64,000 nt of DNA from an uncultured Coriobacteriaceae bacterium (GTDB lineage: Bacteria > Actinomycetota > Coriobacteriia > Coriobacteriales > Coriobacteriaceae), in contig CALUFC010000001.1 in assembly GCA_944319885.1 (NCBI GenBank), positions 124,001-188,000 on the forward strand, written 5' to 3'. Positions 1 to 64,000 of the stretch are shown piece after piece; the stretch's first letter is position 1, and every line of letters begins with the position of its first letter. The notes beneath the pieces were generated by a model. That model was given only the letters and a program-made list of their open reading frames with translations, had not been told where the DNA came from and ran no database searches. Both the position numbers and the translations under genes were made by a program.

Positions 1-110
1 ATGTACGTGTGAAGAGCGTGCGGGGTAAGAACAAGATTGAGATTGAGTTTAAGGATGAAGATGAACTTCAGACCATCCTTTCTGAGATCATGAATATCGA
101 AATGGAGTAA
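1..110 (+). CDS. parB: ParB/Spo0J chromosome partitioning protein, C-terminal end (partial)
   Basis: The frame entering from the left edge (third base onward) is open until the TAA at 108-110. It encodes about 35 residues ending in a charged segment, VRGKNKIEIEFKDEDEL followed by QTILSEIMN. ParB proteins typically end in a GKIEIEF..EEDL..IL dimerisation segment, and the match is clear although short. ParB binds parS sites and works with ParA and SMC in origin segregation. A parS-like sequence lies about 800 bases downstream, which fits. The 5' part is outside the window. Identity rests only on the C-terminal motif. Confidence 0.7.
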   Translation, partial: VRVKSVRGKNKIEIEFKDEDELQTILSEIMNIEME

Positions 111-112
111 TC

Positions 113-367
113 ATGGGTAAGAAATTGTTCGGCATCATTGCATTAGGTGCAACGATTGCAGCGGGAGCATTTGCCGGATATAAGGTTGCAACCGACAGTG
201 AGCTGCGTCAAAAGCTCCTTCGTGGCGCACAAGATATGCTCGAAACTTCGAAGAAAGCAGTAACCGAGATGTCGGAAGATGTCGCATTGAAGACAGCGAG
301 GATGACCAAGAATCCCAAGATCAATCAGGAATGGGTTGAAAATCAATGGGAGTCTATTGGTTATTAA
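113..367 (+). CDS. small single-pass membrane protein, unknown function
   Basis: This 84-residue protein starts two bases after the parB stop, so it is probably co-transcribed with it. Residues 4-22 (LFGIIALGATIAAGAFAGY) form one hydrophobic segment rich in Ala and Gly. A charged, helical tail follows with no cysteines or recognisable catalytic motif. The layout resembles small YtxH-like membrane-anchored proteins, but similarity is only in architecture. A hairpin terminator follows at 393-424. No function can be assigned; the position next to parB may only reflect operon structure. Confidence 0.65.
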   Translation: MGKKLFGIIALGATIAAGAFAGYKVATDSELRQKLLRGAQDMLETSKKAVTEMSEDVALKTARMTKNPKINQEWVENQWESIGY

Positions 368-392
368 GGTACCTAATAAACCTGTTGTGTAT

Positions 393-424
393 GGGAGGGA
401 TCGCGATGCGGTCCTTCCCTTTTG
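393..424 (+). terminator. rho-independent terminator after parB operon
   Basis: A 12-bp stem (393-404 with 408-419, two G-U pairs) with a 3-base loop is followed by TTTT. It closes the parB / small membrane protein unit. Confidence 0.75.
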
Positions 425-533
425 TTATAAAGCAAACGTCACGCTACCACTGCGTTATGGTTGACAAGTAACGAAGAGAAGAAATCAACAGGTCATCGTT
501 GATATGGTGAAAATCTACGAAGACAAACATACG

Positions 534-542
534 TTTTGCACA
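534..542 (+). promoter_or_regulatory. DnaA box TTTTGCACA
   Basis: Exact match to the TTWTNCACA consensus in the forward orientation, within the AT-rich gene-free stretch before dnaB. Confidence 0.5.
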
Positions 543-703
543 AGCGGCCAATCACAACAACAATCTATAAACAGCTACGTCTTCCTGCGACTTGGATAAA
601 TTTGTATAACTAACCTGCGCATTCACAAAATGTACAACTAAACAAGTAGGAATAACTGGCAAAACATATTATAGAATGAATAACCGCAGGTCAAACAAGT
701 GCT

Positions 704-744
704 TGTGGAAAAGTCAGAAATGAAGCGACGCGAAATGTGGAAAA
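704..744 (-). promoter_or_regulatory. pair of DnaA boxes (TTTTCCACA on minus strand)
   Basis: TGTGGAAAA occurs at 704-712 and again at 736-744, 32 bases apart and in the same orientation. That is about three helical turns, a spacing that would put both sites on one face of the DNA. A degenerate third box (CGTTGATAA, 745-753) follows directly. Confidence 0.55.
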
Positions 745-894
745 CGTTGATAACACGACAATCCGCAGGACAGCATTGCAAGGTTTTCGACAGGCGCATG
801 TTAATAGAAAGCATGCCAAAGTTTCACTTCATGAAGGTTCTAGCAGCGTACGCATGTCGTATAGTGATGCTCCCGCCTATTTCGCCGTAGGTAT

Positions 895-910
895 GGATTC
901 ACGTGGAACA
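895..910. promoter_or_regulatory. parS-like ParB binding site
   Basis: The 16-mer at 895-910 matches the bacterial parS consensus TGTTTCACGTGAAACA at 13 of 16 positions, including the central TTCACGTG core. It lies 33 bases before the dnaB start and near parB. The three mismatches leave doubt about whether it is bound. Confidence 0.45.
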
Positions 911-942
911 TCGAGCAGCGATGAGGGAGCAGGTGAGCGTCG

Positions 943-2328
943 GTGAACGAGGAATATTACCAGGAAGATGTCGTGTCGCGCGGCGCGCGACAAGGCCTGC
1001 CTAACAACGCGGACGCTGAGGCGAACGTGCTGGCAGCCATGCTGCTCTCCCCCGAAGTCGTCAACGATGCCGCCTCGATGCTGCGCCCCGAAGATTTCTT
1101 CCGTCCGGCGCATCGCACGCTGTTCACCTCGATGCTCGAGATGAACGAGCGCAGTATCCCGGTCGATTCCATCTCGCTGATCGATTACCTCGCCTCAATC
1201 GACAAGCTTGCCTCCGTGGGCGGCGAGGCGTACATCCTCGAGTTGGTGGGAAACACCATCTCGCTGGTGAACTGGCAGCACCATGCTGGTATCGTGCGCC
1301 GCGATGCCATGCTGCGCGAGATCATCGGTGCAACGAACCAGATCAATGCGCTCGCCTATGATGCGCCGCTCGACACGAAAGAGGTCGTGGAGCGGGCCGA
1401 GAGCATGCTACTCTCGGTGACGGAGCGCGAGGTCTCAAATGTCTACAAATCGCTCACCGAGTTCATGGTTGAGGCCTATAACGAGGCGGCGGAGGTCTGC
1501 GCGGCAGGTGGTCAGGCGCATGGCGTTCCCACCGGGTTTCCCAGCCTCGATCGGCTGCTGCTTGGATTGCGCGAGGGCCAGCTCGTCATCATCGGCGCGC
1601 GCCCTGCTGTGGGTAAGACCTCGTTCGCCCTCAACCTGGCGCTCAATGCGGCGGCAGCGGGATACACCGTTGGCTTCTTCTCGCTCGAGATGAGCGGCAA
1701 GGAAATCGCCCAGCGCCTCATCTGCGCGCATGCGATGCTCTCGATCTCGGATTTCCGCACGGGTCGCATCTCGCCCGAGCAGTGGGCGAACATCAACGAG
1801 GCAACCCAGGAGCTCTCGAAGCTCGATATCCTCATTGACGATACGCCGGGTACCACGGTCACCGAGATTCGTGCCAAGGCGCGCCGCATGCTCCACAACA
1901 AGGAGAAATCGATCGTCATCCTCGACTACCTGCAGCTTGTAAGCCCGCCTCCCGGCCGCCGTGCCGAGAACCGCGCGGTCGAGGTCTCCGAGATGAGCCG
2001 TGCGCTCAAGATCTTGGCGAAAGACCTGGCGATCCCCGTCATCTCGCTCTCCCAGCTCTCCCGTGCTGTGGAGAGCCGTACCGGCAAGCGCCCGCAGCTT
2101 TCCGACCTGCGTGAATCGGGCTCGATCGAGCAGGACGCCGACATTGTCATGTTCCTCGACCGCTCAAGCGACGAGCATGAGGCGTCGCGCGATGACAGGC
2201 CGGACGAGGGCGTTACCCGTGTCATCGTGGCAAAGAACCGTTCGGGCCCCATCGGCGATGTCGACCTCGCCTTCGTGCCCGCATCTACGAAGTTCTATGA
2301 GCTTGATGCGCTCCATGATGAAGGTTAG
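943..2328 (+). CDS. dnaB: replicative DNA helicase DnaB
   Basis: This 461-residue protein is the hexameric 5'-3' helicase that unwinds DNA ahead of the replisome. It has the usual two-part layout: an N-terminal DnaB domain (about residues 20-120) and a C-terminal RecA-like ATPase. The Walker A motif GARPAVGKT lies at about 218-226. Walker B is seen as IVILDYLQLV, followed by SQLSRAVESR and the LRESGSIEQDAD motif. The length is normal and no intein is present. The GTG start at 943 is preceded by AGGTGAG at 931-937. It follows the candidate origin region and precedes purA. Confidence 0.96.
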   Translation: MNEEYYQEDVVSRGARQGLPNNADAEANVLAAMLLSPEVVNDAASMLRPEDFFRPAHRTLFTSMLEMNERSIPVDSISLIDYLASIDKLASVGGEAYILELVGNTISLVNWQHHAGIVRRDAMLREIIGATNQINALAYDAPLDTKEVVERAESMLLSVTEREVSNVYKSLTEFMVEAYNEAAEVCAAGGQAHGVPTGFPSLDRLLLGLREGQLVIIGARPAVGKTSFALNLALNAAAAGYTVGFFSLEMSGKEIAQRLICAHAMLSISDFRTGRISPEQWANINEATQELSKLDILIDDTPGTTVTEIRAKARRMLHNKEKSIVILDYLQLVSPPPGRRAENRAVEVSEMSRALKILAKDLAIPVISLSQLSRAVESRTGKRPQLSDLRESGSIEQDADIVMFLDRSSDEHEASRDDRPDEGVTRVIVAKNRSGPIGDVDLAFVPASTKFYELDALHDEG

Positions 2329-2357
2329 CAAGATTGAGCAGGTAAAGGCTATACTAG

Positions 2358-3710
<1,353 letters not shown>

Positions 3711-3721
3711 GCGGGTTCACC

Positions 3722-4633
3722 ATGAATTCATTTGCTGTCGTAACCGATAGCGCGGCAGATATTCCGCTCGATCTTGCGCGTGAGTTTGGCATCAAGATTG
3801 TCCCGCTGCACGTTGCCTTCCAGGGCAAGGAGTATAACGACGGCGTCGACATCTCGACGCCTGAGCTGCTTTGCCTCATGGAGGGGTCTGACGAGCTGCC
3901 CAGCACCTCCCAGCCATCCCCGGCCGATTTCCTCGCGGTGTATCAGGAGCTGTTCGAAGCCGGATACACGCAGATCCTCTCCATCCACCTTGCCCGCGCG
4001 CTCTCTGCCACCATCGAGAGCGCCCGAGCCATCGCCGGCCAGCTGCCTGAGGGCCTGCGCCTCGAGGTGGTTGATAGCCGCTTCGCAACGGTTGGCCAGG
4101 GTGCGATGGCGCTTGAGGCTGCCGTGATCGCACAGCATGGCGGCACGCTGGACGAGGCGCTCGAGCGCATCGAGGCCATTCGCGCCGCGGCGCGCATCCA
4201 TTTCCTGCCCGACACCCTCGACAACCTCGTCAAGGGCGGGCGCGCCACCAAGGCCCAGGGGTTTGTGACCTCCCTGCTCGACATCAAGCTCGTGATCGGG
4301 CTTGAGGACGACGGTTCGATTGTGGTGGAGCGTAAGGTCAAAGGTGCTAAGGCGGCAATTGTAGACATGAGGAAGCGCATGGCCGCAGCAGTGAAGCAGT
4401 TTGGCCCGCAGGTGTACTACATCTTGCATACCAACGCTCCCGAGCGGGTGGCAAAGCTCGCCGAGGAGATCAAGAAGCTCGGCGGCGAGGTGCGCTATCT
4501 CACCGAGGCAACCATCGGCCCGGTTATCGCCACGCATGTAGGCGAGGGCGCGATCGGCGTGTTCCATTATCCGGCAGCGCTCCATGCTGCCGAACTCGAC
4601 GGCGTATCGGAGTATCTGACGCCGGAATTCTAG
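3722..4633 (+). CDS. DegV family protein (fatty-acid binding, FakB-like)
   Basis: This 303-residue protein begins FAVVTDSAADIP and contains STSQPSPADF and a central TLDNLVKGGR segment, all typical of DegV/EDD-fold proteins. In Gram-positive bacteria members bind one fatty acid and present it to the kinase FakA. No fakA is nearby, so the ligand is not known. It starts 11 bases after purA, with only a weak GGCGGG upstream. The ATG at 3722 matches the family N-terminus better than TTG 3701. It is probably co-transcribed with purA by proximity. Confidence 0.85.
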   Translation: MNSFAVVTDSAADIPLDLAREFGIKIVPLHVAFQGKEYNDGVDISTPELLCLMEGSDELPSTSQPSPADFLAVYQELFEAGYTQILSIHLARALSATIESARAIAGQLPEGLRLEVVDSRFATVGQGAMALEAAVIAQHGGTLDEALERIEAIRAAARIHFLPDTLDNLVKGGRATKAQGFVTSLLDIKLVIGLEDDGSIVVERKVKGAKAAIVDMRKRMAAAVKQFGPQVYYILHTNAPERVAKLAEEIKKLGGEVRYLTEATIGPVIATHVGEGAIGVFHYPAALHAAELDGVSEYLTPEF

Positions 4634-4640
4634 GTTTTAC

Positions 4641-4665
4641 CGGGCGCGGTCTTCGCGCCCGTTTG
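4641..4665 (+). terminator. hairpin terminator after DegV gene
   Basis: An 8-bp GC-rich perfect stem (4641-4648 with 4654-4661) has a 5-base loop. The following T run is short (TTT), so termination may be partial. Confidence 0.5.
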
Positions 4666-4685
4666 CGTCTATGGAGGGGAGAACC

Positions 4686-5990
4686 ATGACGGACGAGAAG
4701 AAGACCATCGATATTCTGCTGCTGGGCAGCGGCGGCCGCGAGCACGCCCTGGCCAAGAAGCTTGCTGAGAGCCCCCTGTGCGGGGAACTCTATATTGCGC
4801 CGGGTAACGGTGGAACCGTCGAGGTGGGCGAGAACGTCGCGCTCGATGAGAATGATCCGGTTGCCGTGGCGGATTTTGCCCGTGAATCGAATATCGGCCT
4901 CGTAGTGATTGGCCCTGAGGCCCCGCTTGTCGCCGGCGTTGCCGACGCCGTGCGCGAAGCGGGCATTCCGTGCTTTGGCCCGGGTGCGGCGGGCGCCCAG
5001 ATGGAGGGCTCGAAGCGCTTCTCCAAGGAGCTCATGGGTCGTGCGAACATTCCCACCGCGGCCTACGGCGTGTTCACGAACGAGGAAGACGCACTCGCCT
5101 ACGTGCGCGAGCAAGGTGCGCCGCTCGTGGTGAAGGCCGACGGCCTCGCCGCCGGCAAGGGTGTGATCGTGGCGACCGAGCTTGAGCAGGCCGAGGAGGC
5201 GGTGCGCGAGTGCTTTGGCGGCGCCTTTGGCGATGCCGGCTTCACCGTGGTGGTCGAGGAGATGCTTACCGGCCCCGAGTGCTCGCTGCTGGCGTTTACC
5301 GATGGCAAGACCGTGCGACCCATGGCGACCTCGCAAGATCACAAGCGCGCACTCGAGGGCGACAAGGGCCCCAACACGGGCGGCATGGGCGTGTACAGCC
5401 CGGTTCCCATTGTGACCGATGCGGAAAAAGCCGAGATGGAGCGCATCATGGATGCCACCGTGGCGCAGCTCGCATCCGAGGGCATCGATTATCGCGGCTG
5501 CCTCTACGGCGGCTTCATGCTCACGCCAGAGGGTCCCAAGGTGCTCGAGTTCAATGCGCGGTTTGGCGACCCCGAGACGCAGGTGGTGCTGCCCCGCCTG
5601 AAAAACGACCTTGTGGAAGTCATGCTTGCCTGCGCTAACCAGACGCTCGACCAGGTTGCGCTCGCATGGCGCGACGAATGGGCGGTCTCGGTGGTTCTCA
5701 CGAGCGCTGGATATCCCGGAAGCTATGAGAAGGGCAAGGTGATCACCGGCATCGATGACGCCGCCGCCATGGAGAACGTGACGGTGTATCACGCCGGTAC
5801 CGCGGTGAACGAAAACGGCGAGGTAGTGACCGCCGGCGGGCGCGTGATCGATGTGACCGCGCTTGGTGCCACGTTCGAGCAAGCTCGCAATCTGGCATAT
5901 GAGGCCTGCGAGAAGATTCAGTTCGAGGGCAAGACCCTGCGCCACGACATCGGTCTCAGGGCTCTCAAGGGCAGGAGCGCGTGGGACTAG
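4686..5990 (+). CDS. purD: phosphoribosylamine-glycine ligase (GARS)
   Basis: PurD joins glycine to phosphoribosylamine using ATP, the second step of de novo purine synthesis. The 434-residue protein has the N-domain GSGGREHA at residues 14-21. An ATP-grasp domain follows with [21 protein letters not shown] and [11 protein letters not shown]. Length and motifs are normal and there is no fusion to purM or purN. The start at 4686 follows a strong GGAGGGGAG at 4673-4681. It stands alone between two hairpins, so it is probably monocistronic. Confidence 0.97.
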
Positions 5991-6018
5991 GTCTGGACGT
6001 GCGATATATCGCGTGGAG

Positions 6019-6052
6019 TGGGATGCATTGGCAGGATGCATCCCATTTTTTT
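6019..6052 (+). terminator. rho-independent terminator after purD
   Basis: A perfect 10-bp stem (6019-6028 with 6036-6045) with a 7-base loop is followed directly by seven T residues. Confidence 0.9.
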
Positions 6053-6078
6053 GTACTGCCGTAAGGAAGGTCATACTG

Positions 6079-6117
6079 TTTACTGAATAAAAATTCACTG
6101 AATAATTTTTCAGTAAA
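6079..6117. promoter_or_regulatory. AT-rich inverted repeat with three ACTGAA units
   Basis: TTTACTGAA at 6079-6087 pairs perfectly with TTCAGTAAA at 6109-6117. Inside the first arm ACTGAATAA starts at 6082, and it is repeated at 6097-6105, 15 bases later. The array is in the spacer before the surface protein at 6444 and could be an operator. It has no match I recognise. Confidence 0.4.
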
Positions 6118-6239
6118 GCCGCTCAATCGCCCGATGGGGATCCTGGAGCGCCAACAGTGGTGATGGTCTGTATATGAGCGCAGAAGGTTGATGTATCGTA
6201 TCGGGCTAAATCTGAATACCGTAAAAAATATCTGGTTTG

Positions 6240-6285
6240 AATCGGCAAGCGGAATATCGCTGTACGCGATAGCTGTTTGCCGATT
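6240..6285. promoter_or_regulatory. nested inverted repeat upstream of LPTTG surface protein
   Basis: An outer 9-bp arm (6240-6248 with 6277-6285) encloses an inner TATCGC (6255-6260) / GCGATA (6266-6271) repeat. The inner pair and the following GCT match the repeats upstream of both giant adhesins at 9609 and 37631. It may be an operator or a leader RNA hairpin. The remaining leader to the start codon at 6444 holds no gene. Confidence 0.55.
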
Positions 6286-6443
6286 CTTTGCATGAATTGC
6301 TTTGGAGGGAGCATTTTAAATCTCGTGTATCGCCATCACACTCTACACGCCTATCTACCTATGTCCTGAGCTGCGGGATAGAGGAATAGGCACCGCACAA
6401 ACGGATTAGAAACGAAAACGGCCATGCGGAGACAGGAGATGGG

Positions 6444-9337
6444 ATGAAACGGGAATTCATGAGGCTGGCAGGAGGTTTGGCACTTGCGGCTGCGCTTGTG
6501 TCGGTGGCTCCCTGCGTAGCCTTCGCCGCCGGTACCACGGCAGATACGCAATCGGGGGTATCTCTGAGATAACCCCGCAGGCAGATGAGCCGGTCGCAGA
6601 AATCAATGGTGTGCAATATACCGATATTGATGAGGCCATCGATGCGGCATCTGCTGGCGATACGATTACGCTGCTCAGCGATGTGAAGGTTACTAAGACG
6701 TTTTACAAGTCTCTGACCTTTACGGGTGGATATAAGTTGACCGTTGATGCGTACAGTTGGCGCTACAACGGAGATCTCATCTTTGATGCCGCTGATTTTG
6801 AGATGGTTGTCGACGCTGATTCTCCAGCAGCTGATAACGGAGAGATTTCTCGCTGGCTCGGTATGGCGCTCAGCAATGGTTCCATAGTTGCCCGAAATGG
6901 CGCCGACGTTACTTTCTCATTTGATTCTGTGAGTGGCACGAACTGCGCTATTTATGGCACGAATGCCGACATAATCGTTGAGAATGGCTCGACATTTGGC
7001 ATCTATGGCAAAAATACGGCTGGTGTTCAAGGTCAGGGATTGCAACTTGATTCAGAAAAAGCGGTTGGCATTAAGGTAACCGGAAACAGCACCTTTTTGA
7101 TCGACGGCACGAACCGCGGTTACGTCTGCAGTCCGGATATTTACGTCGAAGATTCAACGTTCAAGGTTCAGAACTGCACCGCGAATGCTTCGAACGGCGG
7201 TCTGTTCGAAGCGGTCAATTCTGAGATCAAGTTCGATAACAATGACGGCCACGGGCTTTCTGCTGGAAACGTTGTTATTGACGGGTCAACCGTAACGACG
7301 ACGAATAATGGATACTGTGGATTCGTCCTGAGTGGCAATTTGGATATCAAGAATAAGTCCGTCATTACGGTGACTGGAAACGCATGGCATGATGACAGTA
7401 ACAATGCCGCATATGCGGGTTTTCGTCTCAACGGAGGTAGCACGTCCAACGTCTACAACATAGACGGGAGCACAACACTCACCATTGCGGATAATTACAA
7501 TGCCGGTCTCGACGTACGTCGCGGCACGCTCACCATTGCTAACGGGGCGAAGGTCACCATTACCGGTAATTCGGTGACGAATACCGATATGGCGGGTTAT
7601 GGCGGCGGTATCTATGTTGGCTATAGCACGCAGTCCGATTGGGCAAAGGCAACCATTCCTTCTGACGCGCTTATTTGCAACAACCATGCCCTTAATGGCG
7701 GAGACGATATCTACGTTGCTACAGGTGTCGAGGGAGCTCGGTCCTCGTTGACCATTATTCCGGTGGCGGATGGGCAATCTCTTGACGGTACTAAGCTCGT
7801 ATCGAGTGGTAGCAGAGATTCGCGCGGCAGTGTTGCGGATGACTGCATCGACAGCATTGACGGTTGGTACCTCGACGGTATGAACGAAGAAGGAGCCCTT
7901 GATGCTGACAAGCGTTGGGAGGCCCATGCCGATTCCTATGATGGTGTATATGCTGAGCAGTATGCCGTTGACGAAACGGTAACAGTCGAGGGCCCGCTCG
8001 CCCTCAAGGCAGCGCACGGTCTCGGTGTGGTTGCTGTTGATCCGGCCGATATCACCATCTATATGGGTGGCGATGAGGGCTACGAGGGAACCGCGACCGA
8101 GAACGGTTCCATCTCCGGCAGCAACTCCCTGCCCGAGCCCGGCTTCTACTTCGTGCTGTCTGATGACATCAACCAGGCGTTCGCCGATGCTGGCATCGCT
8201 GATTTGGGCGTGGCCGCCGACCTCTCGCAGTACATGACTATCTATACGCATGGCTACAACGGCGAGAACGGCGAGCTCCACTGGAAGCTCGAGAAGTACG
8301 GCGAGAACAACTCCGAGGCATACGGCCAGTTCATCTACCGCATTGTGCCCGCGCCCACCGCAGACCAGGAAGCAGTGCCCGTGCGTCTGCAGTTTACCGG
8401 CGAGGACGGTTCGACCGTTACGAGCGACGAATTCGATCCGAGCGCAGCCGATACGCTTTCTCAGAAGTACACGATGCAGCTCTACACCGAGCTTGTTCAG
8501 AACGATCAGGTCGTGTTCGAGGTCGATATCAAGGGTCAGAAGTTCTACAACTCCATGGAGCTGCAGACCGGTGAGCTCAACGTTCGCTATGTGACGGGCA
8601 ACCAGGATGACGTGGTGAGCGATGTGCTTAACTCCGAGGCAGAGCTCGCTGCTGCGAAGGCGGAGGATCCCAACAAGGCATTTGCCCTGCATCCCGAGGG
8701 AACCACGTACTACATCAACAACAGCAAGGTCGATATCGCCGATGGTATCGCCCCGTCGCTGTTGTTTGACGATGTGGTGAGCGACCATAACACTACGGGT
8801 GCCGAGGACTACGATCAGCAGCTTGCCAGCCGTGCGGTCGATGTGGCCATATCGGCGGGTGCTGATTTTGAGAACCCGTACTTCCAGGCTAAGTACCTCG
8901 ACCTCGTGGATGCCAACAACGGCAACGTCTGGTTGACTGCGAGCGAGCCCACCACGGTGTATTGGCCGTATCCTGCTGGTACAAACGAGAACACCGAGTT
9001 CTATCTTGTGCACTTCACGGATCTCGATCGCGAGATGAACAACTCCGCCATCGACGGTGCTATCGATAGCTCGGCGACCGAGTACGTTGCCGTGGAGAAC
9101 ACCGAGCATGGCATTCGCTTCACCACCGATGGCTTCTCACCGTTCGTGCTGATCTGGGATGCCGGAACCGAGGCCGGCCCGCAGCCCGAGCCTCCCGTGG
9201 TTCCCACCGAGCCCAGCAAGCCCGGTAACGGCCTGCCCACTACGGGTGATTACTCCCTCATGGGCGCTGCCGCTGCTGCCGTCGCCGGCATCGCGGTGAT
9301 TGGTTGCGGTATCCATATGGCGCGGAAGTCGCACTAA
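6444..9337 (+). pseudogene. LPTTG-anchored surface protein, frameshifted after the signal peptide
   Basis: A start at 6444 with AGGAG at 6434-6438 encodes a classic signal peptide (MKREFMRLAGG, then a hydrophobic Ala/Leu/Val core ending CVAFAAG). The frame stops at TAA 6570-6572, while a long second frame runs on to 9337. One extra G in the GGGGG run at 6554-6558 joins the two into a 964-residue protein. The mature chain begins with a repetitive Gly/Asn/Thr-rich region typical of parallel beta-helix surface proteins. It ends with a Pro-rich linker, LPTTGD, a hydrophobic helix and a basic tail, a sortase sorting signal. It could be a true pseudogene, a phase-off allele or a sequencing error. 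Confidence 0.8.
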
Positions 9338-9374
9338 TATATAAGGCTATTCACACATAAGAACGGCAAGAGGA

Positions 9375-9415
9375 GAACGTGCCCCGTCCAAGGCGGGGCA
9401 CGTTCTTTGTTGTTC
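9375..9415 (+). terminator. rho-independent terminator after LPTTG surface protein
   Basis: A perfect 12-bp stem (9375-9386 with 9394-9405) with a 7-base loop is followed by a T-rich run. Confidence 0.85.
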
Positions 9416-9489
9416 ACCGGATTTCCCGTGGTAGACGCACATATTGTGAAGGAGTTCTTAGTGCAGAAACAATAGGGTGTACCCTTATC

Positions 9490-9516
9490 GGTAAACGGTT
9501 ATGAGCAGGTAAACGG
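9490..9516 (+). repeat. two direct repeats GGTAAACGG
   Basis: GGTAAACGG occurs at 9490-9498 and 9508-9516, 18 bases apart, upstream of the likely adhesin promoter. The GTAAAC core recurs as a perfect palindrome upstream of the second adhesin (37593-37608). This is a candidate activator or repressor site. Confidence 0.4.
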
Positions 9517-9571
9517 CTTAAAAAGTAGTGATTAAGAAAGAAATAAGGTCGGAGGGCTGCTCAATATCAGG

Positions 9572-9600
9572 TTGAAGCTTGCATAGATGGAGCCTAGCAT
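9572..9600 (+). promoter_or_regulatory. probable promoter of adhesin 1
   Basis: TTGAAG (-35, 9572-9577) and TAGCAT (-10, 9595-9600) are separated by 17 bases. Transcription would begin near 9607, just before the inverted repeat at 9609. Confidence 0.45.
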
Positions 9601-9608
9601 GACTAAGA

Positions 9609-9630
9609 CTATCGCTATTCCGGGCGATAG
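9609..9630. promoter_or_regulatory. inverted repeat CTATCGC-N8-GCGATAG before adhesin 1
   Basis: The 7-bp arms (9609-9615 and 9624-9630) are perfect. The sequence TATCGCT..TTCC..GCGATAGCT.TGCGCA is shared with the repeat before adhesin 2 (37631-37660). It overlaps the predicted transcription start, as an operator would, or forms a hairpin at the 5' end of the transcript. Confidence 0.6.
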
Positions 9631-9684
9631 CTATGCGCAAAACGTAGGTAAGTTGTCGCGCGCATGAGTGTGAGGAGTTGCGTC

Positions 9685-12600
9685 ATGGCGTTCTGGAAAA
9701 AGAAAACCCTCGCGGGGGGGGGCTCTCGTAGAGTAGTGCCCTGGCTTGCTGCAGCTGCGGTAACGGTGGCTGCGGTGGTGGCAACCGTTCCGCTAGCGTT
9801 TGGTGCGGTAACAGGGGTCACCTCAGTTGATCCAGACACGTCGAACAACTGGAGCTCCATTGCGGCGAGCTCAAATAGTACCGAGAATGTTGGTCGCATT
9901 TGGACCGACAAGAGTGTGTACAACGCGGATCATTCGCTTGATGGCGCGCTGAGCGGAAAGAGCATCTCTAAGGGAGATTCTGACTTCCTGGTTGGTCTGT
10001 CTGCGATGTCCTCGACGTCTAACGTGAAGTCTACGGTCACGCGCACCGATCCCCTTGACATCGTTCTCATCATCGACCGCTCTAGCTCTATGCACCAGGA
10101 CATTGAGCAGGCTGGGTCCTATACGGAGATTAATGCCAGCGACGTAGAAGAGGCGGACGGCTATCTTGAGTGGCATGATGGCATCTGGGGTTTTGGAGAA
10201 GGTAACGAAGCCCATCAGACGTCCGGTGTTAATGAATACTATGCCTTGGTTGATGGCGAGTATGTTCGAATTAACGAGGAAACCGAAACGCATAACGGTG
10301 ACGGTTGGTATGAGGGGACAAGCTACGAAGAGCATATCCGTTGGACATTGAACGGTCAGACTGTTACGCCAGAGGATACTCAGTTCTACGAGTATCAGCA
10401 AGGCGGGACAATCAGTCGCATGGAGGCTCTGAAGACCGCTGCCAACAACTTCATTGATTCCGCCGCTGGACTCCCCAACTCTGGGCAGGTGCGCATCGGT
10501 ATCGTCAGTTTCGCGGGTAGCAGCGATCGTGATTGGAATTCAGCGAGCATCGATCGTGAACTCACCGATCTCTCCGGTAACAATGCGGAGTCGTTGAAGG
10601 CAACCGTCAATAGCATCAATCCCCCGAGCAGCGGGGCGGGCACCTATCCAGCTAACGCTTTCGAAGACGCACAGAGCATGTTCAACGGGTCCGCTCAAGG
10701 TACCCAGAAAGTCGTTGTATTCTTTACCGACGGCGGTCCTGGTGGCACTACGGGCTCCGTGCTCGACAACGGCGTTGCGAATGATACGATTCAGGCCTCA
10801 CATGCCGTCAAGGTGTCTGGGGCAACCGTCTATTCGGTTGGCGTGCTTGACGGCGCCGATCCCTCGGCGGACATCAGCAACGTAAGCAATAACTCAAACT
10901 CGACTCTTCGCGTGAATGCTTACATGCACGCCGTCTCGAGCAACTACCCCTCTGCGACCGGATTTACGAGCAATGCAATCGGCTATCGTGCACCCAACAG
11001 TGACTACTACAAAGCGGCATCAAACTCCGAAGAACTCAACGACATTTTTAGCAACATCTTCGATGAGATCGAGCAGAACCAGGGTTCCGGTTCGCCTATC
11101 GAGGAAAATGTTCCCGGCGGGGGCGCTGAGAACACCCCTGGAAATCTTGTCTTCGAGGATCAGCTCGGCGACTACATGCAGGTTACTGGCGACAAGATGA
11201 CGCTTGTATATGCTGATGGTCTGCATGAGAGCACGCGCACGACAACTCAAGGTAACGTTACGACCTATTACTTCGAAGGTCAGTTCGCTGGTAACGGCGT
11301 TTACGGCGCGGCAAACTATAGCGACATCACCGTGACGGTCACGCACAGCAGTGATCCCGCTACGGGCGATAAGGTCACGGCCACCATCCCGGCGAGCCTT
11401 ATCCCCATGCGTTCCTACAATATTGATATGGACAGCGAGACTCCGACCATGACCATCACGGACGCCTATCCCATGCGTCTGTATTATGGCGTGAGCTTGA
11501 AGCGGGAAGCAAAGGACGCACTGAATAGCGGTACCGGCGACGTGTATGAGGCCATCGTTGAGAGCCAGGCTTCTGAAAGCGGCACCGTGGACTTCTACAC
11601 CAACGCGTTTATCGAAGCCGCTTCCAACGGTCTTACGACGGCGACCTTCACGCCCAACGAGGCCAATAAGTTCTACTACTATACGCAGGACACCACGCTT
11701 TACTTAGACGAGGATTGCACCCAGGTTGCCACATCGCAGAACAGCCAGCGTGTGGATACGTTCTATTACTCTGAGCCGTACTGGACACGCAACCAAGATG
11801 GAACTGCGGTTGAACATAACGAGGGCATCGCTATCAGCCGCTTGGATACCGACTTTGGAAGTGTTGAGACCAACTGGCGGGGCGAGCTGTACATCCCTGC
11901 TCACACCGCACGACAGGATCGTCCGAACACCCTGAACGTGACCAAGAACCCGAACGAAACGGGAACTGCTTCAGAGGTGCTGGCGCCTGCTTGGAACAAC
12001 ACCAATGAGTCTGTTACGCAGCATCTCGGCAATAACGGCAAGATGAGTTATCCGATGCCGGGTTCTATCGAGATCAAGAAGACGGTCGACTGGACCAACG
12101 CATCCAGCCAAACTCAGCAGGATAAGAATTCCTTCACCTTCGATATCTCGCTCACGGATGTGGACAACAACCCCATCAGCGGAACGTACAACTACTACGT
12201 CGATAACGCTGAGACCGCTTCTGGTCAGGTGATCTTCACCAACGGTCACGCAAGCATCAAGGTTAACGGCGGCACGACGGTGCGCATCGACGGCCTGACC
12301 TCTGGTGCTAAGTTCACCGTGACCGAGCAAGGGGTGGGTGAGAACGGCTTTACCGTTACATCCGACTCGACTTCGCAGGCCGAGGGTGAGAACGTTAGTA
12401 CCACCGACGGCATTGTGAGCGGCACCATTGTTGCGGGCTCGCAGGTCTCGCTTTCCTTTGACAACCGGTATCACGCTGAGGATATTGACCTGAATGCAAC
12501 GGCCACCCTGCAGGTGAAGAAGAACCTGACCAATCGCGAGTGGCGCGACACCGATGAGTTCACATTTGTGATTGACGGCCTCGGCAACACGGCTGCAGGC

Positions 12601-15600
12601 AATATTGCTACACCTGAGCCCGCCGAGACCACAATCACAATTGATGACGAAACGACCGACTACACCAAGGCGTTCGGTGACATTACCTTTACGGCGCCCG
12701 GTGTGTATCGCTACAGCGTCGTTGAGGATAACGACACCAACCCCATCGCGGGCATCGACTACTCCGACGCCATCTACCGCGTGGTGGTGACGGTGATTGA
12801 TGACGGTGCAGGCCAGCTTGAGATTTCCGGCGTGAAGGTCGAGCAGACCCAGAACGACGAGGGCAGCATGGGTGCCCAGGACGAGCCTATTGCCGTCGAG
12901 GGCACCACGATGACCTTCACCAACAACTACGACGCCGGCGTTGGCACCACTAATATCAACGCGGTAAAGAACTATGTCGACACCACGGGTGGCAACCCGA
13001 TTGACCACAACAAGTTCCAGTTCCAGATTGAGGCGCTCGGTGGTTACGAGACCGATGGCGGCTCCTCGAGCAGCTACACGGTTGACGCTGCCGATGTCCC
13101 CATGCCCGAGGGTTCCACTGGCACTACCAAGCAGATGGGCAACACCGGCTCTCAGGTCAACTTTGGCACCATCACCTATGACGGCGACGCCGTGGGCAAG
13201 ACCTTCGAGTACAAGGTGACCGAGCTTGGCGGCAATGAGCAGGGTATGGACTATGACAAGACCGAGCACATTGTCCAGGTGAAGGTCGAGGAGGTCACCG
13301 ACGACACCGGTACGCATATCGTGGCGACGGTGCTTGGCGACTATGCTGATCCGAGCAACCTGTCCTTCTCCAACACCTACAAGCCGACCGAGGTGACGTT
13401 GAGCGGCGACACCGCCATTCACGGCACCAAGACGCTGACTGGTCGCGATCTCAACGACGGCGAGAAGTTCTACTTCACGCTGACGCAGACCGGTGGTCCG
13501 GCGACGCTCGATCCCAACGACGACGCCGACGCATATGATCAGGTTTTGGCGCAGTCCGAGATTGTTTCTGTCGATAGCTTGACGGACGGGTCCGCGGACT
13601 TCTCATTCGGTGATCTGAGCTTCACTCAGGTGGGTACTTACACCTTCACGGTTGACGAGACCGCGGAGAACGGTTCCGACACCACCGACGGCAACGGCCT
13701 CACCTACAGCAAGAACGTGGCGACGGTGACCGTCGAGGTGAAGGACAACGGCGAGGGAGCGCTCGTGCCCACGGTGTCCTACGTCAACTCCACCGGTAGC
13801 ACCGCGACCGACAAGGCCGTGTTCACCAACGTGTACGAGTCCTCGATGGACTACGGTGCGGATGGTGCCGGTGGCATCACCGTCACTAAGCAGCTCAATG
13901 GTCGTCCCATGGCAGCCGACGAGTTTACCTTCACCATCACGGGGCAGGATGCGGCGGCCGATATGACCACCGACCTCGATCAGGAGTTCAAGAACACGGG
14001 CGCCGCTGAGGGCGAAACCATAAGCATGGAGAAGCTTCAGAGTCTGAGCTTTGATCAGGATGACGCGGGCAAGACGTACACCTTCATCGTGGATGAGGTC
14101 GAAGACGACCTGACCAAGGTTACCTACGATCAGTCGCAGTACGAAGTTGAGATTGCCGTGTACGACGATGGCCTTGGCCACATGCATACCGTGACCAACG
14201 TCACGAAGATCAAGGATGCCCAGGGCGACACGGTGAACGAGCCTGTTGTGACAGATGCTGACTCCAGTGCAGATGAGTATTCTGTCCCGACATTTGGCTT
14301 TGTGAACACGTACACTCCTGACCAGGTGGTTGTTGGTGAGGATGCGAAGAACGCCATCCAGGTGACCAAGACCGTTACTGGCGCTCCGTCGCCCGACGGT
14401 GTGAGCTATGGCTTCACGCTCACGCTTACCAGCAATAATGCTGACGGCATTGCGAGCGGCATGGACGTCAACGATGAGGGTGCGCTTCAGGCACACATCC
14501 AGACGTCCGGCGTAATCGAGGCCAACGGCTCACAGGCTGTATCCTTCGGCGACATCAGCTTCTCCAAACCGGGTACCTACACGTTCAATGTGACCGAGGA
14601 CGCCCTTGCCGCTGATGATGGTTGGAGCTATGACACTGTCAACAGCGGCCCCAAGACCGTGACGGTTGTTGTTCGCAACACCAACGATCAGGGTCAGTTC
14701 GATGGCAAGCTCTACATTGATAGTGTGACTGGCAACCCGGCTGAGGTGACTAACAGCTACAAGCCCGGTGAGGTCGTTGTGGGCGGTGATGGCGCCGAAC
14801 AACAGATCACGGTGCAGAAGACCGTGACCGGTGCCGATTCCAACGCCACCTTCACGTTCCAGATTGAACCGGTCATCGATAATGACCATACGAGCGAGTG
14901 GTGGAGCGACCGCGTGAGCGGCACTGCAGGCTTCACGCCCGAGACGACTATCTCCAGTGTGACCCAGAAGCAGGCCAAGACTGCCACTTTCGGCGGCATC
15001 ATCTTCAATGCCGAGGGCAAGTATCAGTTCAAGATTACCGAGCGGGGCGCGGCCGACTTCAACGCTGGCGACACCCGCAATGGCTGGACCTACGACGAGC
15101 ACGCGTCCTACGCGACCGTGACCGTTACCGATACGGACTACGATGGTTACCTTGAGGCATCGGTGTCGTACAACAACGATGACGCCACCACCGAGGCCGA
15201 CCAGGCAGTGGACAATGCCGCTGCGTTCACCAACGCGTATACGACGACCCCGGCCGAGCTGACCAAGGATGCGGAGTCTGGCATCGGTGTTCAGAAGCAC
15301 GTTGAGGGCGCGCCGAACTCGACGAACTTCGCCTTCACCGCGATCTTCAACGCCGATGCGAGCGCCGAGCAGGCTGCGGATGCCAGCTTGACCGCAGGCG
15401 TGGCCTCGAGCATCGAGGGTCTGACCGGCGGCAAGCTCTCCGTGACCATCAGCGATGACTTCAAGGCAGACGATACGAAGGCCGCCGACTTCGGCACCAT
15501 CAAACTCACCAAGCCTGGCGTGTACGTGTTCGACGTGACGGAGGACAACGCCAAGAGCGAGGCTCCCAACGGCTGGACCTACGATACGGCTACCCATCAG

Positions 15601-18600
15601 ATCACGGTAACGGTCACCGACAACGGCCAGGGCAAGCTCGAGGCGTCCGTTGAGAACAATGACCCGCTGTTCACCAACAGCTATCAGGCCGGCAGCATCA
15701 CGCTGGACGGCGAAGACCAGCTCAAGGTGACCAAGGAGGTCACGGGTGCGCCTGCGCTCTCCGACTTCGACTTCACGCTGAAGCTCACCGATGGCGACCC
15801 GAGCGGCGTGACCGGTATCGGCGATGATGGCATCACCAAGTCCACCTCCGGCCTGACCGGCAAGGAGGGCGATGAGGCGAAGCAGACTGTCTCGTTCGGC
15901 AGTCTGACTTTCACCAAGGCCGGTACCTACGAGTTCCAGGTTGTCGAGAACACCACGACAGCCGCCGATGGCTGGACCTATGCCTCCGGCGAGGACAACG
16001 CCAAGACCATCACGGTCACGGTGACCGACGACCAGTTCGGCGGTCAGCTCGAGGCGACCACCGAGGTTGATGGCACGGATACCAACAACCCGACCTTCAC
16101 CAACAGCTACAAGGCCAGCTCTATCACCACTGGTGAGGACGGTCTCGACGAGCTCCAGGTGACCAAGGCTGTGACCGGTGCGCCTGCCACTGAGGAGTTC
16201 ACCTTCGAGCTGACTCCGGCCAAGGACTATGGCGACAAGGTCGAGGGCCTCAAGGACGGCAAGCTCACGGTTAGCACGACCGATCTGAAGGGTCAGGAGG
16301 ATTCCCGCACCCTCACCTTCGGCGATCTGACCTTCAACGCGGAGGGCACCTACACCTTCGACGTCAAGGAGACCAACGCCGATCCCGCCGAGGGCAGCGG
16401 CTGGACCTATGACAACGATGCCGCCAAGCAGATCACCGTGGTGGTGACCGACGAGAACCACGACGGCAAGCTCGACGCGACCACCGTGGTCGATGGCCAG
16501 GACACCAACAACCCGACCTTCACGAACGCCTATGTGCCCGCCGAGATCACGACCGACGCGGATGCCGGCACAGCCATCCAGGTGACGAAGAAGGTCACCG
16601 GCCGTGACGCCACCGAGGCGTACGACTTCTCGCTGACCCTCAAGGAGGGCCAGAACGCCGATGCTGTGTTCAAGGGTAAGGGTGAGGACAAGACCCCGTT
16701 CGACGGCATGGAACTCACCACGTCCAAGGACATCAAGGCCGGCAAGACCGAGACCAAGACCTTCGGCGACATCACGTTCACCGAGGCCGGTGACTACACC
16801 TTCGTGATCGACGAGACCACGACGACCACCGCCGGCGGCTGGACCTACGATGGCTCCACGCACGAGGTGACGGTCCATGTCACGGATGATGGCAAGGGTG
16901 CGCTGCACATCGAGAGCATCGATGGCAACGATCCGACGTTCGAGAACGTCTACAAGCTCCAGCCGGCCAAGTTCCGTGCCGTGCGCTTCATGCTCCAGGG
17001 CAACAAGGTGCTCGACGGCCGCACTTGGGAGACCGGCGACGAGTTCACCTTCACGCTGACCCCGGGCCGCGGCGACAATGTCGATGGCTCGCAGATGAGC
17101 GAGGATGAGGTTACGGCCACCATGCCCGCCTCGACTTCCGACACCATCCGCCCGGCGGACGGTGACGGCTCCAAGGTGACCGACAACTCGGCCCAGTTCA
17201 CCTTCACGGACGAGCGCTTCCCGGGCGAGGACATCGTGGGCAACGAGGACGACGTCTTCACCTACACCAAGCCGGGCACGTACCGCTATCTCATCCGTGA
17301 GACCAACCCGAACGTATCCAACCCTGGCTCGGGCATTCTGGGCGTGAGCTATGACCAGACGGTCTACCGCCTGACGGTCAAGGTCACCGACAACGGTGAT
17401 GGCACGATGAGCGCTGAGGGCTCGTACACGAAGCGCAACGCCGACGGTACCTGGACCGACCTGACCGGCAGCAACGAGGTCACGTTCACCAACAAGTACT
17501 CGTCCGACGAGGTCGACATCACCTTCAACGCCTTCAAGGTGCTCCAGAACCGCGACCAGAACATGAAAGACGGCGAGTTCACGTTCCATATGGAATTCGC
17601 CGGCTGGGCAGCCAACGACGCGAACGCCGACCCGAACGACGATTCCGTGTGGACGATGGATGACACCACGAACGCGCCCGAGGCCGCCGCTGATACCGGC
17701 AACATCATCCGCGGCGACGTGACCTTCGACGGCATGACCTTCACGAAGGACAACGTGGGCTACACCTACCGTTACAAGATCACCGAGAACCCGGGCGACG
17801 TGCCGGGCGTGACCTACGATACGAGCGTCAAGTACGTGACCGCCAAGGTGACGAGCGTTTCGACGCCCGACGATCCGCAGGATCCGGACGGTGCCTACAC
17901 CGAGCACGTCCGCGTGGAGACGAGCGGTGAAGCTGAGTGGAACGAGCAGGCCGGAACTGCCCCCACCGCCGGCGCCATCTTCACCAACACCTATCAGGCT
18001 GGCGCCGCCACGGGAGTACCTGCGGACTTCTCGTTCACCAAGCAGTTCGTCGGGCACGAGTGGACGGACAACTACAGCTTCGAGTTCACGCTTGCCGCGC
18101 AGGACAGCAAGCTCGCTGACGGCACGCCTGTTGCCGCCGCGGACGTTCCCATGCCCGCAAGCGCCACGAAGACCGTGAACACGCCCGGCCAGGAGGGCGG
18201 CGACACCGCGACCTTCGACTTCGGTAGCATCAGCTACGACAAGGCCGGTATCTACAACTACACCGTGACCGAGAAGAACGCTGGACAGACCATCGACGGC
18301 ATCACGTATGACGCGCAGCCGGCTCAGGTGACCGTCACCGTGACCGAGGGCAAGGATGAATCCGGCGCGCTGACCGGTCAGCTGGTGGCTACCGCTACCG
18401 TGACCAACGGCGACTTCGTTAACGAGTACCACGCCTCCGCCAGCTACAAGGCGAGCGGCGTGGGCGGCCTGGACATCACCAAGCAGCTCAACAACCACGA
18501 GATGGCTGACGATCAGTTCAGCTTCACCATCGAGGCCGCTGACGAGGCTGCCGCTCAGAAGCTCGGCATTCAGGACGGTCTGACCACCACGGTCACGAGC

Positions 18601-20682
18601 GCCGCCGCGGCTGCCAACACGCCGCAGTCCGTGAAGTCCAACCCGTTTGACACCATCGTGTTCAACGAGAAGGACGACGGCGTCACCTACACCTACACCA
18701 TCACCGAGAACACGGACGGTGTCGACAGCCACTACAAGACGGACGACACTACCTACACCGTCTCGATCACCCCGACGGACAACGGTGACGGCACCATGAC
18801 GGTGAAGACCGTTGTCAACGGCGCCGAGACCACCAACAAGCGCGCCACCGTCGCGTTTGTGAACAGCTACCAGGCCGACCCGACCACGGTGGGCGCCGAG
18901 GGTGCCGCCACGATTACGGGCACCAAGACCCTCAAGAACGACACCCTGACCAACGGCCAGTTCACGTTCCAGGTGAAGAGCGGCGACGTGGTGGTTGCCG
19001 AGGGCACGAACGACGCCAACGGGAAGATCACCTTCGGTGACATCACCTATAACACTGAGAACCTTGCCGCAGCTGCGACGGTCGACGGTTCCGACAAGGT
19101 CGGCAAGGCAACTGTACAGACCACCGCCGCGGGCACCGAGTACACGTTCACCTATACGGTGAGCGAGGTCGCGCCCGCGACCGGCTCCGGCGTGACGGCT
19201 GGCACCGCCGCCCAGAACGTCACCATTACGGTTACGGATGACGGCAACGGCACGCTCACGCCCGTCGTGACCTACGGCGACGGTGACCCGCTCGCCTTCG
19301 AGAACGTCTACGGCGGCGACGCCGAGTTCGCGCTCGACATCGCGGGCACCAAGAAGATCGTGGGTGCGCAGGACAATCTCAATGTGCCGCAGCTCACGGC
19401 CGATGCGTACCAGTTCACCATCACCGGCAACCCTGCCGCGGACGGTACGCCCGCCCCGATGCCCGCCGTCACCACGGTCGGCAACGATGCCAGCGGCAAC
19501 GTGACGTTTGGGGACATCGTCTACACGATGGAGAACACTTTCGGCTCCGCGCCGGCGACGGCTGAGGCCGCCGCTGACGCCGCGACCGACGAGGGCATCG
19601 AAACCTACACGGCCGGCCGCACTCAGGTGTTCACCTACACCATCAGCGAGTCCGGCACGGTTGCCGGCGTCACCAACGAGCAGGGCACCAAGACCGTCCA
19701 GGTCACGGTGACCGACCTTGGCGGCGGCAAGATCAAGGCCGAGGTGACCTCCGACAAGACCGCCGAGGGCGCGGACTTCGGCTTCACCAACGTGTACGAT
19801 GTGAAGCCCGAGGACTCCAGCCTCACCGGCAACGGCGGGTTCACCATCACCAAGGACTTCTCGTCCACCAACACCGACCGTACGCTGGTCGAGGGTGAGT
19901 ACGAGTTCCAGCTCAAGAGCGGCGATGACGTGGTTGCCACCGCAAGCAACGATGCAGCGGGCAACGTGAGCTTCGGTTCCATCACGTTCACCAAGCCCGG
20001 AACGTACAACTACACGCTCTCCGAGGTCAACGGCGGCAAGCCGGGCGTTACCTACGACCAGACTGTCTACAACGTGACGGCCAAGGTAGAGGATAAGGGT
20101 GACGGTACACTTACGGTGACGTGGGAGATGCCGCAGGCCGAGAACAACGGCGTGACGTTCAGCAACACGTACACCGCCGCGGATGCCAACATCACGCTCA
20201 AGGCCGCTAAGGTGCTCAATGGCCGTGCGCTTGCCGATGGCGAGTTCACCTTCGAGCTGCGCGAGAACGGAACGGTTCTCGACACGGCGACGAACGATGC
20301 GACGGGTCAGGTTACGTTCGATGCCATCACCTACTCTGAGCCCGGTGAGCACGATTACGAGATCGTGGAGGTTGCTGGCAACGAGGCCAACATGACCTAC
20401 GACACCACCGTGCATACCGTGCATGTGAGCGTGACGGACAATACCGAGACCGGCTCGCTGGCCGTTGCGTGGAACTATGGTGAGACGGGTGAGCCGGTGT
20501 TCACCAACACCTACACCGAGCCCGTTACGCCTTCTGAGCCCTCTGGTCCGAGCGAGCCTGCCAAGCCGGCCGATAACTTGCCGGTGACGGGCGACTACAC
20601 GCTGCCTATCGTGGGCGGTATCGTGGTTGCTGGTGCTGCGCTCATCCTGGGTGGCCGTGCTATCAGGAAGCGTGGTGAGTAA
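9685..20682 (+). CDS. giant vWA / isopeptide-repeat surface adhesin with LPVTG anchor (adhesin 1)
   Basis: This 3665-residue protein has a signal peptide with a Lys-rich start and Ala/Val core. A von Willebrand A domain follows with MIDAS D131-R-S-S-S, and a segment containing YYALVDGEYV is inserted after the MIDAS. About 19 tandem domains follow, each ending in F(T/V/S/E)N.Y and having a GTYTF.V.E strand. These fit Spy0128-like pilin domains with Lys-Asn isopeptide bonds. The C-terminus is NLPVTGD, a hydrophobic helix and RKRGE. It is probably a wall-anchored fibrillar adhesin with a vWA head. The start at 9685 is preferred over 9664 because GAGGAG lies at 9672-9677. A G9 tract falls in codons 10-13. 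Confidence 0.93.
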   Translation: MAFWKKKTLAGGGSRRVVPWLAAAAVTVAAVVATVPLAFGAVTGVTSVDPDTSNNWSSIAASSNSTENVGRIWTDKSVYNADHSLDGALSGKSISKGDSDFLVGLSAMSSTSNVKSTVTRTDPLDIVLIIDRSSSMHQDIEQAGSYTEINASDVEEADGYLEWHDGIWGFGEGNEAHQTSGVNEYYALVDGEYVRINEETETHNGDGWYEGTSYEEHIRWTLNGQTVTPEDTQFYEYQQGGTISRMEALKTAANNFIDSAAGLPNSGQVRIGIVSFAGSSDRDWNSASIDRELTDLSGNNAESLKATVNSINPPSSGAGTYPANAFEDAQSMFNGSAQGTQKVVVFFTDGGPGGTTGSVLDNGVANDTIQASHAVKVSGATVYSVGVLDGADPSADISNVSNNSNSTLRVNAYMHAVSSNYPSATGFTSNAIGYRAPNSDYYKAASNSEELNDIFSNIFDEIEQNQGSGSPIEENVPGGGAENTPGNLVFEDQLGDYMQVTGDKMTLVYADGLHESTRTTTQGNVTTYYFEGQFAGNGVYGAANYSDITVTVTHSSDPATGDKVTATIPASLIPMRSYNIDMDSETPTMTITDAYPMRLYYGVSLKREAKDALNSGTGDVYEAIVESQASESGTVDFYTNAFIEAASNGLTTATFTPNEANKFYYYTQDTTLYLDEDCTQVATSQNSQRVDTFYYSEPYWTRNQDGTAVEHNEGIAISRLDTDFGSVETNWRGELYIPAHTARQDRPNTLNVTKNPNETGTASEVLAPAWNNTNESVTQHLGNNGKMSYPMPGSIEIKKTVDWTNASSQTQQDKNSFTFDISLTDVDNNPISGTYNYYVDNAETASGQVIFTNGHASIKVNGGTTVRIDGLTSGAKFTVTEQGVGENGFTVTSDSTSQAEGENVSTTDGIVSGTIVAGSQVSLSFDNRYHAEDIDLNATATLQVKKNLTNREWRDTDEFTFVIDGLGNTAAGNIATPEPAETTITIDDETTDYTKAFGDITFTAPGVYRYSVVEDNDTNPIAGIDYSDAIYRVVVTVIDDGAGQLEISGVKVEQTQNDEGSMGAQDEPIAVEGTTMTFTNNYDAGVGTTNINAVKNYVDTTGGNPIDHNKFQFQIEALGGYETDGGSSSSYTVDAADVPMPEGSTGTTKQMGNTGSQVNFGTITYDGDAVGKTFEYKVTELGGNEQGMDYDKTEHIVQVKVEEVTDDTGTHIVATVLGDYADPSNLSFSNTYKPTEVTLSGDTAIHGTKTLTGRDLNDGEKFYFTLTQTGGPATLDPNDDADAYDQVLAQSEIVSVDSLTDGSADFSFGDLSFTQVGTYTFTVDETAENGSDTTDGNGLTYSKNVATVTVEVKDNGEGALVPTVSYVNSTGSTATDKAVFTNVYESSMDYGADGAGGITVTKQLNGRPMAADEFTFTITGQDAAADMTTDLDQEFKNTGAAEGETISMEKLQSLSFDQDDAGKTYTFIVDEVEDDLTKVTYDQSQYEVEIAVYDDGLGHMHTVTNVTKIKDAQGDTVNEPVVTDADSSADEYSVPTFGFVNTYTPDQVVVGEDAKNAIQVTKTVTGAPSPDGVSYGFTLTLTSNNADGIASGMDVNDEGALQAHIQTSGVIEANGSQAVSFGDISFSKPGTYTFNVTEDALAADDGWSYDTVNSGPKTVTVVVRNTNDQGQFDGKLYIDSVTGNPAEVTNSYKPGEVVVGGDGAEQQITVQKTVTGADSNATFTFQIEPVIDNDHTSEWWSDRVSGTAGFTPETTISSVTQKQAKTATFGGIIFNAEGKYQFKITERGAADFNAGDTRNGWTYDEHASYATVTVTDTDYDGYLEASVSYNNDDATTEADQAVDNAAAFTNAYTTTPAELTKDAESGIGVQKHVEGAPNSTNFAFTAIFNADASAEQAADASLTAGVASSIEGLTGGKLSVTISDDFKADDTKAADFGTIKLTKPGVYVFDVTEDNAKSEAPNGWTYDTATHQITVTVTDNGQGKLEASVENNDPLFTNSYQAGSITLDGEDQLKVTKEVTGAPALSDFDFTLKLTDGDPSGVTGIGDDGITKSTSGLTGKEGDEAKQTVSFGSLTFTKAGTYEFQVVENTTTAADGWTYASGEDNAKTITVTVTDDQFGGQLEATTEVDGTDTNNPTFTNSYKASSITTGEDGLDELQVTKAVTGAPATEEFTFELTPAKDYGDKVEGLKDGKLTVSTTDLKGQEDSRTLTFGDLTFNAEGTYTFDVKETNADPAEGSGWTYDNDAAKQITVVVTDENHDGKLDATTVVDGQDTNNPTFTNAYVPAEITTDADAGTAIQVTKKVTGRDATEAYDFSLTLKEGQNADAVFKGKGEDKTPFDGMELTTSKDIKAGKTETKTFGDITFTEAGDYTFVIDETTTTTAGGWTYDGSTHEVTVHVTDDGKGALHIESIDGNDPTFENVYKLQPAKFRAVRFMLQGNKVLDGRTWETGDEFTFTLTPGRGDNVDGSQMSEDEVTATMPASTSDTIRPADGDGSKVTDNSAQFTFTDERFPGEDIVGNEDDVFTYTKPGTYRYLIRETNPNVSNPGSGILGVSYDQTVYRLTVKVTDNGDGTMSAEGSYTKRNADGTWTDLTGSNEVTFTNKYSSDEVDITFNAFKVLQNRDQNMKDGEFTFHMEFAGWAANDANADPNDDSVWTMDDTTNAPEAAADTGNIIRGDVTFDGMTFTKDNVGYTYRYKITENPGDVPGVTYDTSVKYVTAKVTSVSTPDDPQDPDGAYTEHVRVETSGEAEWNEQAGTAPTAGAIFTNTYQAGAATGVPADFSFTKQFVGHEWTDNYSFEFTLAAQDSKLADGTPVAAADVPMPASATKTVNTPGQEGGDTATFDFGSISYDKAGIYNYTVTEKNAGQTIDGITYDAQPAQVTVTVTEGKDESGALTGQLVATATVTNGDFVNEYHASASYKASGVGGLDITKQLNNHEMADDQFSFTIEAADEAAAQKLGIQDGLTTTVTSAAAAANTPQSVKSNPFDTIVFNEKDDGVTYTYTITENTDGVDSHYKTDDTTYTVSITPTDNGDGTMTVKTVVNGAETTNKRATVAFVNSYQADPTTVGAEGAATITGTKTLKNDTLTNGQFTFQVKSGDVVVAEGTNDANGKITFGDITYNTENLAAAATVDGSDKVGKATVQTTAAGTEYTFTYTVSEVAPATGSGVTAGTAAQNVTITVTDDGNGTLTPVVTYGDGDPLAFENVYGGDAEFALDIAGTKKIVGAQDNLNVPQLTADAYQFTITGNPAADGTPAPMPAVTTVGNDASGNVTFGDIVYTMENTFGSAPATAEAAADAATDEGIETYTAGRTQVFTYTISESGTVAGVTNEQGTKTVQVTVTDLGGGKIKAEVTSDKTAEGADFGFTNVYDVKPEDSSLTGNGGFTITKDFSSTNTDRTLVEGEYEFQLKSGDDVVATASNDAAGNVSFGSITFTKPGTYNYTLSEVNGGKPGVTYDQTVYNVTAKVEDKGDGTLTVTWEMPQAENNGVTFSNTYTAADANITLKAAKVLNGRALADGEFTFELRENGTVLDTATNDATGQVTFDAITYSEPGEHDYEIVEVAGNEANMTYDTTVHTVHVSVTDNTETGSLAVAWNYGETGEPVFTNTYTEPVTPSEPSGPSEPAKPADNLPVTGDYTLPIVGGIVVAGAALILGGRAIRKRGE
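9714..9722 (+). repeat. G9 homopolymer tract in adhesin 1 signal-peptide codons
   Basis: Nine consecutive G residues span codons 10-13, before the hydrophobic core. In the present length the reading frame is open. Losing one G leads to GCT CTC GTA GAG TAG and gaining one leads to CTC TCG TAG, so either change truncates the protein at once. This is the form of a slipped-strand phase-variation tract. Confidence 0.8.
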
Positions 20683-20683
20683 C

Positions 20684-21037
20684 ATGCCAAGCAAGGGCAC
20701 CGGTTCTTCCCTCAAGGGCGTGAGCACCCGCATCAACGGCCGTCATGCGTTCATCCACGAGCGCGTGCTGGAGCTCATTGCTCGCGAGACCGAATTGCGC
20801 GGCGCCGTCACGTTCCGCAAGGGCGATCTTGCCCAGCGGCTGGGGTGCTGTGAGCGCTCGCTCGATCGCGCGCTCACGCGCCTGCGCCGCGATGGCTATG
20901 TGATCTCCACACCCATGTTTGGAGAGACGGGTGCCCAGCTTGGTAACGAGTACAAGGCCACGGCGGACGGCATCGCACTCGCCGGCGGATTCCGGAAGGA
21001 TAAGAACGCCGGGTACCGTACGGGAGTCCGCGCGTAG
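20684..21037 (+). CDS. small winged-helix-like DNA-binding protein coupled to adhesin 1
   Basis: This 117-residue basic protein starts one base after the adhesin stop (TAACATG), so translation is probably coupled; GGTGAG lies just before the stop. Residues about 38-80 (VTFRKGDLAQRLGCCERS, then LDRALTRLRRDGYVIS) have the spacing of a helix-turn-helix followed by a wing, as in MarR- or crp-type folds. The family has no name I recognise. Its paralogue at 48319 sits in the same position after adhesin 2, and the two share a GSSLKG..TRINGRHAF start. A regulatory role on the adhesin is inferred from fold and linkage only. Confidence 0.75.
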   Translation: MPSKGTGSSLKGVSTRINGRHAFIHERVLELIARETELRGAVTFRKGDLAQRLGCCERSLDRALTRLRRDGYVISTPMFGETGAQLGNEYKATADGIALAGGFRKDKNAGYRTGVRA

Positions 21038-21065
21038 CGCCTGAGGGCACATCGTATGCTGTGAT

Positions 21066-21101
21066 AGAAGCGCCGCTGAATTTTCAGCGGCGCTTCTTTG
21101 T
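21066..21101 (+). terminator. rho-independent terminator after adhesin 1 module
   Basis: A perfect 14-bp stem (21066-21079 with 21084-21097) with a 4-base loop is followed by TTTG. It ends the adhesin plus HTH transcript. Confidence 0.85.
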
Positions 21102-21177
21102 GCGCAACGGATGGCGAACGGGTAAGATACGCGTAGCTATGCTTCGACGGTACGCGTTTTGGGAACGGGAGAGGGCT

Positions 21178-21861
21178 ATGGCAGACGAGGAGACCACGCA
21201 GCGCACGGTAGATGAGGACATCGAGTTCGACGAGGGGCAAGGCGCCTCGGAGCTCGACGGCGAGGTGTCGCTCGTGTTGGGCGATGAAGCCGAGCACGAT
21301 GCGGAGCTGCATGAGGAGATTCTCAGCAGCGATATCGCCTGGCAGGGCAAGATCTTCAATGTGGAGCGCATGGACGTGCGCCTGCCCAACGGTCACACCT
21401 CGGTGCGCGACGTGGTGCGCCATTGCGGCGCGGCGGCTGTTGTGGCGCTCACGGAGAACGGCAAGATCGCCCTCGTGCGCCAGTACCGCACCTCGCTCGA
21501 CCGCGTGACGGTGGAGATTCCCGCCGGCAAGCTCGATCCCGGCGAGGATCCGCTCGAGTGCGCCAAGCGCGAGCTCAAGGAGGAGACGGGTTTCGTGGCC
21601 GGGCGCATTGCCTATCTCACTACCATCGCCACAAGCTGTGGCTTCTCGGACGAGCTGATTCACATCTACCTTGCCACCCAGCTTTCGTTCGAGGGTGCTA
21701 ACCCCGATGAAGATGAGTTCCTGAACGTGGACCTCGTGCCGGTGAATGAGCTTGTGGATGCTGTGCTCGACGGCAAGATCGAGGACGCCAAGACCGTGGT
21801 GGGCGCGCTTGCCTGCGACGTGATGGCGCACCGTCTCGCCCTTGAAACGGTGGAGGAATAG
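21178..21861 (+). CDS. NUDIX hydrolase, ADP-ribose pyrophosphatase type
   Basis: This 227-residue protein has a complete Nudix box at residues 117-139, starting GKLDPGEDPLE and ending RELKEETGF. The upstream VEIPAG and YRTSLDRVTVE segments resemble the ADP-ribose pyrophosphatase branch, which cleaves ADP-ribose to AMP and ribose 5-phosphate. The first 40 or so residues are strongly acidic and form an extension not usual in this family. The start at 21178 is supported by GGGAGAGG just upstream and by the acidic segment being in frame. The substrate is inferred from family resemblance. Confidence 0.85.
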   Translation: MADEETTQRTVDEDIEFDEGQGASELDGEVSLVLGDEAEHDAELHEEILSSDIAWQGKIFNVERMDVRLPNGHTSVRDVVRHCGAAAVVALTENGKIALVRQYRTSLDRVTVEIPAGKLDPGEDPLECAKRELKEETGFVAGRIAYLTTIATSCGFSDELIHIYLATQLSFEGANPDEDEFLNVDLVPVNELVDAVLDGKIEDAKTVVGALACDVMAHRLALETVEE

Positions 21862-22003
21862 CATGCCGCCGATACCTGCGCAATATCTGAGAGGCAACTG
21901 AAATCGAGGCGGAAGCCGGATGAAAGAGGTGCCGTGTGCGGCGCCTGCGGCGTATACTGGTGAGCCGGAAATCTACCAGTATATCGACCGTAAGTGAGTT
22001 TTC

Positions 22004-23797
22004 GTGAGCACTACCACTCGTCCGCGTACCATGTTTCGCCGTTTTCTTTCCTACTATGGGCCCGAGCGCGGGCTCTTTATCGCTGACACCGTTTGCGCGT
22101 TGGTGATTGCCGGCATTGACCTGGCGTTCCCCAGCATCCTGCGCGCTCTTACCGGCGGGCTCTTCACGCAGGGTCCTTCGGTCATCATGGCGTCGCTCGG
22201 CATGATCGCGGTGGGGCTCGTGGCCATGTATTTGGTGCGGTGCGCGTGCCGCTATTTCGTTTCGGCGCAGGGACACATCATGGGCGCGCGCATGGAGTCG
22301 CGCATGCGCCAGGATCTGTTCGATCAGTACGAGCGGTTCAGCTTCTCCTACTTCGACCGCATGAGCTCAGGCGATATGATGAGCCGCGTGGTGAACGACC
22401 TTTTTGACATCTGCGAGGCCGCGCACCACGTGCCTGAGTGGATCATCATCTGCGGCGTCGAGATCATCGGTGCGTTTGCGATCCTGTTCACCATCTCGCC
22501 GGTGCTTGCGGGCGTTATGTTCGCGGTCACCGTGGTGTTCGTGGGCATCATGGTTCGCCAGAATCTCACGATGCGCGAGGTCTTTGCCGACAACCGCCGG
22601 AAGATTTCCGGCGTGAATTCTCAGCTGCAAGATTCGCTCTCGGGCATCCGCGTGGTCAAATCGTTTGCCAACGAGGGGACGGAGCGCGAGAAGTTCCGTC
22701 GCTCCAACGACCGCTACCTCGACTCCAAGGTGAATCAGTACCACGCGATGGGCTCCTATCAGGCAACGAGCGCCGCCATGACCGGCGTGCTCTACACCAT
22801 CATCGTGGTGCTGGGCGGGGCGCTTGTGGCCGCCGGTCAGATGACCGCGGTCGATATGGCAACGTTCGCCCTCTACATCAGCCTCTTCACCACGCCGGTG
22901 GAGACGCTCGTGAATTCCACCGAGACCGTGCAGAAGGCCATCGCGGGCTTCAAGCGCATGGACGAGGTGCTGCTGTCGGAGCCCGATATCCAGGATGCAC
23001 CCGATGCGCGTCCGCTCGAGGTGACCCACGGCGCCATCGAGTACCGCGACGTGTGCTTTAGCTACGACACCCAGGAGCTTACCGAGGACGGGCGCGTACG
23101 GCCCGTGATCGATCACCTGAATCTCGCGATTCGCCCTGGTGAGACTCTGGCGCTCGTGGGACCCTCGGGCGGCGGCAAGTCCACGACGTGCTCGCTGTTG
23201 CCGCGCTTCTACGATGTTGATGCGGGCTCGATCCTCATTGATGGCCAGGATGTACGCTCGGTGACGCAGGACAGCCTGCGCCGCGCGATTGGCCTGGTGC
23301 AACAGGATGTGTATCTTTTCGACGGCACGATTCGCGAGAACATCGAGTACGGCTTGCCCGGCGCCACCGACAGTGAGATCGAGGCGGCGGCGCGGCGCGC
23401 CAACATCCACGAGTTCATCGCAAGCCTGCCCGATGGCTACGATACGGTGGTGGGCGAGCGGGGCAGCAGGCTTTCCGGCGGGCAGAAGCAGCGCATCGCC
23501 ATCGCCCGTGTGTTCTTGAAGGATCCCAAGATCCTCATTCTCGACGAGGCAACCTCGGCGCTCGACAACGAGAGCGAGGAGGCCGTGCAGGAGTCGCTTG
23601 AGCGTCTGGCGCAAGACCGCACGACGATCATCATCGCGCATCGTCTGTCAACGATCAAAGGCGCCGACGAGATCGCGACGGTGGAGAACGGCCGCGTGGT
23701 GGAGCGCGGCACGCACGAGGAGCTGCTTCAGCGCGGCGGCACCTACGCGCGCTACTACCGCATGCAGTTCGAGGGCGCGCGGGAGCACGAGCTGTAG
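22004..23797 (+). CDS. ABC exporter (fused membrane and ATPase domains)
   Basis: This 597-residue half-transporter has an N-terminal six-helix exporter domain (about residues 15-310) and a C-terminal ATPase. Walker A is GPSGGGKST at 386-394, the signature LSGGQKQR begins at about 490, and Walker B is ILILDEATSALD. It resembles MsbA/LmrA-type multidrug or lipid exporters and probably acts as a homodimer, because no partner is adjacent. The GTG start at 22004 follows a weak AAGTGAG. Substrate cannot be read from sequence. The 142 bases before it contain no other gene. Confidence 0.92.
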   Translation: MSTTTRPRTMFRRFLSYYGPERGLFIADTVCALVIAGIDLAFPSILRALTGGLFTQGPSVIMASLGMIAVGLVAMYLVRCACRYFVSAQGHIMGARMESRMRQDLFDQYERFSFSYFDRMSSGDMMSRVVNDLFDICEAAHHVPEWIIICGVEIIGAFAILFTISPVLAGVMFAVTVVFVGIMVRQNLTMREVFADNRRKISGVNSQLQDSLSGIRVVKSFANEGTEREKFRRSNDRYLDSKVNQYHAMGSYQATSAAMTGVLYTIIVVLGGALVAAGQMTAVDMATFALYISLFTTPVETLVNSTETVQKAIAGFKRMDEVLLSEPDIQDAPDARPLEVTHGAIEYRDVCFSYDTQELTEDGRVRPVIDHLNLAIRPGETLALVGPSGGGKSTTCSLLPRFYDVDAGSILIDGQDVRSVTQDSLRRAIGLVQQDVYLFDGTIRENIEYGLPGATDSEIEAAARRANIHEFIASLPDGYDTVVGERGSRLSGGQKQRIAIARVFLKDPKILILDEATSALDNESEEAVQESLERLAQDRTTIIIAHRLSTIKGADEIATVENGRVVERGTHEELLQRGGTYARYYRMQFEGAREHEL

Positions 23798-23859
23798 GAG
23801 CCGCTCTGCAGCTTGCATGGGGATTCGAGCTGCCGCTATCTGCGTGCGCAGGGCTTTCG

Positions 23860-23865
23860 TATAAT
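23860..23865 (+). promoter_or_regulatory. -10 element (TATAAT) upstream of membrane protein at 23913
   Basis: A perfect TATAAT lies 48 bases before the ATG at 23913. The -35 side (TATCTG, 17 bases upstream) is weak. Confidence 0.5.
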
Positions 23866-23912
23866 GGCGAGCGTGATATCGGACCGCTACGGCGGGCGAG
23901 CAAGGATGGGGC

Positions 23913-24887
23913 ATGGCCAAGAAGCAACCGCTCACGCCAGACGAGGTGATCGAGCTCTTTTCGGAGCTCGATGAATCGGGCGTGCTCGATCCCAGCCGTG
24001 TGAGCAATCGTGAGAAGCGCCTCAAGTTCAGGGTCGCCGCGCGCGAGGCCGGCGATAGCGAGTCGCTCGGCAAGATCGCGAAGGCAAGCGGACGCTCGAA
24101 GACGCGCGAGGCCATCGACCCGCTTTCGGGCGACGACCCCTCGGGCTCCAAGGTCGATAGCACCATTTCGCGCACCGCCATCGGATTCATCGTTGTTACG
24201 CTTGTGCTCATCGTGGGCCTGCAGATTGGCTACGGTGTGAGCCGCCGCCTCAACACCTCGAATCTCTCGGAAACGGTATCGCAGGAGACGGTGACCAACG
24301 CCTTGCGCGGCGGCCTCGAGTGGGGTAACGGTTTCACGCAGTTTCCCGGCGAGTTCACGGTTGACCGCGCCGACGAGCGCACGGGCGTTGTCGAGGTGAG
24401 CGTGGTGGAAACCGATGCCGCCAACGAGCTCGAGCTCTTCTCGAACAGCCAGTTGCAGGCCACTGCGCTTGCTACGAACGCGCTGCTCAACGATAACATC
24501 GACCAGGTGGTCTATAACGTAAGCGCCATCGTGGACGAGGATGGGACCATTCAGCAGGATCAGCTACTGGGCATGCTGCCGGCCACCGGTACCGAGCGCT
24601 CGGTATTCACGTTCATCTGGACCAAGAACAAGTCGGAAACCTCAACCAATATCGACTGGGGCCTCCGCATCGTGGGCATCGACGAGGACATCGCCGCGCG
24701 CATCCAGGAGCAGGTCAATTCGGTATCGTCGCTTATCGAGGACGACCCGGCAATCTCGCAGGACGATCTCGAGAACCAGCAGTTCGAGCAATCGCTCGAG
24801 CAGGGGCTCAAGGGCTCGGAGACCTATACCGGCGGTGCTGCTGAGAAATCACCCGCAGAGGTTATGGCCGAGGCGGGTATCGAGTAG
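23913..24887 (+). CDS. conserved-looking single-pass membrane protein, unknown function
   Basis: This 324-residue protein has a charged cytoplasmic N-terminus (about 85 residues, with possible short helices such as EVIELFSELDESG). One transmembrane segment follows (AIGFIVVTLVLIVGLQIGYGV, about residues 90-110), then a roughly 200-residue predicted outside domain. The outside domain is acidic, ends with an EQ-rich tail, and has no cysteines or catalytic motif I recognise. The start has AAGGA upstream. The gene is followed by a palindromic intergenic element. No function is assigned. Confidence 0.75.
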   Translation: MAKKQPLTPDEVIELFSELDESGVLDPSRVSNREKRLKFRVAAREAGDSESLGKIAKASGRSKTREAIDPLSGDDPSGSKVDSTISRTAIGFIVVTLVLIVGLQIGYGVSRRLNTSNLSETVSQETVTNALRGGLEWGNGFTQFPGEFTVDRADERTGVVEVSVVETDAANELELFSNSQLQATALATNALLNDNIDQVVYNVSAIVDEDGTIQQDQLLGMLPATGTERSVFTFIWTKNKSETSTNIDWGLRIVGIDEDIAARIQEQVNSVSSLIEDDPAISQDDLENQQFEQSLEQGLKGSETYTGGAAEKSPAEVMAEAGIE

Positions 24888-24956
24888 AGACGTCCAGGTT
24901 GGCGGGCCGACCACCGGCGCACGTGCGCCTTCGTGGCGGTAGCGCATCACCGTTTT

Positions 24957-25095
24957 TCAAGTATTCCATGGTTTAGGTTCGACCCCTTGAGTAGACCGCT
25001 CGTTATGTTGGACATAACGAGCGGTCTACCTGCGATGATGCAAAACAGCTTGTGCGGCTACTTAGGGGTTGGGTGCCAAACCATGGAATACCTGA
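24957..25095. repeat. long nested palindrome, MITE- or REP-like intergenic element
   Basis: Outer arms GTATTCCATGGTTT (24961-24974) and its complement (25078-25091) are perfect over 14 bp, and they extend imperfectly outward. Next inward, ACCCCT..AGTAG (24982-24994) pairs with CTACTTAGGGGT. Near the left is a perfect 18-bp hairpin, GTAGACCGCTCGTTATGT at 24991-25008 with 25012-25029, loop TGG. The element lies in the 287-base spacer between two convergent genes and codes for nothing visible. A perfect GGCGCACGTGCGCC palindrome sits just upstream at 24916-24929. Confidence 0.7.
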
Positions 25096-25117
25096 ATTTT
25101 GCTCGTGCTGTTGCGGT

Positions 25118-25156
25118 GCTGCATGCTGCCAAGAGCCTCGCTCGGCAACATGCAGC
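25118..25156 (-). terminator. strong hairpin downstream of pyridoxamine kinase
   Basis: GCTGCATG (25118-25125) pairs with CATGCAGC (25149-25156). Inner TGCC/GGCA and GAGC/GCTC pairs extend the stem. It lies 18 bases past the pdxY stop, but there is no U run, so intrinsic termination is uncertain. Confidence 0.4.
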
Positions 25157-25174
25157 CGTGTGGCGCTTCGCTGC

Positions 25175-26068
25175 CTAGCCCAGAAGCGCCGTCACCTTGC
25201 CCAGCAGCGGCTCGAAGCTCACGCCACGATCCTGGAACTGCGGCTGCTGTGCGGAGACAATCATCGCATCGTGGACGAAATCGCCTGCGAACGCCACCGC
25301 CTCGTCGATGGGGCGTCCCGCCATGACGGCGGCAAGCAAGCACGAGCAGTAAAGATCGCCGGTGCCGTGCAGCATGTACGGCAGCAGCTCGTTGTTAACC
25401 TCGAAGAATGATCCATCCTGCGCGGCAACGAAGTTGCGGATCATGCCATCGCCGCGTTGGATGCCCTTGAGCACAACCGTCTTGGTGCCCTTGGCAAGCA
25501 GCCCCTCGGCGAGGCGCCGCGCCTCGGCGTCCGAGATGTTCTCGCCCGCCCAGGCGTCTTCGATGGGCTCGCCCAAGATGATGGCGGCTTCGGTGAGGTT
25601 AGGTGTGAGGATGTCGGCGCCCTCGGCAAGTTCGGCCATCGCGGCGCAGAGCTCGGGCGTGTAGGTGGGGTAGACCTTGCCGTGATCTGCCATGACGGGA
25701 TCGACTACGCGCAGCGCCTTGGGAGACATGGTGTACAGGTCGCGGATGCGGTCGACCTGCTCGGGCGCGCCCAAAAAGCCGGAGTACACGGCATCGGTCT
25801 CGACGCCGATGTTCGACCATGCAGCGAGGTAATCGGAGAGAATCTCGGTGGTGTCGTGCATGTACCAGCCTGGGAATGCCGTGTGGCTCGAGAAGAGGCC
25901 GGTGGGCACGGGGCAGACGTCGCATCCAGCGGCGGAGAGCACGGGGATTGCGACGCCCAGCGAGCATTTGCCGTAGCCGCACAGGTCGTGTACGGCGGCG
26001 ACGCGGGGGATGTACGCCCCCTCTCGCTGGTAGAGGACGGGCATGGCGCTGATGGTTCCGTTCGACAT
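25175..26068 (-). CDS. pdxY: pyridoxamine/pyridoxal kinase (PdxY-like)
   Basis: This 297-residue ribokinase-fold protein phosphorylates vitamin B6 vitamers to feed the PLP pool. It begins with a strand followed by HDLCGYGKCSLGVAIPVLSAAG. It carries SGFLGAPEQV, VVDPVMADHGK and LTPNLTEAAIILG, and ends with the anion-hole/catalytic motif HGTGDLYCSCLLAA. These match the PdxY/PdxK group rather than ThiD. It is divergent from carA and has about 300 bases of upstream spacer. No PLP biosynthesis genes (pdxST) are in the window, suggesting a salvage role. Confidence 0.88.
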   Translation of the reverse strand: MSNGTISAMPVLYQREGAYIPRVAAVHDLCGYGKCSLGVAIPVLSAAGCDVCPVPTGLFSSHTAFPGWYMHDTTEILSDYLAAWSNIGVETDAVYSGFLGAPEQVDRIRDLYTMSPKALRVVDPVMADHGKVYPTYTPELCAAMAELAEGADILTPNLTEAAIILGEPIEDAWAGENISDAEARRLAEGLLAKGTKTVVLKGIQRGDGMIRNFVAAQDGSFFEVNNELLPYMLHGTGDLYCSCLLAAVMAGRPIDEAVAFAGDFVHDAMIVSAQQPQFQDRGVSFEPLLGKVTALLG

Positions 26069-26180
26069 GATGTTCCTTCTTTCTTCCGCGGACTTATGGA
26101 CCAGCGTGCACCAAGAAGTCTAGTACCGTGATGCCGCGGAATGCGCTCGTGATAGGTGATTGCGTCAATTCGAAACGAAG

Positions 26181-26277
26181 TCAGCACATACGATGAGGGA
26201 TATGAGATACATGTATAACATACCCCCTATAGTTGAATTGAAATGAATCGTTTATCGGCCTATCGCATATGTGCTGA
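26181..26277. repeat. inverted repeat in the pdxY-carA divergent spacer
   Basis: TCAGCACATA (26181-26190) pairs perfectly with TATGTGCTGA (26268-26277). The adjoining CGAT/ATCG extends the match after a small offset. The AT-rich interior includes ATACATGTAT at 26207-26216. This accounts for most of the gene-free spacer 26069-26377. It may be a small palindromic element or control both promoters. Confidence 0.4.
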
Positions 26278-26377
26278 ATAAAATGAGTTTCTACAGCCAG
26301 AGGTGGTGCATTACGTCTACAATACACGCAGCCTGTAAACCTTTAAGCCGATTCAGAGAAATCGAAAAGGAGCATGT

Positions 26378-27835
26378 ATGGCGGAATACTATCGAGCGAG
26401 CCGAAGCGCTCGCAGCGTGATGCTCTCCGAGCTTGCGCGACAAATGCTTTCCCATACCACGAAGCGTGCCTGCGCTCCCGCTCTCCTCGTTCTTGAGGAC
26501 GGGAGCGTTTTTTATGGCCGTTCGTGCGGCGCCGAGGGCACGGTGACCGGTGAGGTGTGCTTCAACACGTCGCTCGAAGGGTACTTCGAGGTGCTCACCG
26601 ATCCCAGCTATGCCGGCCAGATCGTGACGATGACCTATCCGCAGATTGGCAACTACGGCATCGGCGCTGCGGATACGCAGATGGCGCCGGGCAATCCCGT
26701 TGAGCATGGGGGGCGTCCGCGCCCCGCCCTGAGGGCAATGGTGGTGCACGACATGTGCCGCACGCCTTCAAACTGGCGCTCGGAGCAGAGCCTGCCGGAA
26801 TATCTGGAGCAGTGCGGCGTGGTTGCCATCGAGGGAATCGACACCCGCGCGCTCGTGCGGCACCTGCGCGACCATGGTGCGCAGAAGGGCATCGTTTCCA
26901 CGGAGGTGTTCGAGCTCGAGAAGCTGCAGCAACTCCTCGCCGAGGCGCCCGATTTGGTGGGGACGAACCTTGTGGAAACGGTGAGCTGCCGCTCGCCGTA
27001 TTCGTTTGACGCGACGAGCCTGCCGCACGAGCACGAGTTCGCTGCGGCTGCGCCGGAGCCCGCGCGGCACCAGGTGGTTGTGTACGATTGCGGCGTGAAG
27101 CGCGGCATCTTGGAAGGGCTTGTGCGCGCGGGATGCTCGCTCACGCTTGTGCCGTGGGATACGCCCGCCGACGAGGTGCTTACGATGGGCGCGAACGGTG
27201 GCGCCCCCGACGGCGTCTTCCTTTCAAACGGTCCCGGCGACCCGGATGCCGTTGAGGCGACCTACGCCCAGGTGCAGCAGCTCATAGGCAAGGTGCCTAT
27301 TTTTGGCATCTGCCTCGGGCATCAGATGATTAGTCTTGCGTGCGGCGCCGACATGGAAAAGCTCAAGTTTGGTCATCGTGGTGGTAACCAGCCGGTCATG
27401 AATCTGCTCACGCGCCGTGTGGAGATTACTGCGCAAAACCATGGCTTCGGCCTTGTGTTCCCAAGCCTCGGTGAGCTTATCCCCGAGCTTTCCGGTGGCA
27501 TCGCCGAGCATCCGTGCGGGCATGACGGCACGCCCGCCACGGGCGACCTGCGCTTTTGGCTGGAGCGCGGGGTGGCGCCGGTTGTTCAAAACGAGCGCTT
27601 CGGGCGTATCCGTCTCACGCATGTGAACCTCAACGACGGCACCGCCGAAGGCATTCAGCTCCTGGATCAGCCGTGCTTCTCGGTTCAGTACCATCCCGAG
27701 GCCTCACCGGGGCCAACGGATGCGCACTACCTGTTCACGGCGTTTGCGCGCCTTATGGACGGCGATGCGGATTACCTCAACATCGACATCTCGAAGGATC
27801 GCCTCGCGGGCTGGACGTTCGCACAAGAGGCGTAG
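26378..27835 (+). CDS. carA: carbamoyl-phosphate synthase small (glutaminase) subunit
   Basis: CarA hydrolyses glutamine and passes ammonia to CarB for carbamoyl phosphate, a precursor of arginine and UMP. The CPSase small-chain domain begins near residue 35 (ALLVLEDGSVFYG). The class I glutaminase domain has nucleophile Cys312 in GICLGHQ and the His-Glu pair in YHPEASPG. At 485 residues it is over 100 longer than usual. There is a 33-residue N-terminal extension, and about 40 extra residues lie between ITAQNHGF and LTHVNLNDGT. The start is supported by AAGGAG at 26367-26372. A palindromic element separates it from carB. Confidence 0.95.
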   Translation: MAEYYRASRSARSVMLSELARQMLSHTTKRACAPALLVLEDGSVFYGRSCGAEGTVTGEVCFNTSLEGYFEVLTDPSYAGQIVTMTYPQIGNYGIGAADTQMAPGNPVEHGGRPRPALRAMVVHDMCRTPSNWRSEQSLPEYLEQCGVVAIEGIDTRALVRHLRDHGAQKGIVSTEVFELEKLQQLLAEAPDLVGTNLVETVSCRSPYSFDATSLPHEHEFAAAAPEPARHQVVVYDCGVKRGILEGLVRAGCSLTLVPWDTPADEVLTMGANGGAPDGVFLSNGPGDPDAVEATYAQVQQLIGKVPIFGICLGHQMISLACGADMEKLKFGHRGGNQPVMNLLTRRVEITAQNHGFGLVFPSLGELIPELSGGIAEHPCGHDGTPATGDLRFWLERGVAPVVQNERFGRIRLTHVNLNDGTAEGIQLLDQPCFSVQYHPEASPGPTDAHYLFTAFARLMDGDADYLNIDISKDRLAGWTFAQEA

Positions 27836-27911
27836 CGGAAGCGCCGCGGTGTGCTGCATTCCAGACACCGCGCACCGCGGCGGCGTGTTTTCTACGGAAT
27901 TGAGAGCAATA

Positions 27912-28084
27912 TGGTCATTTAGTTCAGATTCCGGAGCGATGGGGCGGGTTTTTGAGCCTATGAGCGCCCAAACTGGGTCCAAAAAGCGGGTTTTTGCAGT
28001 AAAGCGGATCGCAGAAACCCAAAAATACCCCCTCATACCCCCTAAAGTAATGGCATCAGCTCCGGAATCTGAACTAAATGACCA
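27912..28084. repeat. MITE-like element with 26-bp perfect terminal inverted repeats, between carA and carB
   Basis: Bases 27912-27937 and 28059-28084 are perfect inverted complements (arm starts TGGTCATTTAGTTC). The 121-bp interior has no ORF but has further short pairings (GGGTTT.TGC with GCA.AAACCC) and C5T runs near 28030-28045. Weak AATA flanks at 27908-27911 and 28084-28087 could be a target duplication, though the right copy overlaps the arm. No transposase is present, so it would be a non-autonomous element. Confidence 0.75.
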
Positions 28085-28099
28085 ATAAAGGAGCGAATC

Positions 28100-31000
28100 A
28101 TGCCAAAACGCACCGACATCAAGCGCATCCTCGTGATTGGATCGGGTCCCATCGTCATCGGGCAAGCGTGCGAGTTCGATTATTCGGGGGCTCAGGCCTG
28201 CAAGGTCCTCAAAGAGGATGGCTACGAGGTCGTTCTTGTGAATTCCAACCCTGCGACCATCATGACCGACCCCGGCCTGGCCGACCGTACCTACGTTGAG
28301 CCCGTAACACCGGAGTTCATCGAGAAAGTTATCAAGCGCGAGCATCCCGACGCCCTGCTGCCCACGCTCGGCGGCCAGACGGGCCTGAATGCCGCTGTTG
28401 AGCTCGCGAAGGCGGGCGTGCTTGAGCGCGAGGGCGTTGAGATGATCGGATGCGATCTCGCCGCCATCGAGCGCGGTGAGGATCGCAAGCTCTTCAACGA
28501 GGCGATGGCCGAGCTGGGGCTCGAGGTGGCGCGAAGCGGCTACGCTTACTCCATCGATGACGCGCTCGAGATCGTGGCGCGCGTGGGCTATCCCTGCGTG
28601 CTGCGTCCGAGCTTCACGCTTGGAGGCGCGGGCGGTGGCATCGCGCATGACGAAACCGAGCTGCGCGAGATCGTCCGTCAGGGTCTCGAGCTCTCGCCGG
28701 CAGGCGAGGTGCTGGTGGAAGAGTCCATCGAGGGTTGGAAAGAGTACGAGATGGAGGTCATGCGCGATCGTGCCGGCAATGGCATCATCGTGTGCTCCAT
28801 CGAGAATCTCGACCCCATGGGCGTGCACACCGGTGACTCCATCACCGTGGCGCCCGCCCAGACGCTCTCCGACCTCGAGTATCAGCGCATGCGTACGGCA
28901 TCGCTGGCCATCTTGGAAAAGATCGGCGTCGAGACGGGCGGCTCCAACGTGCAGTTCGCGGTGAATCCCGCCAACGGGCGTATGATCGTGATCGAGATGA
29001 ACCCGCGCGTGAGCCGTTCCTCGGCGCTCGCTTCCAAAGCAACTGGCTTCCCCATCGCCAAGGCGGCGGCGCGCCTCGCCGTGGGCTACACGCTCGACGA
29101 GATCGTGAACGATATCACCCGTGCCACGCCGGCGTGCTTCGAGCCCAGCATCGACTACTGCGTGGTCAAGGTGCCGCGCTTTGCGTTCGAGAAATTCAAG
29201 GGCACCGATACGCGGCTCACGACACGTATGAAGGCCGTTGGTGAAATCATGGCCATTGGCCGCACGTTCGAGGAGAGCTTCGGCAAGGCCATGCGCTCGC
29301 TGGAAGACGGGCATCAGGGGCTCTCGGCGGGCGGCAGCGAGCACGCGGGCGAGCTCACCGACGACGTCCTCGAGCAGCGCGTTGCGGCGCCCACCGAGCA
29401 CCGCATCTTCTATGTGGCGGAGGCACTGCGCCGCGGATGGAGCGTGGAGCGTCTGCACGAGCTCACGCGCATCGACCCGTGGTTCCTTGCGCGCATTCAC
29501 GACATGATCGCCATCCAGGAGAGCGTGCGCGGCATGCGCCTTGAAGACATCGATGCCGACGCGATGCGCCTGCTCAAGCAGTACGGCACCTCGGACGCCG
29601 AGATCGCCGCGCTCACCGGCAGCGACGAGCGCTTTGTGCGCGCATATCGCAAAGGCCTGGGCGTAATCCCGAGCATGAAGACGGTCGACACGTGCGCGGC
29701 GGAGTTCGCGAGCGCCACGGAGTATCACTACAAGACCTACGAGGGGCTTCTGCGTACCGATCTCGAGGCGAAGAAATCCTGCGCGGCAGATGAGATCCAT
29801 CCCGTGAGCAAGCCCAAGGCGATGATCCTGGGCGCGGGCCCCAACCGCATTGGCCAGGGCATCGAGTTCGATTACTGCTGCGTGCACGCCTGCTACGCGC
29901 TGGCAAGCCGCGGCTTCGAGACGATCATGGTCAACTGCAATCCCGAGACCGTCTCGACCGACTATGACACGTCGGATCGTTTGTACTTCGAGCCGCTCAC
30001 CTACGAAGACGTGATGGACATCATCGACGTCGAGCGCCCGGACGGCGTGGTGGTGACGCTCGGCGGTCAGACGCCGCTCAAACTGGCGCGCGCTCTCGAG
30101 GAGGCGGGCGTGAACATCTTGGGCACCAAGCCCGCCGCCATCGACCTCGCCGAGGACCGCGAGCGGTTCAGCTCGCTGCTCGATCGCATGCACGTCATGT
30201 ACCCTGCGGCGGGCGAGGCGCGCAGCTTCGAGGAGGCACTCGGCGTTGCCGACCGCATCGGCTTCCCGCTGCTGGTGCGCCCCAGCTACGTGCTGGGCGG
30301 GCGCGGCATGATGATTGCCTACGATGCGGAGCAGCTGCGCTCCTGCATGACCGAGGCCGCTCAGGTGAGCCCCGACTACCCGGTGTACCTGGACCACTTC
30401 CTCGAGGGCGCAGTCGAATCGGATGTGGACGCGCTGTGCGACGGCGAGGAGGTCTACATCGGCGGCGTACTCGAGCACATCGAGGAGGCGGGCATCCACT
30501 CCGGCGACTCGGCAACGTGCATCCCGCCGTTCTCGTTCTCGGATGCGCTCGTGGCGAAGCTGCGCGACACGACACGCCGCATCGCGCTCGAGCTAGGTGT
30601 GCGCGGTCTCGTGAACGTTCAGTACGCCATCCAGGGCGAGACGGTCTACGTGATCGAGGCAAATCCGCGTGCCAGCCGCACGGTGCCATTCATCTCCAAG
30701 GCGACGGGCGTGCCGCTGGCCAAGGCGGCCGCGCGCATCATGGCTGGCGAACGCATCGCCGATCTCAACCTGCCGCCCGACGACCGCGAGCAGAACTGGT
30801 TCTGCATGAAGGAGGCCGTGATGCCCTGGGGCCGCTTCCCGGGTGCCGACGTTGTGCTGGGGCCGGAGATGAAATCGACCGGCGAGGTCATGGGTATCGC
30901 CAAGAGCTATCCCGAGGCATACGCCAAAACGCAGCTCGCCATCGACTATAAGCTGCCGAGCCCCGAGGCCGGCAAGGTGTTCATTAGCGTGAACGACCGT

Positions 31001-31390
31001 GACAAGCGCCACATCCTTTCGGTGGCGCGCGTGCTGCGCTACCTGGGCTTCACGATCTGCTCGACCGAGGGCACGGCGAAGGTGCTGCGCGGCGGCAACG
31101 TGCCGTGCGAGGTGGTTCGGAAGTTCTCCGATGCGCACCCCAACATCGGCGACATGATCGCCGCGGGCGAGATCGCGCTCATCATCAACACGCCGTATGG
31201 CCAGGGCGCGCGCGGCGATGGCTACCTGCTGCGCACCGAGGCGGTGCGGCGCAGCGTGACGAGCGTAACCGCGCTTTCGGGCGCGGGCGCATTCGTGGCA
31301 GCCATCGAGGCGGTGCGCGATGCCGAGCGTTCCGAAGACGGCAGCATGGATGTCATCGCGCTGCAGGATCTACCGCAGTACGAGGTGTAG
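28100..31390 (+). CDS. carB: carbamoyl-phosphate synthase large subunit
   Basis: CarB converts bicarbonate, ammonia and two ATP to carbamoyl phosphate. The 1096-residue protein has two homologous ATP-grasp halves, each starting with a GSGP/GAGP..IGQ motif ([13 protein letters not shown] and [12 protein letters not shown]). It ends in an MGS-like allosteric domain starting near residue 950. Both halves keep the EMNPR / EANPR metal-binding motifs. GGAG lies eight bases before the ATG at 28100. The element at 27912-28084 lies directly upstream, so carB may depend on read-through from carA or on its own promoter. Confidence 0.96.
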
Positions 31391-31414
31391 CTCGGGGCGC
31401 ATGTGTCGCTTCCT

Positions 31415-31456
31415 CGTGCATGAGGGCGCTGGCGTACGCGGGCGGCCTCATGCACG
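31415..31456. repeat. inverted repeat after carB
   Basis: CGTGCATGAGG (31415-31425) pairs perfectly with CCTCATGCACG (31446-31456) around a GC-rich 20-base loop. It could act as a transcript 3' hairpin for carB. It lacks a T run and lies directly before the purE -10 element. Confidence 0.55.
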
Positions 31457-31458
31457 GG

Positions 31459-31488
31459 TATACTTGACGAACGCGTCGTGTTCACGAC
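31459..31488 (+). promoter_or_regulatory. purE promoter -10 element and overlapping inverted repeat
   Basis: TATACT at 31459-31464 is a likely -10 element. GTCGTG-TT-CACGAC at 31475-31488 is a perfect inverted repeat just past the expected start site, a typical repressor position. No matching copy is seen before the other purine genes in this window. Confidence 0.4.
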
Positions 31489-31521
31489 ACGGCAGCAGAT
31501 GCGACATCCAAGGAGGACAGC

Positions 31522-31992
31522 ATGGCCGATTCCGAGAAGACCCCGCTCGTGGGCATCATCATGGGTTCCAAGTCCGATCTCCCCACCATGGAGGGATGCA
31601 CCGCCGAGCTTGAGGCGCTCGGGGTGCCCTACGAGCTCGTGATTGCAAGCGCGCACCGCACGCCCGATAAGGTGCACGAGTGGGCTGGCAGCGCCGCCGA
31701 TCGCGGCCTCAAGGTGATTATCGCCGCCGCAGGCAAGGCGGCGCATCTGGGCGGTGTTGTTGCCGCCTTCACGCCGCTGCCCGTGATTGGCGTTCCCATG
31801 AAGACGAGCGACCTGGGCGGTCTCGACTCGTTGCTCTCCATGGTGCAGATGCCCTCCGGTGTGCCGGTAGCGTGCGTTGCCATCAACGGTGCCAAAAATG
31901 CCGCCATCTATGCCACGCAGATCCTTGGCGCCACGATGCCCGAGTATCGTGAGGCGATCGCTGCGATGAAGCAGGAGATGGCCGAGGCGTAA
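31522..31992 (+). CDS. purE: N5-carboxyaminoimidazole ribonucleotide mutase
   Basis: This 156-residue protein is a class I PurE, which moves the carboxyl group of N5-CAIR to give CAIR. It has the N-terminal [13 protein letters not shown], the loop [10 protein letters not shown] with the catalytic-region His, and [26 protein letters not shown] strong AAGGAGG lies before the ATG. No purK is next to it; the sortase gene follows 48 bases downstream, probably in the same transcript. Confidence 0.96.
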
Positions 31993-32040
31993 AGCGGCTC
32001 AACGCGCAGGTAAGCGGGTTTTGTGCGGCAAGGAAGGGCT

Positions 32041-33375
32041 ATGACGGAGTACCAGGGTAAACGGTTCAAGCGCCCCGCAGGGGAAGGGCATGCTGCCGAT
32101 GTACGCCCCGGCGGGGCTCATGCGGCACCGCGCCACGCTGCGCCGAGCACGCCTGGTGCGCACCGAGCCCCTTACGTGCCGCCCGCCCCGCGTCACGCTG
32201 CGCCGGTTTCCTCGACGCCGCAGGCTCGTCCTGCAGGCGCGCGATTTGCCGCGTCGGCGGGCGGGGGGTCAACGCGGCAGGCACCTCCCTCCGAGCGTCC
32301 CGCGGGGAGGCGGTTCAAGCAGGCAGCGCCCGATCCGGCTACACGGGCGGCTGCGCCGTCGCATGCCGCGCACGCTGGATCCTCAGCTCCATCTGCCGCG
32401 CCCGCGTCGCACCGCCGCCCGCCCCAGGCGCAGCAGGTTCCCGCCAGCCGCGCCGCAACGGCACCTCGCGCGGCGATTCCCGTTACGGGCGCGCGCGGCG
32501 TGCGGCCGTCGTCGTACACGCATCCCGAGAACGCTCGCAGCACGGGCCGTGCCGCATCGTCGCGCGCTGCCGCCAAGACCCGTGGCGGTTCGCAATCGGG
32601 GCGCCGGCGCAACGTGCTGTCCACAGTGCTCATCGTGGTGGGCGTGCTGCTCCTTGCCGCCGCGGCCGGTATCTTCATCTTCGCGCAGCTCGGCTACAAC
32701 CAGGCGAGCGACGCCTACGATAAGATCGCCGAGTCGGTTACCGTGAACGACGAAGGCGCCTCCGGCGTCCCCACGATCGACTTCGACGCGCTGCGGGAGA
32801 TCTGCCCCGACGTGGTGGGTTGGATCTACATCCCCAACACCAACGTGAACTATCCGGTGGTACAAGACGAGGACAACACCAAGTACCTCCGCCATCTCAT
32901 CGACGGCACCTGGAACATCTCGGGTTCGGTGTTCATGGACTGCGACCAAACCGCTCCGGGCATGGTCGACCAGCAGACGACGCTCTACGGGCACCATATG
33001 AACAACAACACGATGTTCGCCCAGATCGACCAAACCACCGACCAGGCGGCGTTCGATGCTATCGAGGCGGTGTACTACATCACGCCCGATACGGTGTACC
33101 GCCTGCGTCCGCTGGCAACCACGGTGGTAGACGACTCATACGTCGAGGCGCGCCAGGCCAATTTCGGCGACCAGGCGGCGCTCGCCTCGTATCTCAACGG
33201 GCTCATCGACCGTGCCGACGCCAAGGCGGCAGACGCGAAGGAGCGTGCCGCGTCGGCCGAGCAGATCATGTCGCTGATCACCTGCAACTACGGATGGGGC
33301 GTCAAGGCGCGCGCCGTGATGACGCTCACCCTCGAGGAGGCAACGCCGGTGGCGCATGCCGAGACGGGCGCCTAG
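32041..33375 (+). CDS. class B sortase with long disordered N-terminal region
   Basis: This 444-residue transpeptidase cuts sorting signals and links surface proteins to the wall or to each other. Residues 1-190 are rich in Ala, Pro and Arg and probably disordered in the cytoplasm. A transmembrane helix is at about 192-218, then the sortase domain outside. Catalytic residues are visible: His318 or His319 in LYGHHM, Cys415 in LITCNYG and Arg424 in VKARAVMTL. The N-terminus is far longer than the family norm. GGAAGGG precedes the ATG at 32041. It is the only sortase in the window, but pairing with the LPxTG proteins here is not proven. Confidence 0.9.
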   Translation: MTEYQGKRFKRPAGEGHAADVRPGGAHAAPRHAAPSTPGAHRAPYVPPAPRHAAPVSSTPQARPAGARFAASAGGGSTRQAPPSERPAGRRFKQAAPDPATRAAAPSHAAHAGSSAPSAAPASHRRPPQAQQVPASRAATAPRAAIPVTGARGVRPSSYTHPENARSTGRAASSRAAAKTRGGSQSGRRRNVLSTVLIVVGVLLLAAAAGIFIFAQLGYNQASDAYDKIAESVTVNDEGASGVPTIDFDALREICPDVVGWIYIPNTNVNYPVVQDEDNTKYLRHLIDGTWNISGSVFMDCDQTAPGMVDQQTTLYGHHMNNNTMFAQIDQTTDQAAFDAIEAVYYITPDTVYRLRPLATTVVDDSYVEARQANFGDQAALASYLNGLIDRADAKAADAKERAASAEQIMSLITCNYGWGVKARAVMTLTLEEATPVAHAETGA

Positions 33376-33410
33376 GCGCGTTGCCCTAACGCAGACGACA
33401 AGGAGTTTTC

Positions 33411-33818
33411 ATGGCAGGACAGATGCCCTCGATCGACGCATGGCTTCAGGAGGCGAAGCAGGATCCGGCGTTTCGCCAATGCGGTATGTACCTCGTGCAC
33501 AACGGCGTGGTGCGCGAAACGCCCAAGGCCGAGGTGCGCGGTGTTGCGTGCGACGGCGTGGAGCCCGGCCAGAAGGTGGGCGGCATGGTGTTTGGATACG
33601 ACGCCGCCAAGGTCGCGGCTGCGATTGAGCGCACGCGGGCGCTGCCCGGCATCTTCTACGTGCGCGTATGGCTCAACGAGGGCGAGCTTGCCGTGGGTGA
33701 CGACATCATGCTCGTGCTCATTGGCGGCGATATTCGCCCGCGCGTGATCGATGCCCTGCAAAGCCTCGTGGGCACCATCAAGAACGAGTGCGTCTCGGAG
33801 GTCGAGCGCGAGGCGTAG
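33411..33818 (+). CDS. MoaE-like protein (molybdopterin synthase catalytic subunit family)
   Basis: This 135-residue protein contains YLVHNGVVRETP near the N-terminus and a C-terminal half beginning VWLNEGELAVGDDIM. The GxVR element and the GEL..GDD..LV segment match the MoaE fold, which with MoaD inserts sulfur into the molybdenum cofactor. The usual downstream catalytic lysine region is not obvious, so function could differ. AAGGAG precedes the ATG. It follows the sortase by 35 bases; no other moa gene is in the window. Confidence 0.55.
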   Translation: MAGQMPSIDAWLQEAKQDPAFRQCGMYLVHNGVVRETPKAEVRGVACDGVEPGQKVGGMVFGYDAAKVAAAIERTRALPGIFYVRVWLNEGELAVGDDIMLVLIGGDIRPRVIDALQSLVGTIKNECVSEVEREA

Positions 33819-33840
33819 GCACCCGGCGGCACCGCACGCC

Positions 33841-35160
33841 CTAGGCGGCGTCTTGCGCGGAGGGCGCGGCGGCATCGGCGGCGGTGTTGTCCACGCGGCT
33901 CGCGTTCTCCGGCGTGATCGACATGCTCTGGAACCGGTGCTCCATGTAGGCGTTGTCGAAGCGCTTGGCGTAGAATTCCTCGACCGGCGAGGTTCCTGTG
34001 ATGCCCGACAGACGCTCGTACCAGCAGTCGAGCGCCTGCAGCGTCATAACGCTGTTCACCAGCATAAGGACGGCGCAGACCGCGGTGAGGCTATAGCGGA
34101 GCTTCCAGGGAATGAGATTGATGAGGCCGAGCAGGCGCGGCAGGCAGAACTTGATCCATACAAAGCCCAGTGCGCCCCACATGCACATGAAGAGCGTGGA
34201 GGTGCGGCCGCCAAAGAGGATGGCCACGGGATCGGGGAAGAGCCCGAAGATGGTGGACCCCGAGTAGTCCCACGCAACGGCGCCAAAGCCGGTCTGCATG
34301 AACCATGAGACCGTGGCCTCGAAGACCCCGCCAATCACCGCCGAGACCACGAAGATGATCACGGGGTTTGCCTTGTAGAAGCGGTTGAGCGCCACGGTCA
34401 TGAGCAGCGCACCCACGCCGTAGATGGGAGAAAACGGTCCGAAGAGCAGGCCGGCGCGGTCTTGGTAGACGCCGGGGTCGACCACCACCATGTGGTAGAC
34501 CGTCTCGATGATGAGGCCGAGGACGCTGCAGACCACGAAAACCCAGAACAGGTTGAAGAAGTTGAGCTCGATATAGCCCTTGCCCTCCGGGTCGCGCCCC
34601 AGCATGCCCTCCTCGGCGGCCTCGCGATCCTCGAGGTCGCGCAGGCGGCGCTTGAGTTCGCGCTCTTGGATGAGCGACGGATCGACCGAGACCGACAGCG
34701 CGATTAAGATGACGAGCTGGATAGCCGGGCGGATGAGCTCGGTGCCGATGCCCTGGAGCATGATGAGCACGAGCATCTCGATGATCGTGGTCGCGATGAG
34801 CACGTGCGAAATGAGTGCGGCGTGGCGGCGCCGGTTGCGCAGCAGCGAGATGCCAAAGACCACGAGCGCGATGGCGTCGGCCACCGAGATGATGACGCCG
34901 ATGGTGAAGATGATGACGGTGAGCGTGGGGTCGATGTTCACGCTGAGATCCGATGGATCGGTGATGAGCGCCCAGCCCCACAGGAACATGAAGATTGCCA
35001 GCACGGGCGCGGCGACGATGCCGTTGCCGAGGCACAGCAGGCCGTACACCTTGAGTACGAGCGGTATCTTTTTGGCTTGCTCGGGCGTGGGGGTTTGCGG
35101 GTCGAGGTCGTTGCCTGGCAGATCGAGGTCGGGGTACGGGCGGCTCGGCGCGGTGCTCAT
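33841..35160 (-). CDS. multi-pass membrane protein, CmpB-type putative ABC transporter (type IV) family
   Basis: This 439-residue protein has a short Pro-rich N-terminus, about four transmembrane helices, and a charged linker (ERELKRRLRDLEDREAAEEG). A second membrane half begins NFFNLFWVFVVCSVLGLIIETVYH and continues with GPFSPIYGVGALL and FEATVSWFMQ. That second half is typical of the ABC_trans_CmpB family, which is widespread in Firmicutes and Coriobacteria but has no well-defined substrate. The N-terminal membrane half is an addition. The start is the complement of CAT at 35158-35160; the longer frame beyond it overlaps the purF region and is not used. Confidence 0.75.
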   Translation of the reverse strand: MSTAPSRPYPDLDLPGNDLDPQTPTPEQAKKIPLVLKVYGLLCLGNGIVAAPVLAIFMFLWGWALITDPSDLSVNIDPTLTVIIFTIGVIISVADAIALVVFGISLLRNRRRHAALISHVLIATTIIEMLVLIMLQGIGTELIRPAIQLVILIALSVSVDPSLIQERELKRRLRDLEDREAAEEGMLGRDPEGKGYIELNFFNLFWVFVVCSVLGLIIETVYHMVVVDPGVYQDRAGLLFGPFSPIYGVGALLMTVALNRFYKANPVIIFVVSAVIGGVFEATVSWFMQTGFGAVAWDYSGSTIFGLFPDPVAILFGGRTSTLFMCMWGALGFVWIKFCLPRLLGLINLIPWKLRYSLTAVCAVLMLVNSVMTLQALDCWYERLSGITGTSPVEEFYAKRFDNAYMEHRFQSMSITPENASRVDNTAADAAAPSAQDAA

Positions 35161-35280
35161 GGCTACTCCTCTGCGGCGGCAATGTGAACATCTTGCCCCA
35201 TGATACCCACTGTGCGGCGTTTGGTATATTGAACAGATACGCCGAGTGCTTAAGAATTGCAGTGCATCAGGGGAGTGCCT

Positions 35281-35754
35281 ATGTCCAGCGTCGATACCAG
35301 CCTGTTCAAGACCGATCTCGTTTTCTTCGATTTCGAGGCGCACGACCGCTTCGATCTGTTCGAGAAGTTGGGGGTCATCCTCAAGGAGAAGGGCTATATC
35401 GCTGATACCTGGCTCGAGGCAATCGAGGCCCGCGAGCGGGATTATCCCACCGGCCTTGCATTCGAGAACATCTCGGTGGCAATTCCCCATGTCGATCCCG
35501 AGCACCTCGTTAAGCCCTACATCGCCATCGTGAAGCCCAAGGAGCCGGTGGTGTTCGAGGGCATGGCGGGTATCGGTGGCGACGTGCCGGCGCAGCTCGT
35601 GGTGAATTTGGGCCTCTTGGCGCATGCCGAGGGGCAGGTCGCCGTGCTGCAGGCGCTCATGGGCGTGTTTGTGGATGCACAGGCCGCCGAGGAGGTCATG
35701 GCGTGCACCACGGCAGAGGACATGGTTGCCACGATGAAGCGGCTCTGCGCGTGA
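35281..35754 (+). CDS. PTS EIIA component, fructose/mannitol/galactitol type (orphan)
   Basis: This 157-residue protein has the PTS EIIA type 2 fold. The phospho-accepting His is seen in the segment ENISVAIPHVDPEHL, and a typical GLAFEN segment precedes it. It resembles galactitol-type GatA enzymes, which pass phosphate from HPr to an EIIB. No EIIB or EIIC gene is adjacent, so it may serve a distant permease or a regulatory role. The ATG at 35281 follows GGGGAG. It ends three bases before the purF upstream region and may be co-transcribed with purF. TATATT near 35225 could be its -10. Confidence 0.85.
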   Translation: MSSVDTSLFKTDLVFFDFEAHDRFDLFEKLGVILKEKGYIADTWLEAIEARERDYPTGLAFENISVAIPHVDPEHLVKPYIAIVKPKEPVVFEGMAGIGGDVPAQLVVNLGLLAHAEGQVAVLQALMGVFVDAQAAEEVMACTTAEDMVATMKRLCA

Positions 35755-35826
35755 GCGATGTCGCCTGTGCGCGGCGGCCCGCAGACCGGTACCACGGAAT
35801 ATATGCAGATATACCAAGGAGATGTG

Positions 35827-37422
35827 ATGGAGCAGAAAGCGGAGCGCGCTGCGATGGATGATGCGCTGCACGAGGAGTGCGGCGTCTTTGGCGTGTGGGC
35901 ACCGGGGCGCGATGTGGCGCGCCTCACCTATTTTGGTCTCAAGGCGCTGCAGCACCGCGGGCAGGAATCGGCGGGTATCGCGGTGGGCGATGGCGGCACC
36001 GTCATGGTGCGCAAGGATCTGGGCCTCATCGACCAGGTGTTCAGCGATGCCGATCTCTCGGCGCTTACCGGGCAGCTCGCCGTGGGGCACGTGCGGTACG
36101 GCACTGCCGGCGCGAAGAGCTGGGAGGCCGCGCAACCGCACCTCTCCACCATCAACGACGTCATCATCGCGCTCGCTCACAACGGCACGCTCGTGAACAC
36201 CGACGAGCTGCGCCGTCAGCTCATCGACCTCGGCATCTCGTTCCTCTCCAACTCGGATTCCGAGGTCGCCACGAGGCTCATCGGCTACTTCACGCAGCGC
36301 ACGCGCCATTTGCGCGAGGGCATCCGCAAGACGATGGAGCTCGTACGCGGCGGGTACGCCATGACGCTCATCAATGAGCAGGCGCTCTACGCATTCCGCG
36401 ATCCGCACGGCATTCGCCCGCTCGTACTCGGTCGCCTGCCGCACGATGGGTCAGATGGGGACGTGCTCCATCCAACCCATTCTGCTGGCTGGGTCGTTGC
36501 GTCCGAGACCTGCGCGCTCGACATCGTGGGCGCGGAGTACGTGCGCGACATCCGCCCCGGCGAGATCTTGCGCATCTCGGCCGAGGGGCTCGTCTCCGAG
36601 CAGGGCGTAGCGCCCGAGCCGGAGAGCGCGGAGTGTATCTTCGAGCAGGTGTACTTTGCACGGCCCGATTCCATCATGGGTGGCAAATCGGTTTATGCCT
36701 GTCGCTACGACATGGGCCGGCAGCTGGCGCGCGAGGCGCCGGTTGAGGCGGATATGGTCATCGGCGTGCCGGATTCCGGCCTGCCGCCGGCGGAGGGTTA
36801 TGCGCACGAGAGCGGCATCCCCTTTGGCGAGGGCCTCATCAAGAACCGTTACGTGGCGCGCACCTTTATCCAGCCCACGCAGGAGCTGCGTGCCATGGGC
36901 GTGCGCATGAAGCTGAATCCCCTGCGCGACAACATCGCTGGCAAGCGTCTCGTGGTGATCGACGATTCCATCGTGCGCGGCACTACGATGGTGCAGCTCG
37001 TGAAGATGCTCCGCCAGGCGGGCGCGGCCGAGGTGCACGTGCGCATCAACAGCCCCGAGGTGGTATGGCCGTGCTTCTATGGCATCGATACCGACGTGCA
37101 GGCGCAGCTTATCAGCGCCAACAAGACGGTCGAGGAGATTCGCGCCTATATTGGGGCGGACTCGCTCGCGTTCCTCTCGGTCGAGGGGCTACTCGCCTGC
37201 ATGCCCGCGATTGGCGAGGGTCTGCCTGCGGGCGGCGTGCGCGGCTACTGCACCGCGTGCTTTACGGGCGTCTACCCGGTGGCGATCCCCGCGAGCTTCG
37301 GGCGCGACAAGTTCATGCCCGGGTACGACCCCTGCAACATGACCGAGCCGGCAGCCCTGCCGCGTGACGTAGTTGCCAAAAAGGAGCACGACCACAGCTG
37401 GGAGGCCGCGCACGGCGTATAG
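35827..37422 (+). CDS. purF: amidophosphoribosyltransferase
   Basis: PurF catalyses the first step of purine synthesis, making phosphoribosylamine from PRPP and glutamine. The 531-residue protein begins with a 17-residue leader before Cys18 (EECGVFGVW), suggesting a cleaved propeptide as in the Bacillus-type enzyme. The Ntn glutaminase domain has ALQHRGQESAGIA. The phosphoribosyltransferase domain has the PRPP motif VVIDDSIVRGTT. Cysteines near the C-terminus (YCTACFTG) could hold an iron-sulfur cluster. AAGGAG at 35816-35821 fixes the start at 35827. The giant adhesin 2 follows, interrupting the common purF-purM order. Confidence 0.95.
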   Translation: MEQKAERAAMDDALHEECGVFGVWAPGRDVARLTYFGLKALQHRGQESAGIAVGDGGTVMVRKDLGLIDQVFSDADLSALTGQLAVGHVRYGTAGAKSWEAAQPHLSTINDVIIALAHNGTLVNTDELRRQLIDLGISFLSNSDSEVATRLIGYFTQRTRHLREGIRKTMELVRGGYAMTLINEQALYAFRDPHGIRPLVLGRLPHDGSDGDVLHPTHSAGWVVASETCALDIVGAEYVRDIRPGEILRISAEGLVSEQGVAPEPESAECIFEQVYFARPDSIMGGKSVYACRYDMGRQLAREAPVEADMVIGVPDSGLPPAEGYAHESGIPFGEGLIKNRYVARTFIQPTQELRAMGVRMKLNPLRDNIAGKRLVVIDDSIVRGTTMVQLVKMLRQAGAAEVHVRINSPEVVWPCFYGIDTDVQAQLISANKTVEEIRAYIGADSLAFLSVEGLLACMPAIGEGLPAGGVRGYCTACFTGVYPVAIPASFGRDKFMPGYDPCNMTEPAALPRDVVAKKEHDHSWEAAHGV

Positions 37423-37592
37423 GGGGCGGGGGCTCGCCGCAGGGCTGTAGCATGTTGCAGGCGCATATCCACCGAGACATTACGCGGTAAGCTAAATCTT
37501 TTTTTGAGATAGAAAAACACTACTTCCTACCTTATAGAACAAAAGTCTAAACCCCTCCCACAGAAGTACCCCGTATCGCAAAAAAAAGAGAT

Positions 37593-37608
37593 GTAAACTA
37601 TAGTTTAC
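37593..37608. promoter_or_regulatory. 16-bp perfect palindrome GTAAACTATAGTTTAC
   Basis: A loop-free 16-bp palindrome lies 114 bases before adhesin 2 and overlaps the predicted -35 element. The GTAAAC half-site also occurs twice before adhesin 1 (9491, 9509). It looks like a dimeric regulator site. Confidence 0.6.
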
Positions 37609-37632
37609 GTTACCTAGACTTAACCCTGTATA
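37604..37632 (+). promoter_or_regulatory. probable promoter of adhesin 2
   Basis: TTTACG (-35, 37604-37609) and TGTATA (-10, 37627-37632) are 17 bases apart. The -35 overlaps the 16-bp palindrome and the -10 overlaps the TATCGC inverted repeat, so both candidate operators sit on the promoter. The rest of the 284-base spacer after purF has A/T runs and no gene. Confidence 0.5.
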
Positions 37633-37651
37633 TCGCTCGTTCCAAGCGATA
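37631..37651. promoter_or_regulatory. inverted repeat TATCGCT-N7-AGCGATA before adhesin 2
   Basis: Arms at 37631-37637 and 37645-37651 are perfect. The core and flanks (TTCC in the loop, GCT.TGCGC after) match the repeat before adhesin 1. A related TATCGC/GCGATA pair lies before the LPTTG protein at 6255-6271. Confidence 0.6.
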
Positions 37652-37706
37652 GCTGTGCGCATTTTGGGTTGTCTTGTGCGCAGGGGAGTTAAGGATAGGT
37701 GTTCGT

Positions 37707-40700
37707 ATGCCGCAACTGAAGTTCAATCATCGTAAACGGCCGGGAGACGGTGCCAACAAGCCGGTGCGCAAGGCGCTCTGGCACCGCATTGCTGCGGCGG
37801 CAGGCGTTGTCGCCATAGCGGCAGCGGGAATCGGGGCTATCGCCATGACGGCGCAGGCCGATCCGCACCCGGTTCAGAAGGATACCGTTGCCGACAATTC
37901 GACGCTCGGCAACTGGAGCGGCGCGGTGGGCATCGAAGACACCACCGAGAACGTCGGTCGCATCTGGACGGACAAGACCGTGCAGAATGAGGACGTTACG
38001 CTCTCGGGTGATGTCGGCCAATCGGTCAATATTGAAAAAGGCAGCTCCGACTTCCTCGTGGGGCTCTCCGCTCTCTCCTCCATGTCGAACACCATGACGA
38101 CGTCCACCACTCCCCTGGACATCGTGCTCGTGCTCGACATGTCCGGCTCCATGTCCGGTGAGCTGAGCAGCGAGCAGCAGTTCGTGTACAACGAGGTGGG
38201 TGCTCGAAACGTTCAAGGTTCTGATGTGGAGAGCCACCGTGGCTTTGGAAGGACATATTACACGCAAGTAGACCCCGGCGATTACTACGTTCTGGTTGAC
38301 GGTGAGTATGTGCCCGTCCTTGAGCATACGCACACGGAGAGCTACCAGAGCCGCTTTAATGGCATGCAGGATTTTGATATCCACGACTATTGGTATCTTG
38401 AAGATGGCACTCAAGTAGACCCGAGCACCACGCAGTTCTACACGCGTCGTTCCCAGACGGTAACAACGACGAAGATTGACGCGCTGAAGGAAGCCGTCAA
38501 TGAGTTCATCGAAACCACCGATCAGGCGAACGCGTCCTTGCCTGCAGATGGCAAGCACGAGGTTTCAATCGTGAAGTTCGCAAGCGACAGCACGGATCGG
38601 GTTGGTAATAACACCTACGACGATTATCGATATGACCCGTCGACCCTGAACTACAGCCAGGTCGTAACCGACTTCACCTCGGATGCGACCGCGCTTGAAA
38701 GCTACGTCAACAATCTCGAGCCTGCTGGTGCGACGCGTGCCGACTTAGGCATGGAGCAGGCTCAACGCGTTATCGACGGCGACCGTAGCTACAATCTTGA
38801 AGGAGCCCGCGATAACTCCAAGAAGGTTGTCATCTTCTTTACTGACGGTCAACCCACGAGTTCGGACAGGTGGGACGCAGGCGTAGCGAATGCCGCCATT
38901 CAAACTACCTACGAGATGAAGAACGACCGGAATGACCCGGTCACCGTCTATTCCATTGGCGTGTTCGAGGATGCCAATCCGTCGAATACCACGGATGACA
39001 GCTTCAACTGCTACATGCACGCCGTGTCGAGCAACTATCCCAATGCAACCGGCTATCGGCACTACCAAGGCTGGTGGGATTCGGGCAATATGGGTGACCG
39101 TACGCCTGGGTCCGACTATTACAAGGCGGCCACAAGCTCTGACGAGCTGAGCCAGATCTTCCAGGGCATCTCTGAAGACATCGGCTCCGGCACCGGTGCG
39201 CCTACTCAAACCGAGGGCGAGAACACCGAGACCACGTCGGGCTACATCACCATCACCGACCAGCTCGGTGATTACATGAAGTTCGACGGCATGAAGAACG
39301 TCGTTTTCGCGGGGCAGAAATTCAACCAGGTGGGCGAACCGGCTCCGGACACTGATCCCGACTATAGTGGTTGGACTCGCTACACCTTCGCAGGCGAAGC
39401 GAACAACGACATCTATCCCGAAGGCAACCTCGACCAGCTCATCATTCGCGTGAAGGAGGGTGGCGACCTCAAGACGGGCGATACCGTCCAGGTTCAGATT
39501 CCCGCGAGCCTCATCCCCACACGCTATTTCGACGTGGATGCGACGGCGGGCACCATGTCCGTCACGGACGCCTACCCCATCCGCATCTTCTATGGCGTGA
39601 GTTTGAAGGGCGGCGTGGCCGATAGCGTCGCGGCGGGCGTTCCCATGGGTGGCCTCACGCAGACGCAGTACGATGAGCTCGCGACGTATGTCAGGAGCAG
39701 CCAGTACACCAATGAGGACGGCACCGCGTACGCGAGCTTCCTCTCGAATGCGTGGACCGGCGGTGCGAACGGCAACACCACCTCGAGCTTCGAGCCGTCG
39801 AGCGGCAACGAGTTCTATTACTTTACGAAGCCCACGACCCTCTACTTTGACGAGGCTTGCGAGCGTCCGGTTACGGATCGTAGCCAGATCCGGGACGGAC
39901 AAACCTACTACTACAAGAACACCTTCTGGCAGTTCACAGACGAGAACGCAGATACAGACGGCACGCCGTATGCAGCCGAAGAGACGTTCACGCCCTTCGC
40001 GCTCACTGCTGCGCAGGCGCGCCAGCTCGCAACGGGCACAGACGGTGATGGCAACGTGTGCATCCCCGCTGGCACGCGTCACACGGCGATGATCAGCGAG
40101 CTTGTGGAGAACAAGGCCGACGGCGCCAACAAGACCTCCACGGCAACATCTGTCATCAACCCGAATTGGGCGGGCAGCGGCGAGGACGAGACCATCGATG
40201 CCGCGCTGGGCAACAACGGCCGCCTGGGTATCGAGCTGCCCGGCACGCTTTCCGTGACGAAGAACATCGAAGTCCCGACGGGCGTGGATGCTGCGCAGTT
40301 CGCGAACACCGAGTTCCCGTTCCAGATCACGATGGCCGACGCCGCAAACTACACCTTCAAGGCGCAGGTTAAGAACGCCGATGGAACCATCGCGAACCCT
40401 GCTTCGGGTGAGGGTTACTTCGATCTTCGGTTTGATGCTGAGGGCAAGTCCACAACCGTGAACCTCAAGCCCGACCAGACCCTTACGATCTACGGCTTGG
40501 GTGATGGCTGGACCTATAGCGTGGCCGAGACCGGCACGATGCCCGCAGGCTTCGCACAGACCGAGCCTGCCGATGGTGCTCCTGCAACGGGCACCATCGA
40601 TCAGGCGACGCCCGCCGTGGCCAACTTCACGAACACCTATAGCTTCAATGATGACGTTACCATTAACGGCAAGACCGACCTCTCCGGCACGAAGACGCTG

Positions 40701-43700
40701 ACGCCGCGCGCGTGGCAGGACGGCGATCGCTTCGACTTTGAGCTTATGGTCGCAGCTGGTTCGACGTATGCCGATGGCGCTCCGGTGCCGACCGAGAACC
40801 AGCCCATGCCGACGGATGGCGATAAGCAGGCTAACGGCAACGTGCGCATCTCCCTTACGAACGAGCAGGCGAAGGGTGCTGCTTCCGGCACGGCGGTGAA
40901 CTTCAACTTCGGCGACATCACGTACACCGCGCCCGGCACCTATAACTACATCATCCGCGAGGTTGACTACACGAGCGGGCAGGATGGGTACGTTGCAGGC
41001 GTGACGTACGACCTCACGCGCTACTACGTGCAGGTCGTTGTGACCGATAACGGCAATGGCACGCTTGCCGCGGACGCTCAAATGTATACGACGCATTATG
41101 AGAACGGCGCCCTTGTTCCCAACTTCAATGATGATGTTACGCTTGCGACGTTTGAGAACACGTGGTCTGCGACCGATGCGACGCTGCCCGTGAGCGGCGC
41201 GAAGACCTACAGCGATAACACGACACCGGGTGAAGACCAGGTGCCGACCAACACCTTCTTCTTCCGCATCACGGCTCAGGGCAACGCTCCACTGCCGCAG
41301 TTGCAACAAGGCGATCCCATCGCCCAGGGCGACGACTACATGGTCGTGACCGCGATGCCTGCTGGCCGCTTCCAGTTCGGCGCCGCAACGTTCACTCCTG
41401 GCATGGTGGGCAACACCTATACCTACACCATCGAGGAGGTCGTCAAGCAGGGTGACAACTACGCGCCCGTGAGCGAGGCTATTCAGCCCAACTACGACGG
41501 CGCGTACGTGCAGGACGGCATGACCTACGATGCCACCAAGTACACGCTGACGGTGACGGTGCAGGCGACGGCCGATGGCGCGCTCGAGGCGGTGCCGGAG
41601 TATAGCAACGGCACGGATACGGTCGCGGAGCCGACGTTTACCAACAGCTACGATCCGGCCGACGCGACGCTTACGGGCGACGCCGCCATCCACGGCACCA
41701 AGACGATTACTGGCCGCGACATGACGGGTGACGAGAGCTTCACCTTCACGCTCTCTGGCGCGGATCCCGCGACCACGACGGCCATGACCGATGGCACCAT
41801 CACGTTCGATGGCAAGAGCGACGCAACGTACACCCAGGATGTGTCCGGTGCTGCCGAGGACACCGCCGCGGGCTTCAACTTCGGTGACATGGTCATCAAC
41901 AAAGATGGCGTGTACACGTTCTATATGAGCGAGACCGCGTATGTGGACGGCGACAACACGTATACCGGCTCGCAGCTCGATAACCCGATCAACGGCATCT
42001 CGTTCGACCGTCATGTGTGCACGGTCACGGTAACGGTGACGGACGAGGGCGGTCAGCTTGCCGGCAAGGTGGAGTACAGCACCGCGGACGGTGGCTCGGC
42101 CTTTACGAACACCTATACCGCGAACGAGACTTATGGCACGGACGTTGACCTTACGGTGGGCAAGACGCTGACCGGTCGCAACATGAAGCAGGGTGAGTTC
42201 ACCTTCGAGATTTCCGCGACGGGCGACAACGCCGAGGCCTCCCAGGACAAGCTTGATGCGGCCAAGATTGCCGCGACCTTCAAGAACCCGCAGGATGCTT
42301 CTAGCGGCGTCGAATCCACCTGGACGATCTTCGAGAACCTCGCGTTCAACCAGGAGGATGCGGGCAAGACCTTTACCTACCAGGTGAAGGAGCGGATCCC
42401 CGCCGAGGACGAGCGCAACGGCGTGACCTACGATGCGAGCGTCTACGAGGTTGCCATCCAGGTGGTGGATGATGCCGACGGCACCATGCACACCGTGACG
42501 ACGGTGAAGAAGGGCGACGAAGAGATTGGTACCTTCGATAGCTCGACGGGTACTGTTGCGCCCGAGCTTTCCTTCGAGAACGGCTATCACGGGGCGCCCG
42601 CGACGGTCGACCCGAAGACCGATACGCGCCTGCAATTCAGCAAGGTTGTGACCGGCCGCGACTGGCTCGAGCGCGACAGCTTCAGGTTCAGCATCGAGAA
42701 GGTGTCGTTCAACGGCGCAACTGATGGGGACGCGCTTGACGCTATGCCCAACCCCGAGCAGGATACGGCAACGCTTGGTGGTGCGGCGCAAGCTGATACC
42801 AAGGCTGACGAGCGTGTGCCTTTCGACTTCGGCCAGATGACCTTCACCAGGGCGGGCACCTATGTGTACCGCGTCGATGAGACCAACACCGGCAACGACG
42901 GCAAGGGCCTCACCTACGATGAGCACACCGTAGACATCGCGATTGTGATTCGTGACAACAACGCCGGCAACCTTGTGGTGGATGCCATCTACCCGCTGAA
43001 CGGTGCAAGCACGACCTTCACGAACACGTATGCCTCCGAGGTCAATTACCCCGACACCGCGGCTTCGCTGAGCGTCCAGAAGACGCTCAAGGGCCACGCG
43101 ATGGCGGATGATCAGTTCGAGTTCACGCTCACGCCCGCCGATGAGGCCTCCGCGAAGAAGGTTGGCCTGTGGCAGGACGATGCGCCACAGTCCGAGACCG
43201 GCTCGTGGGGTGCTGCCGAGGATGGCGCAGCCGTGACGACGCCGATCGATTGGAACCTGACGTTCACCCAGGCAGATAGCGGCAACACCTACACCTACAC
43301 GTTTGCCGAGGTCGAGCCCGAGGTCGTGCCGGCAGGCTACAGCTACGACGGCACCACCTACACCGTGGCGATCACGCCTACGGACAACCAGGACGGCACT
43401 ATGTCGGTGACGACGGTCGTGACCACGACGCCTGCTGAGGGCGAGGCGACCGAGACGACGTATACCTACAGCGCGACCGACGCGAAGGACGACATTGTTC
43501 TCCCGTTCGTGAACACCTACGGAACGGACGCGACGACGGACGACGTCGCGGCGGATGTTGACGCCACCAAGACGCTCACCGGACGCAACATGGCTGAGGA
43601 CGAGTTCAGCTTCGAGATCGTGACGCGCGAGGCGGACGGCTTCGACGGCGAGTTCGCGCCCGCGACTGTGGCGACCGGCACGAACGCCGCTGCCGATAAC

Positions 43701-46700
43701 GGCGTGGCGGGCGACGTGACCTTTACGGGCGCGGACGGCGCTATGACCTACACGATCGCCAAGCTTGACCAGGCAGTGGCCGACGGCTACGCCACGAAGA
43801 GCGTGGGCGACAATGGCAACGCCACCTGGACGCTCAACTACACCACGCGCGAGCTTACTGGCAGCCTGCCGACCAACGTGACGGCTGAAGACCCGACGAG
43901 CTTCGACTTCACCGTGACGGTCGTCGACAACGGCGACGGCACGCTCGAGGCGACGGTCAATGCGCCCCAGGGCGGCATCGCGTTCAAGAACACCTACAAG
44001 CCGGACAACGTGACGGTGGGTGCGGACGGCGACGCGCAGATCACCGTACAGAAGACCTTCACCGGTCGCGCGAACAACGCGTGGCTCGATAGCGACAGTT
44101 TCGTGTTCACCATTGCGGCCGAGACCGACGGCGCGCCGATGCCCAGCCCTGCCACCGTTGAGGTGACGAATAAGGACAATGCGGTTGATGGCGTGGCAGG
44201 TGCCTATACCGACATCTTCGGTGACATCACCTACACGAAGGCCGACCTCGACGGCGCTATGTCTAAGGACTTCGTCTACACCATTACCGAGACGAACCCG
44301 GCGAGTAACGGCAACGGCATCACCAAGGATACGCATACCGCGAAGGCGACCGTGACCGTGACCGATAACGGCAAGGGACAGCTCAAGGCCAAGGTCACGT
44401 ACGACAACCTCGACGCGACGACCGAGGCTGACCAGGGCGTGAAGGACGCCGCCGCGTTCACCAACACCTACGAGGCCAGCGAGGGCGGTACGCTCGACGG
44501 CTCGACGTACCTCAAGGCCAGCAAGACCCTCACCGGTCGCGACTGGCAGGAGGGCGAGCAGGTCGACATCGTGCTGCGCGGCGCTAATGCCACACCGCGT
44601 CCCGAGGATGCCGTCGATACCGAGAACGGCTGGGAGTACCGCGTCGCGGTGACCCAGAATGGCGAGATCGCCTTCCCGAATATCGCCTACAGTGCCGATG
44701 ACCTCGATGGAGCGGCGTCCAAGACGTATACCTATGCCATTGTGGAGGATGCCGACAGTCATATCATCAAGGGCGGCGAGCAGGCCGATAATGACCAGAT
44801 TCACCAGGGTATGGATTACTCGCAGGCGCGCTATATCGTCCGTGTAACGGTGAAGGACGGCAACGATGGCACGCTTGATGTGAGCGCAACCATGGTTCAG
44901 ATGCGCAACGATGACGGCAACCTCGTCAACGGCGAGGAGGGCACGGTCGTTGATACAAACGTGGCAGCCTTCACCAACGCGTTCAGCGCCGATGAGGTGG
45001 CGCTCCCGCTGACCGTCGAGAAGCAGTACAGCGACCCGACGAACGGCCATCCCATCACGAGCAACATGTTTACTTTCCGTGTGCACCCGGTCGGCGATGA
45101 GGCGGCGACAGCGCCGATGGATGACAACCGCGTTCAGGGCACCGGTGCCGACCGCTACATCGAAGCGGGCGTACGCGTGGCCGAGGGTGAGACCCCTGAT
45201 GCGAGCTTCGGCACGGCCAGATTCCAGTTCGACGGGCAGAACCACACCTTCTACTATGAGGTGACGGAGAACATGCCCGCCGAAGCCAACGAGGGCAACG
45301 GCTACAAGGTCGATGGCGTGACGTACGACCCGACGGTCTTCACCGTGAAGGTCGAGGTCACCTATGATGACCATGAGAATGCGTCGAGCGCTGTGATGAC
45401 CATCTACGAGGGTAGCTACGACGTGGTCTCCACGGCCGACCCGGACGAGCTCGATGCCATGAAGGTCGACGGCATCACCTTCAACAACAGCTACGGCACG
45501 GGCGGCACGACGGTCGACACCGGCGATGCCCAGACCACGGCGAACTTCACCAAGGTCATCGACGGGCGCGATTGGCTCGACACCGATAGCTTCGAGTTCA
45601 CCATCACGCCGAACGGTGATGCTCCGGCCTTTGAAGGCGCGGATCCCGACACGAAGGCGAAGACCGTTGAGGTGACGGCAAACAACCCAGAGGTCAACAA
45701 GATCACGGGAGCGGACGGCACCGAGATGGACGTCAACGGGCGTTCCTTCAACTTCGGTATCGTGACGTTCACGGACGAAGACATGCAGGGCGCGCAGATG
45801 GTGGAAGGCAAGCTTACCAAGACCTTCACCTACACGGTGACCGAGGTCGAGCCCGCCGATGAGGACAAGATCCCCGGCATGACCTACGACACCGTCCACG
45901 AGGCGACGCTCACCATCACCGTGGTCGATAACGGCGACGGCACCATGACCGCCACGCCACAGGTTTCGAATGACGTGTTCTTGAACTCCTACAACACGAG
46001 CGTTGATGGCACTGCTTTCGGTGGCTTCGCGATCGAGAAGACGCTCACCGGCCATGACATGGCAGCCGGCCAGTTCGAGTTCACCGTGAGGCCCGGTGAC
46101 GATGCGTCAGCCGAGAAACTCGGCATCACGGACGAGAACGGCACCGTTTCGTCGCCTGCCGCAAATGACGGCCAGACCGTGACGGTTGCCACTTTCGGCC
46201 TTGCCAATAACATGAAGTTCACCCAGGCTGACGACGGCAAGACGTTCACGTACGAGGTTTCCGAGACCAAGAAGGGTGAGGAAGGCTACACGAACGATGA
46301 GTCGGTCTATACGGTCAGCATCGCCGTTGAGGACGAACCCGCTACCGCCACGCTCACGGTAACTACCACGGTGACCGACGAGACCGGTGCCCAGGTGGGC
46401 GAGCCCGTCGTGGTGACGAACGCCAGCACCGACCGCGCGACCGCGACGGTGAGCTTCAACAACAGCTACACGGCGACCACCGATCCCGATGAGGGCGGCA
46501 CCGCTGCGACGGTGAGCACCACTAAGACGCTTGACGGACGTCCGCTCGAGGACGGCGAGTTCAACTTCAAGGTGTCCTATGCCAAGGGCGATAATGCAAC
46601 CGTCGTGGACAACGTGACCAACGCTGCTGACGGTACCGTCAACTTCGGCACGTTCAACTACACGACCGAAACACTCGCAGAGATGGTTCAGGCCGGTTAC

Positions 46701-48317
46701 ACCGAGAAGGTTGCGAATGAGGACGGCCTACCTTCGTGGACCATCCAGTACACCGCCTCCGAGATCACGGACAACCTGCCTGCAGAGGGCGTGAGTGCCT
46801 CTAAGGCCTCCTTCGACTTCACCATCACGGTGGTCGATAATGGCGACGGTACCCTGACGGCGACGGCATCCCTGCCCGATAATCACGGTTTCGAAAACAC
46901 CTACTCCACGAACGACGGCAATCCCGTGTCCGTGACACCTAAGGGCAATAAGGTATTCGAGCACGCCACAGGCCTTGAGCCCAACGTCGAGGCGCTTGCC
47001 GGTGAATATACTTTCACGCTTGAGCCTGTGACCGATGGTGCGCCCATGCCTGAAGGCAACGGCAACGTGGCTACAAACGATAAGCAGGGCAACGTGACCT
47101 TCGGTGCCATCGAGTTCACGCTCGACGATCTTAACGAGGCGCTAGCCGCACAGGAGGGCGCGAACGCTGAGGAAGGCGTCGACACCCAGGAGCTGGACGG
47201 TCAGCCGCGTGAGTTCACGTTCGGGTACCAGGTGACCGAGACCGAGACCAACCCTGGCACTATCGATTACGTCACCGTGGACACCGAGCCCAAGACCATC
47301 AAGTACACCGTTCAGGACAACGGTCAGGGGCTGCTTACCGTGACGAGCGATCCTGCAAACGCACCGCTCTTCACCTTCACCAACACCTACACGGTGGACC
47401 CGGAGCCCTCGAGTCCGACGGGTGAGGGTCAGTTGACCATCACCAAGACGCTTAACGGCCGCAGCATGGACCAGGGCGAGTTCGCGTTCGTGCTCAAGGC
47501 TGAGGACGGCACTGAGTACAAGTCCACGAACCCCGCAGCCAGCGACGGTGATGCTGCGAAGATCAGCTTCGACGAGATCGAGTTCAATGCGCCGGGTACC
47601 TACCAGTACACGCTGCAGGAGCAGCTCGGCCCGAACAACGTGGGCATCGAGTACGACACCTCCATCTACGACGTGACGGCGCAGGTCGAGGACACCGGTA
47701 CCGGCAACCTCGAGGTAACGTGGAGCATCAACGGTACTACGAATAAGACCATTTCCTTCGAGAACACCTATGAGGCGAATCCCACGAGCATGAGCTTCGG
47801 TGCCACGAAGATGCTCGCTGGCCGAGATCTTACCGAGGGCGAGTTCACCTTCCAGGTGACGAACGAGGCGGGCGACAAGGTGTACGCGCGCGGTACCAAC
47901 GACGCTGCGGGCACCGTCAACTTCGGCTCGATCCAGTTCGTGAAGGCTGGAACCTACAGCATGTGGATCTCTGAGGTCCTGCCCGAGGACGACGATCCCG
48001 CGACGGCAGGTGTCCAGAGCCAGAACGTGACCTATGACGAGACGCGCTACCAGGTTAACGTGACGGTTGAGGATAACAGGAAGGGCGGCCTCGAGATCAC
48101 GCAGGTCGATTGGAGTTCGGGCTCGCCGGTGTTCGAGAACACCTACAGCGAACCCGAGGAGCCTTCGGTACCTGGTGATTCGGGTAACACGGGCGACAAC
48201 GGCGGAAAGCTCGTCGAGACGAGCGATCCAACCCTTGGCATCGTGGCCGGTGTGGCTATTGCCGGCGTGGTGCTCGTGGCCGGTGGCTACGCGGTATCCA
48301 GAAGGCGCGGTGAGTAG
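37707..48317 (+). CDS. giant vWA / isopeptide-repeat surface adhesin with atypical anchor (adhesin 2)
   Basis: This 3536-residue paralogue of adhesin 1 has a long basic signal peptide and a vWA domain with MIDAS D144-M-S-G-S. The same YYVLVDGEYV-type insertion follows the MIDAS, then about 17 tandem isopeptide-type domains ending in F(T/E/N/V)N.Y. The two proteins share YMHAVSSNYP.ATG and DYYKAA.S..EL segments in the head. The C-terminus has a hydrophobic helix and RRRGE tail but KLVETSD where adhesin 1 has NLPVTGD. AAGGATAGG at 37691-37699 fixes the start at 37707. No G tract is present in its signal region. It lies between purF and purM. Confidence 0.92.
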   Translation: MPQLKFNHRKRPGDGANKPVRKALWHRIAAAAGVVAIAAAGIGAIAMTAQADPHPVQKDTVADNSTLGNWSGAVGIEDTTENVGRIWTDKTVQNEDVTLSGDVGQSVNIEKGSSDFLVGLSALSSMSNTMTTSTTPLDIVLVLDMSGSMSGELSSEQQFVYNEVGARNVQGSDVESHRGFGRTYYTQVDPGDYYVLVDGEYVPVLEHTHTESYQSRFNGMQDFDIHDYWYLEDGTQVDPSTTQFYTRRSQTVTTTKIDALKEAVNEFIETTDQANASLPADGKHEVSIVKFASDSTDRVGNNTYDDYRYDPSTLNYSQVVTDFTSDATALESYVNNLEPAGATRADLGMEQAQRVIDGDRSYNLEGARDNSKKVVIFFTDGQPTSSDRWDAGVANAAIQTTYEMKNDRNDPVTVYSIGVFEDANPSNTTDDSFNCYMHAVSSNYPNATGYRHYQGWWDSGNMGDRTPGSDYYKAATSSDELSQIFQGISEDIGSGTGAPTQTEGENTETTSGYITITDQLGDYMKFDGMKNVVFAGQKFNQVGEPAPDTDPDYSGWTRYTFAGEANNDIYPEGNLDQLIIRVKEGGDLKTGDTVQVQIPASLIPTRYFDVDATAGTMSVTDAYPIRIFYGVSLKGGVADSVAAGVPMGGLTQTQYDELATYVRSSQYTNEDGTAYASFLSNAWTGGANGNTTSSFEPSSGNEFYYFTKPTTLYFDEACERPVTDRSQIRDGQTYYYKNTFWQFTDENADTDGTPYAAEETFTPFALTAAQARQLATGTDGDGNVCIPAGTRHTAMISELVENKADGANKTSTATSVINPNWAGSGEDETIDAALGNNGRLGIELPGTLSVTKNIEVPTGVDAAQFANTEFPFQITMADAANYTFKAQVKNADGTIANPASGEGYFDLRFDAEGKSTTVNLKPDQTLTIYGLGDGWTYSVAETGTMPAGFAQTEPADGAPATGTIDQATPAVANFTNTYSFNDDVTINGKTDLSGTKTLTPRAWQDGDRFDFELMVAAGSTYADGAPVPTENQPMPTDGDKQANGNVRISLTNEQAKGAASGTAVNFNFGDITYTAPGTYNYIIREVDYTSGQDGYVAGVTYDLTRYYVQVVVTDNGNGTLAADAQMYTTHYENGALVPNFNDDVTLATFENTWSATDATLPVSGAKTYSDNTTPGEDQVPTNTFFFRITAQGNAPLPQLQQGDPIAQGDDYMVVTAMPAGRFQFGAATFTPGMVGNTYTYTIEEVVKQGDNYAPVSEAIQPNYDGAYVQDGMTYDATKYTLTVTVQATADGALEAVPEYSNGTDTVAEPTFTNSYDPADATLTGDAAIHGTKTITGRDMTGDESFTFTLSGADPATTTAMTDGTITFDGKSDATYTQDVSGAAEDTAAGFNFGDMVINKDGVYTFYMSETAYVDGDNTYTGSQLDNPINGISFDRHVCTVTVTVTDEGGQLAGKVEYSTADGGSAFTNTYTANETYGTDVDLTVGKTLTGRNMKQGEFTFEISATGDNAEASQDKLDAAKIAATFKNPQDASSGVESTWTIFENLAFNQEDAGKTFTYQVKERIPAEDERNGVTYDASVYEVAIQVVDDADGTMHTVTTVKKGDEEIGTFDSSTGTVAPELSFENGYHGAPATVDPKTDTRLQFSKVVTGRDWLERDSFRFSIEKVSFNGATDGDALDAMPNPEQDTATLGGAAQADTKADERVPFDFGQMTFTRAGTYVYRVDETNTGNDGKGLTYDEHTVDIAIVIRDNNAGNLVVDAIYPLNGASTTFTNTYASEVNYPDTAASLSVQKTLKGHAMADDQFEFTLTPADEASAKKVGLWQDDAPQSETGSWGAAEDGAAVTTPIDWNLTFTQADSGNTYTYTFAEVEPEVVPAGYSYDGTTYTVAITPTDNQDGTMSVTTVVTTTPAEGEATETTYTYSATDAKDDIVLPFVNTYGTDATTDDVAADVDATKTLTGRNMAEDEFSFEIVTREADGFDGEFAPATVATGTNAAADNGVAGDVTFTGADGAMTYTIAKLDQAVADGYATKSVGDNGNATWTLNYTTRELTGSLPTNVTAEDPTSFDFTVTVVDNGDGTLEATVNAPQGGIAFKNTYKPDNVTVGADGDAQITVQKTFTGRANNAWLDSDSFVFTIAAETDGAPMPSPATVEVTNKDNAVDGVAGAYTDIFGDITYTKADLDGAMSKDFVYTITETNPASNGNGITKDTHTAKATVTVTDNGKGQLKAKVTYDNLDATTEADQGVKDAAAFTNTYEASEGGTLDGSTYLKASKTLTGRDWQEGEQVDIVLRGANATPRPEDAVDTENGWEYRVAVTQNGEIAFPNIAYSADDLDGAASKTYTYAIVEDADSHIIKGGEQADNDQIHQGMDYSQARYIVRVTVKDGNDGTLDVSATMVQMRNDDGNLVNGEEGTVVDTNVAAFTNAFSADEVALPLTVEKQYSDPTNGHPITSNMFTFRVHPVGDEAATAPMDDNRVQGTGADRYIEAGVRVAEGETPDASFGTARFQFDGQNHTFYYEVTENMPAEANEGNGYKVDGVTYDPTVFTVKVEVTYDDHENASSAVMTIYEGSYDVVSTADPDELDAMKVDGITFNNSYGTGGTTVDTGDAQTTANFTKVIDGRDWLDTDSFEFTITPNGDAPAFEGADPDTKAKTVEVTANNPEVNKITGADGTEMDVNGRSFNFGIVTFTDEDMQGAQMVEGKLTKTFTYTVTEVEPADEDKIPGMTYDTVHEATLTITVVDNGDGTMTATPQVSNDVFLNSYNTSVDGTAFGGFAIEKTLTGHDMAAGQFEFTVRPGDDASAEKLGITDENGTVSSPAANDGQTVTVATFGLANNMKFTQADDGKTFTYEVSETKKGEEGYTNDESVYTVSIAVEDEPATATLTVTTTVTDETGAQVGEPVVVTNASTDRATATVSFNNSYTATTDPDEGGTAATVSTTKTLDGRPLEDGEFNFKVSYAKGDNATVVDNVTNAADGTVNFGTFNYTTETLAEMVQAGYTEKVANEDGLPSWTIQYTASEITDNLPAEGVSASKASFDFTITVVDNGDGTLTATASLPDNHGFENTYSTNDGNPVSVTPKGNKVFEHATGLEPNVEALAGEYTFTLEPVTDGAPMPEGNGNVATNDKQGNVTFGAIEFTLDDLNEALAAQEGANAEEGVDTQELDGQPREFTFGYQVTETETNPGTIDYVTVDTEPKTIKYTVQDNGQGLLTVTSDPANAPLFTFTNTYTVDPEPSSPTGEGQLTITKTLNGRSMDQGEFAFVLKAEDGTEYKSTNPAASDGDAAKISFDEIEFNAPGTYQYTLQEQLGPNNVGIEYDTSIYDVTAQVEDTGTGNLEVTWSINGTTNKTISFENTYEANPTSMSFGATKMLAGRDLTEGEFTFQVTNEAGDKVYARGTNDAAGTVNFGSIQFVKAGTYSMWISEVLPEDDDPATAGVQSQNVTYDETRYQVNVTVEDNRKGGLEITQVDWSSGSPVFENTYSEPEEPSVPGDSGNTGDNGGKLVETSDPTLGIVAGVAIAGVVLVAGGYAVSRRRGE

Positions 48318-48318
48318 C

Positions 48319-48684
48319 ATGGCAACGGGGTCCTCTCTGAAGGGCATCACGACTCGCATCAACGGCAGGCACGCCTTTGTGTACGAACGAGTACTTGCAC
48401 TCGTGGTGCGCGAGACGCAGCTGCGCGAGTCGGTGACGTTCAGCAAGCAGGACCTCGCCCGTCGCATGGGTTGCTGCGCCCGCTCGGTCGACCGCGCGGT
48501 GCAGAAGCTGCGCCGTGACGGCCTTATCGAGTCCGAGGCGGTCTATAACGAGAACGGGGCCCAGCTGGGCAACATGTATCGGGCAACGCAGGAAGGCATC
48601 GACCTCGTGGCGACGTTTCGCCGGGAAAAGAAGCCCGCGCGCGGCGCAGCAGCAATCGGTGCGACGAAGGCGGATGCGAGCTAG
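48319..48684 (+). CDS. small winged-helix-like DNA-binding protein coupled to adhesin 2
   Basis: This 121-residue basic protein starts one base after the adhesin 2 stop (TAGCATG), exactly as its paralogue follows adhesin 1. Shared features are GSSLKG, TRINGRHAF, a helix-turn-helix-like DLARRMGCCARSVDRA, then KLRRDGLI and NGAQLGN.YRAT..GI. The C-terminal tail (KKPARGAAAIGATKADAS) is variable. The double Cys in the recognition region (GCC) is kept in both and might respond to redox. Role as local regulator is inferred. Confidence 0.75.
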   Translation: MATGSSLKGITTRINGRHAFVYERVLALVVRETQLRESVTFSKQDLARRMGCCARSVDRAVQKLRRDGLIESEAVYNENGAQLGNMYRATQEGIDLVATFRREKKPARGAAAIGATKADAS

Positions 48685-48713
48685 TATGCCGACATAGCAG
48701 CCAAAGCGGCTTT

Positions 48714-48753
48714 CATCAGGGGTGTCACGCAGGATGGCACCCCTGATGCGTTT
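48714..48753 (+). terminator. terminator hairpin after adhesin 2 module
   Basis: An 11-bp perfect stem (48714-48724 with 48738-48748) is extended by three inner pairs, with a 7-base loop. TTTG follows after CG. The rest of the spacer to purM (48754-48922) shows nothing except a possible -10 TATCAT near 48888. Confidence 0.65.
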
Positions 48754-48922
48754 GATAAGGTCTGACGGTCTTGAGCGGCGTGCTGCCCGTGCGGAGGCAG
48801 CTCTTGCAAAGACCCCATGGCGCAGGCCCCTGCACTTCGATGCAAAAAACGTGCGGCGCGGCTGCGCATCGCATGGCCTGCTATCATCTAGAGCAGGTAG
48901 AACCCTGTGCGAAAGGAAGCGC

Positions 48923-50038
48923 ATGAGCGAGCAAACCAAGCACGTCACCTACGAGGACGCCGGCGTCGATACCGCCGAGGGCGGCCGCGCCGTCGATGCG
49001 ATCAAGCAGATGGTCGCCTCCACCAACCGCCCCGAGGTCATCGGCGGTATCGGTGGATTCGGCGGGCTGTTCTCCGCTGCGGCGCTCAAGGATATGGAGG
49101 ACCCCATCCTCATCAGCGGCACGGATGGTGTGGGCACCAAGCTGGTGCTCGCGCAGCTGCTCGACCGCCACGAGACGGTGGGCCAGGATCTCGTCGCCAT
49201 GTGCGTGAACGACATCCTCGCGTCGGGCGCGGAGCCGCTGTTCTTCCTCGACTATATCGCCATCGGGCACATCGAGGCCGAGCATATGGCCAAGATCGTG
49301 AAGGGCGTGGCCGACGGCTGCAAGCTCGCGGGCGCTGCGCTCGTGGGCGGCGAGATGGCCGAGCACCCCGGTGTCATGCGCCCGGACGATTACGATCTCG
49401 CCGGCTTCACGGTGGGCGTGGTCGACCGGCCAAAGATGCTCGATCCAGCCAACGTTCGCCCGGGCGATGTGATCCTGGGCCTGCCCTCCACAGGTATCCA
49501 TTCCAACGGGTACTCGCTTGTGCGCAAGGTTATCGGGGTCGACGGGCTGGTTCCGGGCACGCCCGAGGCAGCGGCCAAGCGCACTGAGCTCGAGCAGCCG
49601 CTCGAGGAGCTGGGCGGCAAGAGCCTGGCCGACGCGCTGCTTGCTCCCACGCGCATCTATGTGAAGCCCGTGCTCGAGGTGCTGCGCGGCGCCAGCGAGG
49701 GCACGGTGCACGCCATCGCGCACATCACCGGCGGCGGCATCACCGAGAACCTCAACCGCGCGCTCGCCGCAGACGTGGACGCCGTGGTCGATCGCGCGGC
49801 GGATGGCTCGTTTGCCTGGGATATGCCGCCGGTCATCTCCTACATCGCCCGCCATGCCGGCCTCACGCCCAACGAGGCGTGCAAGACCTTCAACATGGGT
49901 GTGGGCCTTATGCTCATCTGCGCGCCCGAGGACGAGGCGGCGCTCACCGCGGCACTCGAAGCTGCGGGCGAGCATCCCTTCTATGTGGGTACGTGCGTCG
50001 AGGGCACCGGCAAGGTGGTGTACGCCGATGAGCGATGA
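48923..50038 (+). CDS. purM: phosphoribosylformylglycinamidine cyclo-ligase (AIRS)
   Basis: PurM closes the imidazole ring to give aminoimidazole ribonucleotide. The 371-residue protein has the N-terminal YEDAGVDTAEGGRAVD. It also has GGFGGLF, the ATP-site DGVGTKL, VNDILASGAEPLFFLDY and the ITGGGI..N motif. GAAAGGAAG precedes the ATG at 48923; the upstream open frame adds 67 Arg/Ala-rich residues that do not match the family. It overlaps purN by 11 bases, so the two are translationally coupled. Confidence 0.96.
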   Translation: MSEQTKHVTYEDAGVDTAEGGRAVDAIKQMVASTNRPEVIGGIGGFGGLFSAAALKDMEDPILISGTDGVGTKLVLAQLLDRHETVGQDLVAMCVNDILASGAEPLFFLDYIAIGHIEAEHMAKIVKGVADGCKLAGAALVGGEMAEHPGVMRPDDYDLAGFTVGVVDRPKMLDPANVRPGDVILGLPSTGIHSNGYSLVRKVIGVDGLVPGTPEAAAKRTELEQPLEELGGKSLADALLAPTRIYVKPVLEVLRGASEGTVHAIAHITGGGITENLNRALAADVDAVVDRAADGSFAWDMPPVISYIARHAGLTPNEACKTFNMGVGLMLICAPEDEAALTAALEAAGEHPFYVGTCVEGTGKVVYADER

Positions 50039-50963
50039 TCGCGCATATCGCGAGGCCGTCGAGGCTGCCGGGCTGCCGCCTGAGGCGCTGCCGAGTGATG
50101 CCTTTTACAGCCAGGAGGTTGAGCGCGAGGTCGACCGGGCTCGTGCGGACGCTGTTGCCGCCGGACGCGCCGCCGCAACCGATGGGGCAGCGGCAGATTC
50201 CGCACTGGCAGACGATCCAACGTATCAGGCGGCCGTTGCCGAGGCGAAGCGACGCCTCGAGCGTCTCGAGGCATCGTTCGATGCCGAGAGCGGCAACGAT
50301 GTACAGGCACGGCGTGCCGCGGCATGCGCGGCGGGCACGGCCGAGCCGCTCAAGATCGGCGTGCTCATCTCGGGTTCCGGCACCAACCTCCAAGCGCTTA
50401 TCGATCGCATCGAAGCGGGCGAGCTCTACGCCGAGATCGTACTCGTGATCTCGAGCCGACCGAGTGCCGCAGGTCTCAAACGCGCCGCAGCGGCGGGCAT
50501 TCAAACGCTCGCGCTCTCCAAGGAGCTCTACGCCGACCCATGGGACGCCGACGAGGTTATCGCCACCGAGCTCAAGCGTGCCGGCGCCGAGTACATCATC
50601 ATGGCGGGCTACATGCGCATGGTGCATGCGCCGCTTCTGGCGCTCTGGCCCAACCGCGTGGTCAATTTGCATCCGGCGTTGCTGCCCAGCTTCCAGGGCG
50701 CGCACGGCATCGACGATGCCTACAAGCGCGGCGTCAAGGTGACCGGCGTCACGGTGCACTTTGCGAACGCGGCCTACGATCAGGGCCCCATCATCGCGCA
50801 GGAACCGGTGCGCGTGGAGGAAGGGTGGAGCGTCGACGACCTCGAGGCGGCCATCCACGCCGTGGAGCACGAGCTCTATCCGCACGTTGTGCAGCTGCTT
50901 GCCGAGGGCCGCGTGCACGTGCGCGAAGACCTGACTGTTGAGATTGCGGAGGCAAAAGAGTAA
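50028..50963 (+). CDS. purN: phosphoribosylglycinamide formyltransferase with N-terminal extension
   Basis: PurN transfers a formyl group from 10-formyl-THF to GAR. The catalytic domain starts near residue 106 (KIGVLISGSGTNLQALI) and contains NLHPALLPSFQGAHG and YDQGPIIAQEPV, giving the Asn-His-Asp set. The whole protein is 311 residues, about 110 longer than usual. The first 105 residues are Ala-rich and charged with repeated helix-like segments (AVAEAKRRLERLEASFD), and I recognise no domain there. The start overlaps the end of purM by 11 bases, with AAGGTGG upstream. Confidence 0.93.
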   Translation: MSDDRAYREAVEAAGLPPEALPSDAFYSQEVEREVDRARADAVAAGRAAATDGAAADSALADDPTYQAAVAEAKRRLERLEASFDAESGNDVQARRAAACAAGTAEPLKIGVLISGSGTNLQALIDRIEAGELYAEIVLVISSRPSAAGLKRAAAAGIQTLALSKELYADPWDADEVIATELKRAGAEYIIMAGYMRMVHAPLLALWPNRVVNLHPALLPSFQGAHGIDDAYKRGVKVTGVTVHFANAAYDQGPIIAQEPVRVEEGWSVDDLEAAIHAVEHELYPHVVQLLAEGRVHVREDLTVEIAEAKE

Positions 50964-51012
50964 TCTTCGCAGGACATAGCACACGATCTGGCTATCTGAG
51001 AGGGAACGATAC

Positions 51013-52266
51013 ATGGCGATACAGAACGGTGACGCCAAGCGCGCGCAGGGTGCGCGCAAGCGAGTGCCCGGCACTCCAAGCAAAGCGGACATGAAGCGCG
51101 AGAACAAGAAGCTCATCAGCAAGGGCGCGAAATACGTGCTCGTGGCGATTGGCGTTGCGGCGATGCTGCTGTCGGTCACCGCCATGGCTTGCTCCGGCAT
51201 CTTGAGCCAGATGCAGTCGGGCGAGGACTACCATCTCACGGGCGGCGTCGCGGCCACCGTGAACGGCGTGAACATCACCGAAGATACCATCACCAAGCAG
51301 ATCATGAGCACGCGCTCGGCGCTTGGTTACGACAGCGACGAGGATTGGGCCCAGTATCTTGTCGACAACGACATGACGCCCGAGTCCTACCGCGAGAGCG
51401 TGATCGACTCCTACGCGCGCCAGTACCTGCTGTCGCAGGCCATCTCGGACTACGACATTACGGTTTCCGACGAGGAAGTCGATGAGGCCTGGAACGAGGC
51501 GGCGGCCAACTACGATTCCGAGGACGCCTTCATAAGCCAGCTTTCGGTGATGGGCTACACGGAGGATACCTACAAGGATTCGCTCCGCAGCAGCTTGCAG
51601 CAGGAGAAGCTGCGCGAGAAGGTCGCGGGCGTCGACGACCCCACCGACGACGAGATCATCGCCTACGCCAACGAACACCTCGATGAGTACAACGACGCGC
51701 GTCGTTCGTCGCACATCCTGTTCAAGGTCGACTCGGATGCCGACGATGCCACCAAGGAAGAGGTGCGCACCAAGGCGCAGGGCGTGCTCGACAAGATCAA
51801 TGCCGGCGAGATCTCGTTCGAGGATGCCGCCAAGGAATACTCCGAAGACAGCTCCGCGTCGAACGGCGGCGATGTGGGCTGGGACAAACTCACCACCTTT
51901 GTCTCCGACTACCAGGATGCGCTCTCCGCGCTCGATGTCGACCAGGTGAGCGGCATCGTGGAGTCCACCTACGGCTTCCACATCATCAAGTGCACCGGGC
52001 ACTTCTACGTGGACGGTAGCGTTACCTCGATCGATCAGATCCCCGAGGATCTGCGCAACCAGTTCAGCGATACCCTGAAGACCGAGGAGGAGGGTACGGC
52101 CTACACCGAGTGGCTTGACGGTTACGTAGACGATGCAGACATCCAGATCAACGAGATGCCCGCAGATGTGCCGTACAACGTGAGCCTCGAGGGCGTGACG
52201 CCCACGAGCGAGACCGAGGAGGGCGCGTCAGGCGACGAGGCGGCCCAAGACGAGGCGACCGAGTAG
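51013..52266 (+). CDS. membrane-anchored peptidyl-prolyl isomerase (PrsA/SurA-like foldase)
   Basis: This 417-residue protein has a 37-residue basic N-terminus, a hydrophobic segment (YVLVAIGVAAMLLSVTAMAC) and Cys60 that might be lipidated, although the lipobox is poor. A SurA-N-like chaperone part follows. A parvulin domain begins at about residue 230 (SSHILFKVD.D) and includes FEDAAKEYSEDSSASNGGDVGW and STYGFHIIKCTGH. The tail is acidic. Such foldases help exported proteins fold outside the membrane, which could include the giant adhesins (inference). It follows purN by 49 bases. Confidence 0.9.
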   Translation: MAIQNGDAKRAQGARKRVPGTPSKADMKRENKKLISKGAKYVLVAIGVAAMLLSVTAMACSGILSQMQSGEDYHLTGGVAATVNGVNITEDTITKQIMSTRSALGYDSDEDWAQYLVDNDMTPESYRESVIDSYARQYLLSQAISDYDITVSDEEVDEAWNEAAANYDSEDAFISQLSVMGYTEDTYKDSLRSSLQQEKLREKVAGVDDPTDDEIIAYANEHLDEYNDARRSSHILFKVDSDADDATKEEVRTKAQGVLDKINAGEISFEDAAKEYSEDSSASNGGDVGWDKLTTFVSDYQDALSALDVDQVSGIVESTYGFHIIKCTGHFYVDGSVTSIDQIPEDLRNQFSDTLKTEEEGTAYTEWLDGYVDDADIQINEMPADVPYNVSLEGVTPTSETEEGASGDEAAQDEATE

Positions 52267-52298
52267 GGTACGCGCCCGCTGCAAGCATATTCTGAGAT

Positions 52299-52322
52299 GC
52301 GGGCCCGTTGCTGCGGGCCCGC
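52299..52322. terminator. GC-rich hairpin between foldase and YqeY genes
   Basis: GCGGGCCCG (52299-52307) pairs with CGGGCCCGC (52314-52322). No T run follows, so it may attenuate transcription or stabilise the mRNA. It sits just before the YqeY ribosome binding site. Confidence 0.4.
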
Positions 52323-52349
52323 CGCATCATGAAGGAAGGAACGATACTC

Positions 52350-52793
52350 ATGACGAGCGAAGAGCTGCATAACGAGATGATCGCGGCCATGAAGGCCAAG
52401 GACAAGACGCGTCTTTCCATTGTGCGCCAGGTGATTGGCGAGGTGAAAAACGTCGAGGTGAACGAGCGTCGCGATGCCACCGAGGAAGACGTCACCAAGA
52501 TGATCAAGCGCCTTATCAAGCAGACCACCGAGACGCTCGAGATGTCCATCAAAGCGGGTAACAATCCGGAGCGCACCGAGACCCTGCAGCAGCAGGTGGA
52601 TATCTTGGAGAGCCTGCTGCCCGCGCAGCTCTCCGGCGAGGCGCTCACGGCGCTCATCGAGCAGACCATCGCCGAGCTGGGTGCTACGACGCGCAAGGAC
52701 ATGGGCCGCGTGATGGGGGCACTCAACAAGGCGACCGACGGCAACTTCGACAAGGCAGCCGCCGCCAAAGAGATTGGAAGCCGTCTGGCATGA
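52350..52793 (+). CDS. GatB/YqeY family protein
   Basis: This 147-residue, all-helical protein has the YqeY layout: an N-terminal helical half with MKAKDKTRLS..RQ and E.KN.EV. The C-terminal half is QAD-like, with LLPAQLSGEAL and the KDMGRVMGALN segment that resembles the tRNA-binding tail of GatB. The exact role of free-standing YqeY proteins is unclear. AAGGAAGGA at 52332-52340 supports the ATG at 52350; the earlier ATG in frame lies within the hairpin. Confidence 0.9.
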   Translation: MTSEELHNEMIAAMKAKDKTRLSIVRQVIGEVKNVEVNERRDATEEDVTKMIKRLIKQTTETLEMSIKAGNNPERTETLQQQVDILESLLPAQLSGEALTALIEQTIAELGATTRKDMGRVMGALNKATDGNFDKAAAAKEIGSRLA

Positions 52794-52818
52794 GGCCCGC
52801 GCGGTGCATCTGACATGT

Positions 52819-52961
52819 GATGCGCGAAGTGTGGATGTTTCAGGATGTTCTCTCCTGGTGCTTTAGTAAGATAAAGCTCTTTCCTGCGGTTTTGTCGACC
52901 ATTTTCAAAGAAATCGGGGCCTCTCGTTGAGAGGCCCCGAAAAAAGTCCACACTTCGCATC
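52819..52961. repeat. MITE-like palindromic element with internal terminator hairpin
   Basis: CGAAGTGTGGA (52825-52835) pairs with TCCACACTTCG (52947-52957), and GATG/CATC extends the arms with a two-base offset. Inside is a perfect 11-bp hairpin (52915-52925 with 52929-52939). Read on the minus strand the hairpin is followed by ATTTCTTT, so it may terminate the minus-strand gene that ends at 52985. It fills the spacer between convergent genes. Confidence 0.6.
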
Positions 52962-52984
52962 TCAAAGGTTGGCTGCGGCCGCGT

Positions 52985-54016
52985 TTATGCGTCCATGCCC
53001 TCGCTGAAGCCCTCGAGGGAATCGACGTACGCATTGCTATTGGCAACGAGCTCGTCGATGGTGTAGGTCTGCTCGAACACCACGGCCTCGGCGTAGTGGT
53101 ACATGTCGGTGACGGTGATCGAGACATCGGAAGTGCCATCGACCAGCTCCCAGGCGATGAAGACCGGGATCGACTGGCCGGGTGCGATTTCGCCGTAGTT
53201 GAACTCGCTCGCACCGCTCAGATAAGCCTCGGTGAGGGTGTAGCCGCCCTGCACCGCCTCGGCGTCGAGCGTGCTTTCAAACGAGACCGTCTCATCCGAC
53301 TCGTTCGTGAAGGTTCCCACAAGCAGCACGCAGACGGTATCGGTGTATTCATCGGTGCCGATGAGCGCGCTTTCCACCGAGAAGCTGTATTTGCTCGAGG
53401 TGTCGACCGTGCCGGCGTGGATGGTGCCGGTATCTCCGTCGTCCGCGTCGTCTTTGGTCGCAGGCTCTTCCTGGTCGGGCTCGTCCGCGTCATCCTTGGC
53501 TGCGGGTTTGTCGCCGTCATCGTTTGCCGTGATGGCAGCCGGCTCGGATGGGCTTTCGCCCGCGCCGCCGCTCAGGGCAAAGAACGCGATGGCGATCACC
53601 GCGATGACCGCGACCGCGATGCCGCCGATGAGAACGGGGTTCACCTTTTTCTTGGGCTGGTTTTCAAGCCATGCCGCCCCATCGGATGCCGGCGCAGGCG
53701 GGATATCCGTCTTGCCTGCCGCGCTCGCTGGCGGTTCCTGCGGAGCCGCCTGGGCAGCCTGCATGGCGGGGTTCAGCTGCGTGGCGTCGAGGGAGTCGGC
53801 CGTTGTCGGCGCAGCATCAGCGGCCGGCGCAGGGCCGGTGGCGGGCGCCGTATCGTCAGCCGGCGCGGCATCGGCCTGGGGTGCTTCGGGCGCCTCGGCG
53901 GGAGCCGGCGGGGTATCGTCGGCGGTGGGGACGGGCGGCAGGTCAACAGGGGCGTGCAGCGAGGCCCCGCCTGTCGCATCCGTGTTCTTCTCGTTCATAT
54001 CGTTCGGCGCAGCCAT
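52985..54016 (-). CDS. membrane-anchored protein resembling the DUF5067 family
   Basis: This 343-residue protein has a long Pro/Ala/Asp-rich N-terminus (about 115 residues, probably disordered in the cytoplasm). One transmembrane helix follows (PVLIGGIAVAVIAVIAIAFFAL), then an acidic linker and a C-terminal beta-rich domain. That domain has YSFSVESA.IGTDEYTDT, LLVGTFTN and GEIAPGQSIPVFIAWEL, which resemble the DUF5067 (immunoglobulin-like) pattern. AAGGAGG precedes its start. It lies 35 bases downstream of the lipoprotein gene at 54052 and probably shares its transcript. The extracellular ligand is unknown. Confidence 0.7.
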   Translation of the reverse strand: MAAPNDMNEKNTDATGGASLHAPVDLPPVPTADDTPPAPAEAPEAPQADAAPADDTAPATGPAPAADAAPTTADSLDATQLNPAMQAAQAAPQEPPASAAGKTDIPPAPASDGAAWLENQPKKKVNPVLIGGIAVAVIAVIAIAFFALSGGAGESPSEPAAITANDDGDKPAAKDDADEPDQEEPATKDDADDGDTGTIHAGTVDTSSKYSFSVESALIGTDEYTDTVCVLLVGTFTNESDETVSFESTLDAEAVQGGYTLTEAYLSGASEFNYGEIAPGQSIPVFIAWELVDGTSDVSITVTDMYHYAEAVVFEQTYTIDELVANSNAYVDSLEGFSEGMDA

Positions 54017-54051
54017 GTGCGCCTCCTTTTCTTCGAAGGTCTACCGGGGCG

Positions 54052-54915
54052 TTAGGAGAGCTCGACCGTTGTCTCGAGCACGACGCGCTGGTCGTAGCTG
54101 TTCCAGTCGATAAACTGCAGCTCAACGGGGGCGGCAGGATCAACGAGCTCGTATACCACGAGCACGGGCACGGTGGTGTCCTTCTGGACCTCGGTGTAGC
54201 TGTTCTGCTCCTTGGTGTCATCGGACGCGGGGTGGTTGTAGGGGAGATAGCCGCTCTGGAGCTCGACGCCGTTTTGGAAGAGCTTCGTCTCAACGGCCGA
54301 GCTGAAGCTCGCGGGCTCATCGCCGAGGTTGGTGTAGTTGAGGTCGAGCAGCAGCAGCGAGGTGCCCTCGCCGTCGTCGGTGACGGTCGCGCTGTTCACG
54401 GCAACCTCGAAGGGTGCCTCGGATTCGATGGTCTCGGCGTCGGCGAGGTCGTAGGTTTCGTTCAGGATCTCGACCTTGTCCTCGTAGTTGACATCGTAGA
54501 CCTCGAGCACCACGGTAACCGGGTCATCGGTGTTCTTGAGCTCCCATACGAGCTCGACGGTGCCCTCATCGCCGGCGTCGACCTCGTCGTCGCCCGCGAT
54601 GCCCTCGATCTCATCTGTGGAGATGAAGGTGTCGGAAAGCTTCTCGTCGCCTTGCGTGGCCTCGCCGTCATAGGCGAGATACGAGCCGGTGACCTCGGAG
54701 TCGCCGTTGTTCTTGACCTTGATGTCGAGGCCGAAGTTCATGGCGCCGTCGTACGAGCCTACGGTGAACACCTTCTCGACCTCGACGACCTCGACCGACG
54801 GCGTGGGTCCCGCGATGCCGCCGCCGCCGCTGCAGCCTGCCACGCCGATGGCGGCGGCGCCGACACCGGCTGCTCCAATAAAGGCGCGGCGCGAAACCGT
54901 GATGCGATGCTCCAT
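54052..54915 (-). CDS. Tat-type lipoprotein with two DUF5067-like domains
   Basis: This 287-residue protein begins with a twin-arginine-like signal (VSRRAFIGAAG) ending in the lipobox VAGC. A Gly-rich linker follows, then two beta-rich stretches, each with a V.L.YTN/VKNNG strand and a VP V L V Y E L or E L V W E L strand. It is acidic and should be outside the cell, bound to the membrane. AAGGAG is correctly spaced before the start at 54915. A perfect 10-bp inverted repeat lies directly upstream. It forms an operon with the membrane protein at 52985. Function unknown. Confidence 0.75.
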   Translation of the reverse strand: MEHRITVSRRAFIGAAGVGAAAIGVAGCSGGGGIAGPTPSVEVVEVEKVFTVGSYDGAMNFGLDIKVKNNGDSEVTGSYLAYDGEATQGDEKLSDTFISTDEIEGIAGDDEVDAGDEGTVELVWELKNTDDPVTVVLEVYDVNYEDKVEILNETYDLADAETIESEAPFEVAVNSATVTDDGEGTSLLLLDLNYTNLGDEPASFSSAVETKLFQNGVELQSGYLPYNHPASDDTKEQNSYTEVQKDTTVPVLVVYELVDPAAPVELQFIDWNSYDQRVVLETTVELS

Positions 54916-54931
54916 GATGGGCTCCTTTCTC

Positions 54932-54957
54932 CTGTACGGTATGCAGCTACCGTACAG
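54932..54957 (-). promoter_or_regulatory. perfect inverted repeat CTGTACGGTA-N6-TACCGTACAG
   Basis: The 10-bp arms (54932-54941 and 54948-54957) are perfect. It ends 17 bases before the lipoprotein start codon and next to its ribosome binding site. It could be a repressor operator or an RNA hairpin affecting translation. Confidence 0.6.
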
Positions 54958-55181
54958 CCTCCTTGCAGTAAGCGTCGTCTTGCAGAGGATGGTCTTCCAG
55001 ACAAAGCTTTCATCAAGTGTACTTGCCGCGCGACCTTTCGAGTGTAACAACGACGTAACGACGCGGTAAGCGGCAGGTGCAGACGGGGTAAACGATGCGC
55101 AAGGAGATGCGGGTGGGGCATATATTTTGAGACAGCAAGACACTCCACTACGCTAAAGCGCATACTGCGATATCAATCGGG

Positions 55182-55187
55182 TATAAT
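55182..55187 (+). promoter_or_regulatory. -10 element TATAAT of amino-acid ABC operon
   Basis: A perfect TATAAT lies about 220 bases before the ATPase gene. The -35 side (CGCATA at 17 bases) is weak, suggesting activator help or a long leader. Confidence 0.45.
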
Positions 55188-55407
55188 ATGACAACTTTTG
55201 AGCGTGTTTTCGCATAAGCCGACGCGCGGATATGCATATGGTTTGTGACAACTCGATTTCACGGGCGTTGCAAGATGTGTTCCCCGCAGGTTTGCGCTGG
55301 TGCGACCCGTACAATAGAACACCGAATCGCACCGATCGAACGTGCTCGGCGTACGGTTGCTCGCGCACGATGGTCCGTGTGGTTATGGATAGGGAGGAAG
55401 GTCACCC

Positions 55408-56139
55408 ATGGCCGATATGATCGAGATCCGTGGATTGAACAAGTACTTCGGCGACCTGCATGTCCTGAAGGATATCAATCTTTCGGTTAAGAAGGGCGAG
55501 AAGCTCGTCGTTATCGGGCCCTCCGGCTCGGGTAAGTCGACGCTCATCCGTTGCATCAACTACCTCGAGGAGCCCACGACGGGCGAGGTCGTCATCGACG
55601 GCACGGCGCTCACCAAGAAGAACCACCTCGAGATGGCGCGCAAGTACTCCTCGATGGTGTTCCAGCAGTTCAACCTGTATCCCAACATGACGGTGTTGGG
55701 CAACCTCACGCTTGCGCCCATCAAGCTGCAGAAGAAGAGCAAGGAGGAGGCCAATAAGGCCGCCATGGCCGCGCTCGAGCGCGTGGGACTTGCCCAGAAG
55801 GCGGGCGAATACCCGCAGAACCTCTCCGGCGGCCAGCAGCAGCGCGTCGCCATCGCGCGCGCCATGTGCACCAAGCAGCCCATCATCCTCTTCGACGAGC
55901 CCACCTCGGCGCTCGACCCCGAGATGATCCAGGAAGTGCTCGACGTCATGATCGAGCTCGCGCAGGATAACATCACCATGATCTGCGTGACGCACGAGAT
56001 GAACTTCGCCAAGCAGGTGGCCGATCGCGTCATCTTCATGGATGACGGCCAGATCTTGGAGGAGGGCACGCCCGAGCACTTCTTCACCAACCCGCAGAAC
56101 CCGCGCTGCAAGGACTTCCTCAACAAGATCCTGCACTAA
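55408..56139 (+). CDS. glnQ: polar amino-acid ABC transporter ATPase (GlnQ-type)
   Basis: This 243-residue ATPase drives uptake through the two permeases downstream. Walker A is GPSGSGKST, the Q-loop segment is [17 protein letters not shown], the signature is LSGGQQQR and Walker B is [13 protein letters not shown]. The family pattern (EVLDVM..LA..G/N..M..VTHEM.FA) fits glutamine/polar amino-acid importers. GGAGGAAGG precedes the ATG at 55408. It is first in an ATPase-receptor-permease-permease order. The exact amino acid is not determined. Confidence 0.94.
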
Positions 56140-56234
56140 CACCACTTTGGTCTCGAGACGTCTTCGACGCCTTACAGATAGCCCTGGAGTTGCACATCAC
56201 ATCGGGGCTCGTACCAGCGAAAGGGGTACCCATT

Positions 56235-57092
56235 ATGTCTATGTCACGTCGCCAGTTTGTTCAGGCTTTCGGTGCTACCGCCGCCGTCGTGGGCGCGGGT
56301 GCACTGGCAGGTTGTAATTCCGATCCGGCCGCTTCGGGAAGCGGCGATGCCAGCTCCAAGCTCGAGGCCATCAAGGCCCGCGGCAAGCTCAACTGCGGCG
56401 TCAAGGCCGACGTGCTTGGCTACGGCTACCTGAACACCGAGACCGGTGAGTACGAGGGTCTCGAGATCGATTTGTGCTATCAGATTGCCGCCGCGGTGCT
56501 CGGCACCACCTACGAGGAGGCCAAGGAGAAGGGCCTGTGCGAGTTCACCACGGTGACGCCCAAGACCCGTGGCCCGCTCATCGATAACGACTCGCTCGAT
56601 ATCGTGTGCGCCACCTACACCATCACGCCCGAGCGCGAGGAGGACTGGGACTTCTCCGATCCGTATCGCGTCGACCACGTGGGCGTCATGATCATGAAGG
56701 ACTCCGGCATGGAGAAGCTTTCCGATCTCGACGGCAAGCTCGTTGGCGTGAGCCAGGGCTCGACCACCAAGCAGGCCGTGATGGACGCTGTCGCGGAGGA
56801 GGGCGTGACGCTCAGCGATTCCAACTTCAATGAGTACCCCGATTACCCGTCCATCAACTCGGCGCTCGAGTCGGGCAACGTCGACGCGTTCGCCATGGAC
56901 CGCTCCACGCTCAACACCTACATGAACGACCAGAAGGAGCTCCTGGAGCCGGAGGTCGAGTTTGGTGAGCAGGAGTACGGCATCGCCACCAAGAAGGGCT
57001 CCGACCTCTCCGAGGTTGTGAACGACACGGTGAACGAGCTGCTCTCGAACGGTTGGCTCGACGAAGAGGCCGAGACCTGGAACCTGCTCTAA
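56235..57092 (+). CDS. amino-acid ABC transporter substrate-binding lipoprotein
   Basis: This 285-residue receptor begins with a twin-arginine-like lipoprotein signal (MSRRQFVQAFGATAAVVGAGALAGC in pieces), with Cys at the lipobox. The mature part is a family 3 (SBP_bac_3) fold: AIKARGKLNCGVKADV, GLEIDLCYQIAAAVLG, TITPEREEDWDFSDPY and SQGSTTKQAV. These resemble glutamine/glutamate-binding proteins. The ATG at 56235 follows AAAGGGG; an upstream frame adds 15 residues that would spoil the signal. A hairpin follows before the permeases. Confidence 0.92.
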   Translation: MSMSRRQFVQAFGATAAVVGAGALAGCNSDPAASGSGDASSKLEAIKARGKLNCGVKADVLGYGYLNTETGEYEGLEIDLCYQIAAAVLGTTYEEAKEKGLCEFTTVTPKTRGPLIDNDSLDIVCATYTITPEREEDWDFSDPYRVDHVGVMIMKDSGMEKLSDLDGKLVGVSQGSTTKQAVMDAVAEEGVTLSDSNFNEYPDYPSINSALESGNVDAFAMDRSTLNTYMNDQKELLEPEVEFGEQEYGIATKKGSDLSEVVNDTVNELLSNGWLDEEAETWNLL

Positions 57093-57140
57093 GGCGCGCA
57101 CGGGTCGCGGCGGCTGCCTCCGGGCGCTGCGCGCGGCTTC

Positions 57141-57175
57141 ATCGCCCGGGCGGTGCCACCCGTCCGGGCGATTTT
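57141..57175 (+). terminator. intercistronic hairpin with T run (partial terminator)
   Basis: ATCGCCCGG (57141-57149) pairs with CCGGGCGAT (57164-57172), followed by TTTG (the stem's last T joins the run). It lies between the receptor and permease genes and could give more receptor than permease mRNA. Confidence 0.6.
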
Positions 57176-57203
57176 GCACGATGTGGCACACGGAAGGAGC
57201 GGT

Positions 57204-57950
57204 ATGCTCGAAGGTCTATTTGATCCCCGGCGCTGGGAGATTACCTTAAGCAGCATGGACGGCTTTTGGAACGGCTTTGCCTTTACGCTGCAGGTAGTCA
57301 TCGCCGGCCTCGCGTTGTCGTTGGTGCTCGGAACCATCCTGGGCGTCTTCTCGACGACGCGTTCGCGCGTCCTCCGCGCAATCAGCCGCGTGTACGTTGA
57401 GTTCTTCCAGAACACGCCCCTGCCGGTACAGGTGTTCTTCTACTACATGGCCGGCCCGCGCGTGCTGCAGGCCGTCCTGGGGGCGGCGTCCCCGGTGCGC
57501 CTCTCGGCGTTCGCCATCGGCGCACTCGGCGTGGGCCTGTACCACGCGGCGTACATCTCCGAGGTCATCCGCACCGGTATCGAGAGCGTGCCGCGCGGCC
57601 AGATGGAGGCGGCGCAGAGCCAGGGCTTCACCCGCGCGCAGTCGTATGCGTACGTCATCTTGCCGCAGACCTTCAAGGTCATTTTGCCGCCCCTGTGCAA
57701 CCAGGCGCTCAACCTGGTGAAGAACACGTCGGTCTTGGCGCTCATTGCCGGCGGCGACCTCATGTACAACGCCGACAACTTCGTGTCGACCTACGGCTAC
57801 CTGCAGGGCTACATCATGGCCTGCGTGCTGTACTTCGTGATCTGCTTCCCGCTGGCGCTGCTGGTCCAGTGGCTCGAGAAGCGCTCGAAGGAGCGCCCGC
57901 GTGCCAAGAACATCCCCGGTATCACCCCCGAGCCTGCGAAGGAGGCATAA
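57204..57950 (+). CDS. amino-acid ABC transporter permease 1
   Basis: This 248-residue HisM/GlnP-type permease has about five helices. The cytoplasmic coupling loop (EAAQSQGFTRAQSYAYVILPQTFK) contains the EAA motif that contacts the ATPase. The family start GFWNGFAFTLQVVIAGLALSL is intact. The N-terminal 12 residues include a DPRRW segment. GGAAGGAG precedes the ATG. It ends three bases before permease 2, and the two probably form a heterodimer. Confidence 0.93.
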   Translation: MLEGLFDPRRWEITLSSMDGFWNGFAFTLQVVIAGLALSLVLGTILGVFSTTRSRVLRAISRVYVEFFQNTPLPVQVFFYYMAGPRVLQAVLGAASPVRLSAFAIGALGVGLYHAAYISEVIRTGIESVPRGQMEAAQSQGFTRAQSYAYVILPQTFKVILPPLCNQALNLVKNTSVLALIAGGDLMYNADNFVSTYGYLQGYIMACVLYFVICFPLALLVQWLEKRSKERPRAKNIPGITPEPAKEA

Positions 57951-57953
57951 GCG

Positions 57954-58601
57954 ATGGAAATCTTCACTCCGGCAAATGTCTCCTACATCATGCAGGGCTT
58001 CCTTAAGACCATTGAGATCTCGGCGCTGGCCATCGTGTTCTCGGTGATCTTCGGCACGATCCTCGCGCTCGTGAAGCAGTACTGCACCGGTAAGCTCACC
58101 ATCTTCAAGTGGCTGGTGAGTGCCTATATCGAGCTTTTCCGCTGCACGCCGAACCTTCTGTGGATCCTCTTCATCTACTTCACGGTGAAGGGCAACGACG
58201 TCTTTATCTCGGTGCTGGCATTCACCATCTTCACCTCGGCCGTTATCGCTGAGATCGTACGCGGTGGTCTCAACTCCATCCCGAAGAGCCAGTTCGAGGC
58301 GGCCAAGAGCCAGGGCTTCGGATTCTTCGCCTCGATGCGGCTCATCATCTTGCCGCAGACCTTCAAGACGATCATTCCCGCGCTGTTCAGCCAGTGCACC
58401 ACGGTGATCAAGGACTCCTCGTATCTCGCCGGTATCAACGTTGCCGAGTTCATGTTTTCGGCGAAGGTCGTCATGGGGTATACGTCCGATCTCTCGCAGG
58501 TCTTGCTGCTCTACGGGTTCGTGTTTCTGCTGTATTTCGTGCTCAACTTTGGCATTTCGCTCATTGTCCGCGCGTACCAGCGTCGCGTGGTTGCCGCGTA
58601 G
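57954..58601 (+). CDS. amino-acid ABC transporter permease 2
   Basis: This 215-residue permease has the same fold as its neighbour, with the EAA loop FEAAKSQGFGFFASMRLIILPQ. The IELFRCTPNLLWILFIYF segment is typical of the polar amino-acid group. It is shorter than permease 1 and lacks its C-terminal basic tail. It starts three bases after the permease 1 stop and completes the importer. Confidence 0.93.
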   Translation: MEIFTPANVSYIMQGFLKTIEISALAIVFSVIFGTILALVKQYCTGKLTIFKWLVSAYIELFRCTPNLLWILFIYFTVKGNDVFISVLAFTIFTSAVIAEIVRGGLNSIPKSQFEAAKSQGFGFFASMRLIILPQTFKTIIPALFSQCTTVIKDSSYLAGINVAEFMFSAKVVMGYTSDLSQVLLLYGFVFLLYFVLNFGISLIVRAYQRRVVAA

Positions 58602-58622
58602 CGGCGCAGGTAAGGAGGCATC

Positions 58623-59378
58623 ATGCGTATCATCACCATGCCCAAGCTCAGGAGTCGTCTTGAGAAGCCGGTCACCACGGGCGATGTCGATCGCGCCGGG
58701 CAGCCGGTGGTGATCACCATCGCGCGCGATTTTGGTGGCGAGGGCCACGAGATCGGCAAGATGCTCTCGAGTGAGCTGGGGATCCCGCTGTACGACAACG
58801 AGATTCTGGTGCGCTCCTCGATGCGCGCCGGTGAGTCGATGGACCGCATTGCCGCCTATGACGAGCAGCTCGCTGCCGAGTTCATGGCGTTTCTGCCCGA
58901 TCGCGTAGACGCGCGCACGCTGTCCGACAAGCTATGGGAGGCTATGGCGCGCGTCATCGTCGATCTGGGCTCCACCGAGAGCTGCATCATCGAGGGACGT
59001 CTTTCGGACTACCTGCTGCGCGCAAATCCCAATCACATCGCCGTACTGGTGACGGCGCCGTTCGATGCGCGCGTCGAAATCGTGCGCAGCAAGCGCGGCC
59101 TCAACAAACAGCAGGGGACCAGGCTGGTCAAGCGTATGCAGCGCGCCCGCGAGAGCTTCTACAAGCGCTATTCCGCCGGCAAGTGGCGCATGGATATGGG
59201 CAAGGACATCGTGGTGAACCGCGCCAAGCTGGGCCGCCAGGGCTGCGTTGACGTGATCGCCGCCGCATACCGTGCCAAGCTGCGTGAGCTGGGCGTGTGC
59301 GAGGAGGCGGCCGCCGTTGCAACCGAGGAGGCTGCGGCAGCCGATACGCTGCACGTGCCGGCGACCGTGATCGAGTAG
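58623..59378 (+). CDS. cytidylate kinase-like family protein
   Basis: This 251-residue protein has an altered P-loop region, VVITIARDFGGEGHEIGKMLS, and an LIP-type YDNEIL segment. Later SCIIEGRLSDYLLRAN and the RESFYKRYSAGKWRMD segment match cytidylate-kinase-like (Cytidylate_kin2) proteins. The classic Cmk is smaller and has a GPxGxGK loop, so the substrate may differ from CMP. The C-terminus is Ala/Glu-rich. AAGGAGG precedes the ATG. It follows the ABC importer by 21 bases; a functional link is not obvious. Confidence 0.8.
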   Translation: MRIITMPKLRSRLEKPVTTGDVDRAGQPVVITIARDFGGEGHEIGKMLSSELGIPLYDNEILVRSSMRAGESMDRIAAYDEQLAAEFMAFLPDRVDARTLSDKLWEAMARVIVDLGSTESCIIEGRLSDYLLRANPNHIAVLVTAPFDARVEIVRSKRGLNKQQGTRLVKRMQRARESFYKRYSAGKWRMDMGKDIVVNRAKLGRQGCVDVIAAAYRAKLRELGVCEEAAAVATEEAAAADTLHVPATVIE

Positions 59379-59400
59379 ATGCCACGCGCGGGAGGGCGAC

Positions 59401-59901
59401 GTGAGCTTGCTGCCGTTTGACCCGAGACCCATCATCACCATCGTCATGGGGGTGGTGTTGCTGGTATGGGTGATCGTGTGCGCGGTGCTCTTTGCACGTG
59501 CGGCGCGCCGTTCAATGGTGGCAACGGGCCGCATGGGGCGCGTGCGCTGTGAGCGCTGCGGGACCGAGTACGAGGTGGGCATCGGTGACCTCACGCGCAT
59601 GGGGTTCAGCAAGTCGGCAAGCATTACGAAGACGCGGCGCGAAGGCGCAGCGCTTGTCGACGAGCCGAACTATACGCGCTATGCCAAGAGGCTTCTGTGT
59701 CCGCACTGCGGCAAGCGGGCATGGGCCCAGGTACTCAACATTGCCGAGCTGCAGGATACGATGCGTGCCGGCTTCGTGAAGGCGGGCATCACGTACCTGT
59801 TGCTCATGGTTGCAGGTGGGGCGCTTGTGCTCGCGGTGACAGGCATTGCGATGGATATCGCGCAGGCGTGGGTCGTCACCCAGCTGCAGGGTCTGCAATA
59901 A
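59401..59901 (+). CDS. two-pass membrane protein with zinc-ribbon-like cysteines
   Basis: This 166-residue protein has a first transmembrane helix (ITIVMGVVLLVWVIVCAVLF, residues about 11-30). A cytoplasmic segment follows with two CxxC pairs (CERCG near 50 and CPHCG near 100), likely to bind zinc, and then a second helix (YLLLMVAGGALVLAVTGIAM). The GTG start at 59401 lies after GGGAGG. I recognise no named family. It follows the cytidylate-kinase-like gene by 22 bases. Confidence 0.7.
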   Translation: MSLLPFDPRPIITIVMGVVLLVWVIVCAVLFARAARRSMVATGRMGRVRCERCGTEYEVGIGDLTRMGFSKSASITKTRREGAALVDEPNYTRYAKRLLCPHCGKRAWAQVLNIAELQDTMRAGFVKAGITYLLLMVAGGALVLAVTGIAMDIAQAWVVTQLQGLQ

Positions 59902-59915
59902 CCGATATATACAAA

Positions 59916-59945
59916 GCGGCGGCCCCGAGGCATCGGAGCCGCCGC
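59916..59945. terminator. bidirectional hairpin terminator between convergent genes
   Basis: GCGGCGGC (59916-59923) pairs with GCCGCCGC (59938-59945), with an inner CCGA/TCGG pair. On the minus strand it is followed by TTTGTATAT, so it best serves nfnB. Confidence 0.65.
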
Positions 59946-59971
59946 CTGCGGACACATGCTGGTGCGTTTAG

Positions 59972-61378
59972 TTACTCAGCCAACAGCGTCTCGGCGATGG
60001 AGTGTGCGGCGGTCTTGCCGGCACCCATGGCGAGGATGACCGTGGCGGCACCGGTGACGATATCGCCGCCAGCCCAGACCTTGGGGTTCGAGGTGCGACC
60101 GTGCTCATCGGTCTCGATAAGCCCCCAGCGGTTGAGCTCGACATCGGCGCAGAGCTTTGCGAAGGGGTTGGCGCGCGTACCGATGGCGGTGATGGCCACG
60201 TCGCACGGGATGGCGAACTCGGAACCCTCGACCGGGATGGGGCGACGGCGTCCGGAGGCATCGGGCTCGCCGAGCTCCATGCGCTGCAGCTCGATGGTCG
60301 AGACGAAGCCGTCGGGGCCGGGCAGGAAGCGCAGCGGATTTGCGAGCTCCAAGATCTCGACGCCCTCTTCCTTGGCGTGGTGGATCTCGGCGCGGCGCGC
60401 GGGCATCTCGGCCTCGGTGCGGCGATAGGCGAGCGTAACCTTCTCGGCGCCCAGGCGCAGCGCTGTGCGTGCGGCATCCATGGCGACGTTGCCGCCGCCG
60501 AAGACCACGACGTTCTTGCCGTGGCGGATGGGTGTGTCGTAGATGGGGAACTCGTAGGCCTTCATGAGGTTCGTGCGGGTGAGGTACTCGTTGGCACAGT
60601 AGACGCCGGGGAGGTTCTCGCCCGGTACGTGCAGGAAGCGCGGGAGGCCGGCGCCCACCGCGAGGTAGAGCGCGTCGAAACCCTCGTCTTCGAAGAGCTC
60701 GTCGGCATCGAACAGGCGGCCCGCCACCGAGTTGTACTCAAAATGAACGCCCAGCTGCTCAAGACCGTCGATCTCGCGCTTCACAATCGCCTTGGGCAGA
60801 CGGAACTCGGGGATGCCGTAGGTGAGCACGCCGCCGCCGGTGAAGAACGCCTCGAAGACGGTGACGTCGAAGCCCATGCGCGCCAGCTCGCCAGCACAGG
60901 CTATGCCTGAGGGGCCGGAGCCCACGACGGCGACCTTCTTGCCGTTGGCGGGGGCGCACTCGGGCGCGGTGCCCACCTCGTCGGCCATGTCGCCCAGCAT
61001 GCGCTCGAGCTGGCCGATGGCCACAGGATCGCCCTTTTTGCCCAAAATGCACTTGCCCTCGCACTGGTTTTCCTGCGGGCACACGCGGCCGCAGACAGAA
61101 GGCAGGAGGTTGTCGGCCTTGATGGTTTCGAGTGCGCCGGCCCAGTCCTCTTGGCGGATCTTCTCGATGAACTGCGGGATATGGACGCCTACCGGGCAGC
61201 CCTCCATGCACAGCGGCTTTTTGCAATCGAGACAGCGGTTCGCCTCGGCGATGGCATCGGCCTTGGTGTAGCCGGTATCGACAGGGCGGAAGTCGCGGGC
61301 GCGCTCGGCGGCCGGCTCCTCGTTCGCCGGCGTGCGCGGAGCCCCGATGTTGGGGCGGTATTTCGTTACTTCTGGCAT
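59972..61378 (-). CDS. nfnB: NfnB / glutamate-synthase-small-chain-like oxidoreductase
   Basis: This 468-residue flavoprotein has an N-terminal iron-sulfur part (CLDCKKPLCMEGCP and CGRVCPQENQCEGKC). A first FAD site (VVGSGPSGIACAGELARMG) and a second nucleotide site (VVVFGGGNVAMDAARTALRLG) follow. On its own it resembles GltD. The overlapping NfnA-type partner makes it the large subunit of an NADH-dependent ferredoxin:NADP+ oxidoreductase, a flavin-based electron bifurcating enzyme. No gltB is present, which supports this call. It overlaps nfnA by 13 bases. Confidence 0.87.
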   Translation of the reverse strand: MPEVTKYRPNIGAPRTPANEEPAAERARDFRPVDTGYTKADAIAEANRCLDCKKPLCMEGCPVGVHIPQFIEKIRQEDWAGALETIKADNLLPSVCGRVCPQENQCEGKCILGKKGDPVAIGQLERMLGDMADEVGTAPECAPANGKKVAVVGSGPSGIACAGELARMGFDVTVFEAFFTGGGVLTYGIPEFRLPKAIVKREIDGLEQLGVHFEYNSVAGRLFDADELFEDEGFDALYLAVGAGLPRFLHVPGENLPGVYCANEYLTRTNLMKAYEFPIYDTPIRHGKNVVVFGGGNVAMDAARTALRLGAEKVTLAYRRTEAEMPARRAEIHHAKEEGVEILELANPLRFLPGPDGFVSTIELQRMELGEPDASGRRRPIPVEGSEFAIPCDVAITAIGTRANPFAKLCADVELNRWGLIETDEHGRTSNPKVWAGGDIVTGAATVILAMGAGKTAAHSIAETLLAE

Positions 61379-62202
61379 GCGCAGGCCTCCTCATGATGCT
61401 TGATGGACAGGGCCTCTTCGGCCTTGTAGCTCGCCTGACGATGCGCCAGGTCGTCCCAGTCAACCAGATCGGCGTTGAAGTCGGGGCCGTCGACGCAGGC
61501 GAAGAGCGTCTCGCCGCCCACCTCGACGCGGCAGCAGCCGCACATGCCCGTGCCGTCGACCATGATGGGGTTCAGGCTCGCCACGATGGGAATCTTGTAC
61601 TCGCGGCAGGTGCGAGCCGAGAATTTCATCATGGGGACGGGGCCCACGGCGAAGGCGGAGTCGATCGCATCGCTTTCGCACAGGCGCGCGAGCGGCAGGG
61701 TCACGACGCCCTTCTCGCCCATAGAGCCGTCATCGGTGGTAACGAACAGCTCCTCAAGCGGCAGCGCGGCGAACTGCTCGAATAGGATGAGCAGGTCTTT
61801 GTTGCGCGCGCCCATGATAACGTAGACCTTCTTGCCCTGCTCGCAGAGCATGCGCGCCACCGGGTAGGCGATGGCGAGGCCCACGCCGCCGCCGATAACG
61901 GCCACGCGGTCGCCCTCGATCTCGGTCGGTTTGCCGAGCGGGCCGGTGATATCGCGGATGTAGTCGCCCTCGTTCAGCTGGGAGAGGCATTGGGTGGTCT
62001 TGCCCACCACCATGAAGATGAACTCGATCCAGCCCTCCTCCGGGTTCCAGTTGGCAAACGTGAACGGCACGCGCTCACCCGTTTCGTCGGCACGAACCAT
62101 GAGGAATTGGCCGGCGTGCGCTTTCTTGGCCATCCTCGGGGCTTCGACGCGGAACTCGAAGACCTTCTCCGAGAACTGCGTCTTTTTCAGGATCTTGAAC
62201 AT
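61366..62202 (-). CDS. nfnA: NfnA / sulfide dehydrogenase subunit-like FAD/NAD-binding protein
   Basis: This 278-residue ferredoxin-reductase-like protein has an FAD-binding barrel, an NAD site (VAVIGGGVGLAIAYPVARML) and a [2Fe-2S] region (GTGMCGCCRVEVGG then FACVDGPDF). These match NfnA/SudB rather than PyrK. With NfnB it would couple NADH and reduced ferredoxin to NADP+. GAGAGGGG lies before the start at 62202; an earlier in-frame ATG adds six residues. It lies downstream of pth with its own probable promoter. Confidence 0.85.
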   Translation of the reverse strand: MFKILKKTQFSEKVFEFRVEAPRMAKKAHAGQFLMVRADETGERVPFTFANWNPEEGWIEFIFMVVGKTTQCLSQLNEGDYIRDITGPLGKPTEIEGDRVAVIGGGVGLAIAYPVARMLCEQGKKVYVIMGARNKDLLILFEQFAALPLEELFVTTDDGSMGEKGVVTLPLARLCESDAIDSAFAVGPVPMMKFSARTCREYKIPIVASLNPIMVDGTGMCGCCRVEVGGETLFACVDGPDFNADLVDWDDLAHRQASYKAEEALSIKHHEEACACQK

Positions 62203-62313
62203 AGAACCCCTCTCTGTCACGAGACGCCGACACGGCCGTGCGCCTCAGATGCACCCTTGCAGGCGTGATGTGCACACAAACAAGCGTGGCGTGCACAGGC
62301 ACATACATCGCGG

Positions 62314-62319
62314 ATTATA
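62314..62319 (-). promoter_or_regulatory. -10 element TATAAT for nfnAB
   Basis: ATTATA on the plus strand reads TATAAT on the minus strand, about 110 bases before nfnA. The -35 (CTATGA, 17 bases upstream) is weak. Confidence 0.5.
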
Positions 62320-62395
62320 CCCGCGGACGGCTCGCATCATAGCGCTGGGCAAGCAGGAGGCCGCGTGTTTTCGTCGTGTGGTAACGTGGCTGCGG

Positions 62396-63025
62396 CTAGT
62401 GCTTTCCGTTGTTCGCGGCGGCGCCGTTCACGTGATCGCGGGCGAAGATGACGCCGCGGGAGAGCGCGAGCTCGCAGGCGTCGGCAGCGCGCATCACGGT
62501 ATCGGCGAACGACTCCGCTTCTTTGCCGCGCAGCTGCTTGAGGACAAAATCCGCGCCAGTCATACGTCCCGGAGGCTCGCCGATGCCAAAGCGAATGCGA
62601 GAGAAGTCGCGGCTGCCCAGCTTATCGATGATCGAGCGCAGGCCATTGTGGCCGGCATGGCCGCCACCAACCTTGACGCGTACGTCCTCAGCGGGAATAT
62701 CGAGCTCGTCGTGCACGACAAGGAGCTCCTCGGGTTTGATGCCGTACTCCCGGCACAGCTTGGAGATGGGACCGCCGCTCGTGTTCATGAAGCTCTGCGG
62801 TTTTACCAGCACGACCTCGCGCATACCGCCCTCGGCCTCGGAATCGTTCACCTTGACGAGCGCAACCTCGGCGCCGAGCTGGTTTTTCCAGTAGGAGACG
62901 CCCGCGCGCCGCGCGAGCTCATCGAGGGTCATAAACCCTGCATTGTGCCGGGTCTCGGCATACTCTGCTCCGGGGTTTCCCAAGCCGGCGATCATGCGAA
63001 TCTTTTCGGGCTGCGGCTGCGCCAT
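62396..63025 (-). CDS. pth: peptidyl-tRNA hydrolase
   Basis: Pth releases tRNA from stalled peptidyl-tRNA. The 209-residue protein has MIAGLGNPGAEYAETRHNAGF with the catalytic His. The KPQSFMNTSGGPI segment, VVHDELDIPAEDVRVKVGGGHAGHNGLRSI and FGIGEPPGR are all intact and typical. AAAGGAG precedes the start; the first ten residues (MAQPQPEKIR) are an added leader. Normal length. Confidence 0.95.
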   Translation of the reverse strand: MAQPQPEKIRMIAGLGNPGAEYAETRHNAGFMTLDELARRAGVSYWKNQLGAEVALVKVNDSEAEGGMREVVLVKPQSFMNTSGGPISKLCREYGIKPEELLVVHDELDIPAEDVRVKVGGGHAGHNGLRSIIDKLGSRDFSRIRFGIGEPPGRMTGADFVLKQLRGKEAESFADTVMRAADACELALSRGVIFARDHVNGAAANNGKH

Positions 63026-63108
63026 GTGTGCTCCTTTGGTTTGCGTTCCTGCAGCATGGTGACGGTCTTGGCCGCTCGTGTCAAACGGCGGGCTCCGGTG
63101 CTCTGCTG

Positions 63109-63997
63109 CTAGCAGGGTGGCAGACCGGTGGCTTTTCGCAAGGTGTTCAGCAGCGCGCGCTGCCGCATCCTATATCCTTCCATGCGATAACGAAGACATG
63201 TTCCAGCGCTTCGATAGATTGTTCGCGCGATTGCCTCGAGCGCGATGACATCGCGCATCTGATCCCGGTTCAGGACGATGATTGCGATGCCCATACCGCG
63301 AACACCGTTGTTGCGCTGCCCGTCGTGTACGCGTGCTGCATCTTGCTCGTGCCCTATGCCGTTGTACTCAAGATCTGTTTTCGCTGCCGGGATGTGAGCG
63401 TCGAGGATGGCGTACGGGATGCCCGAGGCCATATGAAGTGCCTGCTCGTTAAAATCGATGCGATGGTTAAGCAGGATGCCGCCTTTTGGAAGGGACAGCA
63501 TATTAAAGCCGCCGTAGCGCTGCGGTAGTGCAAACATGCCGAACATGATTGACTCTGCGGGGGATGCCGAGCCTGCGGCAACGTACTTCACTGCTGTTCT
63601 AAAGGTTGCGTAGCGAGAGCTGGTTGCCCATGCCGCCATAGCCTTAAGCCCTTCTATCGTGACGGCAGGACTACAGTGGTAGTGAGCCTGTTGAACAAGG
63701 GGCGTCGATGGTGCGGCGTCGCTGTTCGCCGTTGGATCATCTGGCCGCGCATCGGTGACAAGGGCGCTGCGACTCCATCCCAATAAGCATATCGAGCTGC
63801 TCAGAGCTCTCGCTCTCCCAAAATCCCATGCGTTCGGCAAAGTCGAAATCGATGGGTGTTGCAGGCATGATGCATGATCTCAGGATGCGATTCTGCTGTA
63901 CCTTGGAGAGCGGGGTCCAAGGGACATCAGCGTACATCCGTCGTGCGGCGCGGATACCGCGAAGCGAAGTGGTATGTGAAACAAAAAGCGCCTCCAT
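63109..63997 (-). pseudogene. decayed AbiEi/DUF559-like gene (frameshift and probable internal deletion)
   Basis: Two frames must be joined. The first (from 63997) begins MEALFVSHTTSLRGIRAAR and contains PATPIDFDFAERMGFW. The second runs to 63109 and contains YVAAGSASPAESIM, LPQRYGGFN, NHRIDF, then DLEYNGIGHEQDAARVHDGQ and LNRDQMRD, like the nuclease-fold end of AbiEi/DUF559-type proteins common in gut Coriobacteria. The break lies between about 63740 and 63790. A middle part found in such proteins seems missing. A sequencing error cannot explain a deletion. Family assignment is from memory of the pattern. Confidence 0.6.
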
Positions 63998-64000
63998 GCA

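Follow-up and report, generated by a model that had tools for sequence, protein, structure and literature searches.

Stem-loops at the 5' end of the transcript stabilise the ompA, recA and vacA messages (PMC7509114). The leaders described here precede two giant adhesin genes of the window, by which we mean the whole 64-kb stretch of DNA that was analysed. They resemble the ompA-type stabilisers (ompA; recA of Acinetobacter; vacA of Helicobacter; PMC7509114) in carrying a stem-loop at the predicted 5' end, in adjoining an open Shine-Dalgarno (SD) sequence and in standing before a surface or secreted product. They differ in that the adhesin leader has two tandem hairpins and occurs in a different phylum, and no sequence homology is claimed. 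Collinsella-1 (RF01700, PMC2864571), a candidate RNA from comparative genomics, is alike in being a conserved RNA with covariation and unknown function, and RNAs of this kind come partly from the same bacterial group as the adhesin leaders. In contrast to Collinsella-1 and other Rfam families, none of which matches here, the adhesin leader is always found before adhesin genes. Rfam gave no match in the window at gathering or relaxed thresholds, and with eight leader loci the sole match was sR16, a chance one at 25 of 70 bits. A literature search found no account of an adhesin two-hairpin leader. The element is a real, conserved leader RNA that belongs to a known general type and was previously unlisted, with no entry in Rfam.

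The adhesin leaders and the evidence for RNA structure

Adhesin 1 (9685-20682, + strand; 3665 aa) contains, according to Pfam, a signal peptide, a vWA domain, 18 FctA/Spy0128 isopeptide domains and an LPxTG-like end; adhesin 2 (37707-48317, +; 3536 aa) contains a vWA domain and 16 FctA domains. The leader of such genes is about 80 nt long and consists of a TAGNNT −10 box, 8-10 nt, hairpin 1, 1-2 nt, hairpin 2, SD and ATG. Hairpin 1 has the arms CTATCGC/GCGATAG, separated by 8, 9 or up to about 13 nt among leaders, and hairpin 2 the arms TGCGC/GCGCA with a loop of 15-22 nt. Before adhesin 1, a sigma-70-like promoter (9572-9600, +) was read from the sequence, TTGAAG (9572-9577) and TAGCAT (9595-9600) separated by 17 nt, and it is conserved in the sister species G005; its position predicts a transcription start 1-3 nt before hairpin 1. 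Hairpin 1 (9609-9630, +), recognised from the sequence and from compensatory changes, is followed by hairpin 2 (9632-9666, +), in which TATGCGC (9632-9638) pairs with GCGCATG (9660-9666) and the outer pair is changed from G-C to A-U relative to sister leaders. The SD sequence AGGAG (9673-9677) and the start ATG (9685) come next. Before adhesin 2, a −10-like box TAGACT (37615-37620, +) precedes hairpin 1 (37631-37651, +), recognised on the same two grounds, and hairpin 2 (37653-37683, +), formed by CTGTGCGC (37653-37660) and GTGCGCAG (37676-37683); this helix is also paired in the RNA fold, and the leader model matches. Each of these two repeats, at 9609-9630 and at 37631-37651, is the first hairpin of a two-hairpin 5' leader.

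With the 83-nt model R2, which covers both hairpins, 11 leaders were recovered in 9 Coriobacteriaceae genomes of three genera among the 395 genomes of the order that were searched; five other matches at E<=0.01 in this set (E 5e-4 to 8e-3) appear to be chance or coding. Model R3, built from all 11 leaders, recovered the same 11 and one weak match in G042 (E 0.04). Model matches at L071-L073 (order-wide, outside the family) and at L074 and L077 (inside it) were rejected as coding or unsupported; at L025 (R1 E 0.005), also rejected, no leader before an adhesin gene was seen. All 11 leaders precede surface-adhesin genes in the same orientation, one of these genes being a decayed remnant, and in 10 of the 11 a TAGNNT box ends 8-10 nt 5' of hairpin 1, the eleventh having TAGAAC. 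This fixed position before one gene class, with compensatory changes in the helices, is what is expected of a cis-acting leader RNA in general. When 84,980 genomes were scanned with a 20-base pattern, six leaders were found in Coriobacteriaceae records (Collinsella sp. An7, An268, uncultured Collinsella, uncultured Coriobacteriaceae bacterium and Candidatus Coprousia), all before surface-protein genes, while none of the seven matches in other groups lay before an adhesin or surface-protein gene. In G002 (L011, G002:C15) the leader is retained before the frameshifted adhesin remnant, and an intact winged-helix gene follows.

Pairing was assessed in an 11-sequence alignment. Standard pairs occupy 94.8% of pair cells, compared with 91.0% in shuffled controls and 11-59% with partners slid. 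Four pairs, two per helix, are changed on both sides across the leaders: in hairpin 1 of G059, G-C to C-G in L024 and U-A to C-G in L057; in hairpin 2, the outer G-C to A-U in L013 and L014 and an inner G-C to A-U in L037. Such double changes make up 6 of 154 cells of the covariation alignment, which was fitted to the structure and favours it somewhat, and the arms can be checked by eye. Between the two species G000 and G005 the 80-nt leader is 95% identical, the 200 nt upstream 53% and the gene start 73%; between L010 and L015 the corresponding values are 86%, 45% and 35%. Single-sequence folds of most leaders are no better than those of shuffles (z −2.2 to +0.2), and for L013, L016, L024 and L057 the fold of lowest energy departs in part from the model, so the case for RNA rests on comparison. 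A pseudoknot of loop 1 with the SD region was rejected, its complementarity being lost in L013/L014. The letters of the stems are conserved beyond the needs of pairing, which could mean sequence-specific binding. Taken together, the compensatory changes in both hairpins and the conservation of the leader over its upstream DNA argue, at the level of sequence, for an RNA element and not a rigid operator. The first-pass annotation had wavered between an RNA hairpin and an operator; for the two adhesin copies the former is borne out by the compensatory changes in two adjacent helices, the variable arm spacing, the fixed distance to the −10 box and the conservation.

Proposed role of the leader

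By analogy with the known stabilisers, the leader probably serves as a 5'-terminal mRNA stabiliser and translation leader, which would hide the 5' end and keep the ribosome site open; stabilisation is argued here from position and precedent. Transcription would most likely start 1-3 nt before hairpin 1, a placement predicted from the position of the −10 box, so that the messenger would open with a stem-loop. The second stem-loop would follow 1-2 nt on and end just before the SD sequence. The 5' stem-loop may hide the end of the messenger from 5'-dependent decay, and such protection would suit adhesin messages of 11 kb. The leader may also hold the ribosome site open, and the SD sequence is unpaired in the clearest folds (L010, L015).

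A regulated RNA switch, in which the leader senses a protein, metabolite, ion or temperature and thereby alters how the adhesin message is translated or degraded, is a possibility that we regard as tentative. Adhesins are typical regulated genes, sequence conservation within a clade is strong and includes loop 2, and in both species the fold of the surface gene 3 leader (see below) is closed by a helix in which the SD region is paired. However, the unpaired positions, which in a riboswitch are conserved across clades, vary between clades here (alignment A6) save for AAA after the hairpin-2 arm, unlike those of known aptamers, and no Rfam family matches the leader. As for an expression platform, there is no terminator, the L010 and L015 folds leave the SD sequence open, and SD pairing occurs only in the leader of gene 3. 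An anti-SD switch by alternative pairing of CTATC with GGATAG was considered and rejected, since this pairing is missing in L013, L014 and L057. The clade-variable loops and the open SD sequence in the clearest folds make a ligand-sensing switch less likely.

Winged-helix proteins and candidate DNA sites

Downstream of adhesin 1 lies the gene for a winged-helix protein (20684-21037, +), HTH_Crp_2-like below the cut-off, whose ATG is 2 nt past the adhesin stop; a second (48319-48684, +) is coupled to adhesin 2. These co-transcribed proteins are 117-121 aa long and each starts at the adhesin stop. For 10 of the 11 adhesins with a leader, such a gene follows on their contig, and in the eleventh case the contig ends first. 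Seven family genomes that lack the leader encode the protein as well. In other genomes, several adhesin genes next to a winged-helix gene carry leaders of a quite different kind, in some cases preceded by a serine recombinase, and related genomes (L112, L113, L124, L127, L128, L130) contain modules that combine a serine recombinase, a surface protein and a winged-helix protein.

That hairpin 1 instead acts as a DNA operator for the co-transcribed winged-helix protein, or for another dimeric regulator, seems unlikely. Its dyad symmetry adjoins the start site and, contigs permitting, a winged-helix gene stands downstream of every leader. But the arm spacing ranges from 8 to 13 nt, and a second, separate helix with loops of 15-22 nt co-varies, features that a rigid operator would not fit. 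Nor does the site go with the protein: the HTH proteins of the window have different recognition helices (CCERSLDRALTRLRR, CCARSVDRAVQKLRR) but identical repeat arms, and a G063 protein has exactly the recognition helix of the adhesin-1 partner, yet hairpin 1 is degenerate there. Hairpin 1 is thus unsupported as an operator of the coupled protein, and HTH-coupled genes without the repeat exist in other genomes. The earlier suggestions that the repeats are operators and that the coupled HTH-like proteins are their ligands did not hold up on these grounds. It is equally improbable, though conceivable, that the winged-helix protein or another factor binds the leader RNA and feeds back on adhesin translation.

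Better candidate sites for a DNA operator lie upstream of hairpin 1. A perfect palindrome, GTAAACTATAGTTTAC (37593-37608, +), at the −35 region of adhesin 2 is a candidate operator for an XRE regulator; an identical copy lies between an 88-aa XRE-type gene (L186) and its divergent neighbour, and 33 of the 64 family genomes contain the palindrome's 14-base core. Another candidate regulator site is the bipartite box TCGGTAAACGG-N7-CAGGT (9488-9510, +), which lies some 100 nt upstream of the start site of adhesin 1. The pattern TCGGYRAAYGG-N7-CAGGT has nine matches in the 64 genomes; six of these, in G000, G005 and G063, precede a surface or adhesin gene (five cases) or an HTH gene (one case); a half-box precedes gene 3 at 6241-6252. 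Several sister leaders without the bipartite box carry TACCTG, the reverse complement of CAGGTA. Judged by sequence, the palindrome and the box are the better operator candidates, and any protein named as the reader of either would be a putative one.

The repeat at 6255, surface gene 3 and the G tract

The three inverted repeats were found where the first-pass annotation had placed them, with 5, 8 and 9 bases between the hexamers: TATCGC-N5-GCGATA at 6255-6271, CTATCGC-N8-GCGATAG at 9609-9630 and TATCGC-N9-GCGATA at 37631-37651. Its view that they are one element shared by all three surface genes is mostly refuted, and we consider it very improbable. TATCGCT and GCGATAGCTRT are common to all three, but the 6255 repeat is a separate hairpin, and it is not a member of the adhesin leaders. 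It forms the inner part, or tip, of a 48-nt hairpin (6239-6286, +; z −6.8) that overlaps the half-box ATCGGCAAGCGG (6241-6252), and it lies about 60-160 nt upstream of gene 3's own leader hairpins and start codon; the large hairpin appears to be upstream of the gene 3 promoter. In G005 the orthologous intergenic region lacks this hairpin. Model R1 scored the adhesin repeats at 54.7 and 43.0 bits versus 18.7 for the 6255 copy, and the full leader model R3 did not report the latter at E<=5. As a dispersed repeat the 6255 hairpin was rejected, its matches being itself and weak partial ones.

Gene 3 has a leader of another sequence. Positions 6341-6443 align with G005, and both fold as two successive hairpins before the start codon: hairpin 1 (6349-6391, +) with the outer stem GCCTAT/ATAGGC, in which four of the six outer pairs are changed on both sides relative to G005 and all six still pair, and hairpin 2 (6393-6429, +), CCGCA ... 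TGCGG, just before the SD sequence and the ATG at 6444. The aligned fold with its compensated stem indicates that a two-hairpin leader precedes gene 3 at 6349-6429. An R3 match on it (6352-6446), fifth-ranked with E 4.2, is non-significant and no more than suggestive of a common ancestry with the adhesin leaders. The LPxTG surface gene 3 itself (6444-9337) carries a frameshift near a G5 run (6554-6558) and loses its reading frame after residue ~42, while G005 has an intact copy.

Exact TATCGC-N3..12-GCGATA sites number three in the 64-kb window against 0.06 expected, and none of 100 shuffles had three. Both adhesin repeats hold TTCC within the loop and GCTRTGCGCA behind the repeat, which confirms the shared TTCC and GCT.TGCGC noted at first. 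Across the 2.02-Mb genome the bare two-arm pattern occurs at nine places (reversed control 0), of which the six beyond the window are without adhesin-type flanks and mostly inside open reading frames. The extended motif GCGATAGCTNTGCGCA occurs in this genome at two places, both at adhesin genes, and in five of eight other genomes of the genus as a single copy directly before a surface-protein gene (reversed control 0). The scan proposed at first, for clustering of hits before LPxTG genes, thus gives a clear result with the extended motif, which always stands before surface genes; the extra sites of the bare motif lie mostly in reading frames. Chance palindromes or terminator-like hairpins, a reading that the six further two-arm matches, several within reading frames, might encourage, are already contradicted for the 9609 and 37631 repeats and can practically be dismissed, given the excess over expectation, the conservation, covariation and exclusive adhesin context, and the lack of a T-run after either hairpin.

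Ten codons into adhesin 1 lies a G9 tract (9714-9722); no other G/C run in the 64 kb reaches a length of 7. In the orthologue of G005 the tract is G10 and the gene is out of frame. Tracts of 8-10 G near surface-gene starts were also seen at L024, L030, L032, L037, L043, L108, L109, L157 and L158. Sortase-dependent pilus loci of Bifidobacterium breve undergo G-tract slippage (PMC9187656), and by analogy the adhesin-1 tract is likely a slipped-strand phase switch: in both cases the reading frame of an actinobacterial sortase-anchored surface protein depends on the length of a G tract inside its gene. The likeness to the B. breve loci (PMC9187656) concerns the tract at 9714-9722 and not the hairpin leader. 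Purine and pyrimidine synthesis genes (purA, purD, carA, carB, purE, purF-like and purM-like) are interspersed among the surface genes of the window and its class B-like sortase gene (32023-33375).

The leader family is a marker of giant sortase-anchored adhesins in Collinsella-like gut bacteria. If feedback through the leader RNA were true, each giant adhesin would have three layers of control, namely the upstream DNA box, the leader RNA and the G-tract frame switch. Exact stems and predicted start sites are given in testable form, and the RNA signals are separated from the DNA boxes and the G-tract switch within the same promoters, which opens the regulation of host-attachment genes in this little-studied group to direct tests.

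Follow-up and report, generated by a model that had tools for sequence, protein, structure and literature searches.

We describe here two giant adhesin genes of a Coriobacteriaceae-like bacterium (genome of about 2.0 Mb), each followed after a single base by a gene for a small protein with a predicted winged-helix fold, an arrangement that recurs beside phase-variable adhesins of relatives and is accompanied by a near-invariant dyad in the leaders of both adhesins. We tentatively propose that the small protein is an operon-encoded autoregulator that is made only when its adhesin is ON. The features of the 64,000-nucleotide stretch that was analysed (G000:C1:124001-188000, hereafter the window) are collected in Table 1.

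Table 1. Features of the two adhesin/small-gene pairs (positions in the window)
Feature	Position	Strand	Description
-10-like box, adhesin 1	9595..9600	+	TAGCAT (CCTAGAATG in relatives); position conserved in aligned leaders
Leader dyad 1	9610..9639	+	TATCGC-N8-GCGATA, then GCTATGCGCA; candidate operator or RNA hairpin
Second stem, leader 1	9633..9665	+	ATGCGC (9633-9638) with GCGCAT (9660-9665); A-U/G-C/G-U alternatives in relatives
Adhesin 1	9685..20682	+	3,665 aa, ATG start; signal peptide, vWA, 18 FctA/Spy0128-type isopeptide domains, LPVTG sorting signal
G9 tract	9714..9722	+	Codons 10-13 of adhesin 1; in frame (ON); only G/C run of at least 8 in the 64-kb window
Junction, pair 1	20674..20686	+	GGTGAG-TAA-C-ATG; stop/start TAA-C-ATG at 20680-20686
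Small winged-helix protein 1	20684..21037	+	117 aa
Terminator-like hairpin closing pair 1	21066..21097	+	14-bp stem, then TTTG; -28 kcal/mol, z -6.0
Palindrome	37593..37608	+	GTAAACTATAGTTTAC, perfect 16-bp; immediately precedes the -10-like box of adhesin 2
-10-like box, adhesin 2	37615..37620	+	TAGACT; aligned leaders
Leader dyad 2	37631..37661	+	TATCGC-N9-GCGATA, then GCTGTGCGCA; aligned leaders
Second stem, leader 2	37656..37682	+	TGCGCA (37656-37661) with TGCGCA (37677-37682); seen directly; fold
Adhesin 2	37707..48317	+	3,536 aa; signal peptide, vWA, 16 FctA-type domains, LVETSD non-canonical sorting signal
Junction, pair 2	48309..48321	+	GGTGAG-TAG-C-ATG; stop/start TAG-C-ATG at 48315-48321
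Small winged-helix protein 2	48319..48684	+	121 aa
Hairpin after pair 2	48714..48748	+	Equally strong, z -4.0; weak T tail, no clear T run

Two putative adhesin operons and their predicted winged-helix partners

The preliminary description of this DNA had reported two adhesins of more than 3500 residues, each followed after exactly one base by a paralogue of about 120 residues, and the reading frames bear this out (Table 1). Judging from their FctA domains (PF12892, matched in 18 stretches of adhesin 1 and 16 of adhesin 2), their vWA domain (VWA_2) and their sorting signals, both adhesins are of the FctA/Spy0128 sortase-anchored type. They are ordinary members of the FctA/Spy0128-repeat vWA adhesins, what is unusual being the 16-18 repeats and the operon partner. 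Alternative starts are possible for both, at an upstream in-frame ATG (9664) for adhesin 1 and an upstream TTG (37674) for adhesin 2. Between the two operons lies an ORF (window 32023-33375) that contains a partial sortase domain (G000:C1:156824-157057, E 1e-8), and two further sortases are found on contig C2. The small proteins, which share 62% identity over 103 aa, are the sole copies in this genome. A terminator had been said to close each pair. After pair 1, where the hairpin runs into TTTG, the intrinsic terminator is solid; after pair 2, where the strong hairpin lacks a clear T run, it is probable. A simple terminator scan listed neither of these pair-end hairpins. The gene layout suggests that each pair is one transcription unit.

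A helix-turn-helix-like core had been proposed for the small protein, and the structural comparison agrees with it. An AlphaFold model built on nine sequences (mean pLDDT 73, moderate confidence) gives a MarR/PadR-like winged helix (H24-39, H46-53, H57-70, E73-79, E85-92) in the order helix, helix, recognition helix, two-strand wing, helix. Its best matches among solved structures are of the MepR-DNA, MarR, PadR and HxlR types, some of them DNA-bound, with Z scores of up to 9.4 (9.2-9.4 for MepR/MarR). Thus the predicted fold, with its recognition helix and beta wing as in MarR, is of a DNA-binding type, and the refuting outcome named beforehand, a fold that cannot bind DNA, did not arise. Across 27 relatives the motif RH.F..ER is invariant around the start of the first helix, as is L...G...........G.Q..N.Y from the recognition helix to the wing.

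Although the fold is like that of MarR/PadR/HxlR regulators, neither small protein is matched as an equivalog by any curated sequence model, and NCBIfam gives weak winged-helix matches. HTH_Crp_2 (PF13545) scores best in Pfam, at 27.2 bits for protein 2 and 20.9 for protein 1 against a gathering cut-off of 27; compared with the Crp type, the 117-aa protein is without a cNMP domain. The MarR model PF01047 matches protein 2 far below its cut-off (E 0.057) and protein 1 not at all, and a PDB sequence search gave no significant match. A similarity to a replication initiator (phrog_270, 7e-6) was read as a common winged-helix core only, and that identity was rejected. Since no homologues were found in the plasmid and phage collections, there is no sign of a mobile-element gene.

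Junction, linkage and phase switches in relatives

The gap between the two genes is exactly 1 nt in all nine loci of the same genus, and their junctions follow CGN-GGT-GAG-TAR-N-ATG, with a GTG start once (CGNGGTGAG-TAR-N-ATG/GTG). The junction of G061, a relative outside the genus, is nearly the same and also has a one-base gap. Elsewhere in the family most gaps measure 0-6 nt, with 10-160 nt in remoter members. As such, the tightly conserved spacing of exactly one base that was first described holds for this genus and G061, but is not general. The sequence GGTGAG can pair with the 16S rRNA end by the Shine-Dalgarno rules, so the last codons of the adhesin may double as the ribosome-binding site of the small gene, which would explain the fixed spacing. 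The junction suggests that translation of the small gene is coupled to that of the adhesin by termination and reinitiation.

Among the 67 family genomes we found 37 strong homologues of the small gene, and a profile search detected the gene family in 87 of the 398 class members, among which two more families of the order are represented. An ORF with a sorting signal ends at most 500 nt upstream of 29 of the 37 strong homologues, compared with 30 of 884 control ORFs, namely other ORFs from the same loci; for calling sorting signals we used a rule of our own, and the Fisher p of 3e-31 is only a guide because the homologues share ancestry and the counts are not independent. One further homologue is a tandem second copy following an adhesin/small-gene pair. 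The proposal that the small family would be found next to vWA/isopeptide adhesins is thereby upheld for the strong homologues, which mostly lie directly 3' of a sorting-signal protein, while remoter ones partly precede the adhesin. Of 20 remoter homologues examined that have little or no adhesin upstream, 7 have a sorting-signal protein downstream and 4 a large secreted protein, so that in this branch the small gene comes first. Once these downstream genes were read, the class-wide notion that remote homologues lie away from adhesins was rejected. Homologues near the detection edge often have other neighbours. Taken in general, the small protein is very probably a DNA-binding operon partner of adhesins.

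Several loci depart from the usual arrangement. In G051 (L013/L047, G051:C15:57157-58011) the adhesin is a remnant with an early stop, through decay or assembly collapse, and the leader dyad and the small gene are kept. At L056 (G050:C1:41580) a winged-helix homologue lies directly 3' of a sortase-like gene, with no adhesin there. In L075, L174, L180 and other g3 genomes (same family) there is one remote winged-helix homologue each, about 300 nt after a conserved non-adhesin protein of about 500 aa that ends in GINVCCEPKFERRGFFHR.

A G9 tract is found near the start of adhesin 1 but no G tract in adhesin 2. In G054, whose corresponding small protein shares 94% identity, the orthologous adhesin has a G10 tract with a stop soon after it and would thus be OFF. 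Tracts of G9-G10 are found at the start of 12 of the 38 linked adhesins whose 5' end is present (expected 0.2, p about 1e-18), and about half of them are in frame: they are in frame in the window, G061, G212, G333, G354 and G318, and out of frame in G054, G065 (two), G066, G241 and G064. These lengths come from single draft assemblies, into which sequencing error or repeat collapse may enter. An in-frame homopolymer with ON and OFF length variants among relatives points to a slip-strand phase switch. Poly-G tracts also occur in or just before winged-helix genes of relatives (L131:5390(-), L139:4891, L129:5314(-), L040:13121(-)), and such regulators may be phase-variable directly.

Further linked loci have, immediately upstream, a gene for a serine recombinase, which is separated from the adhesin or small gene by a stretch containing inverted sites with a YAGAC core; in G197 the inverted copies, CGGTCAGAAAGGTAGACTTTTTC and GAAAAAGTCTGCTTTTCCGACCG, are 144 bp apart. 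Hin-type systems use invertible promoters, and by this established analogy the recombinase with its inverted sites would form a putative invertible promoter. We rejected AAAANNYAGACNTTTT, at first considered as a second type of operator, because its copies form inverted pairs in the interval from the serine recombinase gene to the adhesin or the small gene, which makes a recombination site more likely than a binding site for the regulator. At L050, L049, L063, L065, L067, L069, L123 and L133 we noted genes for serine recombinases, several of them accompanied by inverted YAGAC-core sites; they may mark invertible promoters that precede adhesin or winged-helix genes in the Coriobacteriales. With poly-G in some linked loci and a serine invertase in others, the small gene accompanies phase-variable adhesins irrespective of how these are switched.

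The dyad in the adhesin leaders

Both adhesins of the window have in common a near-invariant dyad of 20-21 bp, TATCGC-N8/9-GCGATAGCTNTGCGCA, which lies 9-11 nt downstream of a -10-like box of the CCTAGAATG type and is followed by a second stem and then the start codon. No consensus -35 was found upstream of the -10-like box of adhesin 1. The leader blocks of adhesins 1 and 2 are 81% identical (z 5.5), whereas the similarity of the 100 nt preceding the block, of what follows it and of the first 300 nt of coding sequence is at the level of shuffled sequences. A covariance model (R1) run over the 67 family genomes gave 11 matches, each of them immediately preceding an adhesin that has the small gene; 10 are training sequences or identical to training rows, and the one outside training is G065:C12:75624 (E 0.7). 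In the same genus, two FctA adhesins without the small gene have no leader dyad, no G tract and no GGTGAG end, and two genomes of the genus without such adhesins have neither small gene nor leader. The presence of the dyad at the adhesin promoter or leader only where the small gene is present makes an autoregulator plausible. Other loci whose small protein has the same recognition-helix residues (e.g. G065:C12:60834) are without this exact dyad. Copies of CGATAGCTNTGCGCA with one mismatch elsewhere in the genus genomes (e.g. G000:C8, G057:C78) were dismissed, as they fall within ordinary genes or at the starts of such genes and lack the dyad.

MarR-like proteins bind palindromic sites (PMC6246914), and by analogy a dyad of 20-21 bp near the transcription start would suit a dimer of the MarR type, which pairs through its N- and C-terminal helices. 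The first stem differs between genera by two compensatory changes, the loop of the second stem varies in length among leaders, most leaders fold no better than shuffled sequences, and the leader matches no known RNA family in Rfam; the dyad data fit a DNA operator and an RNA hairpin alike. The promoter region of adhesin 2 has, in addition, the palindrome GTAAACTATAGTTTAC, which is identical in G061:C135, partly conserved in G055/G056 and absent from adhesin 1, and is a possible site for another regulator. Further upstream of adhesin 2, an A8 tract (37580-37587) could modulate its promoter.

Possible modes of action and known systems

The preliminary description had named no described system with this layout, which is incorrect. 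The MarR-like proteins PapX, FocX and SfaX are encoded by the 3'-terminal gene of the E. coli pap, foc and sfa fimbrial operons (PMC6246914), and in P. mirabilis the last gene of the mrp operon codes for MrpJ, which activates its own operon, represses flhD and has homologues in 10 of the 17 fimbrial operons (PMC9820224). The small genes described here are likewise placed 3' of the adhesin, apparently in the same operon, and recur in several operons. By layout and fold they resemble PapX, FocX and SfaX, each a small winged-helix protein from the 3' end of a phase-variable adhesin operon with several paralogues per genome. Those proteins, however, belong to Gram-negative chaperone-usher fimbriae, and PapX, which has a proximal promoter of its own, is a repressor of flhDC, whereas here we find Gram-positive, sortase-anchored single giant adhesins, no flagellin, an apparently overlapping ribosome site and a dedicated dyad at the adhesin. 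MrpJ is similar in that a helix-turn-helix regulator ends many fimbrial operons of one genome, the phase switch is an invertible promoter and auto-activation is reported, but both protein and adhesins are of other types, its regulon includes motility, and slip-strand and serine-invertase switches both occur in our loci. Pil1 of S. gallolyticus is, like adhesin 1, a Gram-positive sortase-dependent adhesin with a repeat-slippage switch and leader structure; its repeats are in a leader peptide, unlike here, where they are in the adhesin's own signal-peptide codons and a regulator gene is added. The layout is of a known kind, while the protein family, the dyad and the Gram-positive setting are new; in our searches of the open literature we found no description of such a system in Coriobacteriia.

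Here we propose that a phase-variable, sortase-anchored adhesin and a dedicated winged-helix DNA-binding regulator share a transcription unit, in which the regulator would be translated by reinitiation from a ribosome site in the adhesin's last codons and hence made when ribosomes finish the adhesin. With the G tract out of frame, translation would stop within a few dozen codons and leave the 11-kb message untranslated, so that little regulator is made; the regulator level would thus report the ON state of the adhesin. A regulator dimer would then act on the 20-21-bp dyad at the transcription start or leader of its own adhesin, most likely by repression, thereby capping the output of a very large protein. 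Repression is favoured because the dyad is located shortly after the -10-like box, either at the presumed start or beyond it. Because both adhesins of the window share the dyad, each regulator might also act on the sibling adhesin. This autoregulatory role may well apply, although we put it forward with reserve. The earlier suggestion that the small protein reports whether the adhesin frame is ON gains from the G9 tract and from relatives that are ON or OFF by its length, but it does not extend to some remoter relatives, where the small gene precedes the adhesin and cannot report its completed translation.

The closest known proteins raise the alternative that the small protein acts in trans, like PapX and MrpJ, on other surface or lifestyle genes (adhesins, capsule, sortases) and not on its own promoter, the leader hairpins being an unrelated mRNA element. 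The 3'-terminal position of papX, focX and sfaX, the repression of flhDC by PapX, the many MrpJ homologues of P. mirabilis and a fold of the same broad class all speak for this. However, flagellin genes were found in none of the nine genus genomes, so that the known target class is absent and a PapX-like repression of motility was rejected for this genus, and the sole shared dyad in the genus sits at the adhesins themselves; we regard action in trans as rather unlikely. Also possible in principle, if a little less probable still, is that the dyad and second stem form an RNA element, such as a 5' stabiliser, a translational control of the 11-kb mRNA or an attenuator, in which case the small protein would bind other DNA, or none that is relevant, and co-occur with the leader by block inheritance. 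The location downstream of the -10-like box, the compensatory changes and the variable second loop are supportive of an RNA, as is the pilus phase variation of S. gallolyticus, which uses leader translation and a stem-loop (PMC3894217). Against it stand the nearly invariant sequence of the first stem, as expected for a protein site, and the folding energies and the lack of an Rfam family noted above; moreover, block inheritance leaves unexplained that the flanks and coding starts of the paralogues have diverged to background while the element was kept. Least probable, and in our view improbable, is a positive autoregulator by which the ON state is locked. Auto-activation of mrp by MrpJ has been reported, and linkage to phase-variable loci would give a bistable ON state, but a dyad at or downstream of the presumed transcription start, instead of upstream of the -35 region, favours repression.

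If the small protein is an autoregulator of the ON state, a broader and more doubtful extension is that a previously undescribed regulator family of the Coriobacteriales reads the ON state independent of the type of switch and coordinates giant adhesins via the shared dyad, for example for display of one at a time. Most descriptions of phase variation present it as a blind on/off switch. If our proposal is true, the cell could sense and act on its own phase state, and would have a means to cap the expression of a very costly protein and to coordinate paralogous adhesins. A small regulator made together with the ON adhesin would then recur with two unrelated types of switch across an order of gut bacteria, which would extend the PapX/MrpJ principle to Gram-positive sortase-anchored adhesins, and the concrete candidate operator makes this idea directly testable in culturable Collinsella/Enorma relatives.
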